From: Ochromonas danica
Lineage: Eukaryota; Sar; Chrysophyceae; Chromulinales; Chromulinaceae
Assembly (NCBI GenBank): GCA_015146655.1
Contig: VKHL01000011.1
Location: 129,819 to 193,818 of the forward strand
Reading direction: 5' to 3'
Length of the DNA stretch: 64,000 nucleotides
A program made the translations under genes and the position numbers. This document shows, piece by piece, positions 1 through 64,000 of the stretch (position 1 is the first letter of the stretch; each line of letters opens with the position of its first letter). The notes under the pieces were generated by a model. That model saw only the letters and a program-made list of their open reading frames with translations. It was not told the DNA's origin and did no database searches.

Positions 1-2946
1 ACTGCAGCTAAACTAGCATTAGGTTGTTGTGGTAAATCAGCTGTAGGGAGAGTAGATATTACAGACTGTGAGGTAGTGGTAGCAGTAGTGTTAGCAGTAG
101 TGTTAGCAGTAATGGAAGAGCTATTAGGAGTGTAGATGCTGGAGGAAGACAATGATTGTCGAGCTGTTGCCCATATATTACTAGACACTGCAGACCCCCC
201 TTCTTGCTCTGCAAGACGTGCAGCATAGACATTTACACTGTTCCCAACTATACCTTGTGGTGGTTTAATATCCTTCATAGGATGTTGAGGTAATAGTGGT
301 GCTGTCATCTTACTTCGTTGAATAGATTTTTCATCTAAATATTGCTTTTTCAATACCACCCAAGGATCCATATAAGGAGCAAAGGGAATACCTGTCACAA
401 TCACAATACGACCTTTGTTATCACTAAAATCTACACCTTCTGCTACCTTTCCTCTATATTACCACATCACACACATTTAATTAGCATCAGTGTTACGTGA
501 TATGCAGCAGTATTAGTAAAGTCAATCTTACTTACCTGCATACAGCTAATAGAATACAAGATCCTTTATGTTTGATCACTGTTTCAAATTGTGCAATAAG
601 TCCTTGTAGAGACTCTTGTTCAACTTCATCATCAGCATTACTAGATGATGATGACGATGATCCTCTCTTAACCATTTCATAACTATCTCCTTTCTGATAG
701 TTTGGTTTATTTATAGTAGTCATCATCTCTCCATTTCCTCCACTACTGCTACTTCCTTTTGATTCTACTATCACAGCTCCACCAATAGCTTGTAATTGTT
801 TATACAAACCAGTAAACTTCCATCTTTCTATTGTACTATCTAATAGATTATAAGCTGGAAAGAATACTAAAACACCACCTCTAATAACAGATTGTTCAGA
901 TGATGATAGCTGTAACGTTGAAGATGATAATACAGAGGAGGAGGATGAAGTCGTACCGAGTAATAGACAAGAGATATCCATAATAGTCTGACCAAGTTCA
1001 TCTTTATAATCTGTTGTATTACGATGAATATAAGAAGAATTTAATGTTTTTTCTTTACTACCACGACCAATCGCTGCAATATAAACTTGATTAGATCGAA
1101 TTACATGTGGATTTTGTAACTCGATAGTAAAAGGTAGTTTAAGATCTTCTTTCATCGCATCTAAAGGAGATAATGTACCAGATGTTAATACTAATGATCG
1201 TACACCTTGTGCTTTCAATTCTTTCAAAGCTACTCCTGTACTAAAACACCAAAAATGAATCACTCTCTTTTTCATCATATTACTGCTATTGTTTTGATAA
1301 TAGTGAAGAATATTTGATCCTCCTCCTCCTCCTGCTCGTTTACCTTTTGATTCTTCTTCAGATATAAAGACTTGGAAATCTTGATGTTCTATTCTACCAG
1401 TATAGAGAATACGATCTAATGCTATCGCAAAAGTATTTAGTTTTGGATCAGTTGCTAAAGCAGAAGGAGTAGCAGAAGATGAAGAAGTCATGCCATTGCC
1501 ATCTAAAGCATGTTCTGCTTCTTCTACAAGCATATTGACACAACGTTTCACTCCTTCCACAATCTACAATAGCAACAACAAAAATAACAAAAATACAGCA
1601 TTAGTGATATTTAACATTACATCACATAGATGCATTAGCATAGGGTGGTTAGTAGGATTAGTGTTGTTATTATTAGTATGTGTGGTATTATTAGTGTTAT
1701 TAGTAGTATTTACCATTTCATTATTAAATCCTGCTTGAATTAGTGTATTAACTAACCATACTCCTGGTAGAATAGCACAAGATGTTCCTGTCGCTTGATT
1801 AACAGATAACGTAATCTGATCCACTGCCTTCTCTAACGTAAACAATGCTTTCAATATATTAATAGCAACCTCTAAAGAAGGTCTTTCAGATGATGATCCT
1901 CCTGTAAATCCAATCGATTCTATACCACTATTAGCAGTAGTACTAGTCAAGTTGTTATCTCTCTGTTTGCCTTGAATTTCTTCTTTTAAAATAGCTAACA
2001 CTTGTTGCATTTCTTGTATAGAAGATGCAATATCAGTTGAAGTAAAGGAACAACTAGCAGCATCTGAAGCAACTCGTTCTAAATTATGTGCTTCATCAAA
2101 GATAACAATAGCATCTTCTAGGTTAATTTTGATTGTTTTTCGTATAGAACTATCTAAAAGGTAGTTATACGGCATGAAGACAATGTCAGCTGTAGCAGAT
2201 GCTTCTCGACTATAGAAATAAGGACAGATTTGCTTTTGTCGTCCCATTTTCACTAAGTCTTCAATATCTTGTACTTCATACTCGGTTGTACAATCTGATA
2301 CGATACCTAACTCTGTCCCCATAGTTAGCATAGCATTGTTACGTTTATGTACTTTAGCAGAGGAGGAAGAAGAGGTGGTAGAGGTAGTGTTGTCCATGTT
2401 ATTCTTATAATGACATCCTCGTCTAGTAGTCAGCATCTGACAAGCATGATTAATCTTGGAACCTTTCCAACGTGAAACTTTCTCATGAATACAAAGTTGT
2501 TCACGTGAACCTAAAACAGACATTTTAGGACGATAAGAAGTGTTTTCAAGTTCTTGAATCACTTGATCTAATTGTGTATGTGTTCTAGTAGCATAGATTA
2601 TAACTCCTACTCCACCATCATCCCTACCACTACCACTACCACTGCCACCATAACCACTGCTACCACCACTAATGTTGTCATAGACAGACTTCTTCTTCCC
2701 CATCTGACTACTGCTGTTACTATTGTTACTGCCTGGGGTCTTCTTAGCTGCCTTACTCTGAGCACGTTGCCATGCTAAAGTAGAACATAACAGAGAGAGT
2801 GTCTTTCCAGTGCCTGTGGGTGATTCTAATAGAGCATTGGCACCTCCTGATAGAGCCTCTATCACCTTCCGCATATAGCCTACTTGGCAATCATAGGGAT
2901 CACGAGGGAAGTCAACTGGAATTCCTCCCACATCAATTATTGGCAT
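1..2946 (-). CDS. RTEL1: RTEL1-type Fe-S DNA helicase, 3' end outside window
   Basis: Superfamily 2 DNA helicase of the XPD/RTEL1 group, which unwinds D-loops, telomeric T-loops and other structures in the nucleus. Three exons: 2946-1714, 1563-536 and 453-1 (open at the window edge). Introns are 150 bp (GTAAAT...TAG) and 82 bp (GTAAGT...TAG), and both junctions restore frame. Seen in order: Walker [10 protein letters not shown] at residues 41-49, an Fe-S region with cysteines in EQLCIH, HACQ, GCHY and ICPYF, the DEAH box FDEAHNLE, the RTEL-like LTSGTLSP motif, and at the exon 2/3 join [17 protein letters not shown] (helicase motif V). The N-terminus [14 protein letters not shown] matches RTEL1 better than FANCJ, DDX11 or XPD. 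Low-complexity Ser, Asn and Thr insertions interrupt the domains. Motif VI and the C-terminus lie beyond base 1. Confidence 0.88.
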
Positions 2947-3359
2947 GTTGACTCGAGTGCTAATTTATCTTCCACCAAATCAATTCAAATCGCATGGCCT
3001 GCTGGGCGGAGCCAAAGTTTCAGATTTCCAGAATCTGGGTCTATGACCCAGAGTCTATGACTTGGAGACGAAGTAGTTTATGCTAATTTGTAGAGAATAG
3101 CTTCTTGCTGCTAAATAATGTCTAAACAAAATCCAAACGGGTGCTCCCATGAAGAATTGCCACTTTAATGGTGCTTGATACTTCATTTTGTTGGTACAAA
3201 CTGTACAGTGTGGGGATGCACAATGTTCATAACTTACTATTAGTGGCTATTATTGCACAGCAAGTCCAAACTATCGGCCATGATAGTAAAGACACACCTC
3301 CCCACTTCAATCTCGTCCATGAGAAGCCTCCACGCAACAGAGCACTCACAGACAAGTGT
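2947..3359. other. Spacer between thioredoxin 3' end and RTEL1 start
   Basis: This 413-bp stretch should hold the RTEL1 promoter and 5' UTR, since RTEL1 starts at 2946 on the minus strand, and the 3' UTR of the thioredoxin gene ending at 3360. A short open stretch on the plus strand from 3168 has no recognisable domain. I see no RNA gene or repeat. Confidence 0.5.
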
Positions 3360-3986
3360 CTATCGGTACTTCTGCATCAAAGTCTTCAATCGAGTCTCAT
3401 TCCAGCCAGTTAGCTGATCCACCTTCTTCTTGTCCTTGAAGAACAAGAAGGTGGGCATAGCCTTGATATTGTTGGCCTATCATTCCACCCACCCAGACAG
3501 ACAGACAGACAGACAGACAGACACAATAGCCAAATAATCAAATCACGATCAGAGAGCAAGTGAGAGCACACCAACCATAGAAACATCTGCTGCCTTGTCG
3601 ACATCAATCTTCACGAAGAGCACATCCAGATTCTCTATAGGAACACCATGCGAAGGAAAGGTCATATGAAATGCCACATTCTGACAATAGGGGGAGGAGA
3701 GGGGAGGGGTACCTGTGCTGAGCTTGCCGAAGGTTGGAGAGGCATAGCGACAAGGTCCACACCATGTCGCATAAAAATCAGCAATAACCAACAAATTCTT
3801 TTCTTTAGCTTCGGATAATGTTTCTTCCCAGTCAGAGAGATTTTCAATACTTCGTACTTTATGTCCAGGATGTTCTGGCATAGGACCACCACCTGGAGTG
3901 AGAAAGAGCTTTGAGACTAGAATAATGACACCAAAAATCACTAGAAGAGGATGATTAGAAACAGTTTCCCAGATAAAAGACAACAT
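3360..3986 (-). CDS. Membrane-anchored thioredoxin
   Basis: Thiol-disulfide oxidoreductase of the thioredoxin fold, 149 residues from three exons: 3986-3713, 3634-3576 and 3476-3360. Introns are 78 and 99 bp and end in CTATAG and GATAG. Residues about 13-30 form one hydrophobic segment (signal anchor), followed by a Gly/Pro linker and the active site WCGPC at residues 75-79. The spliced product continues through VLFVKIDVDKA and the cis-proline motif AMPTF, then ends at a TAG. The 78-bp intron is certain because reading through it destroys the strand that follows the active-site helix. The second intron contains a (CAGA)n microsatellite at about 3494-3522. The hydrophobic N-terminus suggests membrane attachment; which membrane cannot be told. 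RTEL1 lies upstream on the same strand, with no sign of co-regulation. Confidence 0.88.
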
Positions 3987-4287
3987 GATAATTCCTCAAT
4001 AACAGTAAGAATTCCTAGAGATCACGATCAAATCCTGTGAATCAACTCAGAACTCTCCCAACAACAAGAACGGGATTCGACAGCCAACTATTATTACTCC
4101 CACCGCAAATCCCAAACTCCCAGAAATGAAACTTTAGAAGATGCTTTTTCCTTCATTCTTTTTCATTTTTTGGTTCGATCATTCAGTTTCAGTTTTGTTA
4201 TTCAGTTTTTTTCTGTGAAAAGGTGTCATTGAATTCTGTCTTGGGAGGTATTGGAGTGTCAGAATCAAAAGAAAGGCATTGATTGAC
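3987..4287. promoter_or_regulatory. Divergent promoter region, thioredoxin and Dicer
   Basis: The 301 bp between the thioredoxin start (minus) and the Dicer ATG (plus) must carry both promoters. It is T-rich on the Dicer side (about 4141-4215). I see no clear TATA box or other named motif. Assigned from gene orientation only. Confidence 0.4.
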
Positions 4288-7200
4288 ATGCTCTCCATCA
4301 TGAAGGAAGAAGACTCACAACTTCCCTCTTCTTCTTCATCTCCTTCCACGGTGATCACCAAGCTTCCTTTGAGACCTTATCAAGAGCGGGTGATCAAAGT
4401 TGCTTTGACTCAGAACACTTTGGCCGTCTTGCCCACAGGCTCTGGGAAGACTCTCATCGCTGTACATGTCATCCAAGAGCGATTGCGTTTGATTCGTCTG
4501 AAGAAGGAGGAGGAAGGTTCGAGAAGATCGATCATCATCTTCCTGGCTCCTACTAAGGTCTTGGTTGGACAACAGAAGGCTTATATTCAAGCACATTCCG
4601 ATGCTTGCATCATTGAAATTACTAGTGACACCAACCTCACGGCATCATATAACAAGAGACATTGGGGAGTGACTGGATGGAGTGAATGGCTACTACACTA
4701 TGAGGTAATTGTGATGACACCGCAAATCCTCAACTATTTACTACAAAAGAAGCTATTTGATGCCTCCTTGCTGGACACTTTGGTCGTCGACGAATGTCAT
4801 CATGCATGTCGTAACAACCCATTAGTTGCCATTTGTCGGGAATTGAGAAATGGTGGATACCATCCGCTGATCTTAGCCATTACCGCCTCTCCTGTGCAAT
4901 GTAAAACAGATTCTATATGGGATGAGATCAAGACGCTGGAAATGAATCTAGGATGTCAGATGATCTACTCAAAAGAGATCATTGAAGAATATCGAACTTA
5001 TTCTCCAGCAGCGAGCCTCTCGACATTTCGTTATTCGCAAGGCTATACATCAAGTTTCTCGAGAGTTGTAGCGAGTGCGGATGCCATACAAACAACGTCT
5101 GCTATAGATCCCTTAAATTGGTCTAATGATGATTCAAAGCTGAATCTGCCTGTTGAAATTGATGTTGCTGCAGAGGCTTCAACGTTGCTTCTTTATGCAT
5201 ATCTCCGTATTCGTCATACCAACTTAATCAAGTTGATCTATGGTTATATGAATACCATGCTTGTAAATCCGGATGATGTTGCTGAGATCAGTTCATTGAA
5301 TCTTCCTGATTTAGCAACCTATCGTATCTATAGTCGAGGTCTGTTTCCCGCTGATAGTGAATCCCCTGTCAGTAATCAGAGTGACTTCACTGGCAATAAA
5401 AAGCCTATTTTTAATCCGTCGCAGCATCTTTTGTCCGTCAGCTACTCTCCTTTCTTTTCTTTGGGGGATGCTGTACTGTCTATTGGTCAGGTTCTGTCGA
5501 TTGCGGAAGAATGTGGAATGCTAAGTGGTATCTATGCTTTGATCTTAGTGATTGAAGACCAAATTTTGGGTAAAGTGAGTCCAAATGGTGTTAAGAAGGT
5601 TCGTTATAAACGTGGCACCCGCAAAAGCAGCAACAAAAAACAAAGCAAATCTGACAATAAAATCCAATCTAACAAAGCAATTGCTCGAAAGAACTTCCAA
5701 TCAGCTTCACTCTATATCAAGGAAACGCACTTCAATATGGATGCTGACAAATTGAGTGGTGCTGCAAGAGAGCTGAAGCGTAGCCCTTTTAATCTTGTTG
5801 ACCTCTTCCATGACCAATATATTATGAGTGTTTCATTGCTGGATTATCTTTATGCTTTCTTCTGTGCTCTAGGTCCAACGATCTGTAAAAGGGCGTGTGG
5901 GCTTTTCATACAATCTTCCAAACCTTGTAGAGGGCCAATAACATTTTATATTGATCCTGATACTTTGGATATTGAGGGCGGTTCATCAAGAATGGTTGGT
6001 ATTTCGCGAATGAACGCCATCATTTGCTTGTTGTTTAGAGACGTTGCGCTGGGAGGTGGATTGAGGAGGATGAATCTATCGCCCGAAGGATGTCTGACGC
6101 AAATATTTGACGTTCTACGTTCCAATCCTATCTTTGACCAATTTAGATTGAGTTTGGATGTTTGTGGAGAGGCTGTTCGAAGATCTTGTTGGTGTCTACT
6201 TCGCGCTTTAAGTGTGGCTGAGTTACGCGAATGGATTCGAATGGATGAAGATCTTCGGTATTGTAGCTTCGAGCCACTATTGGAGGAAGACCCAGCTCTT
6301 GAAACTGAAACCAATTTTGAGACTAATATGACGATAACAGATGATTGGAAATTGAATCATGATCTAAATACGGAAGCTGTCTTGCATTCTTTTCCCCCAA
6401 TCAGCAATAAGCTCAAAGCATTGTGTAACATTTGGTTGCAGTTGAGTGATGATAAAGACTTCACCTTGCATTGGTCACAAAATCGAAAAGCCATGGTGGA
6501 AGGGCTTTTGAATCATGTTGATGAACGCATGAATGATGATGTTCGATATGGATCCACTGGAGTTGTTCTCGCGCAAGTGCCCATGCAAGAAGAAGAGGCA
6601 CAAAATGAGTTAGCCGCATCTGTACCAACAAACACATCTTATATTGTCTTCTGTAGGCGAAGGCTGATAGCCAGATCTATTCACTTTGTGATGTCCGTTA
6701 TTTTGGAAAATAATGCTTTGCAAGAGTTGGAATTAATGGAAAGTTGCGACGAAGAAGAAAGTAGCAAAGAAAACGACTATGAAGTTGAGGGTCAACCTGT
6801 GTCTTCTGCAGAGAAAAGGCAGGACGCGACAGTTCAGACAGTGCTGGAAGAAATGATCCACACTGTAGTTAAACAAAACACAGATCATGATGATGTTGAA
6901 GAAGCTGTTTTCCAGACTGTTGATTCTATGATACAAACCATCGAAGATGATGAACAAAGAAAAGATATTCAGAGCGTGCAACTTATTTCTTTGCCATCTT
7001 TTCGACCAACTCATTTGGTGGGTGGAATGAAGCAATCTCATCAATTACGTTCTCTCGCGAAGTTTAAAAGTGGAGAAGTCAACATAGTGTTTGCCACTGA
7101 TGTTATGGAGGAAGGTTTAGATCTGCAAGCCTGCAAGTATGTTATCAATTTTGATTTACCGCTTAATGTAAAATCCTTCATTCAGCGGAAAGGTAGATCG

Positions 7201-10200
7201 AGAGCCGATAATTCGATGATGATTTCCCTTGTTTCTTATGGGATTGATGGAGCACTTATGATAAATGAACTACAGCAACTTATTCGCCAAGAGCGAGCAA
7301 TAGAAGATTATACTGGAGGAGTTAATGCCAAGCAACACCCACCAACTAAGTCTTCCGAAGGTCAATTTTGCTCTGCTGCAATGGATATCGTGTTGGATGA
7401 CGATGACTGGTTGGAGGATTTAGTGAAGACTCAAGAAATACAAATGTCACCCTCAAATTGGGATTGTAATGATCGGGACGATGGGTCCATAGACGAAGGG
7501 GAGTCAAACGCCTTCAATCATTTGAATGGTGATATACCTTGCGCTCCTTCTAATGAAATGCTGGACGCTGAAGATGAGTCCTATATTGTTCCGCAGACTT
7601 TGGCACAAGTGGATTCTCGCTCAGCCATCCATCTGTTAATAAACTTTTGTCAACAACTTCCGCACGATTTAGTGTTTTCTTGCAGACCCATCTTCTGGAT
7701 GGAGAGAGCCATTTGTAGCGATCGTCAAAAGAGTGGATTCCGTTGTTCAATTTTGTTGCCATCTTGTTTGCCACCTTCGATCCGCTTTATTGTTGGTCAT
7801 GCTCGTATATCAAAGGCAAAGGCAAAAAGATCTGCTGCGCTATTGGCTATCAAGCTTCTTCATTGCAATGGAGAACTCGATGATTGGCTGCGAGTGTTTG
7901 GTGTGCCATCGAATAATAACACGAAAGTGCTCGAGCAAGTTGTAGAAACTAATATTGATAAGTCCAGTGCTCCTGAGGCGTCAACTCAAGCAGTTTCGAT
8001 CAAGAAAATGAGCAAACAAAATATGGATTCTTCACCTGACTTGCAAAATTCTGGTCCGGGAAAGAATTCGGTAACACCTGAGGCGCACTATAGTGAGCCA
8101 ATTCACTGTGGTCGAAACGAAAGACAGCAAGATGACGAATCGAATATAATCAAAATCCTTGTGAAGTCGATTCCCGATCTACTCACATTACCAGCCTCAG
8201 TTCAGTGGAATGATGGAAAGAGATTTCAACTTCTTCATTTCTATTCTACACATGCCGTTTTCGATTCTGCTCGAAGCGAGAATGCGGTTTTGGAATGTGG
8301 TAGCTGTAGTGCAAGTTTTGATGGGATCAACAATGTTACTATCGCATTTTCTCAATCAATACCTACAGAGATATTGGCACAAGAATTTCGATGCCAAGTT
8401 CGTGAATACGAAACCGTCTTTGTTCATTTATGTCATGTTTGTAGCAAATGGGTTTCCGATGAGGAACTTTATCACTTGCAGCGATTCCATCGGGCGATAT
8501 TATGCTGGGAAACAGAGTATTTATTGGATTGCGTTGCAGAACAGGGTTTTGAAGGTTGTTTTACTGATGACAAGTGGATCCCTCACAATGCACAGCTTAT
8601 CCAGCCATCTCTTGAAAAGATGCTAGTAACAGAGCATGATATGTGGAGAGAAAGCTCTGGCGGTGCCTGGTACTTGCTCTATCCTAGTATCGGCAATTCT
8701 TCGTTTCCCCAATATCTTATTATTAAGGATCATCAAGAACGACTAGAAATTCTCGCAGATTTGATCATCAGTAGTGATTGGTTGCTCCATATCGTCCGAG
8801 CAGCAGATGAGGCACAGATTCTTTGCCACAATTTGCACATTCAGCGCGCTTTAAATTGTAGTGCTGGTCGCGGCATGAATAATTATGAGGGTGTTCTTCA
8901 AGAGCCTGTACCTTATGAGAAGCTGGTGGGCCTGTTGGTGACGCACGGTCCCGAAACTTTGAGTTATGTACACAAAGATAACACTTTGTCTTCCTATGAT
9001 TCTACTCGATGCAAAAAGTTGGATGATGTGATGAAATATATACCAGATCCTGTGCGAGAAGAAGTATTCCAAAACTTGAGGGGTGTTGTGATGGAGGTAG
9101 AGCGCATGGGAAGAACAGGTCATGACGTTGCAGAAAGCATTCAACCCACTAAAGATGAAGAAAACTCGGAGTCTCCCTCCCTTAAGCGACGAAAACCTTT
9201 TAGTATTCCCGACGAAAATAAACGAAAACTGCCCCGAACCGATTGGAGTTCCTCTCCGAGGTCTGTGTCTTTAGCTCGTTGTAGCCCCATTGAAGAAGCT
9301 CAAGCGTCAAGAAAGAGAGAATCTTCTAACCTTTCCGGGCTTTCCCATTTGGTTATGCGGCCTTTGCTGTATTGGGAGAGATTCTATGAGAAATTTCCTG
9401 AATGTAGGAGTTCCATAATGCAATGGAGGGAAGACCCCAATCATCGTCTGATCAAGACCGTGTCTGTTAGTGGCTTAATCACACTGAATAATTTTATTGG
9501 CAAGTTTATTGTTCACTTGAAGCGATCTCCAGAAGTTTTGGCCACCTATGGCAATTTCCTCCCTGCCAAACGTCGTCGTTCTCAGACAAGACTCTCTTGT
9601 CAGCAACAGTCTCATACACATTCCAATCCTTTGTTCCTCCCACAGCAACTGCTGCGACCCATTGGCAAGCATCAGTGGATGCTATTGGGCCTTTCTGCGC
9701 CGACAGTGGTTTGGAGACTGCAGTCTTTGCTTTTGGCCACGGAAGGTCGCCAAGCGATCTTTAACATCACCATTGGCTCGGACGATCACCAAGACGTGTC
9801 TTCCCTGCCTCCTCCCCTGTACCCAGTCTCGCTGAATAAAACTATCAATCTTTCCTTGATTCTTGAAGCTTTTACTCCTCGGCTTTGTAGGGAAGTGATC
9901 GATCTTGAACGCCTTGAGTTGTTGGGCGACACCATTCTGAAGTTTGTAACTTCAGTGGAAGTTTTCCGCGTTTATCCTCGAAAGCATGAAGGTTTTCTTA
10001 CATTTAAGAGAAGTCAATTGATCAGTAATCGATTTCTCATTGGTGCAGCTCTCAAAATGAATCTTGAGCGTTATATTCGCACAAGCCCCCTCAGTTTTGG
10101 GAAGAAGAAGCTTCATGCTCGTCCTCCTGGCATGACGTTTAATGCTATCAAAGAGGGAAGATCTTTATGGAATGAGAATATTACGACCACCTTCACTGCT

Positions 10201-11361
10201 CCAAATGGTATGGAAGGGTTTGATGGGAAAGCAGAAGAATCATCGTGTGGTAAGCAGTTCGGTGAGTTACATAATCAAGATGTTCTTTCATTTTCCTCGT
10301 CGGAAGAATTCTACCAATCTTTGTATCCTCAGCCCTGCTTTCAGTCGGCTGTTGTTAATCCCAAGGTTATTGCCGATGTTATGGAAGCAATTATTGGGGC
10401 CTTCTATGTTGATAGTGGTATTTCCAAGGCCGTGGAAATTATTCGTGCATTTGGTGCATGGCCCCAAGCAGCAGGTGATTCAAGCAATAGCCCCTCCTTT
10501 ATCGAGCAATTTGAATCAATATCCTGTTTTGTTGAGCAGACCTTTCGATCGGAGGATCTTGTCTTTCCTGAAAATTATCCCATTGCTTTACAACGCATAG
10601 CATTAGGCAGAATGCGGGTTTCGGAAGAAATGCTTGATCAAGAGCAGATTCTCATCCTTCCAGAACGAGTGTGCTTTGCAGAAGAGCCCGCGTGGAGATC
10701 TTTAGCAGAGAATATGAAACCCGATGCAATTATTCAGAGCATTGCTTCAATTTGTGGTTACACGTTCCAGTATTGGAGCGTACTAGAAGAAGCTTTAACT
10801 CATTGCTCTGTTCAAAATAGAACCAACAATCAGCGATTAGAGTTTCTTGGAGATGCTGTGTTGGACTTGGCCGTTATTTCGATGCTCTTCAATGAACAAC
10901 CATGGGCGACCCAAGGCGATTTGTCCTATCAAAAGAGCCAAGCCACATGCAATCGAAATTTGGGAGACGTCGCGACAAGATTGAAGCTATTTTACTTCTT
11001 GCGTCATGCTTCACCAGGCATGGAAGCTGAATTTGATCGTTTGCATGCATTTTTGGACAAAGGATCGACAGTTGGAACTGTTACAACGGATACGACTTGT
11101 TCTTCTGATATCGAACCAAACAAGACGTTTATGTTGCCAAACAAAAACTCCAACTCGCAAGATGGAGTTTTTCATATCAATCTAGTGCTACAAGTGAGTA
11201 ATTCGGCTCTCAAGGCTCTCGCAGATCTACTGGAAGCATTGATTGGAGCAATGTTTATAGATAGTGGCGGTTCCTTGGAGTGCGTGATGAAAGTAGTTCG
11301 TCATATCAATTTGTTGCCCCAGCTCAACATTCGGATGGAACAGCCTAATACAAGATCGTAA
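4288..11361 (+). CDS. DCL: Dicer-like ribonuclease III
   Basis: Cuts double-stranded RNA into small RNAs for RNA interference. Single exon, 2357 residues from the ATG at 4288; the frame opens slightly further upstream but only through a TTG. Domains by residue: helicase N-lobe with PTGSGKT (about 50-56), DECHHA (about 169) and AITAS (about 196); a very long insert to about 780; helicase C-lobe ending QRKGRSRA (about 970); Dicer dimerisation domain (about 1112-1196); a poorly conserved platform/PAZ-like stretch (about 1430-1760); RNase IIIa with ERLELLGD (1874-1881) and its second acidic pair at D2030/E2033; RNase IIIb with RLEFLGD (2183-2189) and D2313/E2316. Both RNase III domains keep all four acidic catalytic residues, so cleavage should be intact. 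The protein stops 41 residues after the last of these, so there is no C-terminal dsRNA-binding domain. The gene has no intron in 7 kb. Confidence 0.93.
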   Translation: MLSIMKEEDSQLPSSSSSPSTVITKLPLRPYQERVIKVALTQNTLAVLPTGSGKTLIAVHVIQERLRLIRLKKEEEGSRRSIIIFLAPTKVLVGQQKAYIQAHSDACIIEITSDTNLTASYNKRHWGVTGWSEWLLHYEVIVMTPQILNYLLQKKLFDASLLDTLVVDECHHACRNNPLVAICRELRNGGYHPLILAITASPVQCKTDSIWDEIKTLEMNLGCQMIYSKEIIEEYRTYSPAASLSTFRYSQGYTSSFSRVVASADAIQTTSAIDPLNWSNDDSKLNLPVEIDVAAEASTLLLYAYLRIRHTNLIKLIYGYMNTMLVNPDDVAEISSLNLPDLATYRIYSRGLFPADSESPVSNQSDFTGNKKPIFNPSQHLLSVSYSPFFSLGDAVLSIGQVLSIAEECGMLSGIYALILVIEDQILGKVSPNGVKKVRYKRGTRKSSNKKQSKSDNKIQSNKAIARKNFQSASLYIKETHFNMDADKLSGAARELKRSPFNLVDLFHDQYIMSVSLLDYLYAFFCALGPTICKRACGLFIQSSKPCRGPITFYIDPDTLDIEGGSSRMVGISRMNAIICLLFRDVALGGGLRRMNLSPEGCLTQIFDVLRSNPIFDQFRLSLDVCGEAVRRSCWCLLRALSVAELREWIRMDEDLRYCSFEPLLEEDPALETETNFETNMTITDDWKLNHDLNTEAVLHSFPPISNKLKALCNIWLQLSDDKDFTLHWSQNRKAMVEGLLNHVDERMNDDVRYGSTGVVLAQVPMQEEEAQNELAASVPTNTSYIVFCRRRLIARSIHFVMSVILENNALQELELMESCDEEESSKENDYEVEGQPVSSAEKRQDATVQTVLEEMIHTVVKQNTDHDDVEEAVFQTVDSMIQTIEDDEQRKDIQSVQLISLPSFRPTHLVGGMKQSHQLRSLAKFKSGEVNIVFATDVMEEGLDLQACKYVINFDLPLNVKSFIQRKGRSRADNSMMISLVSYGIDGALMINELQQLIRQERAIEDYTGGVNAKQHPPTKSSEGQFCSAAMDIVLDDDDWLEDLVKTQEIQMSPSNWDCNDRDDGSIDEGESNAFNHLNGDIPCAPSNEMLDAEDESYIVPQTLAQVDSRSAIHLLINFCQQLPHDLVFSCRPIFWMERAICSDRQKSGFRCSILLPSCLPPSIRFIVGHARISKAKAKRSAALLAIKLLHCNGELDDWLRVFGVPSNNNTKVLEQVVETNIDKSSAPEASTQAVSIKKMSKQNMDSSPDLQNSGPGKNSVTPEAHYSEPIHCGRNERQQDDESNIIKILVKSIPDLLTLPASVQWNDGKRFQLLHFYSTHAVFDSARSENAVLECGSCSASFDGINNVTIAFSQSIPTEILAQEFRCQVREYETVFVHLCHVCSKWVSDEELYHLQRFHRAILCWETEYLLDCVAEQGFEGCFTDDKWIPHNAQLIQPSLEKMLVTEHDMWRESSGGAWYLLYPSIGNSSFPQYLIIKDHQERLEILADLIISSDWLLHIVRAADEAQILCHNLHIQRALNCSAGRGMNNYEGVLQEPVPYEKLVGLLVTHGPETLSYVHKDNTLSSYDSTRCKKLDDVMKYIPDPVREEVFQNLRGVVMEVERMGRTGHDVAESIQPTKDEENSESPSLKRRKPFSIPDENKRKLPRTDWSSSPRSVSLARCSPIEEAQASRKRESSNLSGLSHLVMRPLLYWERFYEKFPECRSSIMQWREDPNHRLIKTVSVSGLITLNNFIGKFIVHLKRSPEVLATYGNFLPAKRRRSQTRLSCQQQSHTHSNPLFLPQQLLRPIGKHQWMLLGLSAPTVVWRLQSLLLATEGRQAIFNITIGSDDHQDVSSLPPPLYPVSLNKTINLSLILEAFTPRLCREVIDLERLELLGDTILKFVTSVEVFRVYPRKHEGFLTFKRSQLISNRFLIGAALKMNLERYIRTSPLSFGKKKLHARPPGMTFNAIKEGRSLWNENITTTFTAPNGMEGFDGKAEESSCGKQFGELHNQDVLSFSSSEEFYQSLYPQPCFQSAVVNPKVIADVMEAIIGAFYVDSGISKAVEIIRAFGAWPQAAGDSSNSPSFIEQFESISCFVEQTFRSEDLVFPENYPIALQRIALGRMRVSEEMLDQEQILILPERVCFAEEPAWRSLAENMKPDAIIQSIASICGYTFQYWSVLEEALTHCSVQNRTNNQRLEFLGDAVLDLAVISMLFNEQPWATQGDLSYQKSQATCNRNLGDVATRLKLFYFLRHASPGMEAEFDRLHAFLDKGSTVGTVTTDTTCSSDIEPNKTFMLPNKNSNSQDGVFHINLVLQVSNSALKALADLLEALIGAMFIDSGGSLECVMKVVRHINLLPQLNIRMEQPNTRS

Positions 11362-11469
11362 ATCACGCAATTCTTAGCTATTGTATGTATGCCTGTCTTA
11401 GTTATTAAAGAAAGCTCAGTGAATTCATGTACACAAATGAGAGAGGCTTAATCATGGGAATCAACATCA

Positions 11470-12574
11470 TTACTGTTTAACAGGGCGGAAATAGTCAGGA
11501 AACTTTCTCTTCCATTGCGCACCATCATAAGACCATTTGATCGACTTCTCTTTAGCTTCACTTGGCACGAAGGCTTTGTTTTTGCACATGCAATTCCTCT
11601 CAATCAGCTGACAGGTGAATCCATTGGCCTCCAATATGCTCGTTTTGCGTTCATTCTTGGTCGTATCATGCATATCACATTCCATGGAGACAGCATTGAT
11701 ACGAACAGCATTAAAGTCTGTTCCTCTGAGAACAGATTCTTCCGCTCCTTCCACATCTAAAATCCAAATATCAATATGTTTCACATTCAACTCTTGGAAT
11801 AATAACTTAGTTGGTAAGCATTGCACAGTAGGAAGTTCATCAAGCTTTGTCTTGTTATTATAGATAGGTCCATGCCACTTCTTGAGGAAGGAAGGAGACA
11901 TTAATTCCACAAATCCACGAACAGGAATAACACCTAAACTTGAATAATGAAGTAATCGAGGTTCACTACATAAAGCACCATGAATATTAATAGCACGTTC
12001 ACGATTAGACTTTAATCGATTGTAATTCGAAGGATCAGCCTCTATGAATAATACCATCAAATCAAAAACAAATCATAATAAATCATAATAACATATTGTT
12101 AATGAAAACAAAAATCATCTTACCAACATGAATAGCTGTCCAATTACCATACGATTCAAACATTAATGAATTCGAATATAAAATCCCATCTAAAGCACCT
12201 GATTCCATAATAACACCATTCTTCATACCATAAAACCAATTTTCATATAACCAAACATCTTCTTGATCTTGAGCACGTGTGACATCTAGATAGCCTCGTT
12301 CACTTGTTGATAAACGAGCAAATTCTTCAGAATATTCTGCTTCTCGTCTCCAATTTTGATTAGGATCAGTTGGATTGAAGATATGCAGTGGGTAATTAAT
12401 AACCAGAGCGTTAAACAAACTTTCTCCTCCTCCATCTTTACCTCGATTTCCTGGTCTTCGCTTCGCTCCACGACGACGTAAATTCTGGCCGAAAGAACTT
12501 GGAAGAAGAAGAAGGAAAAGAAGAAATAAGCAACAGAGAAGCCAGCAGTTTGTTCTTGTCATCATTCTTGTCAT
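11470..12574 (-). CDS. Secreted FkbM-family methyltransferase
   Basis: SAM-dependent methyltransferase of the FkbM type, 340 residues. Two exons: 12574-12124 and 12041-11470, split by an 82-bp GTAAGA...ATAG intron in phase 1. Splicing rebuilds the SAM-binding strand AIHVEADPSNYNRL, which is broken in either exon alone. Later IDIWILDVEGAE carries the conserved FkbM Asp/Glu-Gly motif. The first about 30 residues are a strong signal peptide or anchor (a Leu/Cys-rich core ending SSFGQ), so the enzyme should act in the secretory pathway, probably on a glycan or lipid; the substrate is unknown. It is transcribed away from the RING gene at 12715, leaving a shared region of only 140 bp. Confidence 0.82.
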
Positions 12575-12714
12575 CTTTTGTTCTCATAGATAGGCGGTGG
12601 GAGCTCTGCTGTTCCAAAACGGCGCCAGATATCTGGATATTTGAGTATTTGGCACCATCATGTTGTCATGAGAAAGCAAATCGAGCTGGAAATGGTCTGT
12701 ATAGAGTGAGGAAT

Positions 12715-13377
12715 ATGTCTATCATACCAGAGGGATTTCAATCAACAAGCCATCCTATTTTCTTTAAATTTAAGCCACCATTATTACCTTCACCTCCTCC
12801 TCCACCGCCACCACCGATTGAATTACCCTCTATACCCAACAATCAAGATGATGATAATGACACAGCAGTAAGTCATGAGAATAATGGTCGAGAAGTAGAT
12901 GAAGTGAGACGATGTCCTATCTGTCTATCGACTATCTACGACCCAGTGACAATCATCTCTTGTCACCATTCCTTCTGCTATGACTGTATCAATGCCTGGT
13001 TCTCCCACCAGACCAAATGTCCACTCTGTAATAGTCGACACATTGACTTCCTTCGTAATGCCCAACCAGATGACTTCCGTCGTATAGAGCATTGGAAGAT
13101 CAGCCGAGTCTTCGACCCACAGGGTGCTAACCATAGCCATAATGCTAGTGGTAGAGGTAGTGCTAATGGCAGTGGCAGTGGCAGTGCCAGTGGGGAGGGC
13201 AACAAAGATGAAAGGCGGAAGCGAAAGCAACAACAGCGTCAGTCTGAATGGGAGCTATTGTCTGCTCTGCGAGATCATAAGAAGAAGTTTAAGGTGGTGC
13301 ATTCTCCCATCATCTCTTCTTCGTCTTCTTCTACCACCACTGAGGAGAAGAAGAAGCCAAGAGTCTCACCTTCTTGA
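12715..13377 (+). CDS. RING-HC finger protein, probable E3 ubiquitin ligase
   Basis: 220-residue protein with one C3HC4 RING finger at residues about 67-105 (CPIC, SCHHSFC, DC, KCPLC, all eight zinc ligands present). The N-terminal part is proline-rich (a run of eight prolines) and acidic; the C-terminal part is Gly/Ser- then Lys/Arg-rich and ends in a Ser-rich tail. The ATG at 12715 is preferred because the open frame further upstream overlaps the FkbM gene on the other strand. RINGs of this kind recruit an E2 enzyme; the target is unknown. It may share a bidirectional promoter with the FkbM gene. Confidence 0.75.
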   Translation: MSIIPEGFQSTSHPIFFKFKPPLLPSPPPPPPPPIELPSIPNNQDDDNDTAVSHENNGREVDEVRRCPICLSTIYDPVTIISCHHSFCYDCINAWFSHQTKCPLCNSRHIDFLRNAQPDDFRRIEHWKISRVFDPQGANHSHNASGRGSANGSGSGSASGEGNKDERRKRKQQQRQSEWELLSALRDHKKKFKVVHSPIISSSSSSTTTEEKKKPRVSPS

Positions 13378-13444
13378 TCCCTCTCACTAACTGACTAACT
13401 GTACCATAAACTATCTCCGAGCAGGATAAAAGTGGCCCTTCCAT

Positions 13445-13541
13445 CATGTGTGGATCTCATTAACTCGAGTCAGTTCTTCTTCTGCTATCTACGGTAACTA
13501 GCTCAGATTAACACTGCTTGTGTTAATGAGATGCACACATG
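13445..13541 (+). ncRNA. Hairpin 1, candidate small-RNA precursor
   Basis: Inverted repeat with arms 13445-13464 and 13522-13541 that match at 19 of 20 bases (CATGTGTG, one mismatch, ATCTCATTAAC). The complementarity continues less perfectly into the loop side (CGAGTCAGT against CAAGCAGTG), giving a stem of about 30 bp and a loop of about 35 nt. Size and shape resemble a microRNA precursor, but a decayed MITE is also possible. Strand is arbitrary. It lies 2 kb downstream of the Dicer gene. Confidence 0.35.
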
Positions 13542-13564
13542 TTGATATGAAGTTACTGTAAGTG

Positions 13565-13610
13565 TCACTATCACAATGCACTAGATGATATTGTGCAGAT
13601 GTGACAGTGA
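13565..13610 (+). ncRNA. Hairpin 2, short stem-loop beside hairpin 1
   Basis: Arms 13565-13580 and 13594-13610 pair as TCACT, one mismatch, TCACA, a small asymmetric bulge, then TGCA, with a loop of about 13 nt. It begins only 24 bp after hairpin 1. A stem of 15-16 bp is short for a Dicer substrate, so its link to small RNA is weaker than for hairpin 1. Confidence 0.25.
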
Positions 13611-14225
13611 TATTAGAAGATTGATCTCCTTCGATTTAAAGAGTTGAGATAAAGCTCAGGGCTTGTTGGAACTTAGGTACAAAGGAACTTATTTAAGTTA
13701 CTTCAAGACAAAGTCCACAATCTACTGGTTACAGTACAAGCTGCAGCTGTACTAGTTCATGCTTCTTTCCCTGTACAATGTACACTATGCAGTGTTTGCA
13801 GTGAGTAATGAAACCTAACCACAACTAACACTCTAAAACAAATCCCTCAAATGAAATCTTTCATTATCAATCAATGCTATATATAGCAGGCTAACATTCT
13901 TGGATAACCTGACTGAGACCAGAAAGCTCATGTTCGTTAGCAGGTTCATTTTTAATTTCTCAGCTTCTTCCTGTACCCCTAAGCCTAGACTTAAAGCTTA
14001 ACAAGTTAAGTGACAAACAATCTCCATCGTGGACGCCAGATGCTACTAGCTACAGTACAGTACTGTATTAGATTGCAGCAGATTGCAGCAGGTCTTAACT
14101 TAAGAAAACTGCTTCCACTTCTTCTCGTTTTCGTTTTCGTTTTCGGTTTTGGTGCTGTCCCGTGTCGCTTTGATGAACAATTGGAATTGAATTGAATTGA
14201 CATACTACCTCTTGGCTACTATTCA

Positions 14226-15443
14226 ATGACACTTCATCTCTACCTCTCTGTCCTCTTCATCTATCTCTTATGCTTATGGCAGAGAGTCGACAGTGATCAT
14301 CATCCTAGTCGTAATCATCATCATAATCATCATTCCTCAGTAGAAGGATATAACCTCCCCGTCCTCACTGATACTATCCAACAACATGTTCAACCACTCA
14401 TCAATCAAAAAGATCCAATTACTGGGAAATATATCCCACGTACAGCATGGATTGCTGTTCGTAATAAATCAGAAGAACGTGCTATTCATATGACAGCACC
14501 AGATGGATTTCTAGCACGTAACCCAACCTGGCAAATACACTTTTGTGGGAATGAAGAAAAAGATGAATTTATGAATACAGTCTATCAAAATACTAGTTTA
14601 CTATGGGCTTATCATATTCTAAATCCTCTCATTGGTACAGCAAAAGCTGAATTATGGAGATTAGCTATATTATATTATCATGGTGGATTATATATGGATG
14701 ATGATGCAACATTTACTACACCATTAGATAAGATTGTTACTTTAGAAGATAAGTTTATTGTTGGTAAAGAAGGGTATAGTTTTACTGATCATTGTTATAT
14801 TGATGAATATCCATTATCTAATGCTTCTCTTACGAAACGATTTGGTGAAGCTAATAGTGTAACTATCTTTGATAATCGATACTTCTTTAATTGGGCGCTC
14901 TTCTCTATGCCTGGACATCCTCTATTAAAACATATTCTAGAACATGTTGTAGAATTAATTAAACATGAATATTTCCGTGACAGTCGAATTAAAATGGCTC
15001 CAAGAGATGTCCCAGGCAAGATTTTAATGTGTGCATCCACTTTCCCGATTACACTTGTAGCAAGAGAAATGATCTTAGAAGGACACTCGATGGCTGAATT
15101 AGGACTAAGAGTAGGAGGAGAACTCTTTCGAGAATATGGTGCCAATATGAAAGCATGGAATAATGATCATAATCCCAATCGATGGGTTAAGGTAATGAAT
15201 AAACGTCGTGTACCTTATCTTTGGGCCTATGCTCCACCACGACCAGAGTATTATGAAGGAAAGATTATTCAAGGTAATCGACACAGAGAAATTGCATTGG
15301 TTAGTAATGGTAAACGACATCCTTTCCCAGATTTGGATACTTTCTTGAATATGAAATTGACAATAGAAAATGTAACAATAGTGGATATGGATGTGATTCA
15401 TGCTATTCCTTTGGGTGATCCTTTACCTGTATTGAAAGGATAG
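14226..15443 (+). CDS. GT32-family glycosyltransferase (complete copy)
   Basis: Type II or secreted Golgi-type glycosyltransferase of the Gly_transf_sug (OCH1-like, GT32) group, 405 residues, one exon. Residues 1-24 are a hydrophobic signal/anchor. The core includes KAELWRLAILYYHGGLYMDDD, cut here to its key parts: the WR..LY..GG.Y.D.D pattern that binds the nucleotide sugar and metal (about residues 143-160). The His/Asn-rich stretch after the signal is low complexity. The last two thirds (from 14815) are duplicated almost exactly at 17324-17952. It faces the methyltransferase gene tail to tail, about 120 bp apart. Donor and acceptor sugars are unknown. Confidence 0.85.
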   Translation: MTLHLYLSVLFIYLLCLWQRVDSDHHPSRNHHHNHHSSVEGYNLPVLTDTIQQHVQPLINQKDPITGKYIPRTAWIAVRNKSEERAIHMTAPDGFLARNPTWQIHFCGNEEKDEFMNTVYQNTSLLWAYHILNPLIGTAKAELWRLAILYYHGGLYMDDDATFTTPLDKIVTLEDKFIVGKEGYSFTDHCYIDEYPLSNASLTKRFGEANSVTIFDNRYFFNWALFSMPGHPLLKHILEHVVELIKHEYFRDSRIKMAPRDVPGKILMCASTFPITLVAREMILEGHSMAELGLRVGGELFREYGANMKAWNNDHNPNRWVKVMNKRRVPYLWAYAPPRPEYYEGKIIQGNRHREIALVSNGKRHPFPDLDTFLNMKLTIENVTIVDMDVIHAIPLGDPLPVLKG

Positions 15444-16306
15444 AAATGACAAGTAGTGATGGATAATCATAACATCTAATGCAGATGAAGGTGCTTTCAT
15501 TGGTCAGCAGAAGATTGTTAAATGCTGTTGTTGATGATGAATTTAACTAGTCTACTTTGTTGTTGTCTATGCAGTGGTTTGCTGCTGTTGCTTCTTGCGT
15601 TGTTTGTGTTTCTTGCGCTTGTCACTATTGCGAAGCTTTTTCTTTCGTGGATCTTGATCAGGTGCCATCTGATCAACACAGTCAACCAAAGCATACACAC
15701 AGAGTGAACTTCCTCTTAATCAAGAGAGAGAGAGAGAGAGAGAGCGATAGCCATCAGGTTGACTCACCGTGAGAGGAATAGTTTGCGAATTACGAGCAAG
15801 AACAGCAGTACGTGATGGTAATTTGCTCAAACTATCCATAATCTGTTTGCTATTTACCAAGTCATACATTAAACCATCATGAAATATGATAACAGTAGTA
15901 TTAGGAGACTGGTATACAATACATGCTTTCATTACCTGAAGTTGCCACAATACCAGAATGATGGGAAAGGAGAAGTATATTTGGCACTTTTAGCTTGTCT
16001 TCTTCCCTGTTAAAACAAAAGAAAGACATCGTGTTAAGTCAATCATAGATTCATTCATTCTATTGACATCTTAGTATACTGCTAACCTTAGGTGTAGTAT
16101 ATTGATAACGTGTATTTGGAACAATAAAGAATAAGCGATTAATACAATTCTTCTTCTTCCATACATAATCTTTCATATAGACATAGTTAGGTAAGAGAAG
16201 ACAGAATGGTTTATTTGTTTTCATAACAAAGTCAAACAATCGCTCCATATGATCTTGACTATAAGGTGGATTAGTAACAAGGACATCATGGAGAGGTAGT
16301 CGTTTT
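14815..16306. repeat. Long direct repeat, copy 1 (GT32/methyltransferase junction)
   Basis: A 1492-bp block repeated at 17324-18815 at a constant offset of 2509 bp. By eye I see only one base difference, near the right end (A/G at about 16292). It runs from inside the GT32 gene to inside exon 1 of the methyltransferase gene. Left edge shares TATCTA; right edge shares GTCGTTTT. Confidence 0.9.
15567..16306 (-). pseudogene. Truncated copy of the NPPY methyltransferase gene
   Basis: Contains exons 4 (15668-15567), 3 (15849-15768), 2 (16006-15936) and the 3' part of exon 1 (16306-16087) of the gene intact at 18076-19354, with all splice sites preserved. The 5' part, with the start codon and the first about 180 residues, is missing: at 16306 the sequence switches to an unrelated element. 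The NPPYSQDH motif is still encoded, but without the N-terminal part of the fold a working enzyme is unlikely. An open frame runs across the break into the neighbouring element, making a chimeric reading frame. Confidence 0.85.
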
Positions 16307-16456
16307 CTTGATTCATGCAAACTTTGTCGCTCAAAATAAATCCAAGGTGAAAGAGTTGAATTGTGAGCTGCATATTCAAAGCAGATAGGATAGCGTTGAA
16401 TCCGTTCATGTGGTTCAAGGTCAAATATTTGCAGAGAATTCAACCAATGTGACCCT
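16307..16456 (+). mobile_element. Fragment of a dispersed element, related to 57284-57449
   Basis: About 150 bp that match, at roughly 85-90 percent by eye, the reverse complement of 57284-57449, which lies inside the terminal-inverted-repeat element at 57197-58208. In the plus frame it reads IHANFVAQNKSKVKELNCEL before a TAG; the other copy reads IHANFVAEYVSKAKELNCEL before a TAG at the same place. Several differences are silent in this frame. The family is not recognised. It abuts the broken end of the methyltransferase copy. Confidence 0.55.
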
Positions 16457-16541
16457 CATTTGCTGCTGATCCGACCTCCTATTAAGTTAACGGGTCAGTG
16501 CCCACTCTGGCACTAGACCACACCACATTTTCAACGATCGA

Positions 16542-17005
16542 ATGCCGCAATGGCTCCCTTTCAACCCAGAAATTTATGGGAACATGGTACAAATGCTCCT
16601 CGATCTTGATGAGGGCTTTGTATTGAATCCGCCAGGCAATACATGGACGCCGCTGAGAAAATCTGTTCTCAGAGACGGTAAGAAAGCATAAATTTAATAT
16701 ATTATCAAGCTCTAAGTAACATCGACACCTTGACAGCACTCCATCTGGACGCCTCTGATCGTAGCGATAGAATCATTAATATGGTGATTGCGGCTTTTAC
16801 CTTCTCCGTAGCCGAAAAGGCGGAGACGTTCTCTGAGGATAACTTATTCGAACGAGGGTGGCTCATCTTTGGCCAGGGCGGATTCCAACGAATCGTGCAG
16901 TTGGAGACGAATGTGACGAATTTGACAAACAATGTGACGAATTTGACGACAGACATGATCCAGGTGAAGGCCGGGATCCAAGAGCTGCTACAGAGACTAG
17001 GATAA
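16542..17005 (+). CDS. Small coiled-coil protein in the filler between repeats
   Basis: Two exons, 16542-16677 and 16737-17005, with a 59-bp intron (GTAAGA...GACAG, phase 1), give 134 residues. The protein starts MPQWLPFNPEIYGNM and ends with a heptad-like stretch (LETNVTNLTNNVTNL, then IQVKAGIQELLQRLG), a probable short coiled coil. No known domain. The clean splice sites and uninterrupted frame argue it is a real gene. It lies wholly in sequence found between the two copies of the 1492-bp repeat, so it arrived with, or was exposed by, that rearrangement. Confidence 0.5.
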
Positions 17006-17323
17006 ATTGCGTGATATAACCCGGTAACCTTTCGTGTGTTGAAACTTGAACACTTGTAAATACTAATCCATTTCATTCACTTATACAAATCTCTTTTTTA
17101 GTTTTCTATTCTACTACTACAAATACTACAATATTTTTTAAAATGCGCTAGTTTATTGATTTTACATTGTTGTTCCATTTCAATTGCATTGGTATTGCAT
17201 TGGAATACTCAATATAGATTGATCCAGGCGACCTCTCCCCATCCCTTTTCTGCACATAAACTATTCATATTAGATGCTGTTCGAAATCAAATCTAAATTA
17301 AATCTGCATAAACTTTAGGACAG
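17006..17323. other. AT-rich filler before repeat copy 2
   Basis: 318 bp, strongly AT-rich, with no coding frame, RNA gene or clear repeat. It ends at the junction with the second copy of the long direct repeat at 17324. Confidence 0.4.
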
Positions 17324-17952
17324 TATCTAATGCTTCTCTTACGAAACGATTTGGTGAAGCTAATAGTGTAACTATCTTTGATAATCGATACTTCTTTAAT
17401 TGGGCGCTCTTCTCTATGCCTGGACATCCTCTATTAAAACATATTCTAGAACATGTTGTAGAATTAATTAAACATGAATATTTCCGTGACAGTCGAATTA
17501 AAATGGCTCCAAGAGATGTCCCAGGCAAGATTTTAATGTGTGCATCCACTTTCCCGATTACACTTGTAGCAAGAGAAATGATCTTAGAAGGACACTCGAT
17601 GGCTGAATTAGGACTAAGAGTAGGAGGAGAACTCTTTCGAGAATATGGTGCCAATATGAAAGCATGGAATAATGATCATAATCCCAATCGATGGGTTAAG
17701 GTAATGAATAAACGTCGTGTACCTTATCTTTGGGCCTATGCTCCACCACGACCAGAGTATTATGAAGGAAAGATTATTCAAGGTAATCGACACAGAGAAA
17801 TTGCATTGGTTAGTAATGGTAAACGACATCCTTTCCCAGATTTGGATACTTTCTTGAATATGAAATTGACAATAGAAAATGTAACAATAGTGGATATGGA
17901 TGTGATTCATGCTATTCCTTTGGGTGATCCTTTACCTGTATTGAAAGGATAG
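17324..17952 (+). pseudogene. 5'-truncated copy of the GT32 glycosyltransferase gene
   Basis: Carries the C-terminal about 209 residues of the GT32 gene at 14226-15443, beginning at SNASLTKRF and continuing to the same stop. The signal anchor and the DxD active-site region are absent, so it cannot be an active enzyme. The first in-frame ATG is at 17416 (178 residues), but no promoter-like start is evident. Sequence is essentially identical to the intact copy, so the duplication is young or is an assembly product. Confidence 0.85.
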
Positions 17953-18815
17953 AAATGACAAGTAGTGATGGATAATCATAACATCTAATGCAGATGAAGG
18001 TGCTTTCATTGGTCAGCAGAAGATTGTTAAATGCTGTTGTTGATGATGAATTTAACTAGTCTACTTTGTTGTTGTCTATGCAGTGGTTTGCTGCTGTTGC
18101 TTCTTGCGTTGTTTGTGTTTCTTGCGCTTGTCACTATTGCGAAGCTTTTTCTTTCGTGGATCTTGATCAGGTGCCATCTGATCAACACAGTCAACCAAAG
18201 CATACACACAGAGTGAACTTCCTCTTAATCAAGAGAGAGAGAGAGAGAGAGAGCGATAGCCATCAGGTTGACTCACCGTGAGAGGAATAGTTTGCGAATT
18301 ACGAGCAAGAACAGCAGTACGTGATGGTAATTTGCTCAAACTATCCATAATCTGTTTGCTATTTACCAAGTCATACATTAAACCATCATGAAATATGATA
18401 ACAGTAGTATTAGGAGACTGGTATACAATACATGCTTTCATTACCTGAAGTTGCCACAATACCAGAATGATGGGAAAGGAGAAGTATATTTGGCACTTTT
18501 AGCTTGTCTTCTTCCCTGTTAAAACAAAAGAAAGACATCGTGTTAAGTCAATCATAGATTCATTCATTCTATTGACATCTTAGTATACTGCTAACCTTAG
18601 GTGTAGTATATTGATAACGTGTATTTGGAACAATAAAGAATAAGCGATTAATACAATTCTTCTTCTTCCATACATAATCTTTCATATAGACATAGTTAGG
18701 TAAGAGAAGACAGAATGGTTTATTTGTTTTCATAACAAAGTCAAACAATCGCTCCATATGATCTTGACTATAAGGTGGATTAGTAACAAGGACATCATGG
18801 GGAGGTAGTCGTTTT
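17324..18815. repeat. Long direct repeat, copy 2 (GT32/methyltransferase junction)
   Basis: Second copy of the 1492-bp block described at 14815-16306, same orientation. This copy joins the truncated GT32 to the intact methyltransferase gene; copy 1 joins the intact GT32 to the truncated methyltransferase. The 1017 bp between the copies is unrelated to either gene. Confidence 0.9.
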
Positions 18816-19354
18816 TCTGCTATTACAGTGTAAAAGTCTTCTTTCTTGTTATAGACATTCTCTAAACCAAGTGTTCGTAATCGATCTACCATGCTACCTT
18901 CACAATAGAAGGGATCATAGATTTGTAAGGTAGTAACAGGTTGATTCATTGATTGAGCTAGTATAGTCAGTAAAGGTAGTAGGTCACCATAGGCTTCAAT
19001 AGGTGTCTCACAATGATCATCTGAGTCGACAGGATAAGGATAATCGTCATTCGCTTGGCTGTCATTACTGGCCACTGTGTTGGATACTTCCTGCTGGTTA
19101 GGCTGCACGGTAGTAGCAGTAGTAGTAGTGGTGGTAGTAGTACTAGTGGTTGTTGTTCTTTGTGGCGAATGTTGTTGTTGCTGGATGGTGGTGGATGATG
19201 ATGATGTCTTGTTCTTATTCTTCTTTTTCTTTTTCTTCACCACATGATGATCAACTTCTTCTTCTGGCTGTCCTAGAGTACTTTCAGTAGGAATGTGACT
19301 TCCTTCTGTTTCTTCTTCTTTATTAACCTCTGCAAAACTTCTCTTCTTCTTCAT
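18076..19354 (-). CDS. NPPY-motif methyltransferase, predicted N6-adenine type
   Basis: Four exons, 19354-18596, 18515-18445, 18358-18277 and 18177-18076, with introns of 80, 86 and 99 bp; all phases agree and give 337 residues. The first 130 residues are low complexity (Lys-, Thr- and Gln-rich, likely disordered). The catalytic part has LQIYDPFYCEGSMVDRL (motif I-like) and HDVLVTNPPYSQDH, where NPPY is the active-site motif of amino-methyltransferases. Exon 2 restores a conserved-looking GRRQAKSAKYTSPFPSFWYC, and exon 4 gives a Lys/Arg-rich tail typical of nucleolar or nucleic-acid-binding proteins. The substrate (DNA, rRNA or protein) is unknown. The third intron holds an (AG)n microsatellite near 18233-18254. 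The gene faces a truncated GT32 copy. Confidence 0.82.
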
Positions 19355-19594
19355 TCTGATGCAATCCTAACCTTTCTTATCTCGTCAGATCAGCTGCCGG
19401 GGACATGGTTTTGGTACTATTGTTACCTCCCCACGCATAAAACAAAGGTCCACAAGTTCAAACCACTAGACTACAGTTAGACTACAGTACACACTAATGA
19501 AGTGAGAAAATACACTATTAGCTGGTTTATATTGGTAAGGAAATGATGTTAAGTTATTGATATATTCATTGTATTGAAATACTACGCTAGTGCC

Positions 19595-19688
19595 CTGTTA
19601 GGGGTGGTGTGTTGATAGCGTATGTTTCGTAGAAGAAGCTATTGAAACACTTCTTCCACACACAGTCTTTCATATAGACTTCAGAAAA
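19595..19688 (-). pseudogene. Diverged fragment of a methyltransferase paralogue
   Basis: On the minus strand this reads VYMKDCVWKKCFNSFFYET and then AINTPP. The intact gene has VYMKDYVWKKKNCINRLFF and, further on, YQYTTP. It covers only about 30 residues from the end of exon 1, with no flanking coding sequence. It is much more diverged than the 1492-bp repeat, so it records an older copy of the same gene next to the present one. Confidence 0.55.
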
Positions 19689-19772
19689 TAAATGATGTAA
19701 TGATATAACAAAAGCATAGAGAGTGACAGAACAGTTAGTTAACTTGTTCTGTTATTAACAAGAGAAAACCTC

Positions 19773-20321
19773 TTAGTTGCGAGGAGGTTGAAAATGCCAT
19801 CTCTTGCGACATTTTGGACATCTCTCAACCAGTGGATAGCAACTCTTACAAACACAACTATGAAAGCATTTGGGGTAGATCCTTTTGTCATTAGTAATCT
19901 CGGACAAACAGATTGCACACTCAGCATCTCGAATCATCGGAACTTGAATTGCCCTCCATTGACAATTATGATCTTCACAGTCCAACACGACAGTTCCATC
20001 AATAGTTCTTTGATAGTTAATATCGTTTAGTTCGGTAGAGTTATGAATTGGTTCGTGCTGTGCAAAGAGGCCATAGCCTTGCCAGTTCATCTTGGAAAGC
20101 TCTTGTATCAAAGTGGGGGAAACTATTTCACCAATAGTTTCATTTCCAGTTAATTGTTGTTCAGGTAAAACGATTTGATTCACTACTTCGTGATTTGCAT
20201 TATGACACACAATCACAATCTTCCACAATGTTCTCTCTTCATTATTATTAATATCTGGTTTCGTATTATTCATAGATGTTTCTCCATTGTTGGAGGTAGT
20301 AGTAGTCTTGTTGGTTGCCAT
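19773..20321 (-). CDS. RING finger protein, probable E3 ubiquitin ligase
   Basis: 182 residues, one exon. A C-terminal RING (about residues 133-172) has CAIC, then KCFHSCVCKSC and CPKC, fitting C3HC4 with the compact spacing seen in MGRN1/LUL-type RINGs. The N-terminal 35 residues are Asn/Thr-rich. The middle (about 35-125) may be a substrate-binding domain but is not recognised. It differs clearly in sequence from the RING protein at 12715. The start at 20321 is the first ATG after an in-frame stop region. Confidence 0.72.
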   Translation of the reverse strand: MATNKTTTTSNNGETSMNNTKPDINNNEERTLWKIVIVCHNANHEVVNQIVLPEQQLTGNETIGEIVSPTLIQELSKMNWQGYGLFAQHEPIHNSTELNDINYQRTIDGTVVLDCEDHNCQWRAIQVPMIRDAECAICLSEITNDKRIYPKCFHSCVCKSCYPLVERCPKCRKRWHFQPPRN

Positions 20322-20708
20322 TCTTTAAATAGTAAATTCCAAATGAATATGTTCATGATCACTCCATTGTGAGTGGCATATTGCAGTAAGATCTTCTCTC
20401 TCTCAGAGTTCTCAGACATCATCAGACTGTCAGAGCTCTGAGCTGGAGATTGAGAGAGAGCCGAGAGGACTCACTGTTAAGTGGAATACGGCTCAGATAT
20501 TATTAGCTTGCGTGTTGAATATCCAAGACAGCACAGAAGGACAAGAAACGCGTTCCGGTGTTAACTTAACAAGAGAAAGCAGGTTGAACCTGTTGTTGTT
20601 GTTTTGGTTTAGTTGGTGGATTGAAGGACATCATAGTCCATCTTAAAGAAATAGTTAAACATTAACTAAAGTAAAGAATATAATTACTCTTTCCTAATCT
20701 TATTTACC
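20322..20708. other. Divergent promoter region, RING gene and kinase gene
   Basis: 387 bp between the RING gene (minus) and the EcKinase-like gene (plus). Around 20396-20480 there are clustered GAGAG and CTCAGA repeats. No gene or RNA is visible; it should hold both promoters. Confidence 0.4.
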
Positions 20709-21827
20709 ATGGCATCTCTTGTTGATCTTGCAATCATTGCAGATGATCATCTTCAAGAGACATTGGCAGGAGTTGCCTCTATTCAACATGAATCAGCTTG
20801 TTCTCATCATCACCTTGGACTTGTCACAAGATTACATGTCGAATATGAAGAACCTATTGAATCTATACAAACCTTTGTTTTGAAGAAGAATGGTGAGAAT
20901 GAGACTGTGAATATGATGGCCAAAGCTTTTCGTTTGTATGAGAGGGAAGTGTTGTTTTACACTTCCATTGCTCCCCATGTTAAAGCAGCTATTCCACATT
21001 GTTACTTCTCTACACTCAAGAATGATGGGGCTGGATTTACTCTTCTATTAGAAGATTTATCGCCTTTACAAGTTGGGGATACTCACGAAGCTTTACACTA
21101 TCCTCAAGCTGTAGCGGGAACACGTGTCTTGGCCCAATTCCATGCTTCCTTTTGGAACAAACAAGAATTACTTGATTCCTTTCATTTAATGAAACCCAGC
21201 GACTCAAGGGAAATGATGGACCGTGTTTGTCAAGAAGATGTTGTTGAGTCCTTTCTGTCTATTTGGGAGTGTGAAGTGGATGATGTTGTGAAGCATCGCG
21301 TGAGAACTGCCAGAGAGAATCTCTCCAATTGGTTGGTATCCCTTGAAGATAAGGATGAACCACATGCACTAATCCATGGTGACACCAAACCTACGAATAT
21401 GATGTTCTCATCGCCTGTGAAGAATGAAGCAGGAGAGGAAGTGGTTGAACGCTGTGTATTGTTGGATTTCCAAAGCTACATGGAAGGTGGCCTTCTGGCT
21501 TGTGTTGATGATCTCAACTTTTTCCTTGTAGGAGCACTGGAGCCTCAAACATTCTCTACACATCACAAAGGTTTGATCAAAGAGTATACAGAGAGTTTCA
21601 ACAGTATTATTGGCTCCGAAGGCCGCAAAATAGAGGAGGATGCGGTGGCTAATCTATTGGCCCAGGCTAGCGAAGGACTTGTTATGCGGCTGCTAATGTT
21701 TCATCAGATGTTGATGAAGCTGCCAGCTGAGGCGATCAAAGCTCAACTGGGGACATTTGTCCATCGAGCTAACTCAGCTATTTGTGTCTCTGAATCAAAC
21801 CTAGCGAAGGCAAACACTGGTCATTGA
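20709..21827 (+). CDS. EcKinase/choline-kinase-like small-molecule kinase (complete copy)
   Basis: Member of the aminoglycoside-phosphotransferase/choline-kinase fold, closest in motif layout to the EcKinase-like (DUF227) family; 372 residues, one exon. Seen: YEREVLFYTSIAPHVKAAIP and LLLEDLSP in the N-lobe, the catalytic loop HGDTKPTNMMF (about residues 224-234), and the metal-binding motif LLDFQSYMEGG (about 252-262). It should phosphorylate a small hydroxylated compound; the substrate is unknown. This is the only complete copy of three in the window. Its last 58 codons are repeated at 24649, and its body is repeated inverted at 31778-32581. It is convergent with a truncated oxygenase gene only 32 bp away. 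Confidence 0.8.
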   Translation: MASLVDLAIIADDHLQETLAGVASIQHESACSHHHLGLVTRLHVEYEEPIESIQTFVLKKNGENETVNMMAKAFRLYEREVLFYTSIAPHVKAAIPHCYFSTLKNDGAGFTLLLEDLSPLQVGDTHEALHYPQAVAGTRVLAQFHASFWNKQELLDSFHLMKPSDSREMMDRVCQEDVVESFLSIWECEVDDVVKHRVRTARENLSNWLVSLEDKDEPHALIHGDTKPTNMMFSSPVKNEAGEEVVERCVLLDFQSYMEGGLLACVDDLNFFLVGALEPQTFSTHHKGLIKEYTESFNSIIGSEGRKIEEDAVANLLAQASEGLVMRLLMFHQMLMKLPAEAIKAQLGTFVHRANSAICVSESNLAKANTGH

Positions 21828-22133
21828 GGCAGTTCAATTAGAATGCTATCTTATTTAAATTACAACTCTTCTTTGAACTGTTCGATTTGAATCTCTTCAC
21901 CGCGATTCGCAAAGTCTCCTAAGTAACGTTCTGAGCGGAAATCGCCCCAGCGAACAGGCTTAAAGCGTGGCTTGGCTTCATCTACTTCCTCTGGCTGACA
22001 AGGCAAGGGGCTAATCACAGTATCGTAGTTAGGATTGAAGAAAAAGGGCACGCTATATCGATCAGCCGCCTTGCTCGCCACAACACGATGCTCAGCTGCC
22101 TTGTAAACGTTGTTACTCCAAATCTGATCATTA
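21652..22133. repeat. Direct repeat, copy 1 (kinase/oxygenase junction)
   Basis: 482-bp block repeated at 24649-25130 at a constant offset of 2997 bp, with no differences that I can see. It runs from inside the kinase gene to 10 bp inside the intron of the oxygenase gene. Confidence 0.9.
21860..22133 (-). pseudogene. Truncated 2OG-Fe(II) oxygenase copy (last exon only)
   Basis: Identical to exon 2 of the intact oxygenase at 24857-26049, with the same stop and the 3' splice site at 22123, but the block ends in the intron. It lacks exon 1, which encodes the signal peptide and the HTD iron-binding motif, so it cannot make an active enzyme. A short open frame from 22081 (73 residues) remains. 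Confidence 0.85.
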
Positions 22134-22793
22134 GTTCAGTCATTCGTTTTCTCATTATTCCTTAAACCAGTGCAGTAAACAGTAAACACTATCCCACCTC
22201 CACCATACCAGACGAAGAAGAGTAAACGCAACAAATCGTTGTATCGCTGAAGAAGTATTGGCCTTGCTCAATGTCCGCTTCCATTTTCTTGCTCCTTCTC
22301 AGTGATAAGACGGTTGATGTGTTTGGACTTCGCAGCATCAGAGGAGTCTATCCCAAAAACCATTAATCAAAATATGGGCCGAGCCCACCTCGCTAGAGGC
22401 GATATAGCCATTATCAAGTACTTAGCAGCATTACCAGCAATAACAGAAACAATAATATACTTCATTGCATCGCATGCTAGAATAACATCCATCATGCTTA
22501 CCATACAAATAACAACATTCAATCATACCTATTAGAGGCACACAACATTCCTAAACCCTTAACAATCAGCATTCTAACATCATCATATTGTCATCATTGC
22601 CCCATCCACCTCAGCGACCATCGTTACATCGAGACATCCACTCGACCGTAGCATAGTAACACCTTGGCTTCTAATTGACTTATCAGCACAATAAAAAATA
22701 ATTCGAAAGTCATTTATTCGTTTGCCAATACCACACCACGAATAATACACCTGCTTTTTGTCTGTAAATGTTAAGATATATATGTCATCTTCT
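22134..22793. other. Filler sequence, no gene recognised
   Basis: 660 bp between the truncated oxygenase copy and the fucosyltransferase-like gene. A minus-strand open frame (22583-22870) overlaps the end of that gene in another frame and has no known domain. No RNA gene or element is seen. Confidence 0.4.
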
Positions 22794-23984
22794 TCAAAAG
22801 GAAACTCCTCCTTGGTGGCCTCCGAGGTGGTAATACTGCCAAATCTGAGCACCTTTGGGATCGGATTCACAATTCTTCGTTAAATGCCCTCCTTCAAGCA
22901 AAGCGAGATGGCAACAATGATGCTTCGGTGTGTTCGGAAAGAGAGCATATCGTAGAGAAGCTGCTATGATATACATACAGGATCTGCTGCCAACAAAGCT
23001 GTCGGCACGAGCAAACAACTCCATGTCCGTGAGGAATTCCACAAAGAAGGGTTTGCGACTAACGTCCATGTGGGCTCTCACATAAAACTCAAGCTCATCC
23101 CCTTTTATCTTCGTTGCCTGAGCGAATTCGAAATGAATCGTGGTGTTATACCTTCTCTGCAGGTCTTGCTCAGTGACTTGATGCTGAGAATCCATGTAGC
23201 CAGCAGCAATATAGATCATGGTCACTTCTTTACCTTCTGTCGCCAATACTTTTACCTGTTCCATTGCGACCTCCAAATAGCTGTCGAGAGGAATATGACG
23301 TCTTCCTTGATCGAGGACCCCAGCGCGCAAATGGATGGCAAGGTAGTGTTTACCAGGATTACTCTTAAGAACTCTTCGCACTCTCTCCTCAATCTCCACA
23401 GTCATTTCGGAAGACGGTCGCATAAAGTAACGAAATATTTGACCCAAAACCCACACCGTTGGCTTCTGGCTCGCCCTGGCAAGCGAACAGAAATCTACAA
23501 ACTGGCCTTGCAGCTGCTGGCCCAGGGTTGTGTTCTGCCAGCGCTTAGAACTCAAGCGATATTCTGGAGGCACCGAGTCCTGAGGCATCCCACAGGAGCT
23601 TAATGGCTGGAAGTGACAGTCAACCCATTGTTTGCCTAGAGTGCATTCGGAAGGATTTTGTTCGGCCCAGACAGATCGAACGGTGGGTCGGAACACCACT
23701 TGTCGCTCGATGGAACCCATAAAATCAGACGAAATGTATGATATAAAGGACGCCCCAATACCACCCGCCGGATAGGTGATGTTGTTCACTCCTTTGGCAC
23801 ACTGTTCTTCACTAAATTGATAAGTATGAAGCCATTCTTCAAAATTCTTGGTGGCCATTTCATTGTCTTCAGAATTCGTTGGCCAAGGGCGGTAATGTCT
23901 ACAATCGAAGAAAGACATTGATCGCCCTTTAGTTAATACTGACTTTCCCAATAAAATGCAGGATATGAGAACTAGAATTAACAT
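22794..23984 (-). CDS. Fucosyltransferase-like glycosyltransferase
   Basis: 396 residues from the ATG at 23984, chosen because it begins a good signal anchor (MLILVLISCILLGKS); the frame stays open to 24257 but the extra 91 residues look non-coding. Motifs suggest the GT23/GT65 fucosyltransferase group: YLAIHLRAGVLDQGRR (the IHxRxG GDP-fucose motif, about residues 225-240) and FVGSRSCMYIIAASLRYA near the C-terminus. Many Cys and N-glycosylation sites fit a Golgi-lumen enzyme. The gene sits in the 2515-bp filler between the two copies of the kinase/oxygenase repeat. The family call rests on short motifs and could be another member of the same fold. Confidence 0.6.
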   Translation of the reverse strand: MLILVLISCILLGKSVLTKGRSMSFFDCRHYRPWPTNSEDNEMATKNFEEWLHTYQFSEEQCAKGVNNITYPAGGIGASFISYISSDFMGSIERQVVFRPTVRSVWAEQNPSECTLGKQWVDCHFQPLSSCGMPQDSVPPEYRLSSKRWQNTTLGQQLQGQFVDFCSLARASQKPTVWVLGQIFRYFMRPSSEMTVEIEERVRRVLKSNPGKHYLAIHLRAGVLDQGRRHIPLDSYLEVAMEQVKVLATEGKEVTMIYIAAGYMDSQHQVTEQDLQRRYNTTIHFEFAQATKIKGDELEFYVRAHMDVSRKPFFVEFLTDMELFARADSFVGSRSCMYIIAASLRYALFPNTPKHHCCHLALLEGGHLTKNCESDPKGAQIWQYYHLGGHQGGVSF

Positions 23985-24648
23985 TTTATTTGTGAACCAT
24001 TGAATGAGCAGATCAGAGTTCAGAGTTCCGCTGTCTTCTTTTGAGCGGCTCTCATTGAAGTTGCTGTCTGTGTCGGTTGGGTTTGCCACCTGCGGCGATA
24101 ATGCATGACTAATAACTCGGAAAACATGGGTTTTAGGAACCAGAGTTCGGAGTTTCAGCGATAAAGTACTGTGGTGATACTCGTACAGTATACTAGTACC
24201 GTACCATTGCAGCAGCAGCTGAGAGTCAAAAGTTTTGCGTTTTTCATCATTCGTCATGGTGTCATGGTGCTCTTCTCCGTCACCTTTGGTGGCAGACTAG
24301 TGTTATTTGGTCTTCTGCTCACTCTTCTACCACTGGCTGTCTATTCGAATCCAGACAGCAACAGTTTGAGAAACTCCTCCGCACGGAAACTGCGGCCTCC
24401 ATTTGCATGGCATGCTTACCTTGCCCAAACTTCTCGTCCGCAATAAGATCGCATTTTGATCATGTATTTCCAGAACATAGGGAACTGTGCAGGCTGATAT
24501 AAAAGGGCCAGGTTGCATAAAACTCGTCCTCTTTCGATCCGCAGTTTCCTCATCCCAGTTGATCTCCTCCTTCATGATGATTTCCTCTCTGCTTGTAAAC
24601 AGATTGCTCTGGTTAGTAACTGGCGTGGGTGCATCGTCAAGGCGTCAT
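23985..24648. other. Upstream region with a possible lone exon
   Basis: Upstream of the fucosyltransferase-like gene. On the minus strand 24642-24426 is open, reads SACTVPYVLEIHDQNAILL and ends at a good donor (GGGCAAG then GTAAGC), so it could be an exon of a gene cut by the junction at 24648. On the plus strand 24264-24446 reads as a signal peptide plus a short tail. I cannot choose between these. Confidence 0.25.
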
Positions 24649-24824
24649 ATCTATTGGCCCAGGCTAGCGAAGGACTTGTTATGCGGCTGCTAATGTTTCA
24701 TCAGATGTTGATGAAGCTGCCAGCTGAGGCGATCAAAGCTCAACTGGGGACATTTGTCCATCGAGCTAACTCAGCTATTTGTGTCTCTGAATCAAACCTA
24801 GCGAAGGCAAACACTGGTCATTGA
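24649..24824 (+). pseudogene. 3' fragment of the EcKinase-like gene
   Basis: Holds the last 58 codons of the kinase gene at 20709-21827, from about LLAQASEGLVMRL to the same stop. It lacks the whole catalytic core and has no start. It is the left part of the second copy of the 482-bp repeat. Confidence 0.88.
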
Positions 24825-25130
24825 GGCAGTTCAATTAGAATGCTATCTTATTTAAATTACAACTCTTCTTTGAACTGTTCGATTTGAATCTCTTCACCGC
24901 GATTCGCAAAGTCTCCTAAGTAACGTTCTGAGCGGAAATCGCCCCAGCGAACAGGCTTAAAGCGTGGCTTGGCTTCATCTACTTCCTCTGGCTGACAAGG
25001 CAAGGGGCTAATCACAGTATCGTAGTTAGGATTGAAGAAAAAGGGCACGCTATATCGATCAGCCGCCTTGCTCGCCACAACACGATGCTCAGCTGCCTTG
25101 TAAACGTTGTTACTCCAAATCTGATCATTA
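24649..25130. repeat. Direct repeat, copy 2 (kinase/oxygenase junction)
   Basis: Second copy of the 482-bp block at 21652-22133, same orientation. Here it joins the kinase fragment to the intact oxygenase gene. The 2515 bp between the copies carries the fucosyltransferase-like gene. Confidence 0.9.
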
Positions 25131-26049
25131 CCACAACAAAGAATTAGTTATTTGACAACAAAGAGTCCTAATGTGAAAAGACACTTGCCTGAAGCATATC
25201 GCCAATATTAATGGTGATAGCACCTTTGCCAGGTGGAACAGAAGCCCAACGTCCATCATTGTTAGCTTCTTTGGTGCCGGTGTATGCTTCTAAGCCTCCC
25301 ACTTGATCTTGCAAAAGCACTGTGATTCCTCCAGCATCTGTGTGATGCCCCACTCCCAACTGCTCATAATCAATCTTCTCATTAGCCTGAGTTGTGGATT
25401 CCATGTCCAAAGGATAGTAATTCAAGCGTAACAGAGAAGTGTGTTGATCAAATTTATCCTCAAAGAAGTCTTGTGGGAAGCATCTCATTGACAATGCAGA
25501 AGCACGAAGAATGGTCCAAGCAAGATTAGTGATTGCCTCGTAGTATTCAGCCACTGTGGACTCAAACTCAGGCAGAACATTTTTATCAGGCCAGAAATTA
25601 ACTCCATCGAGGGCATAGTCCTTCTTTGCTTGCTCAGAGAGACGACTGGTGTTCATGTGGAAAGGTCCCACATCAAACACTTCTTTACGATCAATACGCT
25701 GTTTGGTATACTCTAAGTCTGCATATCCACGACTATTTGTTTCTGATCTGCGTACAGTATCTTTGATCTCACGTGGTGAGTCAAAGAATATTTTCATTTG
25801 ATGAAAGATGCGGTCTTGTAGGTCTTGACTAACGCCATGATTGATCACATTGAAAAATCCCCATTTAGCACTTGCATTATGAATTTCATCCAAGGTAAAG
25901 GCTATATCAGGGATATCATAGTTTTCAGGACGAATAATAGAGTCAATATCAATAGTAGGAGGGAATTTATCCACATCTGCAAGAGCACAGCAGGACAAGA
26001 TAAGAACAGTGATGGCAATCATAACGATGCTTTGAGTTAAAAGCTCCAT
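24857..26049 (-). CDS. Secreted 2-oxoglutarate/Fe(II) oxygenase, IPNS-like
   Basis: Non-haem iron dioxygenase of the isopenicillin N synthase/flavone synthase group, 374 residues. Exons 26049-25189 and 25120-24857 join in phase 0 to give GDMLQIWSNNVYKAAEHRV, the expected family sequence. The 68-bp intron begins GCAAGT and ends ATCAG, so it is a GC-AG intron. Iron ligands are seen as HHTDAGG (His and Asp) in exon 1 and AEHRVV (distal His) in exon 2; the 2-oxoglutarate-binding Arg is in RYSVPFF. A signal peptide at residues 1-24 is unusual for this mostly cytosolic family. The substrate is unknown. Exon 2 is duplicated at 21860-22123. Confidence 0.85.
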
Positions 26050-26467
26050 GATAGTATTTCTCTAAAGACGAGATTAATAGCGCACTATTAACAAGGGGAA
26101 AGCTTTTGGTATGGATGGGCTATCTATCTTCACCTTGTGCCGGAGTGGTGGTGATTGACGTGAAAGCAAGAAATCTCCACGAGACTGCAGATCCAGATTC
26201 CCAGACTCAGACCAAATGTCCAAATAATCTGCATCTGGTGAAGATCCGGGGATATTGCATTCCAGGAATGGCGTTACCAAAATTGTGTTTTCATTGTTTT
26301 CATTGTTTTCATTATGTTACCATTCAAGTGACAAGACCAGAATTAGAAGATGGGGAATATGGGCATAAGAACGATACACATCTGACGAGAAGAAAGGATA
26401 GGATTTCACCTCATAAACAGACAGCATGAAATCATCAATAATTTACACGTCACCATAATAGTGACGT
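26050..26467. other. Spacer before the inverted glycosyltransferase copy
   Basis: 418 bp with the oxygenase promoter on the right-hand side of that gene. It contains short tandem repeats: TTTTCATTG repeated near 26289-26312 and GTCACCATAATAGTGA twice at about 26450-26482, the second at the edge of the inverted-repeat arm. No coding frame is convincing. Confidence 0.4.
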
Positions 26468-27931
26468 CACCATAATAGTGAGCCGATAGTGTGAAGTCGT
26501 CGATAATATGCACTGGCTTACCCACCATATCCATGTTGACGAGCTGGGACAAGCTGCAATTTACCATCGTTCGAACCTAGAAACGTGTCATTTAACAAGT
26601 GAATAGAGCTCGCCATGAATTGGGGTGCTTTCATTCATCAGCTTTCCCAGATCATCATAGATGTACTCATGGTCGACATAGTTGACATTGCAATGCTCAA
26701 TCCTTTTCAAACGATCTTGCATGGCTTGCTGCAACAAATGCTTGGGATAAATCTTTGTCCAATCGATCCCCTCAAAGCGAAACATCTCAGGGTAAATAAA
26801 AGCACTGCGTTTGGAGTGACTGTCATAAAATCTACAGAAGGAGTAGTTCTTGGGAAAAGGAGGACCAAGACATACTCCCACTCGAAACAGCAACTCCACA
26901 TTCTTTTCTTCTGCTGGTCCAGCTAGACGCAGTTCATGATCGGCACGATAATTCGCATGCACTGCAATCCGTGGCTTGGGATAGCGCATGGCTGGCGTAA
27001 ACATGCTTCCATTAGTCACCTGACCAGGTATTGGAGCAGGATTCACATAGTCCCACCCAGGAGTGACATCATGAATAAACCATGCATATTCTTCATGATG
27101 TTTATAGAAAAGATACGTGCACATAATATTGAACTGCGAATATGCATTACCATACAATCCGCGAAAAACCTCATCAAATGGTTTACCATGCAATTTCTCG
27201 ATGTATTCACGCATTTCCTTTATATGGGCCGTCTTAATCACCACAGGGAAGTAGGACATGCAGCGCATTGGCTCAAGCATTCCAAGAAGTTTGTAAGTGC
27301 CTTTCGGAACTTGTTCCCACCAATCACGACCTATACCATTTTGTGGTGACCTATAGTTCCCACTTCGACCATTCACCACAGGCTTGTTCCCTTCAAAAAT
27401 ATCTCCTCTATCCACATACGTTACAAAGAAGCAATCCGTGTCCACAAACCCCACATACTCGGCACGAGACCACTGATCAGCATAGAACATGATTCTTTGC
27501 TGACGATCATGTCCAACATGCCTATCTGCTTCAATAGGATCGTTTAATACATGTCTCACACCTCCTGGAACATGAGGTTTCACATGCTCATGTACATAAG
27601 TCAAGACATCTCGGAATTTTGGGGTCGAGCTATCTTCAGAGTCCATGAGGAGCAACAAGCTGGTATTAGATGCCTTCAAAGGCCAGAAAAATAGCAAGGA
27701 ACGAAGGAATATTCGTCGGTATTCGTTTTCTTTTTCGACTTTTTTGGGGGCTTTAGTATTGATGGGTAGTATGAGATCCAGAGAGGGCCAGGGATGGTGA
27801 CAATCCGTGTTTCTATTCTCCTCTGTGTGATAACAAGAGAAGAGGTGGAGAGTAGCAACGAACAAAGTTGCGAACATCCACATCACCATTTTATTCATGA
27901 AATTGACGCCCTTGAGCAGAATTTATCCAGC
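26468..27931. repeat. Inverted repeat, left arm (DxD glycosyltransferase)
   Basis: About 1.46 kb that pairs with 30159-31633 in opposite orientation, across a spacer of about 2.2 kb. Most of the arm looks about 98 percent identical. Two patches are much more diverged: near 27140-27180 and 26480-26610. Confidence 0.85.
26588..27898 (-). CDS. DxD glycosyltransferase, shortened copy
   Basis: 436 residues, one exon, nearly the same as the 486-residue protein at 30192-31652. Seen: a signal anchor at residues 1-22, then EYVGFVDTDCFFVT (DxD motif, about residues 149-158), and NGRSGNYRS and CMSYFPVVIK further on; the layout resembles DUF6492-type putative glycosyltransferases. The C-terminus differs: after HGELYS the frame ends at LVK, while the other copy goes on for about 54 residues. 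Homology to that tail is still visible downstream but with a local deletion and replaced bases. A cluster of changes at FRGLYGNAYSQ against FHKVYGSAFSQ suggests patchy gene conversion. Whether the shorter protein works is unknown. Confidence 0.65.
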   Translation of the reverse strand: MNKMVMWMFATLFVATLHLFSCYHTEENRNTDCHHPWPSLDLILPINTKAPKKVEKENEYRRIFLRSLLFFWPLKASNTSLLLLMDSEDSSTPKFRDVLTYVHEHVKPHVPGGVRHVLNDPIEADRHVGHDRQQRIMFYADQWSRAEYVGFVDTDCFFVTYVDRGDIFEGNKPVVNGRSGNYRSPQNGIGRDWWEQVPKGTYKLLGMLEPMRCMSYFPVVIKTAHIKEMREYIEKLHGKPFDEVFRGLYGNAYSQFNIMCTYLFYKHHEEYAWFIHDVTPGWDYVNPAPIPGQVTNGSMFTPAMRYPKPRIAVHANYRADHELRLAGPAEEKNVELLFRVGVCLGPPFPKNYSFCRFYDSHSKRSAFIYPEMFRFEGIDWTKIYPKHLLQQAMQDRLKRIEHCNVNYVDHEYIYDDLGKLMNESTPIHGELYSLVK

Positions 27932-28023
27932 TCCTGAGCTGATGAGAATTGACTGCAGGTGCTGCTGTGAAAGAAGCAACGGAACAAGAGGTTCTGAGAA
28001 ACCCAAAACTCGATTATCCGGGA

Positions 28024-29095
28024 TCTAGGCTACTGTCGGTCGATACCTGGGCCGAAGACGCCGATACCCCCGATACGATACTTCACCTCTTAAGTAAACG
28101 TATACAAAGTTAGATGTAATTATCAAAATTTCAAGCATAAATACGTATTTAATCAATCTCAACAATAGTTGAGTCATTATTTTCTTCTTCCTCCACTCGA
28201 GGTCTTTTCAAAGAACTAGAACGTAGGGGATAGCGAACATCGGATGACACCCAATTAACACGGAGATAGATCAAATTTCTTGCCAAGCTGCTACCAAGAG
28301 TGCTCCTTTAGTTCGTCCAGCCAAGGAAAATAATCTCTCCGAAGTTGCAGGAATGCACAAAACTTTACGAGCAATCATACTCAGATATGGGTACTTGTAA
28401 GCATTCTCTCCTCACCACAATAGTGGTTCCTGCTCATGCAACTCCGTAGCAGCTAGCTTAGGAATAGACAAGTAGCGATACAATTCGTCTACAGAAGAGT
28501 CAGCCTCTTGCAGAGATACAAACATATCGCGAAACAACACCGAACGCTTTTTTGATTTAGTCACAGCAGGAATAGGTTTAGTAGGAGTAGGGTTAGTAGG
28601 AGTAGGTGTGGGCTCAGGCTGCTTGGCGGCAGCTACCATAGCCCTTAGATTCTCAACAATGCTGCCTGCCCTTCACCTCGTCCACCATCATGTGACCTTT
28701 GTAGTACGGGTCCAACACATAAGCCAGCCAAATGTTGTCATTCATAGTGAATAATCTCTTCTAATATTAGATGATAGTCAGCGGGGTGGTGAATTCTCAT
28801 GTGCTTCGCGAGCCCTATCGTGTTTCCATCTGTTCGTGTGACCTTAAAGCTCACCTTCTTGCACTCTTCGTTGTTGTAATAGGCATAACCCTAACTAGTG
28901 GTGAAATACCGGCTCCAACCTGACATTATTTTAAGTAGGTATCTTTATTTGGATACAAAGTCAAGCTCTTCGCGACTAAAGACTTCATGACTAATGCTCT
29001 CGAGGGCATCTTTCCGTATCGTATCGGTTTTGGGGGCTGCCGATCGATACCAATATCGGTATCGTATCGTATCGTTACCTAGCCCTAAAAGGAAC
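28024..29095 (-). mobile_element. hAT-family DNA transposon relic
   Basis: Minus-strand remnants of a hAT transposase: a degenerate BED zinc finger (CKKVSFKVTRTDGNTIGLAKH, about 28790-28870) and the C-terminal dimerisation region (YPYLSMIARKVLCIPATSER then LFSLAGRT, about 28330-28410). Just upstream a frame reads DELYRYLSIPK and PLLW, as expected before that region. The RNase H-like catalytic core between the BED finger and the C-terminus is missing, so the element is internally deleted and inactive. Both ends carry GATACGATAC-rich sequence (28050-28080 and 29030-29090), probably the sub-terminal repeats; exact ends and target duplication are not resolved. It lies in the spacer between the two inverted glycosyltransferase copies. 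Confidence 0.72.
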
Positions 29096-30158
29096 AAATC
29101 CGTGGTGTCCAGAAATGTAGACGACCCAGAAATTTAGACGAAACCGAAATATCTTCGAAATAAAAATCTTTTTATAACATTTTGTTGTTGTCCTTGACTG
29201 TTTTTTTGCGACGTTCCATCACGTTTTTGCGACGTTTCTTATGTTAAACAACACTATTTGGAGTTTTACAAGTGACTTTTTCGTCAGAATCTATCTTTTC
29301 AGGGAAAATACTCCAAAAAAGCTATGATTCATCACATTTTCATCAATGGAAGAGGCTTTGAGATCTATTTATGACGATGGATTAGCAGTAGAGGCTGATG
29401 CTTAGAAGCACAAGCTCGGATTTTGCAATTTTTCCGTACATTACAGTAAAATGCTTGATAAATATGACAAAGGAGACGCCTCCTCCCATCAAATCAAGTT
29501 GGAGAAGATGCAATCTGAACGAAAATGCAGTCTACAGGGTGAATGTTGGGGCTTAAAGAAGAGCTTCAGAAGGAGGATAGAAAGTCCAATTCTCTTGGAT
29601 TGGCGTAAGGACTCATGAGAAGCGTGAAAAGCAAGCACAGACGAAGGAAGAAATGCTTCGTCCCAAAGAATATAGATGAATATAAAGAATGGCAGAATCC
29701 ACTTCAAGAGGGCAGTGCAAAGCGACTGCTAAAGGGAGAGAACCAGGCCGAAATGTGCAGCCTCATATACAGCAGGAGGACAAAGAAAGTCATTTTACAG
29801 ACCTGGTCTAGTCAAACCTTGAGTGCCAACAGAATACTTCCTATGAAGTGGCTATCGCTATTGTAAGTATGGAATAGTCACTGTCATACTCTGTTGTAGG
29901 ATGAAAACAGTTAAAATGAACCTCCTTCATTCAAGTGATGAAAATCCAGCCTCAAAGAAGAAAAGAAGAAACTAATTGAAAATTCGGCATGATGCATTTG
30001 AAATGTGCATGTAACGGCTTAAAGAACTTTTTCTTTTGTCATTCATCAGAAGAAACTTTTTTCTTTTTTCTTTTGTAAAATCCATGCGATGTGCGCGGGG
30101 ATGTGCAAGCTAGACTACACGCTACTGTGGTTGAAACTGCTGGATTGATTGTCATCCC
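29096..30158. other. Spacer, no gene recognised
   Basis: 1063 bp between the hAT relic and the right inverted-repeat arm. A 13-bp direct repeat TTTTTGCGACGTT occurs near 29200-29240. Frames at 29345-29400 and 29470-29620 are short and interrupted, with no known domain. It may be more transposon debris, but nothing proves it. Confidence 0.35.
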
Positions 30159-31633
30159 GCTGGATAAATTCTGCTCAAGGGCGTCAATTTCATGAATAAA
30201 ATGGTGATGTGGATGTTCGCAACTTTGTTCGTTGCTACTCTCCACCTCTTCTCTTGTTATCACACAGAGGAGAATAGAAACACGGATTGTCACCATCCCT
30301 GGCCCTCTCTGGATCTCATACTACCCATCAATACTAAAGCCCCCAAAAAAGTCGAAAAAGAAAACGAATACCGACGAATATTCCTTCGTTCCTTGCTATT
30401 TTTCTGGCCTTTGAAGGCATCTAATACCAGCTTGTTGCTCCTCATGGACTCTGAAGATAGCTCGACCCCAAAATTCCGAGATGTCTTGACTTATGTACAT
30501 GAGCATGTGAAACCTCATGTTCCAGGAGGTGTGAGACATGTATTAAACGATCCTATTGAAGCAGATAGGCATGTTGGACATGATCGTCAGCAAAGAATCA
30601 TGTTCTATGCTGATCAGTGGTCTCGTGCCGAGTATGTGGGGTTTGTGGACACGGATTGCTTCTTTGTAACGTATGTGGATAGAGGAGATATTTTTGAAGG
30701 GAACAAGCCTGTGGTGAATGGTCGAAGTGGGAACTATAGGTCACCACAAAATGGTATAGGTCGTGATTGGTGGGAACAAGTTCCGAAAGGCACTTACAAA
30801 CTTCTTGGAATGCTTGAGCCAATGCGCTGCATGTCCTACTTCCCTGTGGTGATTAAGACGGCCCATATAAAGGAAATGCGTGAATACATCGAGAAATTGC
30901 ATGGTAAACCATTTGATGAGGCCTTTCATAAAGTGTATGGTAGTGCATTTTCGCAGTTCAATATTATGTGCACGTATCTTTTCTATAAACATCAAGAAGA
31001 ATATGCATGGTTTATTCATGATGTCACTCCTGGGTGGGACTATGTGAATCCTGCTCCAGTACCTGGTCAGGTGACTAATGGAAGCATGTTTACCCCAGCC
31101 ATGCGCTATCCCAAGCCACGGATTGCAGTGCATGCGAATTATCGTACCGATCATGAACTGCGTCTAGCTGGACCAGCAGAAGAAAAGAATGTGGAGTTGC
31201 TGTTTCGAGTGGGAGTATGTCTTGGTCCTCCTTTTCCCAAGAACTACTCCTTCTGTAGATTTTATGACAGTCACTCCAAACGCAGTGCTTTTATTTACCC
31301 TGAGATGTTTCGCTTTGAGGGGATCGATTGGACAAAGATTTATCCCAAGCATTTGTTGCAGCAAGCCATGCAAGATCGTTTGAAAAGGATTGAGCATTGC
31401 AATGTCAACTATGTCGACCATGAGTACATCTATGATGATCTGGGAAAGCTGATGAATGGAAGCACCCCAATTCATGGCGAGCTCTATTCTTTTGGCAAAA
31501 CCATCTATCTAGGTTCGAACGATGGTAAATTGCAGCTTGTTCCCAACTACAGTACTTTCGTCAACATGGGTTTGGCGGGCAAGCCAGTGCATATTATCGA
31601 CGACTTCACACTATCGGCTCACTATTATGGTGA
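30159..31633. repeat. Inverted repeat, right arm (DxD glycosyltransferase)
   Basis: Partner of 26468-27931. The outer boundary begins GCTGGATAAATTCTGC on this side and its complement on the other. Together the arms and spacer span about 5.2 kb. Confidence 0.85.
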
Positions 31634-31652
31634 GGTCCTGCCCTCTCTATGA
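30192..31652 (+). CDS. DxD glycosyltransferase, full-length copy
   Basis: 486 residues, one exon. Residues 1-22 are a signal anchor (MWMFATLFVATLHLF core). The GT-A-like region has EYVGFVDTDCFFVT with a DxD metal site at about 154-156, followed by NGRSGNYRS, WWEQVPKGTYKLLG and MRCMSYFPVVIK. Several Cys and N-glycosylation sites fit a Golgi or secreted enzyme. The arrangement resembles the DUF6492 putative glycosyltransferases; donor and acceptor are unknown. The C-terminal about 54 residues (after GELYSFGK) are absent from the inverted copy at 26588-27898, so this is probably the functional one. Confidence 0.75.
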   Translation: MNKMVMWMFATLFVATLHLFSCYHTEENRNTDCHHPWPSLDLILPINTKAPKKVEKENEYRRIFLRSLLFFWPLKASNTSLLLLMDSEDSSTPKFRDVLTYVHEHVKPHVPGGVRHVLNDPIEADRHVGHDRQQRIMFYADQWSRAEYVGFVDTDCFFVTYVDRGDIFEGNKPVVNGRSGNYRSPQNGIGRDWWEQVPKGTYKLLGMLEPMRCMSYFPVVIKTAHIKEMREYIEKLHGKPFDEAFHKVYGSAFSQFNIMCTYLFYKHQEEYAWFIHDVTPGWDYVNPAPVPGQVTNGSMFTPAMRYPKPRIAVHANYRTDHELRLAGPAEEKNVELLFRVGVCLGPPFPKNYSFCRFYDSHSKRSAFIYPEMFRFEGIDWTKIYPKHLLQQAMQDRLKRIEHCNVNYVDHEYIYDDLGKLMNGSTPIHGELYSFGKTIYLGSNDGKLQLVPNYSTFVNMGLAGKPVHIIDDFTLSAHYYGEVLPSL

Positions 31653-31777
31653 GAACATTTAATAACGTTTGTAGTTATATCTAAACTGTTTAGTGATAAC
31701 ATATTAATGATAACATACATATTAAAAGCATTGAAAGCACAATTTTCGTGGCAATAATTCAAGATCTTGTAACCTTA

Positions 31778-32581
31778 AACTCTCTGTATACTCTTTGATC
31801 AAACCTTTGTGATGTGTAGAGAATGTTTGAGGCTCCAGTGCTCCTACAAGGAAAAAGTTGAGATCATCAACACAAGCCAGAAGGCCACCTTCCATGTAGC
31901 TTTGGAAATCCAACAATACACAGCGTTCAACCACTTCCTCTCCTGCTTCATTCTTCACAGGCGATGAGAACATCATATTCGTAGGTTTGGTGTCACCATG
32001 GATTAGTGCATGTGGTTCATCCTTATCTTCAAGGGATACCAACCAATTGGAGAGATTCTCTCTGGCAGTTCTCACGCGATGCTTCACAACATCATCCACT
32101 TCACACTCCCAAATAGACAGAAAGGACTCAACAACATCTTCTTGACAAACACGGTCCATCATTTCCCTTGAGTCGCTGGGTTTCATTAAATGAAAGGAAT
32201 CAAGTAATTCTTGTTTGTTCCAAAAGGAAGCATGGAATTGGGCCAAGACACGTGTTCCCGCTACAGCTTGAGGATAGTGTAAAGCTTCGTGAGTATCCCC
32301 AACTTGTAAAGGCGATAAATCTTCTAATAGAAGAGTAAATCCAGCCCCATCATTCTTGAGTGTAGAGAAGTAACAATGTGGAATAGCTGCTTTAACATGG
32401 GGAGCAATGGAAGTGTAAAACAACACTTCCCTCTCATACAAACGAAAAGCTTTGGCCATCATATTCACAGTCTCATTCTCACCATTCTTCTTCAAAACAA
32501 AGGTTTGTATAGATTCAATAGGTTCTTCGTATATTGGTGATGAGAACAAGCTGATTCATGTTGAATAGAGTCAACTCCTGT
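31778..32581 (-). pseudogene. Third EcKinase-like copy, truncated at both ends
   Basis: Inverted copy of about 20770-21600 of the kinase gene. It keeps the N-lobe core, the HGDTKPTNMMF loop and the LLDFQSYMEGG motif. It lacks the first about 20 codons and the last about 75; after EYTES the frame runs into unrelated LRLQDLELL and stops. Near its 5' end about 27 bp are missing relative to the intact gene, which shifts the frame there, so translation could only begin further in (around 32549). Probably non-functional. Confidence 0.8.
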
Positions 32582-33015
32582 GAACCTGTTTTGGCACGAG
32601 GTGGTGGTGGCATTTGGATGTATGTTTAAATATCATCCAGAAGATAGGCATCTATGTTCACTAATGTAAAGAATATACTCACTCATTCCAAGTTTGTTTT
32701 TTAAAAAAAATGTTGAGACAGGCAGTTTTCAATCTCTTCTTAAGTTAACATCTACATGGCATTAGAACAACGCGTTTTTTCTCAAGCCAACGTCCGGTGT
32801 GAGTGTGAGTGGGGCAGCAGCAGTTGCGGTTTTCAAACTCATCCCCATCTGATCAAACTTGATGATTTGTTTGATAATTTGTTTGATTCCATCACAGAAA
32901 CACACAGTCATAGCTACTCTCGTTCTTTCTTTCTCACTCTTTTTATTTTATTTATCATTATTCTCCCATATTCTTCCTTTCCGACTTCTTTCTCCTTTGA
33001 CATTAACATCTCAAG
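32582..33015. promoter_or_regulatory. Upstream region of the coiled-coil gene
   Basis: 434 bp between the kinase relic and the coiled-coil gene. It has a T/A run at 32697-32710 and a long pyrimidine-rich stretch from about 32900 to the ATG, the probable core promoter and 5' UTR. No coding frame is supported. Confidence 0.4.
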
Positions 33016-36000
33016 ATGATGAATGCAAGTCCATCTGCTAGTTTCGACAGTCTTGGGAAAATGTCAACTGACAGTACAACTGCTTCAGCACAAGCTAATT
33101 TACCTAAAGCAGCGAATTTCTTAAGTCAATTAGAAATTATGATGGGTGCAGTGAAAAAGGAAGCAAATGCTTTAGAAAATATGAAAATGAAATTAAAAGA
33201 AATGGATGAGATGAAAAGTCATTATCATGACCTACAAGAGAAAGTCAAAGAATTAGAAAATAAGAATCTTATATTAACACAAGATTTACAAGCTAAAGTT
33301 GAAGTGAATACTAATCTACATCATGATATGCAACGATTAAATGATTTATTTACTAATGATCATAATCAATATTTAGAATTACAACAGAAATATTATAAAT
33401 TAGAACAAGAACAACAACATCTCTTACATGAAAAAGAATTCTTTTTACAAGAAAGACAAAAATTAAATGATATAAAAAATGTGTTAAAGACAACAAAAAC
33501 ACAATATCAACAATTACAACAAAATGTTGAAGAAGAACGAAAACATTTTCAAAATCAACAACATCTTTTAGAAAAAGAAATTTCAGAGAAGAATCATCAT
33601 ATTCATGAATTAGAAGTTAATCGTGAAGCTATCGTTAGAGAATATCAAGAGAAGGATGAAGTTAAAGATAAAATAATTCAAGAATTTCATCATTTACGTG
33701 ATCAAACAATGATTCGATTGGAACGACAAGGAATGATATTAGAAGATTCTCTCTCACAACAGATTCTAATGCAAGATCGATCTTATCGTTTACATCATGA
33801 ATATGCTATCTTACAAGCTGAAAATGTTAATATTCAACATAAACTACTTGAAAAAGATGAAAAAATGAAACAAATGATGGAACGAATGGTTAGTCTTGAG
33901 AAAACACAATATGAGAAAGTTAATGCTATTAATGATACCATTGCTAATCTGCAAGATGCTCTGAAAGATCTGACGAATAAGAATAATAGTCTAGCACAAG
34001 AAAATACAACATTAAAACAAAAGATATCAATTCGATTAGTCGATGAAGAAAAGACAAATGTTGAGAAGAGGAAGTTAGAAGAGAAAGTGAGAGAGTTGGA
34101 GAATAGTTTATCATTAAAAGAGATGGATCATTTACAAGCTGTTCGTTCAATATCATCACAAAGAGATGATCAATCATTTAAGATTGAATCATTAACATCT
34201 CAATTAGAAGCTTTACAAAGTCAAATGAAAGGAGATCAAGTGAAATATTGGGAAGAGTTAAAATTATTAAAAGAGAATGAAAGTCAACTATTAGAAGAGA
34301 CAGAGAAGTTAAATAATGAATTACAAGAGAAGATGGTCCAAGTGCATATATTAGAAACAGAGAAACTTACTAATGAGAGTATGATGAAGAATGAAGTGAA
34401 TGGTGCGTCTAGTATAATTGAAACATTGAAAATGGAATTAGAAAAACGATTAGCTGAATTAGTTCAATTACGAGAAGAACGTGATCAACATCGACAATCA
34501 AAAGAAAGTTTAGAGAAGACTGTTGAAAATTTGAAAATTGATTTACAAAAAGCAGATCAACTTTTTAAGAAGACCATTGAAACAGATCGTAATAAAATGA
34601 AACAAGAATTACAAAGTCGTTCACATCGTATTAAACAATTAGAAAATGAAAAACAAGAATTATTAAATGAAACACAAGAATTAATGAATCAATTAACAGG
34701 AACACAAAAACAACATCTTGATAGTAAGACACAATATGAAGATACTAGTAGACAATATAATCAATTATTAGAACAATTTAATTTGAATAAAACTCGTATT
34801 GTTGAATTACAAAATGAACTTAAACGATTAACAATTTTAGAAGAAGAATTGAAATCTGAAATTGATAAGAATGATAAAAGATCTCAATTAGAAATAACGA
34901 AATTAGATATGATGGTGAAAGAAGCACGTAAATCAAGTTCACAACAAGTCTTAGAATTAACAAATCAAGTGAAATCTTTATTTGAAGAATTAGATGAAAA
35001 TAAAAGACTAATTGATGAAAGTCAAGATCGTGAACGAAAGATCATCTTTGAGAAAGATAAGATTAAAACAGATTATGATCATCTTGTTAATAAATTCAAT
35101 CTATTACAAGAAGAACAAAATAAAGAAATTTCAATCTTAAAAAGAGATTTACAAGATTTACGTAATAAACATAAACTAACAATAGAACAAAAGACAAAAT
35201 TAGAAATGGATATTGTAGGATTATCAAAAGAAGTTAATCGTAATGAAATGGAGATTAATAAACATTCAGAAGGAAATCGTCTATTAGAAATGAATTATCA
35301 ACAAGCACAAGATCAAATCAAATCAATGAAATCAACAATTGAGACAATACAAGAACAACGAAATCAATTTCAATATCGTTTACAAGAATTAGAAAATGTC
35401 ATTGTGAATAAGAATCAAGCAATTGAATCATTACATAATGATGTAGCACAAGTGGAACGTGATGGTTTAGTTGAAATTCGTCGTTTACGATTATTATTAC
35501 AAAGTACAGATCAAGAATTAAATGATCTTCGTCCAACACATACTATGTTAATGAAAGAGTTAGAAGATACTAAAGCTAATCTATCACGTGCATTGGCTAA
35601 TAATAACTCTACAGTGAATACGATGTTAGACGATTTACATCATACAGAAGAGATATTAGCTAAAGAACGAAAAACAAGACAAAATGAAAATGAAGAATGG
35701 AGACAAAAGACAAAAGAATTAGAATTTCTTGTTGAGAAATATAAACAAGAATTAGATGAAATACAAAGTAAAACAAGATCAGATCGACAAGAAAAAGAAT
35801 TACGAACAACTTTCTTAGAGAAAGAAATAGATCGTATGAAAGGACAATTTAAAGAGAAAGATCAACGTATTGAAGAATTAGAACAACAACATCATATACA
35901 TCGTAAACGATCATTAGAGATGAAAGAAATGATCGATCAAGCACAAAATGAAGTTATACAATTGAAAACAATGTTAGAAATGGAACAAAGTCATCGTAAA

Positions 36001-37515
36001 CGATTAGAAACAAGATTACGTCAACAACTGACTTCTAGTGATGCGAATAATAATAAAGACATGTTGATGACTATTCCTTCATCAGGTAGTTTATCTTCTC
36101 GTACACGATCTGCTCGTGGAGAGAGAAATGCTATGGCAGTAGATGATAATATGGATTATAGTACTATTGCTTCTGTAGGGGGTGGTATGAATGGTGCAGG
36201 ATATGGTGGTGGTAATGATGAAGCATCTGTCTTGAGTGGATACTCTCGTAATGGTAATAGTAGTAATGGTAATGTTGGAACATATTCTATGCAAGGTGGT
36301 GCAATGAAAGGAGATGGTTTGTCTGTGGATAATACTGTCACTTACTTCGATCAGGGACACTCTATGCCACAATATTCTCCTCCACCTGATGATATGCTTT
36401 CTATATCTAGTAGAGGACGAATCCAAAGTGCACACCATAATCATAATCATCATCGTGTTTCTGAGTCACCACAACTTGCTCCTCTGCCTCTTTCTCCTGC
36501 TCGACCTGCAGCTGTTATCAACAACACGCCCACAGCCTCCAGTCCTGCTGTTGATCGTGTCTCTGCAGCCTTAGCATTAAAACTAGCTCAACAACAACGT
36601 AGTAATATCTCAACGAATGGAACAGTCACGGGATTTGAAGCACTTTCAGCAGTACAACGAACAAGTCGACCTCCTTCAGCTTCTATTGCAGACAGAGACA
36701 TGGAAGATCAATATGGTGGTGATGAAGATGACATCTTCTCTGTTCCTCCACCTGATCTAGTTGTAGCAGATCAACGTCAAATGCAACGATTAGAAAACAA
36801 TAATGCTGTAGAAGAATCGATTCGAAGAACTCAAATGGTTCTTAATCGTCGATTAGGAATCGCATCATCTTCATCATCAGGTCAACAACAACAACATCAG
36901 CAGGTTGAACTCTCGCCCTCCGCTGCCACTGTGCATAGCACAGGAAGTGGTCGTAGTGGTAGTGCCAATAGTGCTAATGGTCGTAGTGCTACGAAACTCA
37001 TGGAAACAATCCAACAAGCTCATTCACTTTATCCTGCGAGTCCATTGAAGTCATCGTCAAGTGATGATCGAGATGCAATCCAACAGATGGATCTCCCCAC
37101 ACCTGCTTTACAACCTGCAGGTCCACCTGTTTCTTCTAATCTATTTCGAAATGTTGAATCACAACAACAAGAGGATGACGATGATGAAGATGGAGCAGGT
37201 CTAGAAGATGAGGAAGATGATGAAGAGGGTCCAATTGTCTCGTCTACATATCGTACAACAAGTGGTAAGGATTTGCTTCGCTTCCAATTGTCATCATCTG
37301 ATGCTAAGGGAGGAGGATCGATCAACAATCAATCTTCCATTGCCAATACTAATACTACTAGTACTGGTACTAGTAATAATGGTGGTGGGGGAGGTAAGAA
37401 GAAGAAAAAGAAAGCTTCTTCTTCGTCATCAGCGAAGAAGTCTTCTGATCATCATCATTCATCCTCTGAACCTCATCTTCCTCGCATTGCCCCTGCAGCA
37501 AGATCCAAATATTGA
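33016..37515 (+). CDS. Large coiled-coil protein, function unknown
   Basis: 1499 residues, one exon. Residues about 35-1010 are an almost unbroken coiled coil, rich in Gln, Glu, Lys and Leu with heptad spacing, as in golgins, centrosomal and tether proteins. From about 1010 onward it turns into a low-complexity, probably disordered tail: Ser/Gly-rich, short His runs, Gln runs, an acidic block (DDDDEDGAGLEDEEDDEE) and a Lys-rich end. No motor, GRIP, SMC hinge or other domain is visible, so I do not assign a family. Codons are extremely A-rich in the coil. The first two codons are both ATG (33016 and 33019). Confidence 0.75.
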   Translation: MMNASPSASFDSLGKMSTDSTTASAQANLPKAANFLSQLEIMMGAVKKEANALENMKMKLKEMDEMKSHYHDLQEKVKELENKNLILTQDLQAKVEVNTNLHHDMQRLNDLFTNDHNQYLELQQKYYKLEQEQQHLLHEKEFFLQERQKLNDIKNVLKTTKTQYQQLQQNVEEERKHFQNQQHLLEKEISEKNHHIHELEVNREAIVREYQEKDEVKDKIIQEFHHLRDQTMIRLERQGMILEDSLSQQILMQDRSYRLHHEYAILQAENVNIQHKLLEKDEKMKQMMERMVSLEKTQYEKVNAINDTIANLQDALKDLTNKNNSLAQENTTLKQKISIRLVDEEKTNVEKRKLEEKVRELENSLSLKEMDHLQAVRSISSQRDDQSFKIESLTSQLEALQSQMKGDQVKYWEELKLLKENESQLLEETEKLNNELQEKMVQVHILETEKLTNESMMKNEVNGASSIIETLKMELEKRLAELVQLREERDQHRQSKESLEKTVENLKIDLQKADQLFKKTIETDRNKMKQELQSRSHRIKQLENEKQELLNETQELMNQLTGTQKQHLDSKTQYEDTSRQYNQLLEQFNLNKTRIVELQNELKRLTILEEELKSEIDKNDKRSQLEITKLDMMVKEARKSSSQQVLELTNQVKSLFEELDENKRLIDESQDRERKIIFEKDKIKTDYDHLVNKFNLLQEEQNKEISILKRDLQDLRNKHKLTIEQKTKLEMDIVGLSKEVNRNEMEINKHSEGNRLLEMNYQQAQDQIKSMKSTIETIQEQRNQFQYRLQELENVIVNKNQAIESLHNDVAQVERDGLVEIRRLRLLLQSTDQELNDLRPTHTMLMKELEDTKANLSRALANNNSTVNTMLDDLHHTEEILAKERKTRQNENEEWRQKTKELEFLVEKYKQELDEIQSKTRSDRQEKELRTTFLEKEIDRMKGQFKEKDQRIEELEQQHHIHRKRSLEMKEMIDQAQNEVIQLKTMLEMEQSHRKRLETRLRQQLTSSDANNNKDMLMTIPSSGSLSSRTRSARGERNAMAVDDNMDYSTIASVGGGMNGAGYGGGNDEASVLSGYSRNGNSSNGNVGTYSMQGGAMKGDGLSVDNTVTYFDQGHSMPQYSPPPDDMLSISSRGRIQSAHHNHNHHRVSESPQLAPLPLSPARPAAVINNTPTASSPAVDRVSAALALKLAQQQRSNISTNGTVTGFEALSAVQRTSRPPSASIADRDMEDQYGGDEDDIFSVPPPDLVVADQRQMQRLENNNAVEESIRRTQMVLNRRLGIASSSSSGQQQQHQQVELSPSAATVHSTGSGRSGSANSANGRSATKLMETIQQAHSLYPASPLKSSSSDDRDAIQQMDLPTPALQPAGPPVSSNLFRNVESQQQEDDDDEDGAGLEDEEDDEEGPIVSSTYRTTSGKDLLRFQLSSSDAKGGGSINNQSSIANTNTTSTGTSNNGGGGGKKKKKKASSSSSAKKSSDHHHSSSEPHLPRIAPAARSKY

Positions 37516-37936
37516 TGATGACAATCAACACATGATGGTTAACAATACTACATTTAGATCGCAAGAAAACAAAACATAGTGATGTGGAGATGTATTTTGT
37601 TTACACCGCTGGTGACCATCATTGTGATCAAGTCCTCTTCCTCCATCACACATTTAGTTTGACTTGATTGATTTAGTTTGGCTTCACTCTTTTCTTTTGT
37701 TCTCTCTCTCTATATATATATACCGTACTGTTGTTTATTATTGGTGGTGGTGTGTTGATTAACTCTCTTTAACGAAGGCAATAAATTGTGAAACAGTTCT
37801 TATTCTTCTTATATTTACATTACAGATGGAAGAGGATTATCATTAGCCCATGAGGCTATTGTCGTTATTAAACATTCATATTCATCATTATGCACAATAG
37901 TAGCTAGTAATTACATAACATAGCTAATAGACTCGT
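37516..37936. other. Convergent 3' spacer
   Basis: 421 bp between the stop codons of the coiled-coil gene (plus) and Aquarius (minus). It contains a CTCTCTCT/TATATATA microsatellite near 37700-37722. Expected to hold both 3' UTRs. Confidence 0.45.
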
Positions 37937-40900
37937 CTAGGAGGACTTGTTGAGATGTTGAGCTTGTTGGACCATCTGATAGACAAGCACGCCCATAGCT
38001 GAGACATCACTCACAGGCAAGACATTGTCAGCTGGAACCACTGCATCCTTGGCACGATCACAAGGATAAGATTCACCAGCTATCAATTCCAAGGTCACAG
38101 TGTTTTCCTTTAATCGAGTCATAGCAGGCAAGAGTTCAAAGCAATTGTCAAAGAGAGACAATCGACCGAAGACATAAAGTCCTAATCTTGCTCGAGACAA
38201 GGCAACAATCAATCGTCGTAAATCTCTTAAATGTCCCACAGATTCAGTACGAACTAAGGAGAGTAAGATATAATCATTCTGTTGTCCTTGAAACTTATCC
38301 ACTGTGGTGACTTGAGATGGAAAACCAAACAGACTATTCTTACATCGCTGCTGAAGGATATCACGTATCAGATGTTTCTGACCATTATATGGTGTTATGA
38401 TAGAAATCTTCTTAGCAGGATATCCTAATAGACGCATGTATTGATAGACGGCAACAACAAACTCAGCTTCACCAAGGTTTTGATAAAAGAAAGGTGTTGG
38501 ACATGTCTCGCCTTTCCCTTTGAATGCTGGAACATCAATAAACTGATAACTATGTTTGAACCCAGCATTTCCTTGAAGGAAGATCGGGTCTGAGAGAGTG
38601 TTAGGTAAGTTGCCTAACTCAACAATCGACCCTGTTGGTGTTGGGAAGGTATATCTCCAAGAGTACAAGGCGGCTAGTTCGAGTCTAGCACGGCCTTGCT
38701 TGTCCAATGTAATCGCTGGTACTCCTAGTCGAAGTAAGCGAGCAAAGAGGGATTGTTCGAAACGACAAACTTTGCCAATAACTTGATGCTGGACTACTGG
38801 AGGAAGTTGTTTTGAGTCACCAAGAAGTACAACACGCTTTAATCGACTAGCATGTGTGACTGGATCAGAGTCTTGTAATAGCAATGGAATCATTGTCTCC
38901 ACCTCTAAGATCTGACCAGCTTCTTCAATCACAACACTATAAGATAATTACATGAAACAACAGAGATTAGTTGTGCAACAAGTAACAGTTGTTGGTAGCA
39001 AACAAGTCAGGGAAGGGCTCTGTGTGTTACACTGGATATCATCAGCTACTAACGCTCACGGCGATAGCATATACTATGACAGGGATAATTGTTTGATATC
39101 ATTGCCCCACAACTACACATAAACACAAGCACTACTTCGATCCATTGCTTACCTATCATACTTGAATCCCAACTCTACAAGTCGACTGCGATTCATTGCA
39201 GCATGAGTGCAAGTCATCGCCACAATTCGAGCCTGAATAACACACACACGTCGATACTTTATTAGTCAGAGCATCACAATAACACAATGTATTCAAACAA
39301 GGTTATACAGGAGGAACGCATCTGTAAAAGTTTCCGTTCAGCGTGATAAATGTTCATAAATGAAACAAATGTCACTCCAACAAGAGGTATCAGAAAAAGT
39401 GGTTGATCATCATAGCGTCCAATGTAAAACACAACACAAGTCACAAAGATTGCGATAACAATAGATTTACCTGTTTGGTTAGTAGATAGTCAGCACGAAG
39501 CGATTGTGTTCGAAGTAACTCGAAAGGACGATATTCTGCCAATTCCGCAAACATCTCACGTAGCTTTTGACAATATCGTCCAGCTCTTTCACTGTCTTTC
39601 ACATTATCACCTTCGAAGAGTTGTTGAGAATCGCCATCGAAGAAGGCAGAGAAAGGGAATTGATTCTGAATATCATCATTCTTTTCCTTCATTGTCGATA
39701 GAAAGGAATCAATCTTTGGTGAAAGATGAAACTTGTAGAAGTAGTCAGCTGTCTCACAACTTGATCCAAAGTCACCGGGAATATTTAACACTGTGACTAG
39801 TTTCTGTACTAGAGCCAATAGTTGAACTCGACGAGCAAGACACCACTCGACTCTTCCTTGTTTCGAGAAGGTCAGACTGTCAGGATTTGTTTCATTACTT
39901 CGTAGATTGTCACGAAGATCAGCTTCCCCACTACCAAGTCGTAAGAGATGCCGTGGATCGATCCCACGTTGCATGATCTTTTCAAAGAAGTCATTCAAGG
40001 CGGCATTGCTGTGAGTAACAATCACAATCTTCTGTTGAGGATGGTTATGGTATAAGTTGGACACAATCTGCACAGCACAATCAGTTTTACCACTTCCTGG
40101 CGGGCCAACAATTAATGTCAAGCCTTCTTTCATAGCAGAACGAATGGCTGAAATCTGTGTTCCAGTGAAGCGAATGGTATTATTACCCATGCTGCTCTCA
40201 TAAGATGCTTCAGAGGTTACCACTTGGGCTTCACAATTAGGGTCCTCAGAAATCTTAACACGAAGATATGTCCCTGGAGACACAGCGCTGGACGTCACAT
40301 TAGGATACACTTCTCGAAGATGATCATTATCAAGGAATGTATCCTGCATATTGATATCTTGACTAGTGCCTTTGGGTCTAAATAATTCATATAATAGAAT
40401 TGTTAGTCACCTTCAACAATCAAATCATGCAAACGCACAATAACACATCATAGATAGTCCTCATCATCAATTAAAGAGGCAATTTTCCACAAGAAATTTC
40501 GGCAAAGACTAATCATATTTATTTGCAATCATTGGACTATCCAGCCACGACAAAACATACAGTTGTCCCCAAAAGACTCACCTGGTGGATGTTTCCTGTC
40601 CCAGTAGAATCTTTCTCAGCCAATCGGGTATACATTGTCCCACAGCATCACTATTGACAAGATCACGAATTGTTTGAAGAACTGATTTGAAGTTGTTCTC
40701 CTTCTGTTTTCTTCGGATAATCAGATTGAAGCTCTCATAGCAGTTTAATCCTTGTTGAATATCTTCATAATACTGCATGGGATCTAATTTAACTCTTACT
40801 GTTCGAACAGTACCAACACGCTTTGAGTTTATATTCTCTGGTCTGCAACAGACATAAAAATCGAATGGGTAAGATCATTGAACAAGAAAGAATGGTGATA

Positions 40901-43775
40901 ACAAGAAAATCATCAGATAATGTAGAGTAGAGTTCATCAGATAAATTTGGGATATTGCTTTCTCATCGCTAAGATTCAGAGGATTGGCTTTTTGTGCAAA
41001 TACAAGTCTTCATATGAACTCAACCAGTCACAACACTATACACTATATCACCTAATGCAAATTAAACTTACTTGGAGAAATCGTTAAGAGCATTGTCTGC
41101 CTCATCTCGATACTGTAACACTGTTGCTCCTCTGATATACTTGACCCCTGCAAATCACACAAGAATGAGGTCAACATCAAGTACCAACAGAACACAAAAC
41201 AACAATAGCATAGACTAATATAGAATAGCAAGCGCTCAGTGTTTTGTTACGCTATTTGTCACCAGTCAATTCTCTAACTTGTAGGAACTTGTAAGACAGG
41301 GATAATTGTTTCACATCACAGCACTTATTGAAATCCTATTTATCCACATCATCATCCAATGCTTACCGTATAAGCGAACAAAGTCCGCAATCTCTTCATC
41401 GTTAACGAAGGCACCGTTCTTAGAGGACCGCTTATTTTGCTGCTGTCTCTCATTATCGACTTCAGACAAGAAAGCTGCGGTGTCGGCTTGCGGATTCTCA
41501 ATTGTAACGAGGAAAAGCACTAAAATGAAAGCAATGCAACACATTAGCATACTAGTATTTGGGATGTCATATGTCAATATTGAGCAAGTATTAAAGGGTT
41601 ATCAGAACATAATTGGGATATTGTGTTACTCATCGTGTATCAGAGGATTGGCTTTTTGTACAATACAGTCATCATATAACCCTTGTTAGCATAGTACCAA
41701 ACATTATACTCACCATCATGTGGTCGAAGCTCTTCCCATTCTTCGCGTATATCACCGTTGAAACGTGCCAAATCGATCTAATGAAAAGCGCATGTGATTA
41801 TCAGCAACGTGCCTTCAATACAAGGCATTACAGTACACCTACCGTGAGTGAGCAATGCACAGCTCTGGGAATAATTTCTCCAAGAAGAGGTTTGGCAACT
41901 TCATCCACACTGACTGATCGAATAGGTGAAGCCATCCTACTCCATCCCGAGAAAACTAATTTATTCATCATTGACAGCTGTTGAGGACCCATTCGTTTTA
42001 CGGCATCCATTATATCTGACCGAATTTCATAAGCACTTTCAGTGAGGTATAACAAGAAATTTCGTCCAAAATAGTCCCGCATAGTAAGAAATTGAAGGTT
42101 AAGTTTTGGTAATGCCAATGTAGATTGCTTTTCATTGGCAAGAGAAGAAGAGGGCAGAAAATCTCCATCCCACAGTAATGTTTCAGTGGGATACAATGGC
42201 AATTTGTTCAGACGATCAACAGATGAAGTGCGAAGATTGATATATTCGTAAACAAGATCTTTAATAAATTGCTCGTCAACATATTCACCATTTTCTCCAA
42301 ACCTTTCATCATCTTTGTCATTGTATACTCCAAGTTTCTTAGCGAGTATCAATAACTCTCGTTTGTCCAGAACAGTTAAATGTTCAAATAGTGATTTCGC
42401 TTTACTCAACTCTCCCATACTTGAGAACACTAATCCACGCAGTTTGAGAGGAAATTCACCAAAAGCGACCTGCTGTATCTGGTTTATACGAGCATTTGCT
42501 CGTTCTTGCAGATCTTGTTTGCTCAGAGGCTCCATAGTGCTATTCTCAACTTCCATTAACAATAGATCCTCTAACAACTCCAGCAGCTTCACAACTTTCT
42601 TTCCACTTGAGAATTTGTTTATGGCTATGAAGACACTCTTTTTTGATCGAAGAACGAAGTGCATATCCTCTAACAACACCGCCAGGTATCGGCGAGTCGT
42701 TGGCTGTGAAAGCAAGTCAAGCAACAATCCGAAAAGAATTTCCAATCTCTTTAAAGAAAAGTCTTCCAACTGTTCTTGAGAGAGGAGTTGTAGAGCATCC
42801 TCGATCAAAAAGAGGATAAAATGAGAATCGCGGTGCAAATCAGCAGCATACTCTTGATTCTTCTCAACTTGTTCGACATGGTCTTCAGTCTTTCGCTTCT
42901 TCAGTGCCTTGCTCGGAGTGGTCTTCTTCGCAGAAGAAGACGATGTTCTTGCTTCAATAGAACTCTTCTGTTCTTGAAACTTCTTCCATTTCTCTGAAAT
43001 AGCTGTGCTTAGAGAGAGTTCATGTTGTAATCTGCTTTTACTCAAGTGGATCCATATGGGCAACGAAACATAACGAAACGTACTTCGTTTGACAGCTTCA
43101 TGCTCACCACTATTGAACGCCCCAGACAAGAACCGCACGAAGCACAGCAAATGAGTCGCCAAGCTGTTGGAGATGTACAAGTCCACCAACTTCGCACATA
43201 AAACATGCAACTTCTCGTCCGTCAAGGGTAACGATTCAAATAAGGGAACATCTTGGAAAAGCTTCTCATTGAATATTAACAAGATGGAGAAAACATGCTC
43301 TTCACTGGCTTGGGCAGAAAAGAAAGGCCACAAGTAGTTCTCCAGGTATCCACTCAATTCCAACAATTGGCGTTTGGTAGGATCAGAACTATTCAATACT
43401 TCATCATACAGTTTCTTGACAAGTTTCTCGTCAAATGCAGATCTATCATTACCCTACAATTCAAAGACATGTGAAACATGTAAGACATATATCTCTAAAT
43501 CAGTTTTCATGTAAGCAAACACTTACATCATGGCGTGTAGGCCAAAATTGACTCGCAATAGCGGCAATAGGACTACTAGCAATATCTTCCACGGACAGAG
43601 ATGATGATTTGACGGGTTCGACTGCTCGGGTTGTCTCGACGACCATTTGAATTTGCTCTTCCCCAACAATTTCATCCCTTTTCTCATCAGACAACACAAC
43701 ATCCTCTTTCTCCCCTTGAGCGTCATCCTCAATAGGACGCTTCTTGGTTACACGAGACTTCCTCTTGGGAGCCAT
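37937..43775 (-). CDS. AQR: Aquarius (IBP160/AQR), intron-binding spliceosomal helicase
   Basis: SF1 RNA helicase of the spliceosome that binds introns upstream of the branch point and, in animals, links splicing to box C/D snoRNP assembly. Nine exons: 43775-43527, 43453-41843, 41777-41714, 41519-41367, 41147-41072, 40842-40582, 40377-39471, 39232-39153, 38936-37937. All phases agree and give 1466 residues (human about 1485). The ATG at 43775 begins [13 protein letters not shown]. Seen: the N-terminal [10 protein letters not shown] armadillo region; [12 protein letters not shown] with the following [14 protein letters not shown]; Walker [10 protein letters not shown] (about residue 894); [11 protein letters not shown] (motif II, about 1138); [55 protein letters not shown]. 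Introns 1-2 are short (73, 65 nt); introns 3-8 are 194-238 nt and each carries a candidate C/D snoRNA. Confidence 0.95.
39014..39108 (-). ncRNA. Candidate box C/D snoRNA in AQR intron 8
   Basis: Related to the intron 4 snoRNA: both have a C-like box followed by AAACAATTATCCCTGTC. Here the C box is ATGATAT, the terminal stem is short (GGGC with GCCC), and the D box would be CAGA rather than CTGA. The 3' end lies 77 nt before the 3' splice site. Weak boxes make this one uncertain alone; support comes from the shared guide and position. Confidence 0.45.
39313..39420 (-). ncRNA. Candidate box C/D snoRNA in AQR intron 7
   Basis: A perfect C box (ATGATGA) follows GGACGCT; CTGA boxes occur after CCACTTTTT and after ATCACG. 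A stem GGACGC with GCGTTCC (one bulge) could close the structure 80 nt before the 3' splice site, with ACAGA just inside it. The D box choice is unclear, so the ends are approximate. Confidence 0.4.
40453..40541 (-). ncRNA. Candidate box C/D-like snoRNA in AQR intron 6
   Basis: A perfect 8-bp terminal stem (GATAGTCC with GGACTATC) encloses 73 nt and ends 75 nt before the 3' splice site, as in the sister introns. A C-like box ATGATTG follows the stem, but the D position reads ATGA instead of CTGA. Position and stem are strong, boxes weak. Confidence 0.42.
40930..41021 (-). ncRNA. Box C/D snoRNA in AQR intron 5
   Basis: 92 nt. An 8-bp terminal stem (GAGTTCAT with ATGAACTC), C box ATGAAGA, D' box CTGA, C' box CGATGAG and D box CTGA are all in place. 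The D' guide AAAAAGCCAATCCT and the C' box are identical to the snoRNA in intron 3. The 3' end is 87 nt from the 3' splice site, so it would be released by trimming of the debranched intron. From memory, AGCCAATCCT pairs with AGGAUUGGCU of large-subunit rRNA. Confidence 0.82.
41230..41326 (-). ncRNA. Box C/D snoRNA candidate in AQR intron 4
   Basis: 97 nt. Terminal stem AAGTGCT with AGCGCTT (one G-U pair), C box GTGATGT (last base off consensus), D' box CTGT after AAACAATTATCC, a C'-like GGTGACA and D box CTGA directly before the closing stem. The 3' end is 82 nt from the 3' splice site. TTATCCCTGT could pair with ACAGGGAUAA in domain V of large-subunit rRNA. It shares this segment with intron 8. 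Confidence 0.65.
41594..41684 (-). ncRNA. Box C/D snoRNA in AQR intron 3
   Basis: 91 nt. Terminal stem AAGGGTTA with TAACCCTT, perfect C box ATGATGA, D' box CTGA after GCCAATCCT, C' box CGATGAG and D box CTGA. The 3' end is 74 nt before the 3' splice site. Sequence outside the boxes and guides differs from the intron 5 snoRNA, as expected for paralogues under selection for the guide. This is the clearest of the six. Confidence 0.86.
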
Positions 43776-44301
43776 GTCTTCGATCACCAACAGGTAGAGT
43801 AAAGTTGTTTAGTTGTGTTTCCTCTGTGGTTGCTGCCGCTGTCTGTCCGGGCTGTGTGGTTCTCACTGAGGCTGGTGCTTAACTTCACCATTCCGACCAT
43901 GCCGAATGTACAGTTTAAATATTGGGTAACGTTCTAGTGGCGGAATGATGTAGGTGGTGCAGTTCATATGTATTTAAGTATATATAATAAACATCATATG
44001 TTAGCGCGTGATAAAAATGCGAATACTCCCATCGAAAATAGCATTTCAACTAAAAGGAAGCACAGACTACGATATGTACAGAAAATAAAAAAATGAACTG
44101 CTTGCATATATTAAGAATTCTCCAAGTTAGCGGCGAGACCAGTTTTCAATAATTTTACAAAATTTGTACAATGCTACAACATACGAGATTCAAACAGAGG
44201 CACCAAGAATCACACTGTTATTTCGCATGCTTGTTGTAACCCATGATGAAAGAAGAAACCCGACAAACCTTCAAGAGCAACCACAAAACACAACTCGACA
44301 A
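43776..44301. other. Spacer upstream of Aquarius
   Basis: 526 bp between the AQR start and the stop of the next minus-strand gene. The first about 150 bp should be the AQR promoter; the rest is AT-rich. No gene or RNA seen. Confidence 0.4.
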
Positions 44302-44934
44302 CTAAATGGGTCCATCAGAATTAAATTCAACAGCCCGTCGGAGCTGGTCTACCAAAGTCTCGTGAAGAACTGTTTCTTCGCCATATGGCAAAGGGATATT
44401 CTGTTTTGCACAAAGGCTAATGAGCTCCTCTATGCTAACACCCAAATCATCACTAATATTTCCAAGTGAACTCTGATATTCCGAATTACAAAGATATGGA
44501 TCCAAAGAATTCAACGCTTCCATTAGTTGCGAGATCTGGTCTCCAGTCATATAGTTGCCAATGCCGCTATCAACATCAATGGGAGAAGTGCAGCCCAATT
44601 GACAAGCAAAATCACCTAAGTAGTCTATACAGAAGTTATAGGACATAGAGATTTCTCTAAGACTCATAGTGGAGATGGCGCACGGATCTTCCTCGTCCTT
44701 GCCCAGTCTGTCAAAGATACCGCGATCAGTCCAGTTCAAAGTTGGTTCATCTTCACCAATGTAGACAGAAATGACCTCTCCTTCTCGATTAACCCAATCA
44801 TTGTTGACCATGTGTCTGATTAGTGGTGAGGAAAGCTTGCTACCAGCCATTGCTTGATTTGCGATTCGAAAGAATGCATGTGCAAAGAGAGGGGCAGCCA
44901 GAAGAAAAAGGAGACGAAAATATGACGAAGACAT
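44302..44934 (-). CDS. Secreted protein of unknown function
   Basis: 210 residues from the ATG at 44934 (MSSSYFRLLFLLAAPLFAHA is a clear signal peptide; the frame further upstream has only a TTG). The mature part is acidic, has six cysteines, including DFACQLGCTSP, and no membrane segment, so it should be secreted or luminal and disulfide-bonded. Not recognised as any family. It is upstream of AQR on the same strand but 526 bp away. Confidence 0.62.
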   Translation of the reverse strand: MSSSYFRLLFLLAAPLFAHAFFRIANQAMAGSKLSSPLIRHMVNNDWVNREGEVISVYIGEDEPTLNWTDRGIFDRLGKDEEDPCAISTMSLREISMSYNFCIDYLGDFACQLGCTSPIDVDSGIGNYMTGDQISQLMEALNSLDPYLCNSEYQSSLGNISDDLGVSIEELISLCAKQNIPLPYGEETVLHETLVDQLRRAVEFNSDGPI

Positions 44935-45343
44935 CTTCCTTTCTGTCAATATTTGAATGCAAAGGGCTAACCTCTAATGCAATAATTATCTCTTGTGGTG
45001 CTCGAAATTGGACCAATCGAATCGCAAAAAGCGAAGCACTCCAGCACAAGATGGTCCATTATTGCGATGCGCGGGGATCAGATTGCCTGTAGACTAGACT
45101 AGTCTATTTTACTGTTCACTTGGCCTTGGCAAAGAAAGGGGTAAAATATTGGCAAGGAGTAGCCGACCGATTGATTAAATGTATGCCAGTAGCATACAAA
45201 ACACAAGTTGTTGTCAATGATTAATTGCAAACTATTGAGTATTTCAGGCATAAAGTTTATTATCTTACAAATTGAGGTGCCCTTTCAAAAGATGCTAAAT
45301 GCGTATTGCTCATAAAACGGGTACAGATGTGAGTTGACTATGA
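44935..45343. other. Spacer, promoter of the secreted-protein gene
   Basis: 409 bp between the start of the secreted-protein gene and the HSP101 stop, both on the minus strand. Nothing but promoter and 3' UTR is expected; no motif is recognised. Confidence 0.4.
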
Positions 45344-48028
45344 TCAGTACTCCATCTGATCGTCGAAATGAAGGACATTCTTCCCGGCATTAGTCTGAGC
45401 ACGAGTGGGATCAACTTTAATAACTTTGAAGGCGAGCTTGTTGTATTCCTCATCCGCGTAGATGCGCAAATGGGAGTGGTTTGGAATTTCTTGAGAGAAG
45501 ATACCTCTGCTGAGCATGGTGACGAGATTCTTTTCCAAGTATCTTCTCAAAGGACGAGCGCCATATAGAGGATCGTAGGCTTGTTGCAAGATAAAATCTA
45601 CTGCAGATGAATCTAACTCGAGTTGAATATCTCGTTCTTGCAAGCGCTCCACAATGAGATCCACGTTCATCTCAATGATGCGACGTAACTGAGGAAGGCC
45701 AAGAGGCTGGAAGAAGATGATGTCATCTAATCTGTTGAGGAACTCCGGACGGAACTGTCTTCGAACAAGAGCCATCACTTGCTCTCGAATAGCCTCGGTA
45801 ATACCTCCTGCTTGACCCGCTTTGAGCAAATGCTCTGCTCCGACATTGCTGGTCAGGATAATAATGGTGTTGGTGAAGTCGACTGTTTTGCCAGAGGAAT
45901 CAGTTAAACGCCCATCGTCCAATACTTGAAGCAAGATATTCAAGACATTTCGGTGAGCCTTCTCGACCTCATCAAATAGCACCACATTATAGGGTCTTCT
46001 GCGAATTGCTTCGGTCAGCTGTCCTCCTTCGTCATGGCCAACATATCCAGGAGGAGCTCCGATGAGTCTCGCCACACTGTGTTCCTCCATATACTCGCTC
46101 ATATCTATTCGCACAACATGTTTGTCATCGTCGAACAACTCAGCCGCCAAAGCTTTAGCAAGCTCTGTTTTACCGACTCCCGTTGGTCCCAAAAAGAGGA
46201 AAGAACCCAATGGTTGCGTTGGTCGAGCAAGCCCTGATCTAGATCTCAACACAGCGTCAGCGATCGCTTGGATGGCTTCGTCTTGGCCAACCACGCGCTT
46301 CTTAAGGACATCGCCCAAATGGATCAATCGATCACTCTCGCCCTTCGATAACTTAGCAACCGGAATGCCCGTCCAACGAGCAATCACCTCAGCAATCTGA
46401 CTAGTGCCCACCACATCTCCTGCCAACTTGGTTGCTTCCTCCCCACTCTCCGCCTCTCGGCGTTTCTCTTCATCCAATGACTTTTGCAAATTCTTAATCT
46501 GCTCCGTAACACCAGGAATTGCATAGTACTTGAGATCAGCGGCGATGTCCATACGGCGATTGCGTTCGGCATCTTCAAGTTTAACTCTCAAGCTATCCAG
46601 CTTGCTCATCAGTTCATTCAGCAGTTTGACTTTGCCACGCTCCAACTCCATGCGAACGCGCAATGGTTTCAACTCCTCGTTGATTTTGGCGAGCTCTTCG
46701 CGAACAGCCAACAAGCGAGCCTCTGAAGCTTTATCCTTTTCCTTGGTCAGAGCAGTTTCTTCAACTTCCAACTTCAACTTAGTACGCTCCAGCTTGTCGA
46801 TCACATCTGGTTGAGAGTCAAGTTGAACACGCACACTGGCGCATGCCTCATCAATGCAATCAATCGCCTTGTCGGGTAGTTGGCGGTTAGGAATATAGCG
46901 ATGAGAAAGCTTCGCAGCTGCTACCAGAGCAGAGTCACGAATACGAACACCGTGATGTACTTCGTATTTTTCCTTCAGACCACGAAGGATGCTGATCGTA
47001 TCATCAACGGTTGGTTCACCAACGTACACTTGTTGGAAGCGGCGTTCGAAGGCCATATCCTTCTCGATATATTGACGATATTCATCCAAAGTAGTCGCAC
47101 CAATGCATTTCAATACACCTCTTGCAAGCATAGGCTTCAGGAGATTAGCAGCATCCATAGAGCCAGAAGTCTTGCCAGCTCCCAGCACTAAATGGAGCTC
47201 GTCAATAAACAAGATCACATTTCCTCCAGCATCTTCCACCTCTTTCAACACAGCTTTGAGGCGTTCTTCAAACTCACCTTGATACTTTGCTCCAGCGATA
47301 AGTGCTCCCATATCCAATGAAAAGAGACGGCAGTTGAGAGACTCGGGAACATCTCCTTTGAGGATACGTTGAGCAAGTCCTTCGACAATGGCAGTCTTTC
47401 CAACACCAGGCTCGCCGATCAAGACGGGATTATTTTTGCGTCGACGAGCAAGCACACCAATGACTCGGCGAATCTCATCGTCTCTGCCGATTACTGGGTC
47501 TAGCTTTCCTTCCTCGGCCAAAGCAGTGAGATCTATGGCATACTTGGAAAGACTGTCATAGGTGCTCTCTGCACTCTTCGATAAGACTCTCTTTGAGCCT
47601 CTGACCATTTTGACAGCTTCTTCAATAGCAGATCTGCTAATACCAAAGGCTTGAAGAACTTCTTTGGCATTCAATAGTGCCAGCAAGACATGATCAACTG
47701 AAATAAAACTATCTTCTTGTTTCTTTTGAATACTATCAGCATCTTGAAATATTTTCAAGAAGGATTGAGTAGGTGAAGGTCCAGAAGGAGAAGGTGGGGA
47801 TTGTGTGGGTAGCTTCTGCAACAACTTTTTTATTTCAGCAAAGCCGTTGTTTCGATTTCCACCCGCTTTCTCCAAAACACTCGAAGCAAGCTCTTTAGGA
47901 TCTTCAAGTAAGGCATAAGCCAAATGAGCGGGAACAAGTTGAGCATGACCTTGTTCAGTGGCATAAGCGATGGCAGCTTGAACCATCTTCATTGTTTTCT
48001 CTGTCAAATTCTCTGGATTGAGTGCCAT
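45344..48028 (-). CDS. HSP101: HSP101/ClpB disaggregase, cytosolic type
   Basis: Hexameric AAA+ chaperone that pulls polypeptides out of aggregates with HSP70. 894 residues, one exon. Clp N-domain repeats at residues about 3-150 ([20 protein letters not shown]); NBD1 with Walker [10 protein letters not shown] (about 203) and Walker B LFIDELH; the middle coiled-coil domain (about 400-530), which marks ClpB/HSP101 rather than ClpC or ClpA; NBD2 with GPTGVGKTE (about 613), FDEVEKAH and the sensor-2 GARPLRR. No transit or signal peptide, so a cytosolic/nuclear location is likely, as for yeast Hsp104 and plant HSP101. A perfect heat-shock element lies about 204 bp upstream. Confidence 0.94.
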
Positions 48029-48477
48029 TCTTCTTGATTAAATAGAAAACTTCTTGTACAAAACCACAAAGGTTAAAATAGTAGTAGTATTACTTGTGAA
48101 TAGGCTAAGTGTTGTATGTAGTCGTATGAATTTAATTGTGAAGAGAAGGCTTTGTTGTCTTCCCGGTCTTGTTCGTTCTCTTCGTTGTTGTTGTGGAGGC
48201 AACTTCAATTGATCACACCACCTCCTTGGTCTTCCAGAACCTTCTCTAGTAAAACTCTAAAAATGGGAGTTTTTCAACCATATTTGAACTTCCAGGTGGA
48301 AAGTTTTTCCCTTCCATGGAATAGCAATGCAGTATTCAGCCGGCCACAAACAATGTCTTACTCCTCCAAGAGAATACCAATAAAATATTTAGCTTTGATT
48401 GTTCAATGTTGGTGAACGTACATTTTCTTCTTGCTTACTAAGGACATGTAGTAAAAACAAATTGCCAAAACAGCATT
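48029..48477. promoter_or_regulatory. HSP101 promoter region
   Basis: 449 bp between the HSP101 start and the stop of the CRD-protein gene, both minus strand. It holds the heat-shock element at 48232-48244 and a looser set of TTC/GAA units at about 48291-48325 (AACTTCCAGGTGGAAAG, then CCCTTCCATGGAA). Confidence 0.55.
48232..48244 (-). promoter_or_regulatory. Heat-shock element (HSF binding site)
   Basis: TTCCAGAACCTTC is a perfect three-unit TTCnnGAAnnTTC array, the trimer site of heat-shock factor. Its place about 204 bp upstream of an HSP101 gene makes chance unlikely. Confidence 0.75.
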
Positions 48478-49375
48478 CTATTGTTTAGAGTTAAAATGCT
48501 CAAACATCCAAGACAGAGTAACAAGTGCAAGCGTCATAACAAACGCTAATAAAAAAGAGGAGTGATATCCAGTGGAATGTCCAGCACCTGTGATGGAAGG
48601 GGTACAATAACCAACCTCCGAACCACCTTTCGTGTACTGATTCTCTCGAAAGGGCTGTCCAGGAAAATAGTCTCTCTTGTATGTAACATTCCCACCAACA
48701 TAAGAAGGACTTTCAGGTCCATAGCCATTAAAATACTTGGATTTACCGCAACGCCACAGACCACGTCCAAATCGACAAGATTTAAAGTAATTCTCACAAG
48801 CACTACGACAAGTTGGATAGGTCAAGTCACGGTTAGGATCACATCGAGGGAAGTTCACCCAACAGAACAGATTTCGATAAGCATTCTGACAATCTGTATT
48901 CTTTTTAAAACGATGTTTAATTCTTCCTTTATCACCATATTCATTCTCTCCTTTTCGTTGCAATGAACGGTTTGACTCAAGAGCAATACGTTCTTTAATA
49001 TGAGCTTCACAATTAGTACCAACCCAAGTATCTTTGGTCAGGACTGTGTTGTTAATCCATCGTCCTTCTGGGAACTGTCTCATTGGAGGTAGTGTCTGGT
49101 ACCACATACAGTCACACAGTCACACAGTTAGTTAGTAACCGGTCACCGTTAGTAAGCCTTGTATTAGAGAAAGATAAGACATGACTTACCTTGTAGACAG
49201 GCAAACACGCAGGATAGTCCACACGGTCCTGGCAGTAGGGCATGTTGGTCGCTCTCCATAGAGGATCTAGCGTGTCTGTTGAGCACTCACCAGAATCAGT
49301 GCCCCAGATATAGCAAGAATCAACAAGAGAAATTAGAAGCAGAACATAGAGAGTCCAGAACATCATCGCATTCAT
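48478..49375 (-). CDS. Secreted or membrane-linked Frizzled-type CRD protein
   Basis: 267 residues from exons 49375-49190 and 49095-48478, split by a 94-bp GTAAGT...CCAG intron in phase 0. Residues 1-20 are a signal peptide. The mature part resembles the Frizzled/SFRP cysteine-rich domain: CQDRVDYPACLP before the intron, then NTDCQNAYRNLFCWVNFPRCD and TYPTCRSACENYFKSC, the usual C-x-YPxC and C-R-C-C spacing. A final hydrophobic segment (SSFLLAFVMTLALVTLSW) suits a membrane or GPI anchor. Function in a protist is unknown; related CRDs bind lipids or sterols in animals. Confidence 0.7.
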
Positions 49376-49449
49376 TCACCCAAACCAGTTCAATTCTCTT
49401 TCCAAACTCATTCTCTGTGCTGAAGCACACCTTTCACCCGAAAAACGAA

Positions 49450-49651
49450 ACCGAAAGTTAACTTAATAAGAGATTAGCTTAAGATGATGGAAGGGGCGAT
49501 GGGAAACGAATGTGATGACACAAGGAAAGTAAAGAAAAGGAAGAAACATGGACGATTGTATCATCGAAAAAGAAAGGGAAGCGACTACCTTCAAGTTTTA
49601 CTCCTCAGGTTAAAACTGGGAAATCCAATCGATCCAGCAGCAGTAAGCATC

Positions 49652-49728
<77 letters not shown>

Positions 49729-50620
49729 CNNNNNNNNNNNNNNNNNNNNNNNNNNNNNNNNNNNNNNNNNNNNNNNNNNNNNNNNNNNNNNNNNNNNNNN
49801 NNNNNNNNNNNNNNNNNNNNNNNNNNNNNNNNNNNNNNNNNNNNNNNNNNNNNNNNNNNNNNNNNNNNNNNNNNNNNNNNNNNNNNNNNNNNNNNNNNNN
49901 NNNNNNNNNNNNNNNNNNNNNNNNNNNNNNNNNNNNNNNNNNNNNNNNNNNNNNNNNNNNNNNNNNNNNNNNNNNNNNNNNNNNNNNNNNNNNNNNNNNN
50001 NNNNNNNNNNNNNNNNNNNNNNNNNNNNNNNNNNNNNNNNNNNNNNNNNNNNNNNNNNNNNNNNNNNNNNNNNNNNNNNNNNNNNNNNNNNNNNNNNNNN
50101 NNNNNNNNNNNNNNNNNNNNNNNNNNNNNNNNNNNNNNNNNNNNNNNNNNNNNNNNNNNNNNNNNNNNNNNNNNNNNNNNNNNNNNNNNNNNNNNNNNNN
50201 NNNNNNNNNNNNNNNNNNNNNNNNNNNNNNNNNNNNNNNNNNNNNNNNNNNNNNNNNNNNNNNNNNNNNNNNNNNNNNNNNNNNNNNNNNNNNNNNNNNN
50301 NNNNNNNNNNNNNNNNNNNNNNNNNNNNNNNNNNNNNNNNNNNNNNNNNNNNNNNNNNNNNNNNNNNNNNNNNNNNNNNNNNNNNNNNNNNNNNNNNNNN
50401 NNNNNNNNNNNNNNNNNNNNNNNNNNNNNNNNNNNNNNNNNNNNNNNNNNNNNNNNGCATCATTGGCATGATCTCTCACAGATTATTATTCTTGGTAACA
50501 GGTATAGTGATTGATAATCTTCCTTTCCTTTGTGTCTGGCTACCCTGCAAGATCTAATGAATGATTGGATTGTGGCTTGTGACTAGCTTTGTTTCATATC
50601 GTGAGCTATGGTTGGGTTTA
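49450..50620 (+). pseudogene. Partial SRR1-like gene copy, interrupted by a gap
   Basis: Close but not identical to 53197-54196. It includes the 5' flank, the segment encoding KKGKRLPSSFTP, a CAA repeat that runs into the 727-bp gap, and after the gap the exon 1/intron/exon 2 junction. The ATG used by the intact copy is changed here and in-frame stops lie just upstream, and homology ends inside exon 2 near 50620. Base differences (a few percent plus small indels) show this is a real second copy, not the same locus read twice without change; allelic variation remains possible. Confidence 0.7.
49730..50456. other. Assembly gap (727 N)
   Basis: Unknown bases placed at the end of a CAA trinucleotide run. 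The matching interval in the second copy is about 555 bp, so the gap size is an estimate. Scaffolding across this repeat is the weakest point of the window. Confidence 0.99.
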
Positions 50621-50971
50621 TGAATATTTATTTATTGTTTTTAGCTATGAAACTACTGCATTCACTCTATTTGGATGGCAATTAGAGATTAACGTGGGGG
50701 TGAGATAGTTATCGTTACTTACTTCACTCAATCACACAACAATAAAAGAGTACCTATTTAGTAGATATTAGACTTGTAGATGGACTTGTTCGGCATAATG
50801 GGCAACTATTAAGAGCGCCGTCCGTGAAAATCTATGATCCAATGCACTGAACATGAAATTTGTGTCCGCAATTGCACAATGTGTACGCGTTGAAGATGTT
50901 ATTAGAGGGACATTCTTGACAGCCAGTATTTAGTTTCCTATAGAAAGTTCTGAGCCGGTTAGCTTCCAATG
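50621..50971. other. Spacer, no gene recognised
   Basis: 351 bp after the SRR1-like fragment, AT-rich at first. It ends at the 3' end of the minus-strand gene at 50972. Nothing recognised. Confidence 0.35.
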
Positions 50972-52285
50972 TTAACAGTTGCTGAGGAATTCTGCTTCAT
51001 TCAACCCAAGCTTGAATCTACTTACAGCAGCAAGTTCCAGTTCATTGCAACACATTACCAGGTCATCAAGAACCCGCAAAAGAACCTTGGCAATAATCGG
51101 ACTGGAGCAAGATTCTCGAGAATAGCCTCCTATCGACAGATCAGTAAGAAGCATTGCTGCATCGTTCACAAGTTCTTCGCTTGAAAGGCAGCTGAAGTAC
51201 GCATGAATTATAGCTGCAAGAGTCCATGTATCCTTATGATATGAATCATTGTAGTCAGTTGGCTCAACAGCTGCTCGAAGCTTAAGTCCTTGAAATATCC
51301 AGCCCATTTCTACAAGTTCAGGAGTCATTCCATAATTGAAACCACCTCCAATTTGACAATAATAAGCATCAAATCGGCCAAAATCACTCCTTCTAATCGT
51401 CCAATGTCCTTGGGGGTGGTTGTCAAAGTGAGTCTCAAACCCCAGAGGAAGGTGGGTGCCCGCAGGGAGTTTATAGCACAAACAAACGGCGGAGTTATGC
51501 CCATTATATTGAAAGTTGCTGCTATTAGGTTCCTCATTTATATACTCGCAAAGAGTCTCATTTCCTGCGATTTCTGCCGCCTCCAAATAGTACCAACGGT
51601 CATTATCAAGAGGTGTATCACGAACAGCAGGAGGCAACGGATCGAGTTTTGCTAGGTGAGCTTCCTCATTAAAACAGGAAATTCCACCATCAGTCAATCT
51701 TCTCACACCACATATTTCTGGACGAAAGCTTGAAGGAATACCATCCATTACAGTTTCTCCAGAGAGCAAGTCCACTTCTTTTCTGCTTTTGTCCAGTTTG
51801 AAGCTTCCCAATAACTTTGGGGGAACATTTTCAAATAACTGATCTAGTGTGACAGTCTCTTCAGAGGAATTAAACTTGAACTTTGTCAACAGCTCGTTAG
51901 GTTTGACAGAACGATAGAGATCGACTGGGTTTCGCATGGCAATAGTCCGAAGGTCCAGAATCGTTCCCTTGCCTTTTGTCCCTTTAGTGGTGCCCAACGT
52001 CAACTCGGTAATAACTCGCATTAATCGAATTGAAAACACAATTTGCTCTATTAGAAAGTTCACCATTTTCCACACCTCGATTTTCCATGGAACCAATAGT
52101 GAGGTGGGCAGGGGGTCCTCCATGGAATCATATACACAGCACCGCAGAATTGAAGTTTGCTCAGTGAGGAAGAAAGGTTTCAACTCGATTAAGGTGAGCT
52201 TTGCAAAAACGCGGGGGTTTCTTCGCAGCTGGAGGTGTTCCAGTTTTCTCTCTGGGCTTCTCGTGCTCTTGTCACATTTTGTCAT
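50972..52285 (-). CDS. Uncharacterised 437-residue protein
   Basis: One exon, starting at the ATG at 52285 (MTKCDKSTRSPERKLEHL); upstream in frame there is only a TTG. It has no signal peptide, membrane segment or repeat. Dense aromatic/Cys stretches (HWTIRRSDFGRFDAYYCQ, GGGFNYGMTPELVEMGW) look like a folded globular domain, but I do not recognise the family. It lies between the two SRR1-like copies, in sequence absent from either. Confidence 0.6.
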   Translation of the reverse strand: MTKCDKSTRSPERKLEHLQLRRNPRVFAKLTLIELKPFFLTEQTSILRCCVYDSMEDPLPTSLLVPWKIEVWKMVNFLIEQIVFSIRLMRVITELTLGTTKGTKGKGTILDLRTIAMRNPVDLYRSVKPNELLTKFKFNSSEETVTLDQLFENVPPKLLGSFKLDKSRKEVDLLSGETVMDGIPSSFRPEICGVRRLTDGGISCFNEEAHLAKLDPLPPAVRDTPLDNDRWYYLEAAEIAGNETLCEYINEEPNSSNFQYNGHNSAVCLCYKLPAGTHLPLGFETHFDNHPQGHWTIRRSDFGRFDAYYCQIGGGFNYGMTPELVEMGWIFQGLKLRAAVEPTDYNDSYHKDTWTLAAIIHAYFSCLSSEELVNDAAMLLTDLSIGGYSRESCSSPIIAKVLLRVLDDLVMCCNELELAAVSRFKLGLNEAEFLSNC

Positions 52286-52389
52286 CAAAAAGAGAGAGAA
52301 TTGAATGAAAATCAAAGAAGGGCCGTGGAAAGGGGGACCATCTTCCCCGAAGAAATGTTATTAGTGTAATATCTCTGGTGTTTAACCTG

Positions 52390-52707
52390 ATGATGAAAGT
52401 CTGTTCTCCCTCCTCGAACAACCTCGTCTTGTACCAGGGCCTGCTGCTCCTACTGGGAGGTCTGTTGTGCTTGTTCTACTCTTCTCCTTCATCATCTTCC
52501 TGGAAGCAAGCACATACCTCATCTCTCTATCCCACACATTCTCTCTATGAGCAGGTGGATGAGGCTGACAGTCCAGCAGCAATGTTGGTGTTGGAGATCA
52601 ATGCCGCGGGACATGTCTTTCCTTACACCGCCACTGCAGTCACCTTGTCTTGCCTTATGGCAGTAATCATGGTGATCATTTGTTTGGGGAACAACTTGGA
52701 CAACTAG
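52390..52707 (+). CDS. Small protein with two membrane segments
   Basis: 105 residues from ATG 52390. Hydrophobic segments at about residues 13-30 (YQGLLLLLGGLLCLFYS) and 80-98 (TAVTLSCLMAVIMVIICLG), with a Ser-rich loop between them. No family recognised. It is divergent from the gene at 50972, about 105 bp away. A short frame with two clean membrane spans is plausible but not proven. Confidence 0.42.
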   Translation: MMKVCSPSSNNLVLYQGLLLLLGGLLCLFYSSPSSSSWKQAHTSSLYPTHSLYEQVDEADSPAAMLVLEINAAGHVFPYTATAVTLSCLMAVIMVIICLGNNLDN

Positions 52708-53276
52708 TGTTCTTTCTCATCTTGTTGTCTCCAGCTTACTGAACATATATCCAACTATGAAGGAGAGTTAATGTGTACTGTATGCGTAATGTTGTGGTGT
52801 TAGTGTATATTTTGTGGTATGCTGGTGTAATTTATGATATCGCTATCCGGAGACAACAATAAGCAGGCGGCACCTTCGGTGAGAAATGTTTCCTCGCTTC
52901 TTCCGTTGCCCAAAGTAATAAGCAAGATCGCTTTGCATCATTTCAAAAAATAGCCATAATTATGATATTGATTGCCATGACTCGATGCATGAGAGGACCT
53001 TCCGTTGATCGTTGTAGAGTAGAGTGGGAATGGTAGTAGTGCCACCACGCCTCTTTCCCACTCTCCCACACAGATCTCAAGATCGTTCCAACAAAAAGGC
53101 GTTCAAACAGACTCAGGATGGTGGCTTGCGACAACTTGATCACAATACCACTGTGGTGCTACACCATTTGTTGTTGTGGGAGGAACCATTTCAAACCAAA
53201 CCGAAAGTTAACTTAATAAGAGATTAACTTAAGATGAAGGGGGCGATGGGAAACGAATGATGAATAAGGAAGAAGC
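52708..53276. other. Spacer and start of the second SRR1-region copy
   Basis: 569 bp with no convincing gene. From 53197 onward it matches the flank of the first SRR1-like copy (shared GAAAGTTAACTTAATAAGAG), so it is the presumed promoter and 5' UTR of the SRR1-like gene. Confidence 0.4.
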
Positions 53277-53397
53277 ATGGAAAAGGAAGAAACATGGACG
53301 ATTGTATCATCGAAAAAGAAAGGGAAGCGACTACCTTCAAGTTTTACTCCTCAGGTTAAAACTGGGAAATCCAATCGATCCAGCAGCAGTAAGCATC

Positions 53398-53474
<77 letters not shown>

Positions 53475-54553
53475 CTAGGTCAAGACATTCTCTCCTTCTC
53501 CCCTCCCACCAAATCCACACAAGAGGTGCTAGCTGACTTGGAACAATGCAAAGGTCAACTGACCAAGTCACATTATTTTGAAGCTTTCCTGAAAGTCTTA
53601 TCCTCCTCATCTTCATTGGAAGATGAATTACGTCAGATTCAGCACATTGAGGGACTGGGTATTGGCTCCTTCACACAATCCACTAATGCACTGACTCAAC
53701 TTGCTCTCTTACTCTTGCTGAGAGATCATCTTCTTTCTCTTTGCCAATCTGGTAATGTGACAGTATCACTCTACGACCCTATGATGCAGGAGGTAGATCG
53801 TCAAGTCTGTGCTATGTTGCAATTGAATGTTGAAGACAAAAACCGACATGGTCGTTATACCTCAACATCCAACACGACGTCAATATCGACCCATTTATCG
53901 ATTCTTCCAGAAGAGTCTAATCCCTCACTCTCTTCATCTTCCTCTTCCTCAGGTGATAGAAGAGGAAGAGGCAGGATTCTATATTTCATGCCTCACTGCC
54001 CTTATCGCCTTTATTGCAATGTACTATGGCATCATTGGCATGATCTCTCACAGATTATTATTCTTGGTAACAGGTATAGTGATTGATAATCTTCCTTTCC
54101 TTTGTTTCTGGCTACCCTGCATGATATGATTGGTTGCATGCTAAATGAATGATTGGATTGTGGCTTGTGACTAGCTTTGTTTCATATCGTGAGCGACGGT
54201 TGGGTGTAGTACAAGGAAAGACAGATAGTGTGGCGCGACTGACTTCCTTCTTGACTGAGCTCTCACTGTGGCCTTTGCTCAGAAAAGCAGATCTTGTGTC
54301 AGACCATAATCAAGGTCTAGCTGTGGAAGGTGCTTTCTGTGACCTCGGGTACAGTAGTCTAATTATCTCGTCATACCTGAGGAAAATATGGGTGTGTAAT
54401 GTATTGTTCTATGTACCACTGTATAGGTTGATGCATCTGGCTGGTGGGCCAGAAGGTGTGGAGCAAGCTGTACTGGAGCGACTGCTTCGACAAGATGTCC
54501 CTTCAGAAGAAGAGATTGAGGCAGCGGGTAGAGACGACCCTGAGTTATGGTGA
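53277..54553 (+). CDS. SRR1-like protein with a polyglutamine tract
   Basis: Exons 53277-54073 and 54175-54553, with a 101-bp intron (GTATAG...ACTAG, phase 2), give 391 residues. The splice rebuilds IIILGNSFVSY, the core of the SRR1 domain (first described in a plant circadian/light-signalling protein); before it ILYFMPHCPYRLYCNVLW matches the MPHC motif of the family. The N-terminus METWTIVSSKKKGKR-like region (starts MEKEETW) is followed by 26 consecutive Gln. A possible further 78-nt in-frame intron (54349-54426, GTACAG...TATAG) would remove residues between GAFCDLG and LMHLAGG; the frame is open either way. A partial copy lies at 49450-50620. Confidence 0.72.
53396..53475 (+). repeat. CAA trinucleotide repeat in the SRR1-like gene
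   Basis: About 26 CAA units encoding glutamine, uninterrupted. The equivalent repeat at 49649-49729 reaches the gap. Likely length-variable between alleles. Confidence 0.95.
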
Positions 54554-54906
54554 ATTACAAGTGAGTCGTGCAGATAGGTGGTACAGACCTACAGTATAGT
54601 GTATACTTGTAGTATAGATGACCTGCTCATGTGTAAAACTGGAATTGTCTGACCTGTTGTACTCATCATGAAAGCGGTTTTTGCAAAGAAATCTTGAACA
54701 AGCGACTGTTGATTAGGATGATGAGATGAGTACGATCCTAATAATGATCACTACGATGAGTATGATGACCTTTAGACCGGACTTACTCAATTAATTACCA
54801 ACTCTCGAATTAATCTTGGAATTAATTACTAAATCCAGAATCAACTAATTCCCAAAATTTTGATAACGTAATTAAGTAATTTCACACAGCTTTCCATTGG
54901 AATGAA
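54554..54906. other. AT-rich convergent spacer
   Basis: 353 bp between the SRR1-like stop and the stop of the propeller gene. From 54780 to 54880 it is full of AATTAATTAC-type short repeats. No gene seen. Confidence 0.45.
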
Positions 54907-56055
54907 TTAGGAATTCGTTTTTAGGCAGCCCTGCTCGAGAGAGACGCAAGCAGTATTAGGTGAAGCGCTTGGTTCGCCTGTAGTGTTTGTTGGCATGCTT
55001 GTAGGCGAGTAGGTCGGAGCAGGAACAGAGGAGTTCAATAGACCGTACTTCGTCATGTATGAGAGTCCACTTGCCCAACCTGCCAATAATAGGTTGTTGG
55101 CAGCATCGACATGCAGCGAGTAGATTACAGAATGTATATTGTCCAGTACTGTGGACCAGATTTCTTCTCCTTGAGGCGAGTATCCATATAACAACATTTT
55201 GGAAGGTATGCCGGGATTTCTTGTCCGATCAAAACTAGTATAAACATTGTCTTGTTTGTCCACGGCAACAGCAAGCGCAACGCCAGGTTCCATTTTGTTG
55301 AATAGTCTTGTCCCATCTTTGGAGAATTTTGTCAATATTGAGTTGCGGTTATCCCAGTCATTAGAGATAACATACACATTGTCCTGACTATCACGAGCCA
55401 GTCCTCGACCATAAATATTTGTGTTATCCACCGCAATCATTTGGGAGAATTGGAGCATTCCAGTGTTGCTGAACTTGGTTAAATAGGCATCTTGAGTTGT
55501 AACATACACACTACCCTCGCTGTCTAGAACAATATTAGTCAATTTCCACGAGAAGAAAACAGGGGTTGCCACTCTATCAAACAATCTCTCAAAAAGCAAA
55601 TCACCAGCAGAAGTGTATTTGCGAATGTAACATTGCAAAAACCCGGTATAAAAGCCAGCAGCGAAGACATTGTCAGCATTATCGATGGCAACACTTGTCA
55701 AGGCATCATCTCGCTCAGTCCCATACTCTTTCACATAGAGCTCGGTGCCATTGACATCGAATTTCATCAGAAGTGCATCGCAACCGCCTAGGTATGGCTG
55801 GCCCCTGAAACTCTGACAGATCTGGCCACCAAGGTAAACATTGAGTTTGCTGTCCGTCACGACAGAGTATCCTGTTTCGATTCCAAAACCCTCTTCAAAG
55901 GTTTTCATGTAGATTCTGACTCCTTCTTGAGTGTACTTGCCAAGAAATAGAATAGATTCTAAAAATACCACCAAAGCAACTCCCTTCTAATTGCTTCATA
56001 GAACAAGAGTAGGACTGACCTGCTCGGCCAAAGCACCAACAATGATACAGGTCAT
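54907..56055 (-). CDS. Secreted beta-propeller (SBBP-repeat) protein
   Basis: The main exon (from about 55964 down to the stop at 54907) encodes about 350 residues of repeats of the SBBP type: units such as DNADNVFAAGFYTG, DSEGSVYVTTQDAYLTKFS, DSQDNVYVISNDW and DKQDNVYTSFD, each a propeller blade. The C-terminus is Pro/Thr/Ser-rich (PAPTYSPTSMPTNTTG), as in many secreted stramenopile proteins, with late cysteines. The frame has no ATG at its upstream end. A small first exon starting at ATG 56055 could join by GTTG|GTGCTT...TTTTTAG (85-nt intron), giving MTCIIVESILFLGKY; this is a model, not certain. Role unknown. Confidence 0.6.
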
Positions 56056-56091
56056 TAAAGGGCAAAAGAAAAATCGATCAGGAAAGGTAAT

Positions 56092-56882
56092 TTACGGATT
56101 TCCTTCTGTGGAGGCATAGTCATTGAGTAAGGACAGCAGATCATCATCGTAATCAATCAACTCATCATAGGCAATGGCGGACAGTTCCTCCAAAAGAGAA
56201 GGTGTTTCCCTCTCCACATCCAATGCTGCAGCACGTGTCGCTGGCACGAATTGCTCTTGGGAGTCAGTGACTACGGAAGATGGATGATAAGCATCGAGAC
56301 TTAGATTGTCCAGCATGGATACCTCCAAATCAGCGAGAAAGGGTCTTCTGGCTTCACGAAGCAGCTCCTCATAACTGGGAACAGAACCAACTGTGGGGGT
56401 CGCAGTGGTTGAAGAAGAGGCAGAGTGCATGAAGATGCATTCATAGAGCTCGCGAGCAGTAAAAGGTTTGACAATCAAATCGTCAAAGAGCAGCTTGTTT
56501 AAATCGTTTCGAGTAGCGATAGATGATCCACGATCTACAATCAAGACAATGCGAGCAGAATAGCCCAAGGAGCGCAGGATACGAGCAAATCCATTGGCAT
56601 CCAAGTTCTTCAAGTTCTCTTTGATGAAAATATAGGAGAAGGATTGGTAAGCGATCAGTTCTAGTGCCGAGAATGCATTGTGCGTAACATAAAAAGCGCA
56701 CGCCAAGTTGGTGGGCAGGTATGGTCCAAGGCAGTGCTCCAAACAATCCGCACTTGACTTTTCCTCAACACCGCCTTCCACATCTAAAGGATGCAAGAGG
56801 ATAAACACTTAATAACTTGTTTGTACGGCTTGGACAGTTTACAGCAGGGCTTACACAATATTTTCAAATGATCAGTCGCCAT
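56092..56882 (-). CDS. Degenerate response-regulator receiver (pseudo-receiver) protein
   Basis: Exons 56882-56855 and 56783-56092 join across a 71-bp intron (GTAAGC...TTTAG, phase 1) to give 239 residues. The spliced start MATDHLKILYVEGGVEEKSS matches the first strand of a receiver domain (KILYVE), but the usual acidic pair is replaced by Gly-Gly. The phosphorylated Asp position (YIFIKENL, about residue 62) holds Lys. The conserved Lys-Pro (LIVKPFTARELYECI, about 116) is kept. Such domains bind partners without phosphotransfer. The C-terminal half is acidic and disordered (YDELIDYDDDLLSLL), possibly an activation or docking segment. Confidence 0.6.
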
Positions 56883-57196
56883 GAGAAATAGTTGTTGCAA
56901 GTGAGAATAACAGGATCCAAGCCGAGATCTCAAATCAATTCAAACGAAGAAGCACTCCAGGTTGGAAAGGGGAAGGAAGTGTCTGATCTTAACCCGTCAA
57001 CGGCAAAGTGTAAAGTGGCTTGACTTCCAATCAGAGAATACTGCTCTTACTGTTACTGTGGTGTGAAAGTGAGGTGTTGCTGTCGAAGATCCAGCAGAGA
57101 TCCAGCCTCAGAGGGAAAACGACGTCACATCTTCGGTGATGGTCATACAGTAAGCCATAATACTGCACAGAACCTGAACATCATCCCCTATCAACC
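56883..57196. other. Upstream region of the pseudo-receiver gene
   Basis: 314 bp with no supported gene; it should include the promoter of the gene starting at 56882. It ends at the terminal-inverted-repeat element. Confidence 0.35.
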
Positions 57197-58208
57197 CAGC
57201 CTCCCCCCACAAACGGGATGCACTCAAGATCCCGTTGTTGGATCCCGTTTATGGGAGCAAAAAACACTTTGATGATGAAGAAAGGGTCACTTTGAGTGTT
57301 GAATTCTTTGCAAATATTTGACCTTGAACTAATATGACCACATGAACGGATTCAAATCTATCCTATTTGCTTTGAATATGTAGCTCGCAATTCAACTCTT
57401 TCGCCTTGGAGACATATTCAGCGACAAAGTTGGCATGAATCAAGAAAGTGTTTCCTCCCAGTGAGGTCATCGTATCGAGGCTCAAACCCCTTCAAGAATC
57501 AATTAATCACATCAACAATATTGAAATACATCTGTGGGGAACTGAAAAGCGTGAAGCAAAAGTCAGGGGCATGGTATAGTTGACATTATGTCATGCTCAT
57601 GGTGGGTCGTGATATAACATTATTGAAATTATCATATTGACATGAATTATATTAATATTTACGTTTCATTGGACATGTTATTAGTGATAACGATTTAGCT
57701 CGGGGCAGAGAACGCTTTATTGATATTCACTTTTATGTCACCAATTCCCTCTGAAGACGACCCTAATGCAATTGGAATGCACAGGAGCCAAACCTCAAGG
57801 AGACCACCAATCTGATCAATGAGCAAGAAGCTTTCAATCAGCAACAACACGGAACCCTTCGGTCAAGGGTGAATGCTCCGTTGGGACTGTAGAAGCAAAA
57901 CTGTAAATCGCTTGGAAAACCATGCCAGCAGCTTTGGAATCAACGAGACTAGTTGGTCTATATTGTAGCTGCTACTCATAACATTAATCGGCAATATTAA
58001 TAAACTTTGTAATGCTTTACATGTGAGAGATAATTGAGTTCAAAGTCATTTTACACTTATGGCACTGACCACCATATTAAGTTAAAGGACCACCACACTC
58101 ACTCTCAATGTCGAGAAAAACTCACAAAACTCACACTTTATTTTATAGAACAACGCAATTTCTTCTCAAAAGACCGTTTTCCCGGTAAGATCCCGTTTGT
58201 GGGGGCTG
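57197..58208. mobile_element. 1.0-kb terminal-inverted-repeat element
   Basis: A perfect 16-bp inverted repeat, CCCCCACAAACGGGAT at 57204-57219 and its complement at 58190-58205; with flanking CAGCC on both sides the element would span 57197-58208. The left end has two more GATCCCGTT copies just inside. The flanks TATCAACC and ATCCCACC could be a worn 8-bp target duplication, which would fit hAT-type elements, but this is weak. The inside has no transposase; it holds the segment (57284-57449) that recurs at 16307-16456. Probably a non-autonomous DNA element. Confidence 0.55.
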
Positions 58209-59266
58209 ATCCCACCCTGGGAGTGTGTTGGGCATCAACTATATATTTTGGTATAGTGATATCACTAGGTTTTCTTTCATATTTTTAAGACAAAATTAAA
58301 TGTCTATTATTAATGAATAGAATTATCGGAAAGAACGGTAAAAAAAATTCCTGAAGAAATTGCCGAAGATCGCGGTTGATCTGACGAAAGATACTTCTTC
58401 CAATATTAATAACGAAGAAGAACCGCTCTTTAAAAATTTTGAAGATCAAAATTTTTGCAATATTACTATCTTCAAGGTTCTCATTCCTTTAAGGTTTGTA
58501 TTATAAGACCATTATGGTCGTGAAGGCCATTGTCCAAGTTGAAGACATTGACGACGGCCTAGAAAAAGGTAGATATTGATAGGAAAAAATATTTTTTCCG
58601 ACAAATATCTTTAGACAATCGATCTTATTCGTCATTGATGATCGATAAAAAAAAGGAAGAGGAAAACAGATATTTCAGAAAATACACCTGAAAGTTTTCC
58701 AAAACTCCACTGATGGAAATGCAAATATTTACCATCTAATAAAATATAATTGACAAATTCAATTATATTAGCAATTTTGCTGAAGTGGTGATGAATCACC
58801 CATGGCAACTTGAGGTTGTTTCCTCAGTAAAAAAAACAAAGAATGAAAAACAAAATTAATATTAAAAATACAACAGCAGTTGTATTAATATTAATAAATG
58901 AAAAAACAAAATGTCAACATGGCAAGGATTGATCTGCTTAAGTGCCGGACATCCAACATTTGCCAATAATGACTCAAACTCTGGAGCATGCTAATGTAAA
59001 TTGGAAAGCACCAGAAAAATAAGAAGGAATGATGCTCACACAAATTTCCCAATGATGGATGTTGTTGTCCAATGATGGATGGCAAGCACCGCAAAATAGT
59101 CACAGCTTTTTTGCTGGACTCGGGAGACGGAGCTAGTTTCGCGAACATGAGAATGTTCCAAAAATAACATGAAATGTGTCGGAATTGTTGTAAATTAAAC
59201 AAGAATGTTAATCAACGACACCAGTCAATTACATCTTAAAATCACGAAAATTGAGGGGCATGCACT
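58209..59266. other. AT-rich non-coding region
   Basis: 1058 bp, very AT-rich, with no supported gene. It contains short inverted repeats, such as AAAATTTTGAAGATC-AAAATTTT near 58432-58455 and the hairpin at 58855-58895. Possibly decayed repeats. Confidence 0.45.
58855..58895. repeat. AT-rich hairpin
   Basis: Arms 58855-58874 and 58879-58895: ATACAAC and ATTAATATT pair with GTTGTAT and AATATTAAT, with a few extra A on the left and a 4-nt loop AGCA. May be a transposon relic or replication-slippage product. Confidence 0.5.
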
Positions 59267-59398
59267 GTGGAAGGAGTTGAGGAAACTGCCGCTGTGAAGT
59301 GCTCATACCCTCAAAAACGCGCTTCACAAGAAAAAGCGCTTTGGTGTCGCAAGCCAACAAAGTTGAACCACTTGAATGCGAATGAAAATGAGTTTGAC

Positions 59399-59821
59399 AA
59401 AGGTTTGGAAACATCTCTCTTCTGCCTTATCTTACCTGGCGATACCTCTTCAACGGCCAAATTGTATAAGGCGATCTTCCGAGGTTGTATTCCCGTCATC
59501 TTCGTGAGCTTTCCAGCCCAGCTTCCTTTCTATAAGTTTATCGATTGGTATTCGTTCTCTTTGATCTTCTACAAGGATGACATTAACTATCCTCACAAGA
59601 TCAATACTATTGTTGAGACAATGTATAATATGAGTAGGAATGTGGATGCGTTGAAGAGGATGGGTGTTTCACTGGCTGAGCATGCAGTGTTATTTGACTA
59701 CAGTCGTATGGAGTGGCCGAGTGTGTATCATCTCTCTCTATTGACGCTACAGGCGATGATTTCTGACGGATATAAATTGGTTGCCCCTAACAGTCGTCGT
59801 CAAGATCGTCTCTACTATTGA
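59399..59821 (+). pseudogene. C-terminal fragment of an exostosin-type (GT47) glycosyltransferase
   Basis: The frame up to the stop at 59821 matches the end of exostosin domains: FCLILPGDTSSTAKLYKAI, then FRGCIPVIFVSFPAQLPFY and IDWYSFSLIF. Only about 140 residues are present; the N-terminal two thirds of the domain and any signal anchor are missing, and the sequence before about 59399 does not look like it. An ATG at 59267 opens the frame but adds unrelated residues. Either a truncated relic or the last exon of a gene whose other exons I cannot find in the AT-rich DNA upstream. Confidence 0.6.
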
Positions 59822-60820
59822 GCTGTCTTGACTTTATATTTCTTTCTTGGTAAGTTGGTAAGTTCTTGGTACTTCCTTTCTTGTTTCCCAACTTCCTTTC
59901 TTGGTAAGGGGAAAGTCACTTGGTTTTATATGTCTACATCTTCAACGGACAACATCTTCGCTAAATCATTTTCTTTGCTTAATAGTTAATAATAATTGCT
60001 AATATAATGCTCTAATTGTCGCTATAATATTTCGTACTATAACTTACCTCTTTTGTTCCTTTCTGTTTCAATTTTGTTTCGAAGTTGGAGCAGGTTGACT
60101 GCTTCTTGTAAATCTAACTGCTGATAGTTGTTATTTTAGCTTTTCTTGACTTAGGTCATCATTGACTTTGTTCAAGAATAGGACGAAATTACGAAAATCC
60201 GAAATTGCGAATTTTGCTCTGAGTTGTTCAGTAAGGCCCATTGCGTGGAATCGGTCGACATCCCCCACTCACACCGCGGGCATGAGCGCGCTTTCACCGA
60301 AAAGCCGAAACCCGTTTTTGGTCCTGCTTTTCAACAACACAGCAACCCATAAGATTCATCATTTGTCTTGGTTGCTCATCCTTGTCTTGGTTGCTCATCA
60401 TCTTGGTTGGCTCAACAAGATACAACCAAGATGATGAGCAACCAAGACAAGGATGAGCAACCAAGACATCTTGATGACTGGATGGCACTGCCGAGGATGA
60501 TTTGGGTTAGAGTGCGACGGTGCAATCTCTTGTCTAATAATCTCAGTTCTTTAGAAGACTAAAGTGCTAGCGCTGATGTTTCATCTATCATGTTGGTTGG
60601 CTGCCTTTTTGCGCTATACCACACTTTTTGTGATGTCGCCCTCTTGAAAGCACTGTATTTTGTTGTATCCTTAGGATACTTCTTATCATCTTGATAGGGA
60701 CGGTTGCTTTCTCTTGATCTACAATGATGGTTCTCTTCTTTTCTCTGTGCCAGTTAGTTCATGCTTCATTTAAATGGTAGAAACTGTGGTGATGTATATG
60801 TACATAACTACTAGCTGTTG
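59822..60820. other. Spacer with a perfect hairpin
   Basis: 999 bp with no supported gene. A repeated CTTTCTTGGTAAG/CTTCCTTTCTTG motif lies at about 59840-59910. The 45-bp inverted repeat at 60365-60467 is listed separately. Confidence 0.4.
60365..60467. repeat. 45-bp perfect inverted repeat (hairpin)
   Basis: Arms 60365-60409 and 60423-60467 are exact complements over 45 bp, with a 13-nt loop (GCTCAACAAGATA). Each arm contains the direct repeat CTTGGTTGCTCATC twice (one copy shortened), so the structure is an inverted duplication of a tandem repeat. If transcribed it would form a fully paired dsRNA, a good Dicer substrate. Confidence 0.8.
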
Positions 60821-61456
60821 TTAATCATCTTCGCTATCTTCTTCCGCATCTTCCACCTCCCCCTCTTGAAAGAGCATGTTGGATTCGCTCCGATTATGCT
60901 TCTCAAAGAGATCACGCAGGCTCTTGTTCGTCCTGCTCATGTATGCCTTGATCTGTGAGGGATGCAGCAGATCGAGGAACAGAAACTTCCTCTGTCCCGT
61001 TGGGCTGGCCATCATAAAAGGATCATCGGGATATTTTATAGCACCTTCTACAGTTCCCACCAGCCACATTAGCTTCGCGGCCTGCTGTGGTGTGATCTTG
61101 ACTGCATTGGGACCAGAGATCGCCTTGTCGCCTTTCCCGTGTACCCATGCAATGAACTCAAATTTAGGCGCTTTGGGTCGCTTGGAGACTCTCAAGTTTC
61201 CAGCACCCTTCATAGCAAATCCAATCTTGAAGGCATTAGGAAAGGACTCATAAGATCCGTCGATACAGAGGTATCTGGATTGTGTACTTTGGACTTGAGA
61301 TTGCAGTACAGCCTGTTGCTGTTGCACCATAGCTTCCTTCGATAATCCACATCCAGCGACATCAGTTAAGGCAGCTTCCCCTTCAGCAATCAGCAAGTCC
61401 TTCTTTACGATGTCACCACCTCTTTCAGTTGGGGAATCTTTTATTTTGTACTTCAT
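60821..61456 (-). CDS. Uncharacterised 211-residue protein with acidic tail
   Basis: One exon from ATG 61456. The first about 70 residues are polar, with a Gln run; the middle (about 62-185) looks like a folded domain (YLCIDGSYESFPNAFKIGF, FIAWVHGKGDKA, FLFLDLLHPSQIKAYM); the end is acidic (VEDAEEDSEDD). No family recognised. Its ATG overlaps the stop codon of the small upstream frame (ATGA), so the two could belong to one transcript, or the real 5' end may be different. In-frame CAA codons upstream extend the frame only to a TAA about 60 bp away. Confidence 0.55.
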   Translation of the reverse strand: MKYKIKDSPTERGGDIVKKDLLIAEGEAALTDVAGCGLSKEAMVQQQQAVLQSQVQSTQSRYLCIDGSYESFPNAFKIGFAMKGAGNLRVSKRPKAPKFEFIAWVHGKGDKAISGPNAVKITPQQAAKLMWLVGTVEGAIKYPDDPFMMASPTGQRKFLFLDLLHPSQIKAYMSRTNKSLRDLFEKHNRSESNMLFQEGEVEDAEEDSEDD

Positions 61457-61794
61457 AACTCCGCTGCGGCCATGTTGTTGTTGTTGCTGTTGTTGTTGTT
61501 AGTAGTAGTAGTAGCAGTAGTAGTGGCAGTAGTTGTGTTGCCTATTGTATTATGCTCTGCATCGGCAGCAGTAGTAGTAACAAGGTGAGCAGCAGTAGAA
61601 TCCGAAGCTCTGCAGGTAGAGAATAAGGTATGAAGAGTCAGCACCACCAGCTGAAGAAGGTAGTAGTAGAAGAAGATAAAATTACCTGTCATCATCGTTA
61701 GCTTTTCTTTTGAGAAGATATTTAGCTTGATAAAGATGACGCCTTCACTGATGGAAGATTTTCCACGCAGGTTGTGGCCCTTCTTGAAAGGCAT
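61453..61794 (-). CDS. Small 87-residue protein, overlapping the next start
   Basis: Exons 61794-61686 and 61607-61453 with a 78-bp intron (GTAATT...GCAGAG) give MPFKKGHNLRGKSSISEGV then a low-complexity Thr/Asn-rich tail ending AAAEL. Alternative acceptors exist 2-3 bp away and would change the frame. The first exon looks coding; the tail is simple sequence. It may be the true 5' exon of the gene at 60821-61456 with a splice I cannot resolve. Confidence 0.35.
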   Translation of the reverse strand: MPFKKGHNLRGKSSISEGVIFIKLNIFSKEKLTMMTGNFIFFYYYLLQLVVLTLHTLFSTCRASDSTAAHLVTTTAADAEHNTIGNTTTATTTATTTTNNNNSNNNNMAAAEL

Positions 61795-62288
61795 ATTTGA
61801 GACGCAATTGGTCTCTATCCCGCAAACAAAAAAGGTTTTCATATTGGAATTGTAGTCTATTTAATATAGGAACGGTCAATGAGGACTGATACCTGAGTAG
61901 ATGCTAGCAATTGTGTCGCAAAAATCTCAATCCACAAAACTGAGAGATTTTTGAGCCATTACCCAGAGCGAAGAAGAGGACTTTGAGAATTTTGCTAAGT
62001 TCTAATCCGTAAAGGAACAAATTTGCAATATGGAAAAAGTTTATCTTGCTATGAGACGTGTTATTGCTTTCAATCTGTTCATTTGAACAGGAAGGCAAAT
62101 AGTGAAAACAGTGCTGCGATGACTGCTGATGCGCGTTTGACGTCGACCGATTCCACGCAATAGGCCTTAAGTTAAATACCGCAAATCTCTAGCCGGCCAG
62201 AATCTGGTGGCTGGAAATGGTTGGTTGGGGAAATGAATGAAATCAGAATCAATCTCAATCAATCTCAATCATCAAGACAAGTCAAGTC
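61795..62288. promoter_or_regulatory. Divergent promoter region before SDA1
   Basis: 494 bp between the small minus-strand gene and SDA1. Contains AATCTCAATC repeated near 62245-62275 just before the SDA1 ATG, and an AAAATCTCA.../TGAGAGATTTTT inverted pair near 61920-61955. No gene seen. Confidence 0.4.
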
Positions 62289-64000
62289 ATGGCATTGATG
62301 CAACAGCTACCCCATTTACAATCTTTAATTAAGAAAGATCCTATTAGTTATAAAGATGACTTCATCTTACAACGTAATCATTTCATGAATGAAATGGAAT
62401 TATTTAAATTACGTCCATTACAATCATCAACACGTTTAATTGAATTATTAGAATTTATGAGTCATACTGTGATCTATTATCCTCAAGAAGGTGTAGAGTT
62501 TACACAAGTTGTCTTTGACTTATTAGAGAAACAGGTTGAGGGATTAACTCCTATCATGCGATTGAAACTTTTTCAGTCTTTGACGATTACTCGTAAGAAA
62601 TTGAAAACTGAAGCTTTACTTCTTGTGAAGTTAGCTTTCAAGCTTTTCACAATCCAAGATAAACCCTTTCGTGTAGCATTAAGTGAATATATCTTCCATG
62701 AGATCAAATCACAAAGTCAAGGTGGTGGAGGAGGTAGTGGTGGTGGTGGTGGTAATGGTCATCATCATCCTTCCTTCACTCGTGACTTACAAGGGTATCT
62801 CTATCATCTTATCTCTGCTGATGAAGAAAATTTTCAAAATGCTGTGAAATGTATTGAAATTCTGAATGAAGTTTATCGTCGGAAAATTTGGACTGATAGT
62901 AAAACAATTAATATTATAGTAACAGGTTGTTATCATCCTAATCATAAAGTACAAGCTGCTGCAATTCATTTCTTATTAGGTATTGATGCACAAATCTTTG
63001 AAGATGAAGAACAAGAAAAATTAGAAAAAAAAGAAAAATCAAGTAAAATTGAAATTAATAAACATGAACATAGTAAGAAAACCAAAAAACGTCAACGATT
63101 AGTTGAAAAACAAATGGACAAATTAAAGAAATTACAAAAGAAAGAAACTGTTGAATTAATTAAACCAATCTTCCCAGCGTTGACATTAATTCATGATCCT
63201 TATAAACTAGCAGAAACATTATTTCGTCAAGTGAAAAAATCAGGAGAGAAATTTGAATATAAATTATTATTAATGAATTTAATATCTCAATTAATTGGTT
63301 GTCATCAATTATTAGTATTAGGTTATTATACTTTCTTACAACGTTATCTTACAGCCCATCAAAGTGAAGTAACGAAGATATTAGCATATTTCTTACAAGC
63401 ATGTCATGAACGTGTACCACCTGAAGAAATGACACCAATGATTAAGACATTAGCGAATCATTTCGTCTCTGAAAGATCATCAAATGAACAAATTGCATTA
63501 GGTATTAATTGTATTCGAGAAGTGTTTAATCGTTGTCCTTCTCTCTTATTAGAAGAAGATATTGGAGATCTAGTACAAGATCTAGCACAATATAGTCGTA
63601 AGAGTCATAAGGTCGTCATGGCAGCAGCAAGAGGATTGATTAATCTTGTGAGAGAGAGATATCCAGCTTTGCTCAAGACGAAAGATCGCGGCAAGAATAG
63701 CGACAAATCTGCTAAACCTGCTGCTTATGGTGCGATTCGTCCTGTAACTCCTGAACAACTTCTACGACAGCAACAAGGAGGTGAAGATGATGACGAAGAA
63801 GATGAGGAGGATGGGTGGGAAGAAGTGGAGGAAGATGATGATGACAATGAGGAGGATGGTGAGGAAGGAGATTGGCAGAGTGTTGAGGGGGATGAAGAAG
63901 AAGAAGGAGAGAAAGACGAGGTTGGGTCTGATGATGACAATGATGGTGAAGGAGAATGGGAAGACGTGGAGGATGAGGATGACGAGGAAGAGAATGGTGT
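62289..64000 (+). CDS. SDA1: SDA1 homologue, 60S ribosome biogenesis, 3' end outside window
   Basis: Nucleolar protein of the SDA1 family, needed for assembly and export of the 60S subunit. The frame is open from ATG 62289 to the window edge (570 codons, no intron). It starts MALMQQLPHLQSLIKKDP and follows the family: a helical-repeat N-terminus (LRPLQSSTRLIELLEFM), a Lys-rich stretch SKKTKKRQRLVEKQMDKLK (about residues 260-280), LIHDPYKLAETLFRQVKKS, LLLMNLISQLIGCHQLL, HQSEVTKILAYFLQA and DLAQYSRKSHKVVMAAARG, all typical SDA1 blocks in order. A Gly/His insertion at about 140-160 and a long acidic Glu/Asp tail from about 500 are lineage features. Confidence 0.9.
   Translation, partial: MALMQQLPHLQSLIKKDPISYKDDFILQRNHFMNEMELFKLRPLQSSTRLIELLEFMSHTVIYYPQEGVEFTQVVFDLLEKQVEGLTPIMRLKLFQSLTITRKKLKTEALLLVKLAFKLFTIQDKPFRVALSEYIFHEIKSQSQGGGGGSGGGGGNGHHHPSFTRDLQGYLYHLISADEENFQNAVKCIEILNEVYRRKIWTDSKTINIIVTGCYHPNHKVQAAAIHFLLGIDAQIFEDEEQEKLEKKEKSSKIEINKHEHSKKTKKRQRLVEKQMDKLKKLQKKETVELIKPIFPALTLIHDPYKLAETLFRQVKKSGEKFEYKLLLMNLISQLIGCHQLLVLGYYTFLQRYLTAHQSEVTKILAYFLQACHERVPPEEMTPMIKTLANHFVSERSSNEQIALGINCIREVFNRCPSLLLEEDIGDLVQDLAQYSRKSHKVVMAAARGLINLVRERYPALLKTKDRGKNSDKSAKPAAYGAIRPVTPEQLLRQQQGGEDDDEEDEEDGWEEVEEDDDDNEEDGEEGDWQSVEGDEEEEGEKDEVGSDDDNDGEGEWEDVEDEDDEEENG

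Follow-up and report, generated by a model that had tools for sequence, protein, structure and literature searches.

The AQR gene and its introns

The window, by which we mean the whole stretch of 64,000 nucleotides that was analysed, carries on its reverse strand a gene that we take, from its sequence matches, to be the orthologue of AQR (Aquarius/IBP160) (Table 1). The ORF of exon 2 matched the Pfam families Aquarius_N_1st (PF16399, E 1.8e-53) and Aquarius_N_2nd (PF21143, E 1.5e-7), and four of the five PDB sequences that match this ORF are named aquarius, the fifth being a pre-mRNA-splicing factor. The last exon of the gene carries the Pfam domains AAA_12 and AAA_11. The best-scoring PDB chains for AQR and for the SDA1 of the window are presumably of animal origin. 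For the last AQR exon, the only exon that was compared with viral contigs, 20 stretches matched the search pattern and none was confirmed as a relative.

The eight introns measure, from the first to the eighth, 73, 65, 194, 219, 229, 204, 238 and 216 nt. These lengths, together with the splice sites, agree with an earlier note on this DNA, which had described introns 3 to 8 as spanning 194-238 nt and introns 1 and 2 as having 73 and 65 nt. The eight introns of AQR are conspicuous beside the long intronless ORFs of the window, such as an uninterrupted Dicer-like ORF of 2380 aa at 4219-11361 with helicase, Dicer_dimer and RNase III domains.

Other ORFs of the window are near-identical in pairs when compared by eye (26588-27922 and 30168-31652; 20670-21827 and 31722-32555; 14196-15443 and 17302-17952; 49478-50557 and 53268-54086). 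Some of these pairs lie in opposite orientation and one runs into a long run of N, and they could reflect either recent segmental duplication or an assembly artefact. For the ClpB of the window, the scores were 1009 bits with a chain called ClpB1 and 994 bits with Hsp104 of Calcarisporiella, a fungus, values too close to tell the two apart.

Table 1. Coordinates of the AQR gene, its introns and the candidate C/D elements within them (positions in the window; minus, reverse strand)
Feature	Position	Strand	Description
AQR (Aquarius/IBP160) gene	37940-43775	-	9 exons; spliced ORF of 1466 aa; Pfam and PDB matches
Intron 3	41520-41713	-	
Intron 3 C/D snoRNA candidate	41594-41684	-	8-bp stem; C ATGATGA (41675-41669); D' CTGA; C' CGATGAG; D CTGA (41605-41602)
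Intron 3 D' guide and D' box	41640-41657	-	AAAAAGCCAATCCT followed by CTGA; 10 bp to LSU AGGAUUGGCU; predicted Um at D'+5
Intron 4	41148-41366	-	
Intron 4 C/D snoRNA candidate	41229-41327	-	snR38/snoR38-like; 7-bp stem; C GTGATGT; D CTGA
Intron 4 guide	41295-41311	-	AAACAATTATCCCTGTC; 10 bp to LSU ACAGGGAUAA (yeast Gm2815 region), or 11 bp to a segment of the L008 SSU
Intron 5	40843-41071	-	
Intron 5 C/D snoRNA candidate	40928-41023	-	Paralogue of intron 3; 9-bp stem; C ATGAAGA; D' CTGA; C' CGATGAG; D CTGA
Intron 5 D' guide and D' box	40976-40993	-	Identical to intron 3
Intron 6 C/D snoRNA candidate	40451-40543	-	10-bp stem; C ATGATTG; D ATGA
Intron 7 C/D snoRNA candidate	39314-39420	-	SnoR1/snR48-like; C ATGATGA; D CAGA with 6-bp stem
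Intron 7 guide	39380-39398	-	TTTTTCTGATACCTCTTGT; 15 nt (one G-U) to LSU AGAGGUGUCAGAAAA, yeast Gm2791/Gm2793 region
Intron 8	38937-39152	-	
Intron 8 C/D snoRNA candidate	39014-39108	-	Degenerate paralogue of intron 4; 5-bp stem; C ATGATAT; D CAGA
Intron 8 guide	39078-39094	-	AAACAATTATCCCTGTC; identical to intron 4

Candidate C/D elements and paralogous introns

Using a simple scorer of our own that combines box C, box D and a terminal stem, we found in each of the six long AQR introns a C-box/D-box pair with a closing stem of 5-10 bp on the host strand, and in MFE folds the terminal stem was closed in six of six candidates. No candidate was returned by the scorer for introns 1 and 2, whose length leaves the scan hardly any room for one, and these are the introns in which the earlier note had likewise placed no snoRNA. 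The candidate of intron 3 has the best score of the window (24.0) and that of intron 6 the second (22.8). When both strands of the whole window were scanned, 78 candidates reached at least 18.5, with introns 3, 6 and 5 as the top three and introns 4 and 7 also among them; a sixth candidate assigned to AQR at this threshold (40186-40081) falls in an exon, and intron 8 misses it at 17.8.

The boxes differ in quality among the introns. Introns 3 and 5 had been credited with all four, and in both the D' box CTGA and the C' box CGATGAG are clear, whereas box C of intron 5 is one base off the consensus. By eye, D' and C' are degenerate or unclear in introns 4, 6, 7 and 8, and the D boxes of introns 6 (ATGA), 7 (CAGA) and 8 (CAGA) are non-canonical. 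For intron 7 the Rfam alignment uses an alternative D box, an upstream CTGA with a stem of 2 bp. If the C/D k-turn tolerates the exchanges that we presume it does, several of these departures would be compensated, as intron 6 has a U-A instead of the G-C pair and introns 5 and 7 have A-U or U-A in place of U-U; on the same assumption intron 8 would be left with one A-C mismatch.

Elsewhere in the window C/D-like scores rise to 22.0. For this reason no individual snoRNA could be established from its score alone, and these background scores are the observation that speaks for reading the elements as C/D-like motifs that arose by chance in AT-rich introns and yield no RNA product. The controls point the other way. 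Among 300 mononucleotide-shuffled versions of each of introns 3 to 8, the native score was reached by 0, 0, 0, 0, 1 and 21, and among 1000 native windows of equal length taken outside 38900-41800 by 0, 5, 0, 0, 15 and 147, respectively. Introns 3, 5 and 6 are each significant alone, 4 and 7 are good, and 8 is not significant alone. The summed score of the six introns was reached in none of 100,000 draws from pools of 300 native windows per intron. Taken together with the similarity of intron 7 to snoR1, the conservation of guides between paralogous introns and the constant spacing, all described below, this joint result makes chance an extremely improbable explanation.

We also found that some of these introns are related to one another. 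Aligned over their whole length, introns 3 and 5 score 53 and introns 4 and 8 score 34, whereas 100 shuffles of each pair reached at most 24 and 25.5, respectively. In both pairs the alignment extends past the snoRNA candidates, which suggests that the snoRNA-bearing introns were probably copied within the gene, so that the six would represent about four independent lineages. The guides are identical within each pair and the remainder has diverged. The pairs 4-5 (29.0 against a shuffle maximum of 26.0) and 7-8 (27.5 against 25.0) lie slightly above their shuffle maxima and we leave them uninterpreted.

Because the candidate of intron 8 is not significant alone, the case for it depends on its paralogy with intron 4. 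The earlier proposal that all six long introns hold C/D elements on the host strand is thus upheld directly for introns 3 to 7, for which the reading as snoRNA candidates is well supported by the sequence, and by way of its paralogue for intron 8, where we consider it probable. It is possible, although we hold it to be the less probable view, that only a subset is functional, with introns 3, 5, 6, 7 and probably 4 at work and intron 8 as a copy of intron 4 in decay. In favour of this view, the score of intron 8 is the lowest of the six and does not rise above chance, while the two introns have the same guide. This subset reading is countered by the region of the D box and stem, which together with the guide still aligns with intron 4, and by a spacing that is intact.

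Guides, predicted rRNA targets and Rfam similarities

The candidate guides were compared with eukaryotic-type rRNA of other origin, taken from five of eight bacterial MAG records (L001-L008). That LSU rRNA of eukaryotic type occurs in all eight of these bacterial records is probably due to contamination by eukaryotes, and the LSU of L004 carries a group I intron. A scan of viral contigs with an rRNA pattern found nothing. Complementarity to rRNA was found for introns 3, 4, 5, 7 and 8, yet it lies inside the shuffle range when all rRNAs are considered and position is ignored. Since complementarity of about ten bases falls in that range, its weight comes from the position beside the D' box, the presence of the target in consensus rRNA and the conservation between paralogues. 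Only in introns 3 and 5 is the guide in register beside a clear D' box.

For intron 7, the element TTTTCTGATACCTCT can pair with AGAGGUGUCAGAAAA over 15 nt, with one G-U, in L003 and L004; in L001 the complementarity spans 14 nt. The complementarity score is 16.5, whereas 40 shuffles averaged 13.7 and reached up to 18.0. The AGAGGUGUCAGAAAA stretch occurs in the Rfam LSU consensus. In yeast this target would lie 24 nt before the snR38 site, which we take to be the position of yeast Gm2791/Gm2793, and the RNA of intron 7 would accordingly be expected to guide methylation of the equivalent LSU sites, as a guide of the SnoR1/snR48 type. In the sections cited here, Gm2791 and Gm2793 of yeast are guided by snR48, Arabidopsis SnoR1 appears to be its orthologue, and the sites of both snR48 and snR38 are given as established modifications, those of snR48 being methylated in Arabidopsis too (PMC8053127, PMC5199042).

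The comparison with Rfam, a covariance-type check that the earlier note had put forward, gave no match at gathering score within the window and brought out a full-length similarity between intron 7 and plant snoR1 (RF00345; 40.8 bits, E 3.8e-5 over 64 kb, gathering score 49). Intron 7 thus resembles plant SnoR1 and yeast snR48 in its box C, in its antisense element to AGAGGUGUCAGAAAA and in the full-length alignment; it differs from them in scoring below gathering, in a terminal D box that is probably the CAGA further downstream, and in being intronic in AQR. We describe it as SnoR1/snR48-like, a label drawn from these sequence similarities, and do not count it as a member of snoR1.

For introns 4 and 8, the window contains no further match to the common guide AAACAATTATCCCTGTC when up to 3 mismatches are allowed, and two such matches occurred in 3 of 100 shuffles of the window. 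Ten bases of this guide pair with LSU ACAGGGAUAA, which is present in five of the five LSU sequences covering the site; as the LSU loci were fetched with a pattern containing ACAGGGAUAA, the independent support is its presence in the Rfam LSU consensus. In its register the pairing would agree with the equivalent of Gm2815, guided by snR38 in yeast, and the RNAs of introns 4 and 8 would probably guide methylation at this position, although the adjoining D' box is only CTTA or CATA and the eleventh base of the guide does not pair with the LSU. The weak likeness to yeast snR38 and Rfam snoR38 (25S Gm2815) consists in the guide TTATCCCTGT beside a degenerate D' box, and the Rfam snoR38 model bears a guide nearly identical to that of introns 4 and 8. 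The differences are the mismatch after 10 bp, the presence of two copies in one host, a rival SSU target in one rRNA, and the low score of intron 4 against snoR38 (RF00213), 23.0 bits with E 2.9 in a search of 4.8 kb, compared with a gathering score of 45. This match is missing from the Rfam list for the whole window, and the same 4.8-kb search gave chance matches of 17-21 bits to other families in exons.

The rival SSU target raises the question of whether the RNAs are real and some of their guide assignments wrong, with introns 4 and 8 guiding an SSU site and introns 3 and 5 a site not predicted here. The guide of introns 4 and 8 pairs over 11 bp, one more than with the LSU, with AGGGATAATTG in the SSU of L008. 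Of four SSU sequences only one contains this stretch, and the Rfam SSU consensus reads differently there, whereas the LSU site stands in the Rfam LSU consensus and snoR38 carries almost the same guide. We therefore regard wrong assignments as somewhat unlikely, and retain the LSU site as the probable target of introns 4 and 8.

For introns 3 and 5, the shared segment AAAAAGCCAATCCTCTGA is likewise confined to these two places in the window, even with 3 mismatches permitted. Ten of its bases, beside the D' box, pair with AGGAUUGGCU, which is found in the Rfam LSU consensus and is intact in L003, and not in L004 or L002. The RNAs of these two introns would guide methylation of a U in LSU AGGAUUGGCU. 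We rejected their identification with snR62/U34 (Um1888), since the numbering does not fit. On yeast 25S numbering, which we take as indicative only, the predicted U lies 878 nt before G2815 and not 927, and on that numbering it is presumably not a methylation site in yeast. With the snR62 reading withdrawn, the site would be either lineage-specific or unreported. For Um1888 itself, the part of a Dictyostelium table cited here gives human Um2824 and the Um1882 of AtU34 as its equivalents (PMC8817022). An alternative target for introns 3 and 5, TGGCTTTTTG, was rejected, since L004 alone contains it among five LSU sequences compared at that site. As a prediction, CAATATCCCAA, also common to introns 3 and 5, could pair with UUUGGGAUA just upstream if the host LSU reads so.

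The match of intron 3 to snoR14 (27.9 bits, with E 0.02 for a search of 4.8 kb and 0.27 for the window) is below gathering and no better than an sR52 match at 37427-37483 (E 0.18 in the window), and snoR14 was rejected as an identity for introns 3 and 5 because the D' guide differs in the Rfam alignment. Other snoRNA-type matches in the window, to sR52, SNORD125, sR2 and sR28, have E values from 0.18 to 7.2. For intron 6 no credible target was found in the rRNAs compared, and this candidate is an orphan.

Spacing, host gene and possible feedback

The position of the candidates within their introns is nearly constant. From the end of the stem to the 3' splice site we measured 74, 81, 85, 73, 81 and 77 nt in introns 3 to 8, close to the 74, 82, 87, 75, about 80 and 77 nt of the earlier note, and from the end of the D box to the 3' splice site 82, 88, 94, 83, 88 and 82 nt. 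Under uniform placement, so narrow a range of the latter distances has a probability of 9e-5 if the six introns are counted and of 0.005 if four independent ones are. The chosen branch points, which are predicted, lie 49, 51 or 57, 57, 47, 51 (or 47) and 46 nt from the stem end in introns 3 to 8, and all predicted YTNAY branch-point candidates together lie at 30-62 nt. On the 5' side, 38-58 nt separate the splice site from box C.

According to the sections cited, AQR-dependent assembly has been associated with a distance of 40-50 nt to the branch point for a few mammalian C/D snoRNAs (PMC10234308, PMC8162545), while most expressed human intronic snoRNAs lie farther from the branch point than this assumed optimum and AQR binding is commoner where they sit close (PMC10234308). 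For Neurospora the passages cited describe a 3' spacing said to resemble that of Drosophila and a 5' spacing mainly of 41-60 nt (PMC2780460). As regards the AQR/IBP160 distance rule invoked by the earlier note, the predicted 46-57 nt come near the mammalian 40-50 nt. The candidates share with intronic C/D snoRNAs of mammals, Drosophila and Neurospora the arrangement of one per intron, the terminal stem and a similar distance, and differ from them in that the host gene is here AQR itself.

The best-supported account is one of ordinary biology in an unusual host. Very probably, each of the six introns encodes a C/D snoRNA released by splicing, mainly for the housekeeping role of guiding 2'-O-methylation of rRNA, with assembly suggested to be assisted by AQR. 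Once transcribed, the AQR pre-mRNA would release one box C/D snoRNA from each long intron on splicing, and the released intronic RNA would be trimmed to its terminal stem, which is the standard route of intronic C/D snoRNAs. The near-constant spacing to the predicted branch points suggests that snoRNP assembly may be coupled to splicing and assisted by the AQR protein, as in mammals.

Intronic hosting is not unusual in itself, judging from the parts of the literature on intronic C/D snoRNAs cited here. C/D snoRNAs are there described as largely independent genes in A. thaliana, S. cerevisiae and S. pombe, where introns are short (PMC8817022), and as intronic in 45 of 55 cases in Neurospora and for the most part in S. 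pombe too (PMC2780460). Among the titles, abstract openings and passages listed in a search of open-access PMC, none describes AQR, Aquarius or IBP160 as a snoRNA host, a provisional result as subscription journals lay mostly outside that search.

The identity of the host invites the idea, advanced in the earlier note, of an autoregulatory loop. The level of AQR would decide the fate of its own snoRNA-bearing introns, where assembly of the snoRNP would either compete with splicing or promote it, and couple AQR to snoRNA output, in the manner of NOP56 and SNORD86. Of the eight introns, six bear candidates for the class of RNA that AQR helps to assemble into snoRNPs in mammals, and their spacing is about that reported. 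There is also a precedent, since in the sections cited a C/D snoRNP protein is regulated by its own intronic snoRNA (PMC8162545, PMC11028025), with SNORD86 in an intron of NOP56 responding to the level of NOP56 and changing splicing (PMC11028025). The two cases are alike in that the product of the host acts in C/D snoRNP biogenesis; they are unlike in that AQR works through the spliceosome and in that most snoRNA candidates here look like rRNA guides and not orphans. We saw no alternative splice form or regulatory element at this locus. To our knowledge no regulatory isoform has been described for AQR, unlike NOP56/SNORD86. Coincidence would suffice as an explanation, because genes hosting snoRNAs tend towards broad expression, and the pairing of host and snoRNA drifts and is unstable across eukaryotes, as stated in the part of the survey cited (PMC3511168). 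The sequence does not distinguish a loop from an ordinary snoRNA host gene, and we consider such autoregulation improbable. It is equally doubtful that AQR, by assisting snoRNP assembly on its own pre-mRNA, determines the amount of AQR mRNA as well as the dose of rRNA methylation guides. If true, the loop would link the capacity of the spliceosome to the modification of the ribosome.

Should only the hosting be real, the result would be a modest one of annotation. Even so, a position rule known from mammals, Drosophila and Neurospora falls here inside the gene of the factor thought to impose it, and the rule would reach another lineage if the organism is neither animal nor fungus. One factor and six candidate RNAs of its own, on one transcript, would form a compact system in which the coupling of splicing to snoRNP assembly, and possible feedback on AQR, can be tested directly.

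Among small-RNA features elsewhere in the window, ARAGORN, run with the bacterial code, found no tRNA. Rfam matches to mir-3910 (65 bits, below gathering) and mir-5882 fall on both strands at the same place, 60364-60468, which looks like a palindromic repeat rather than a miRNA.
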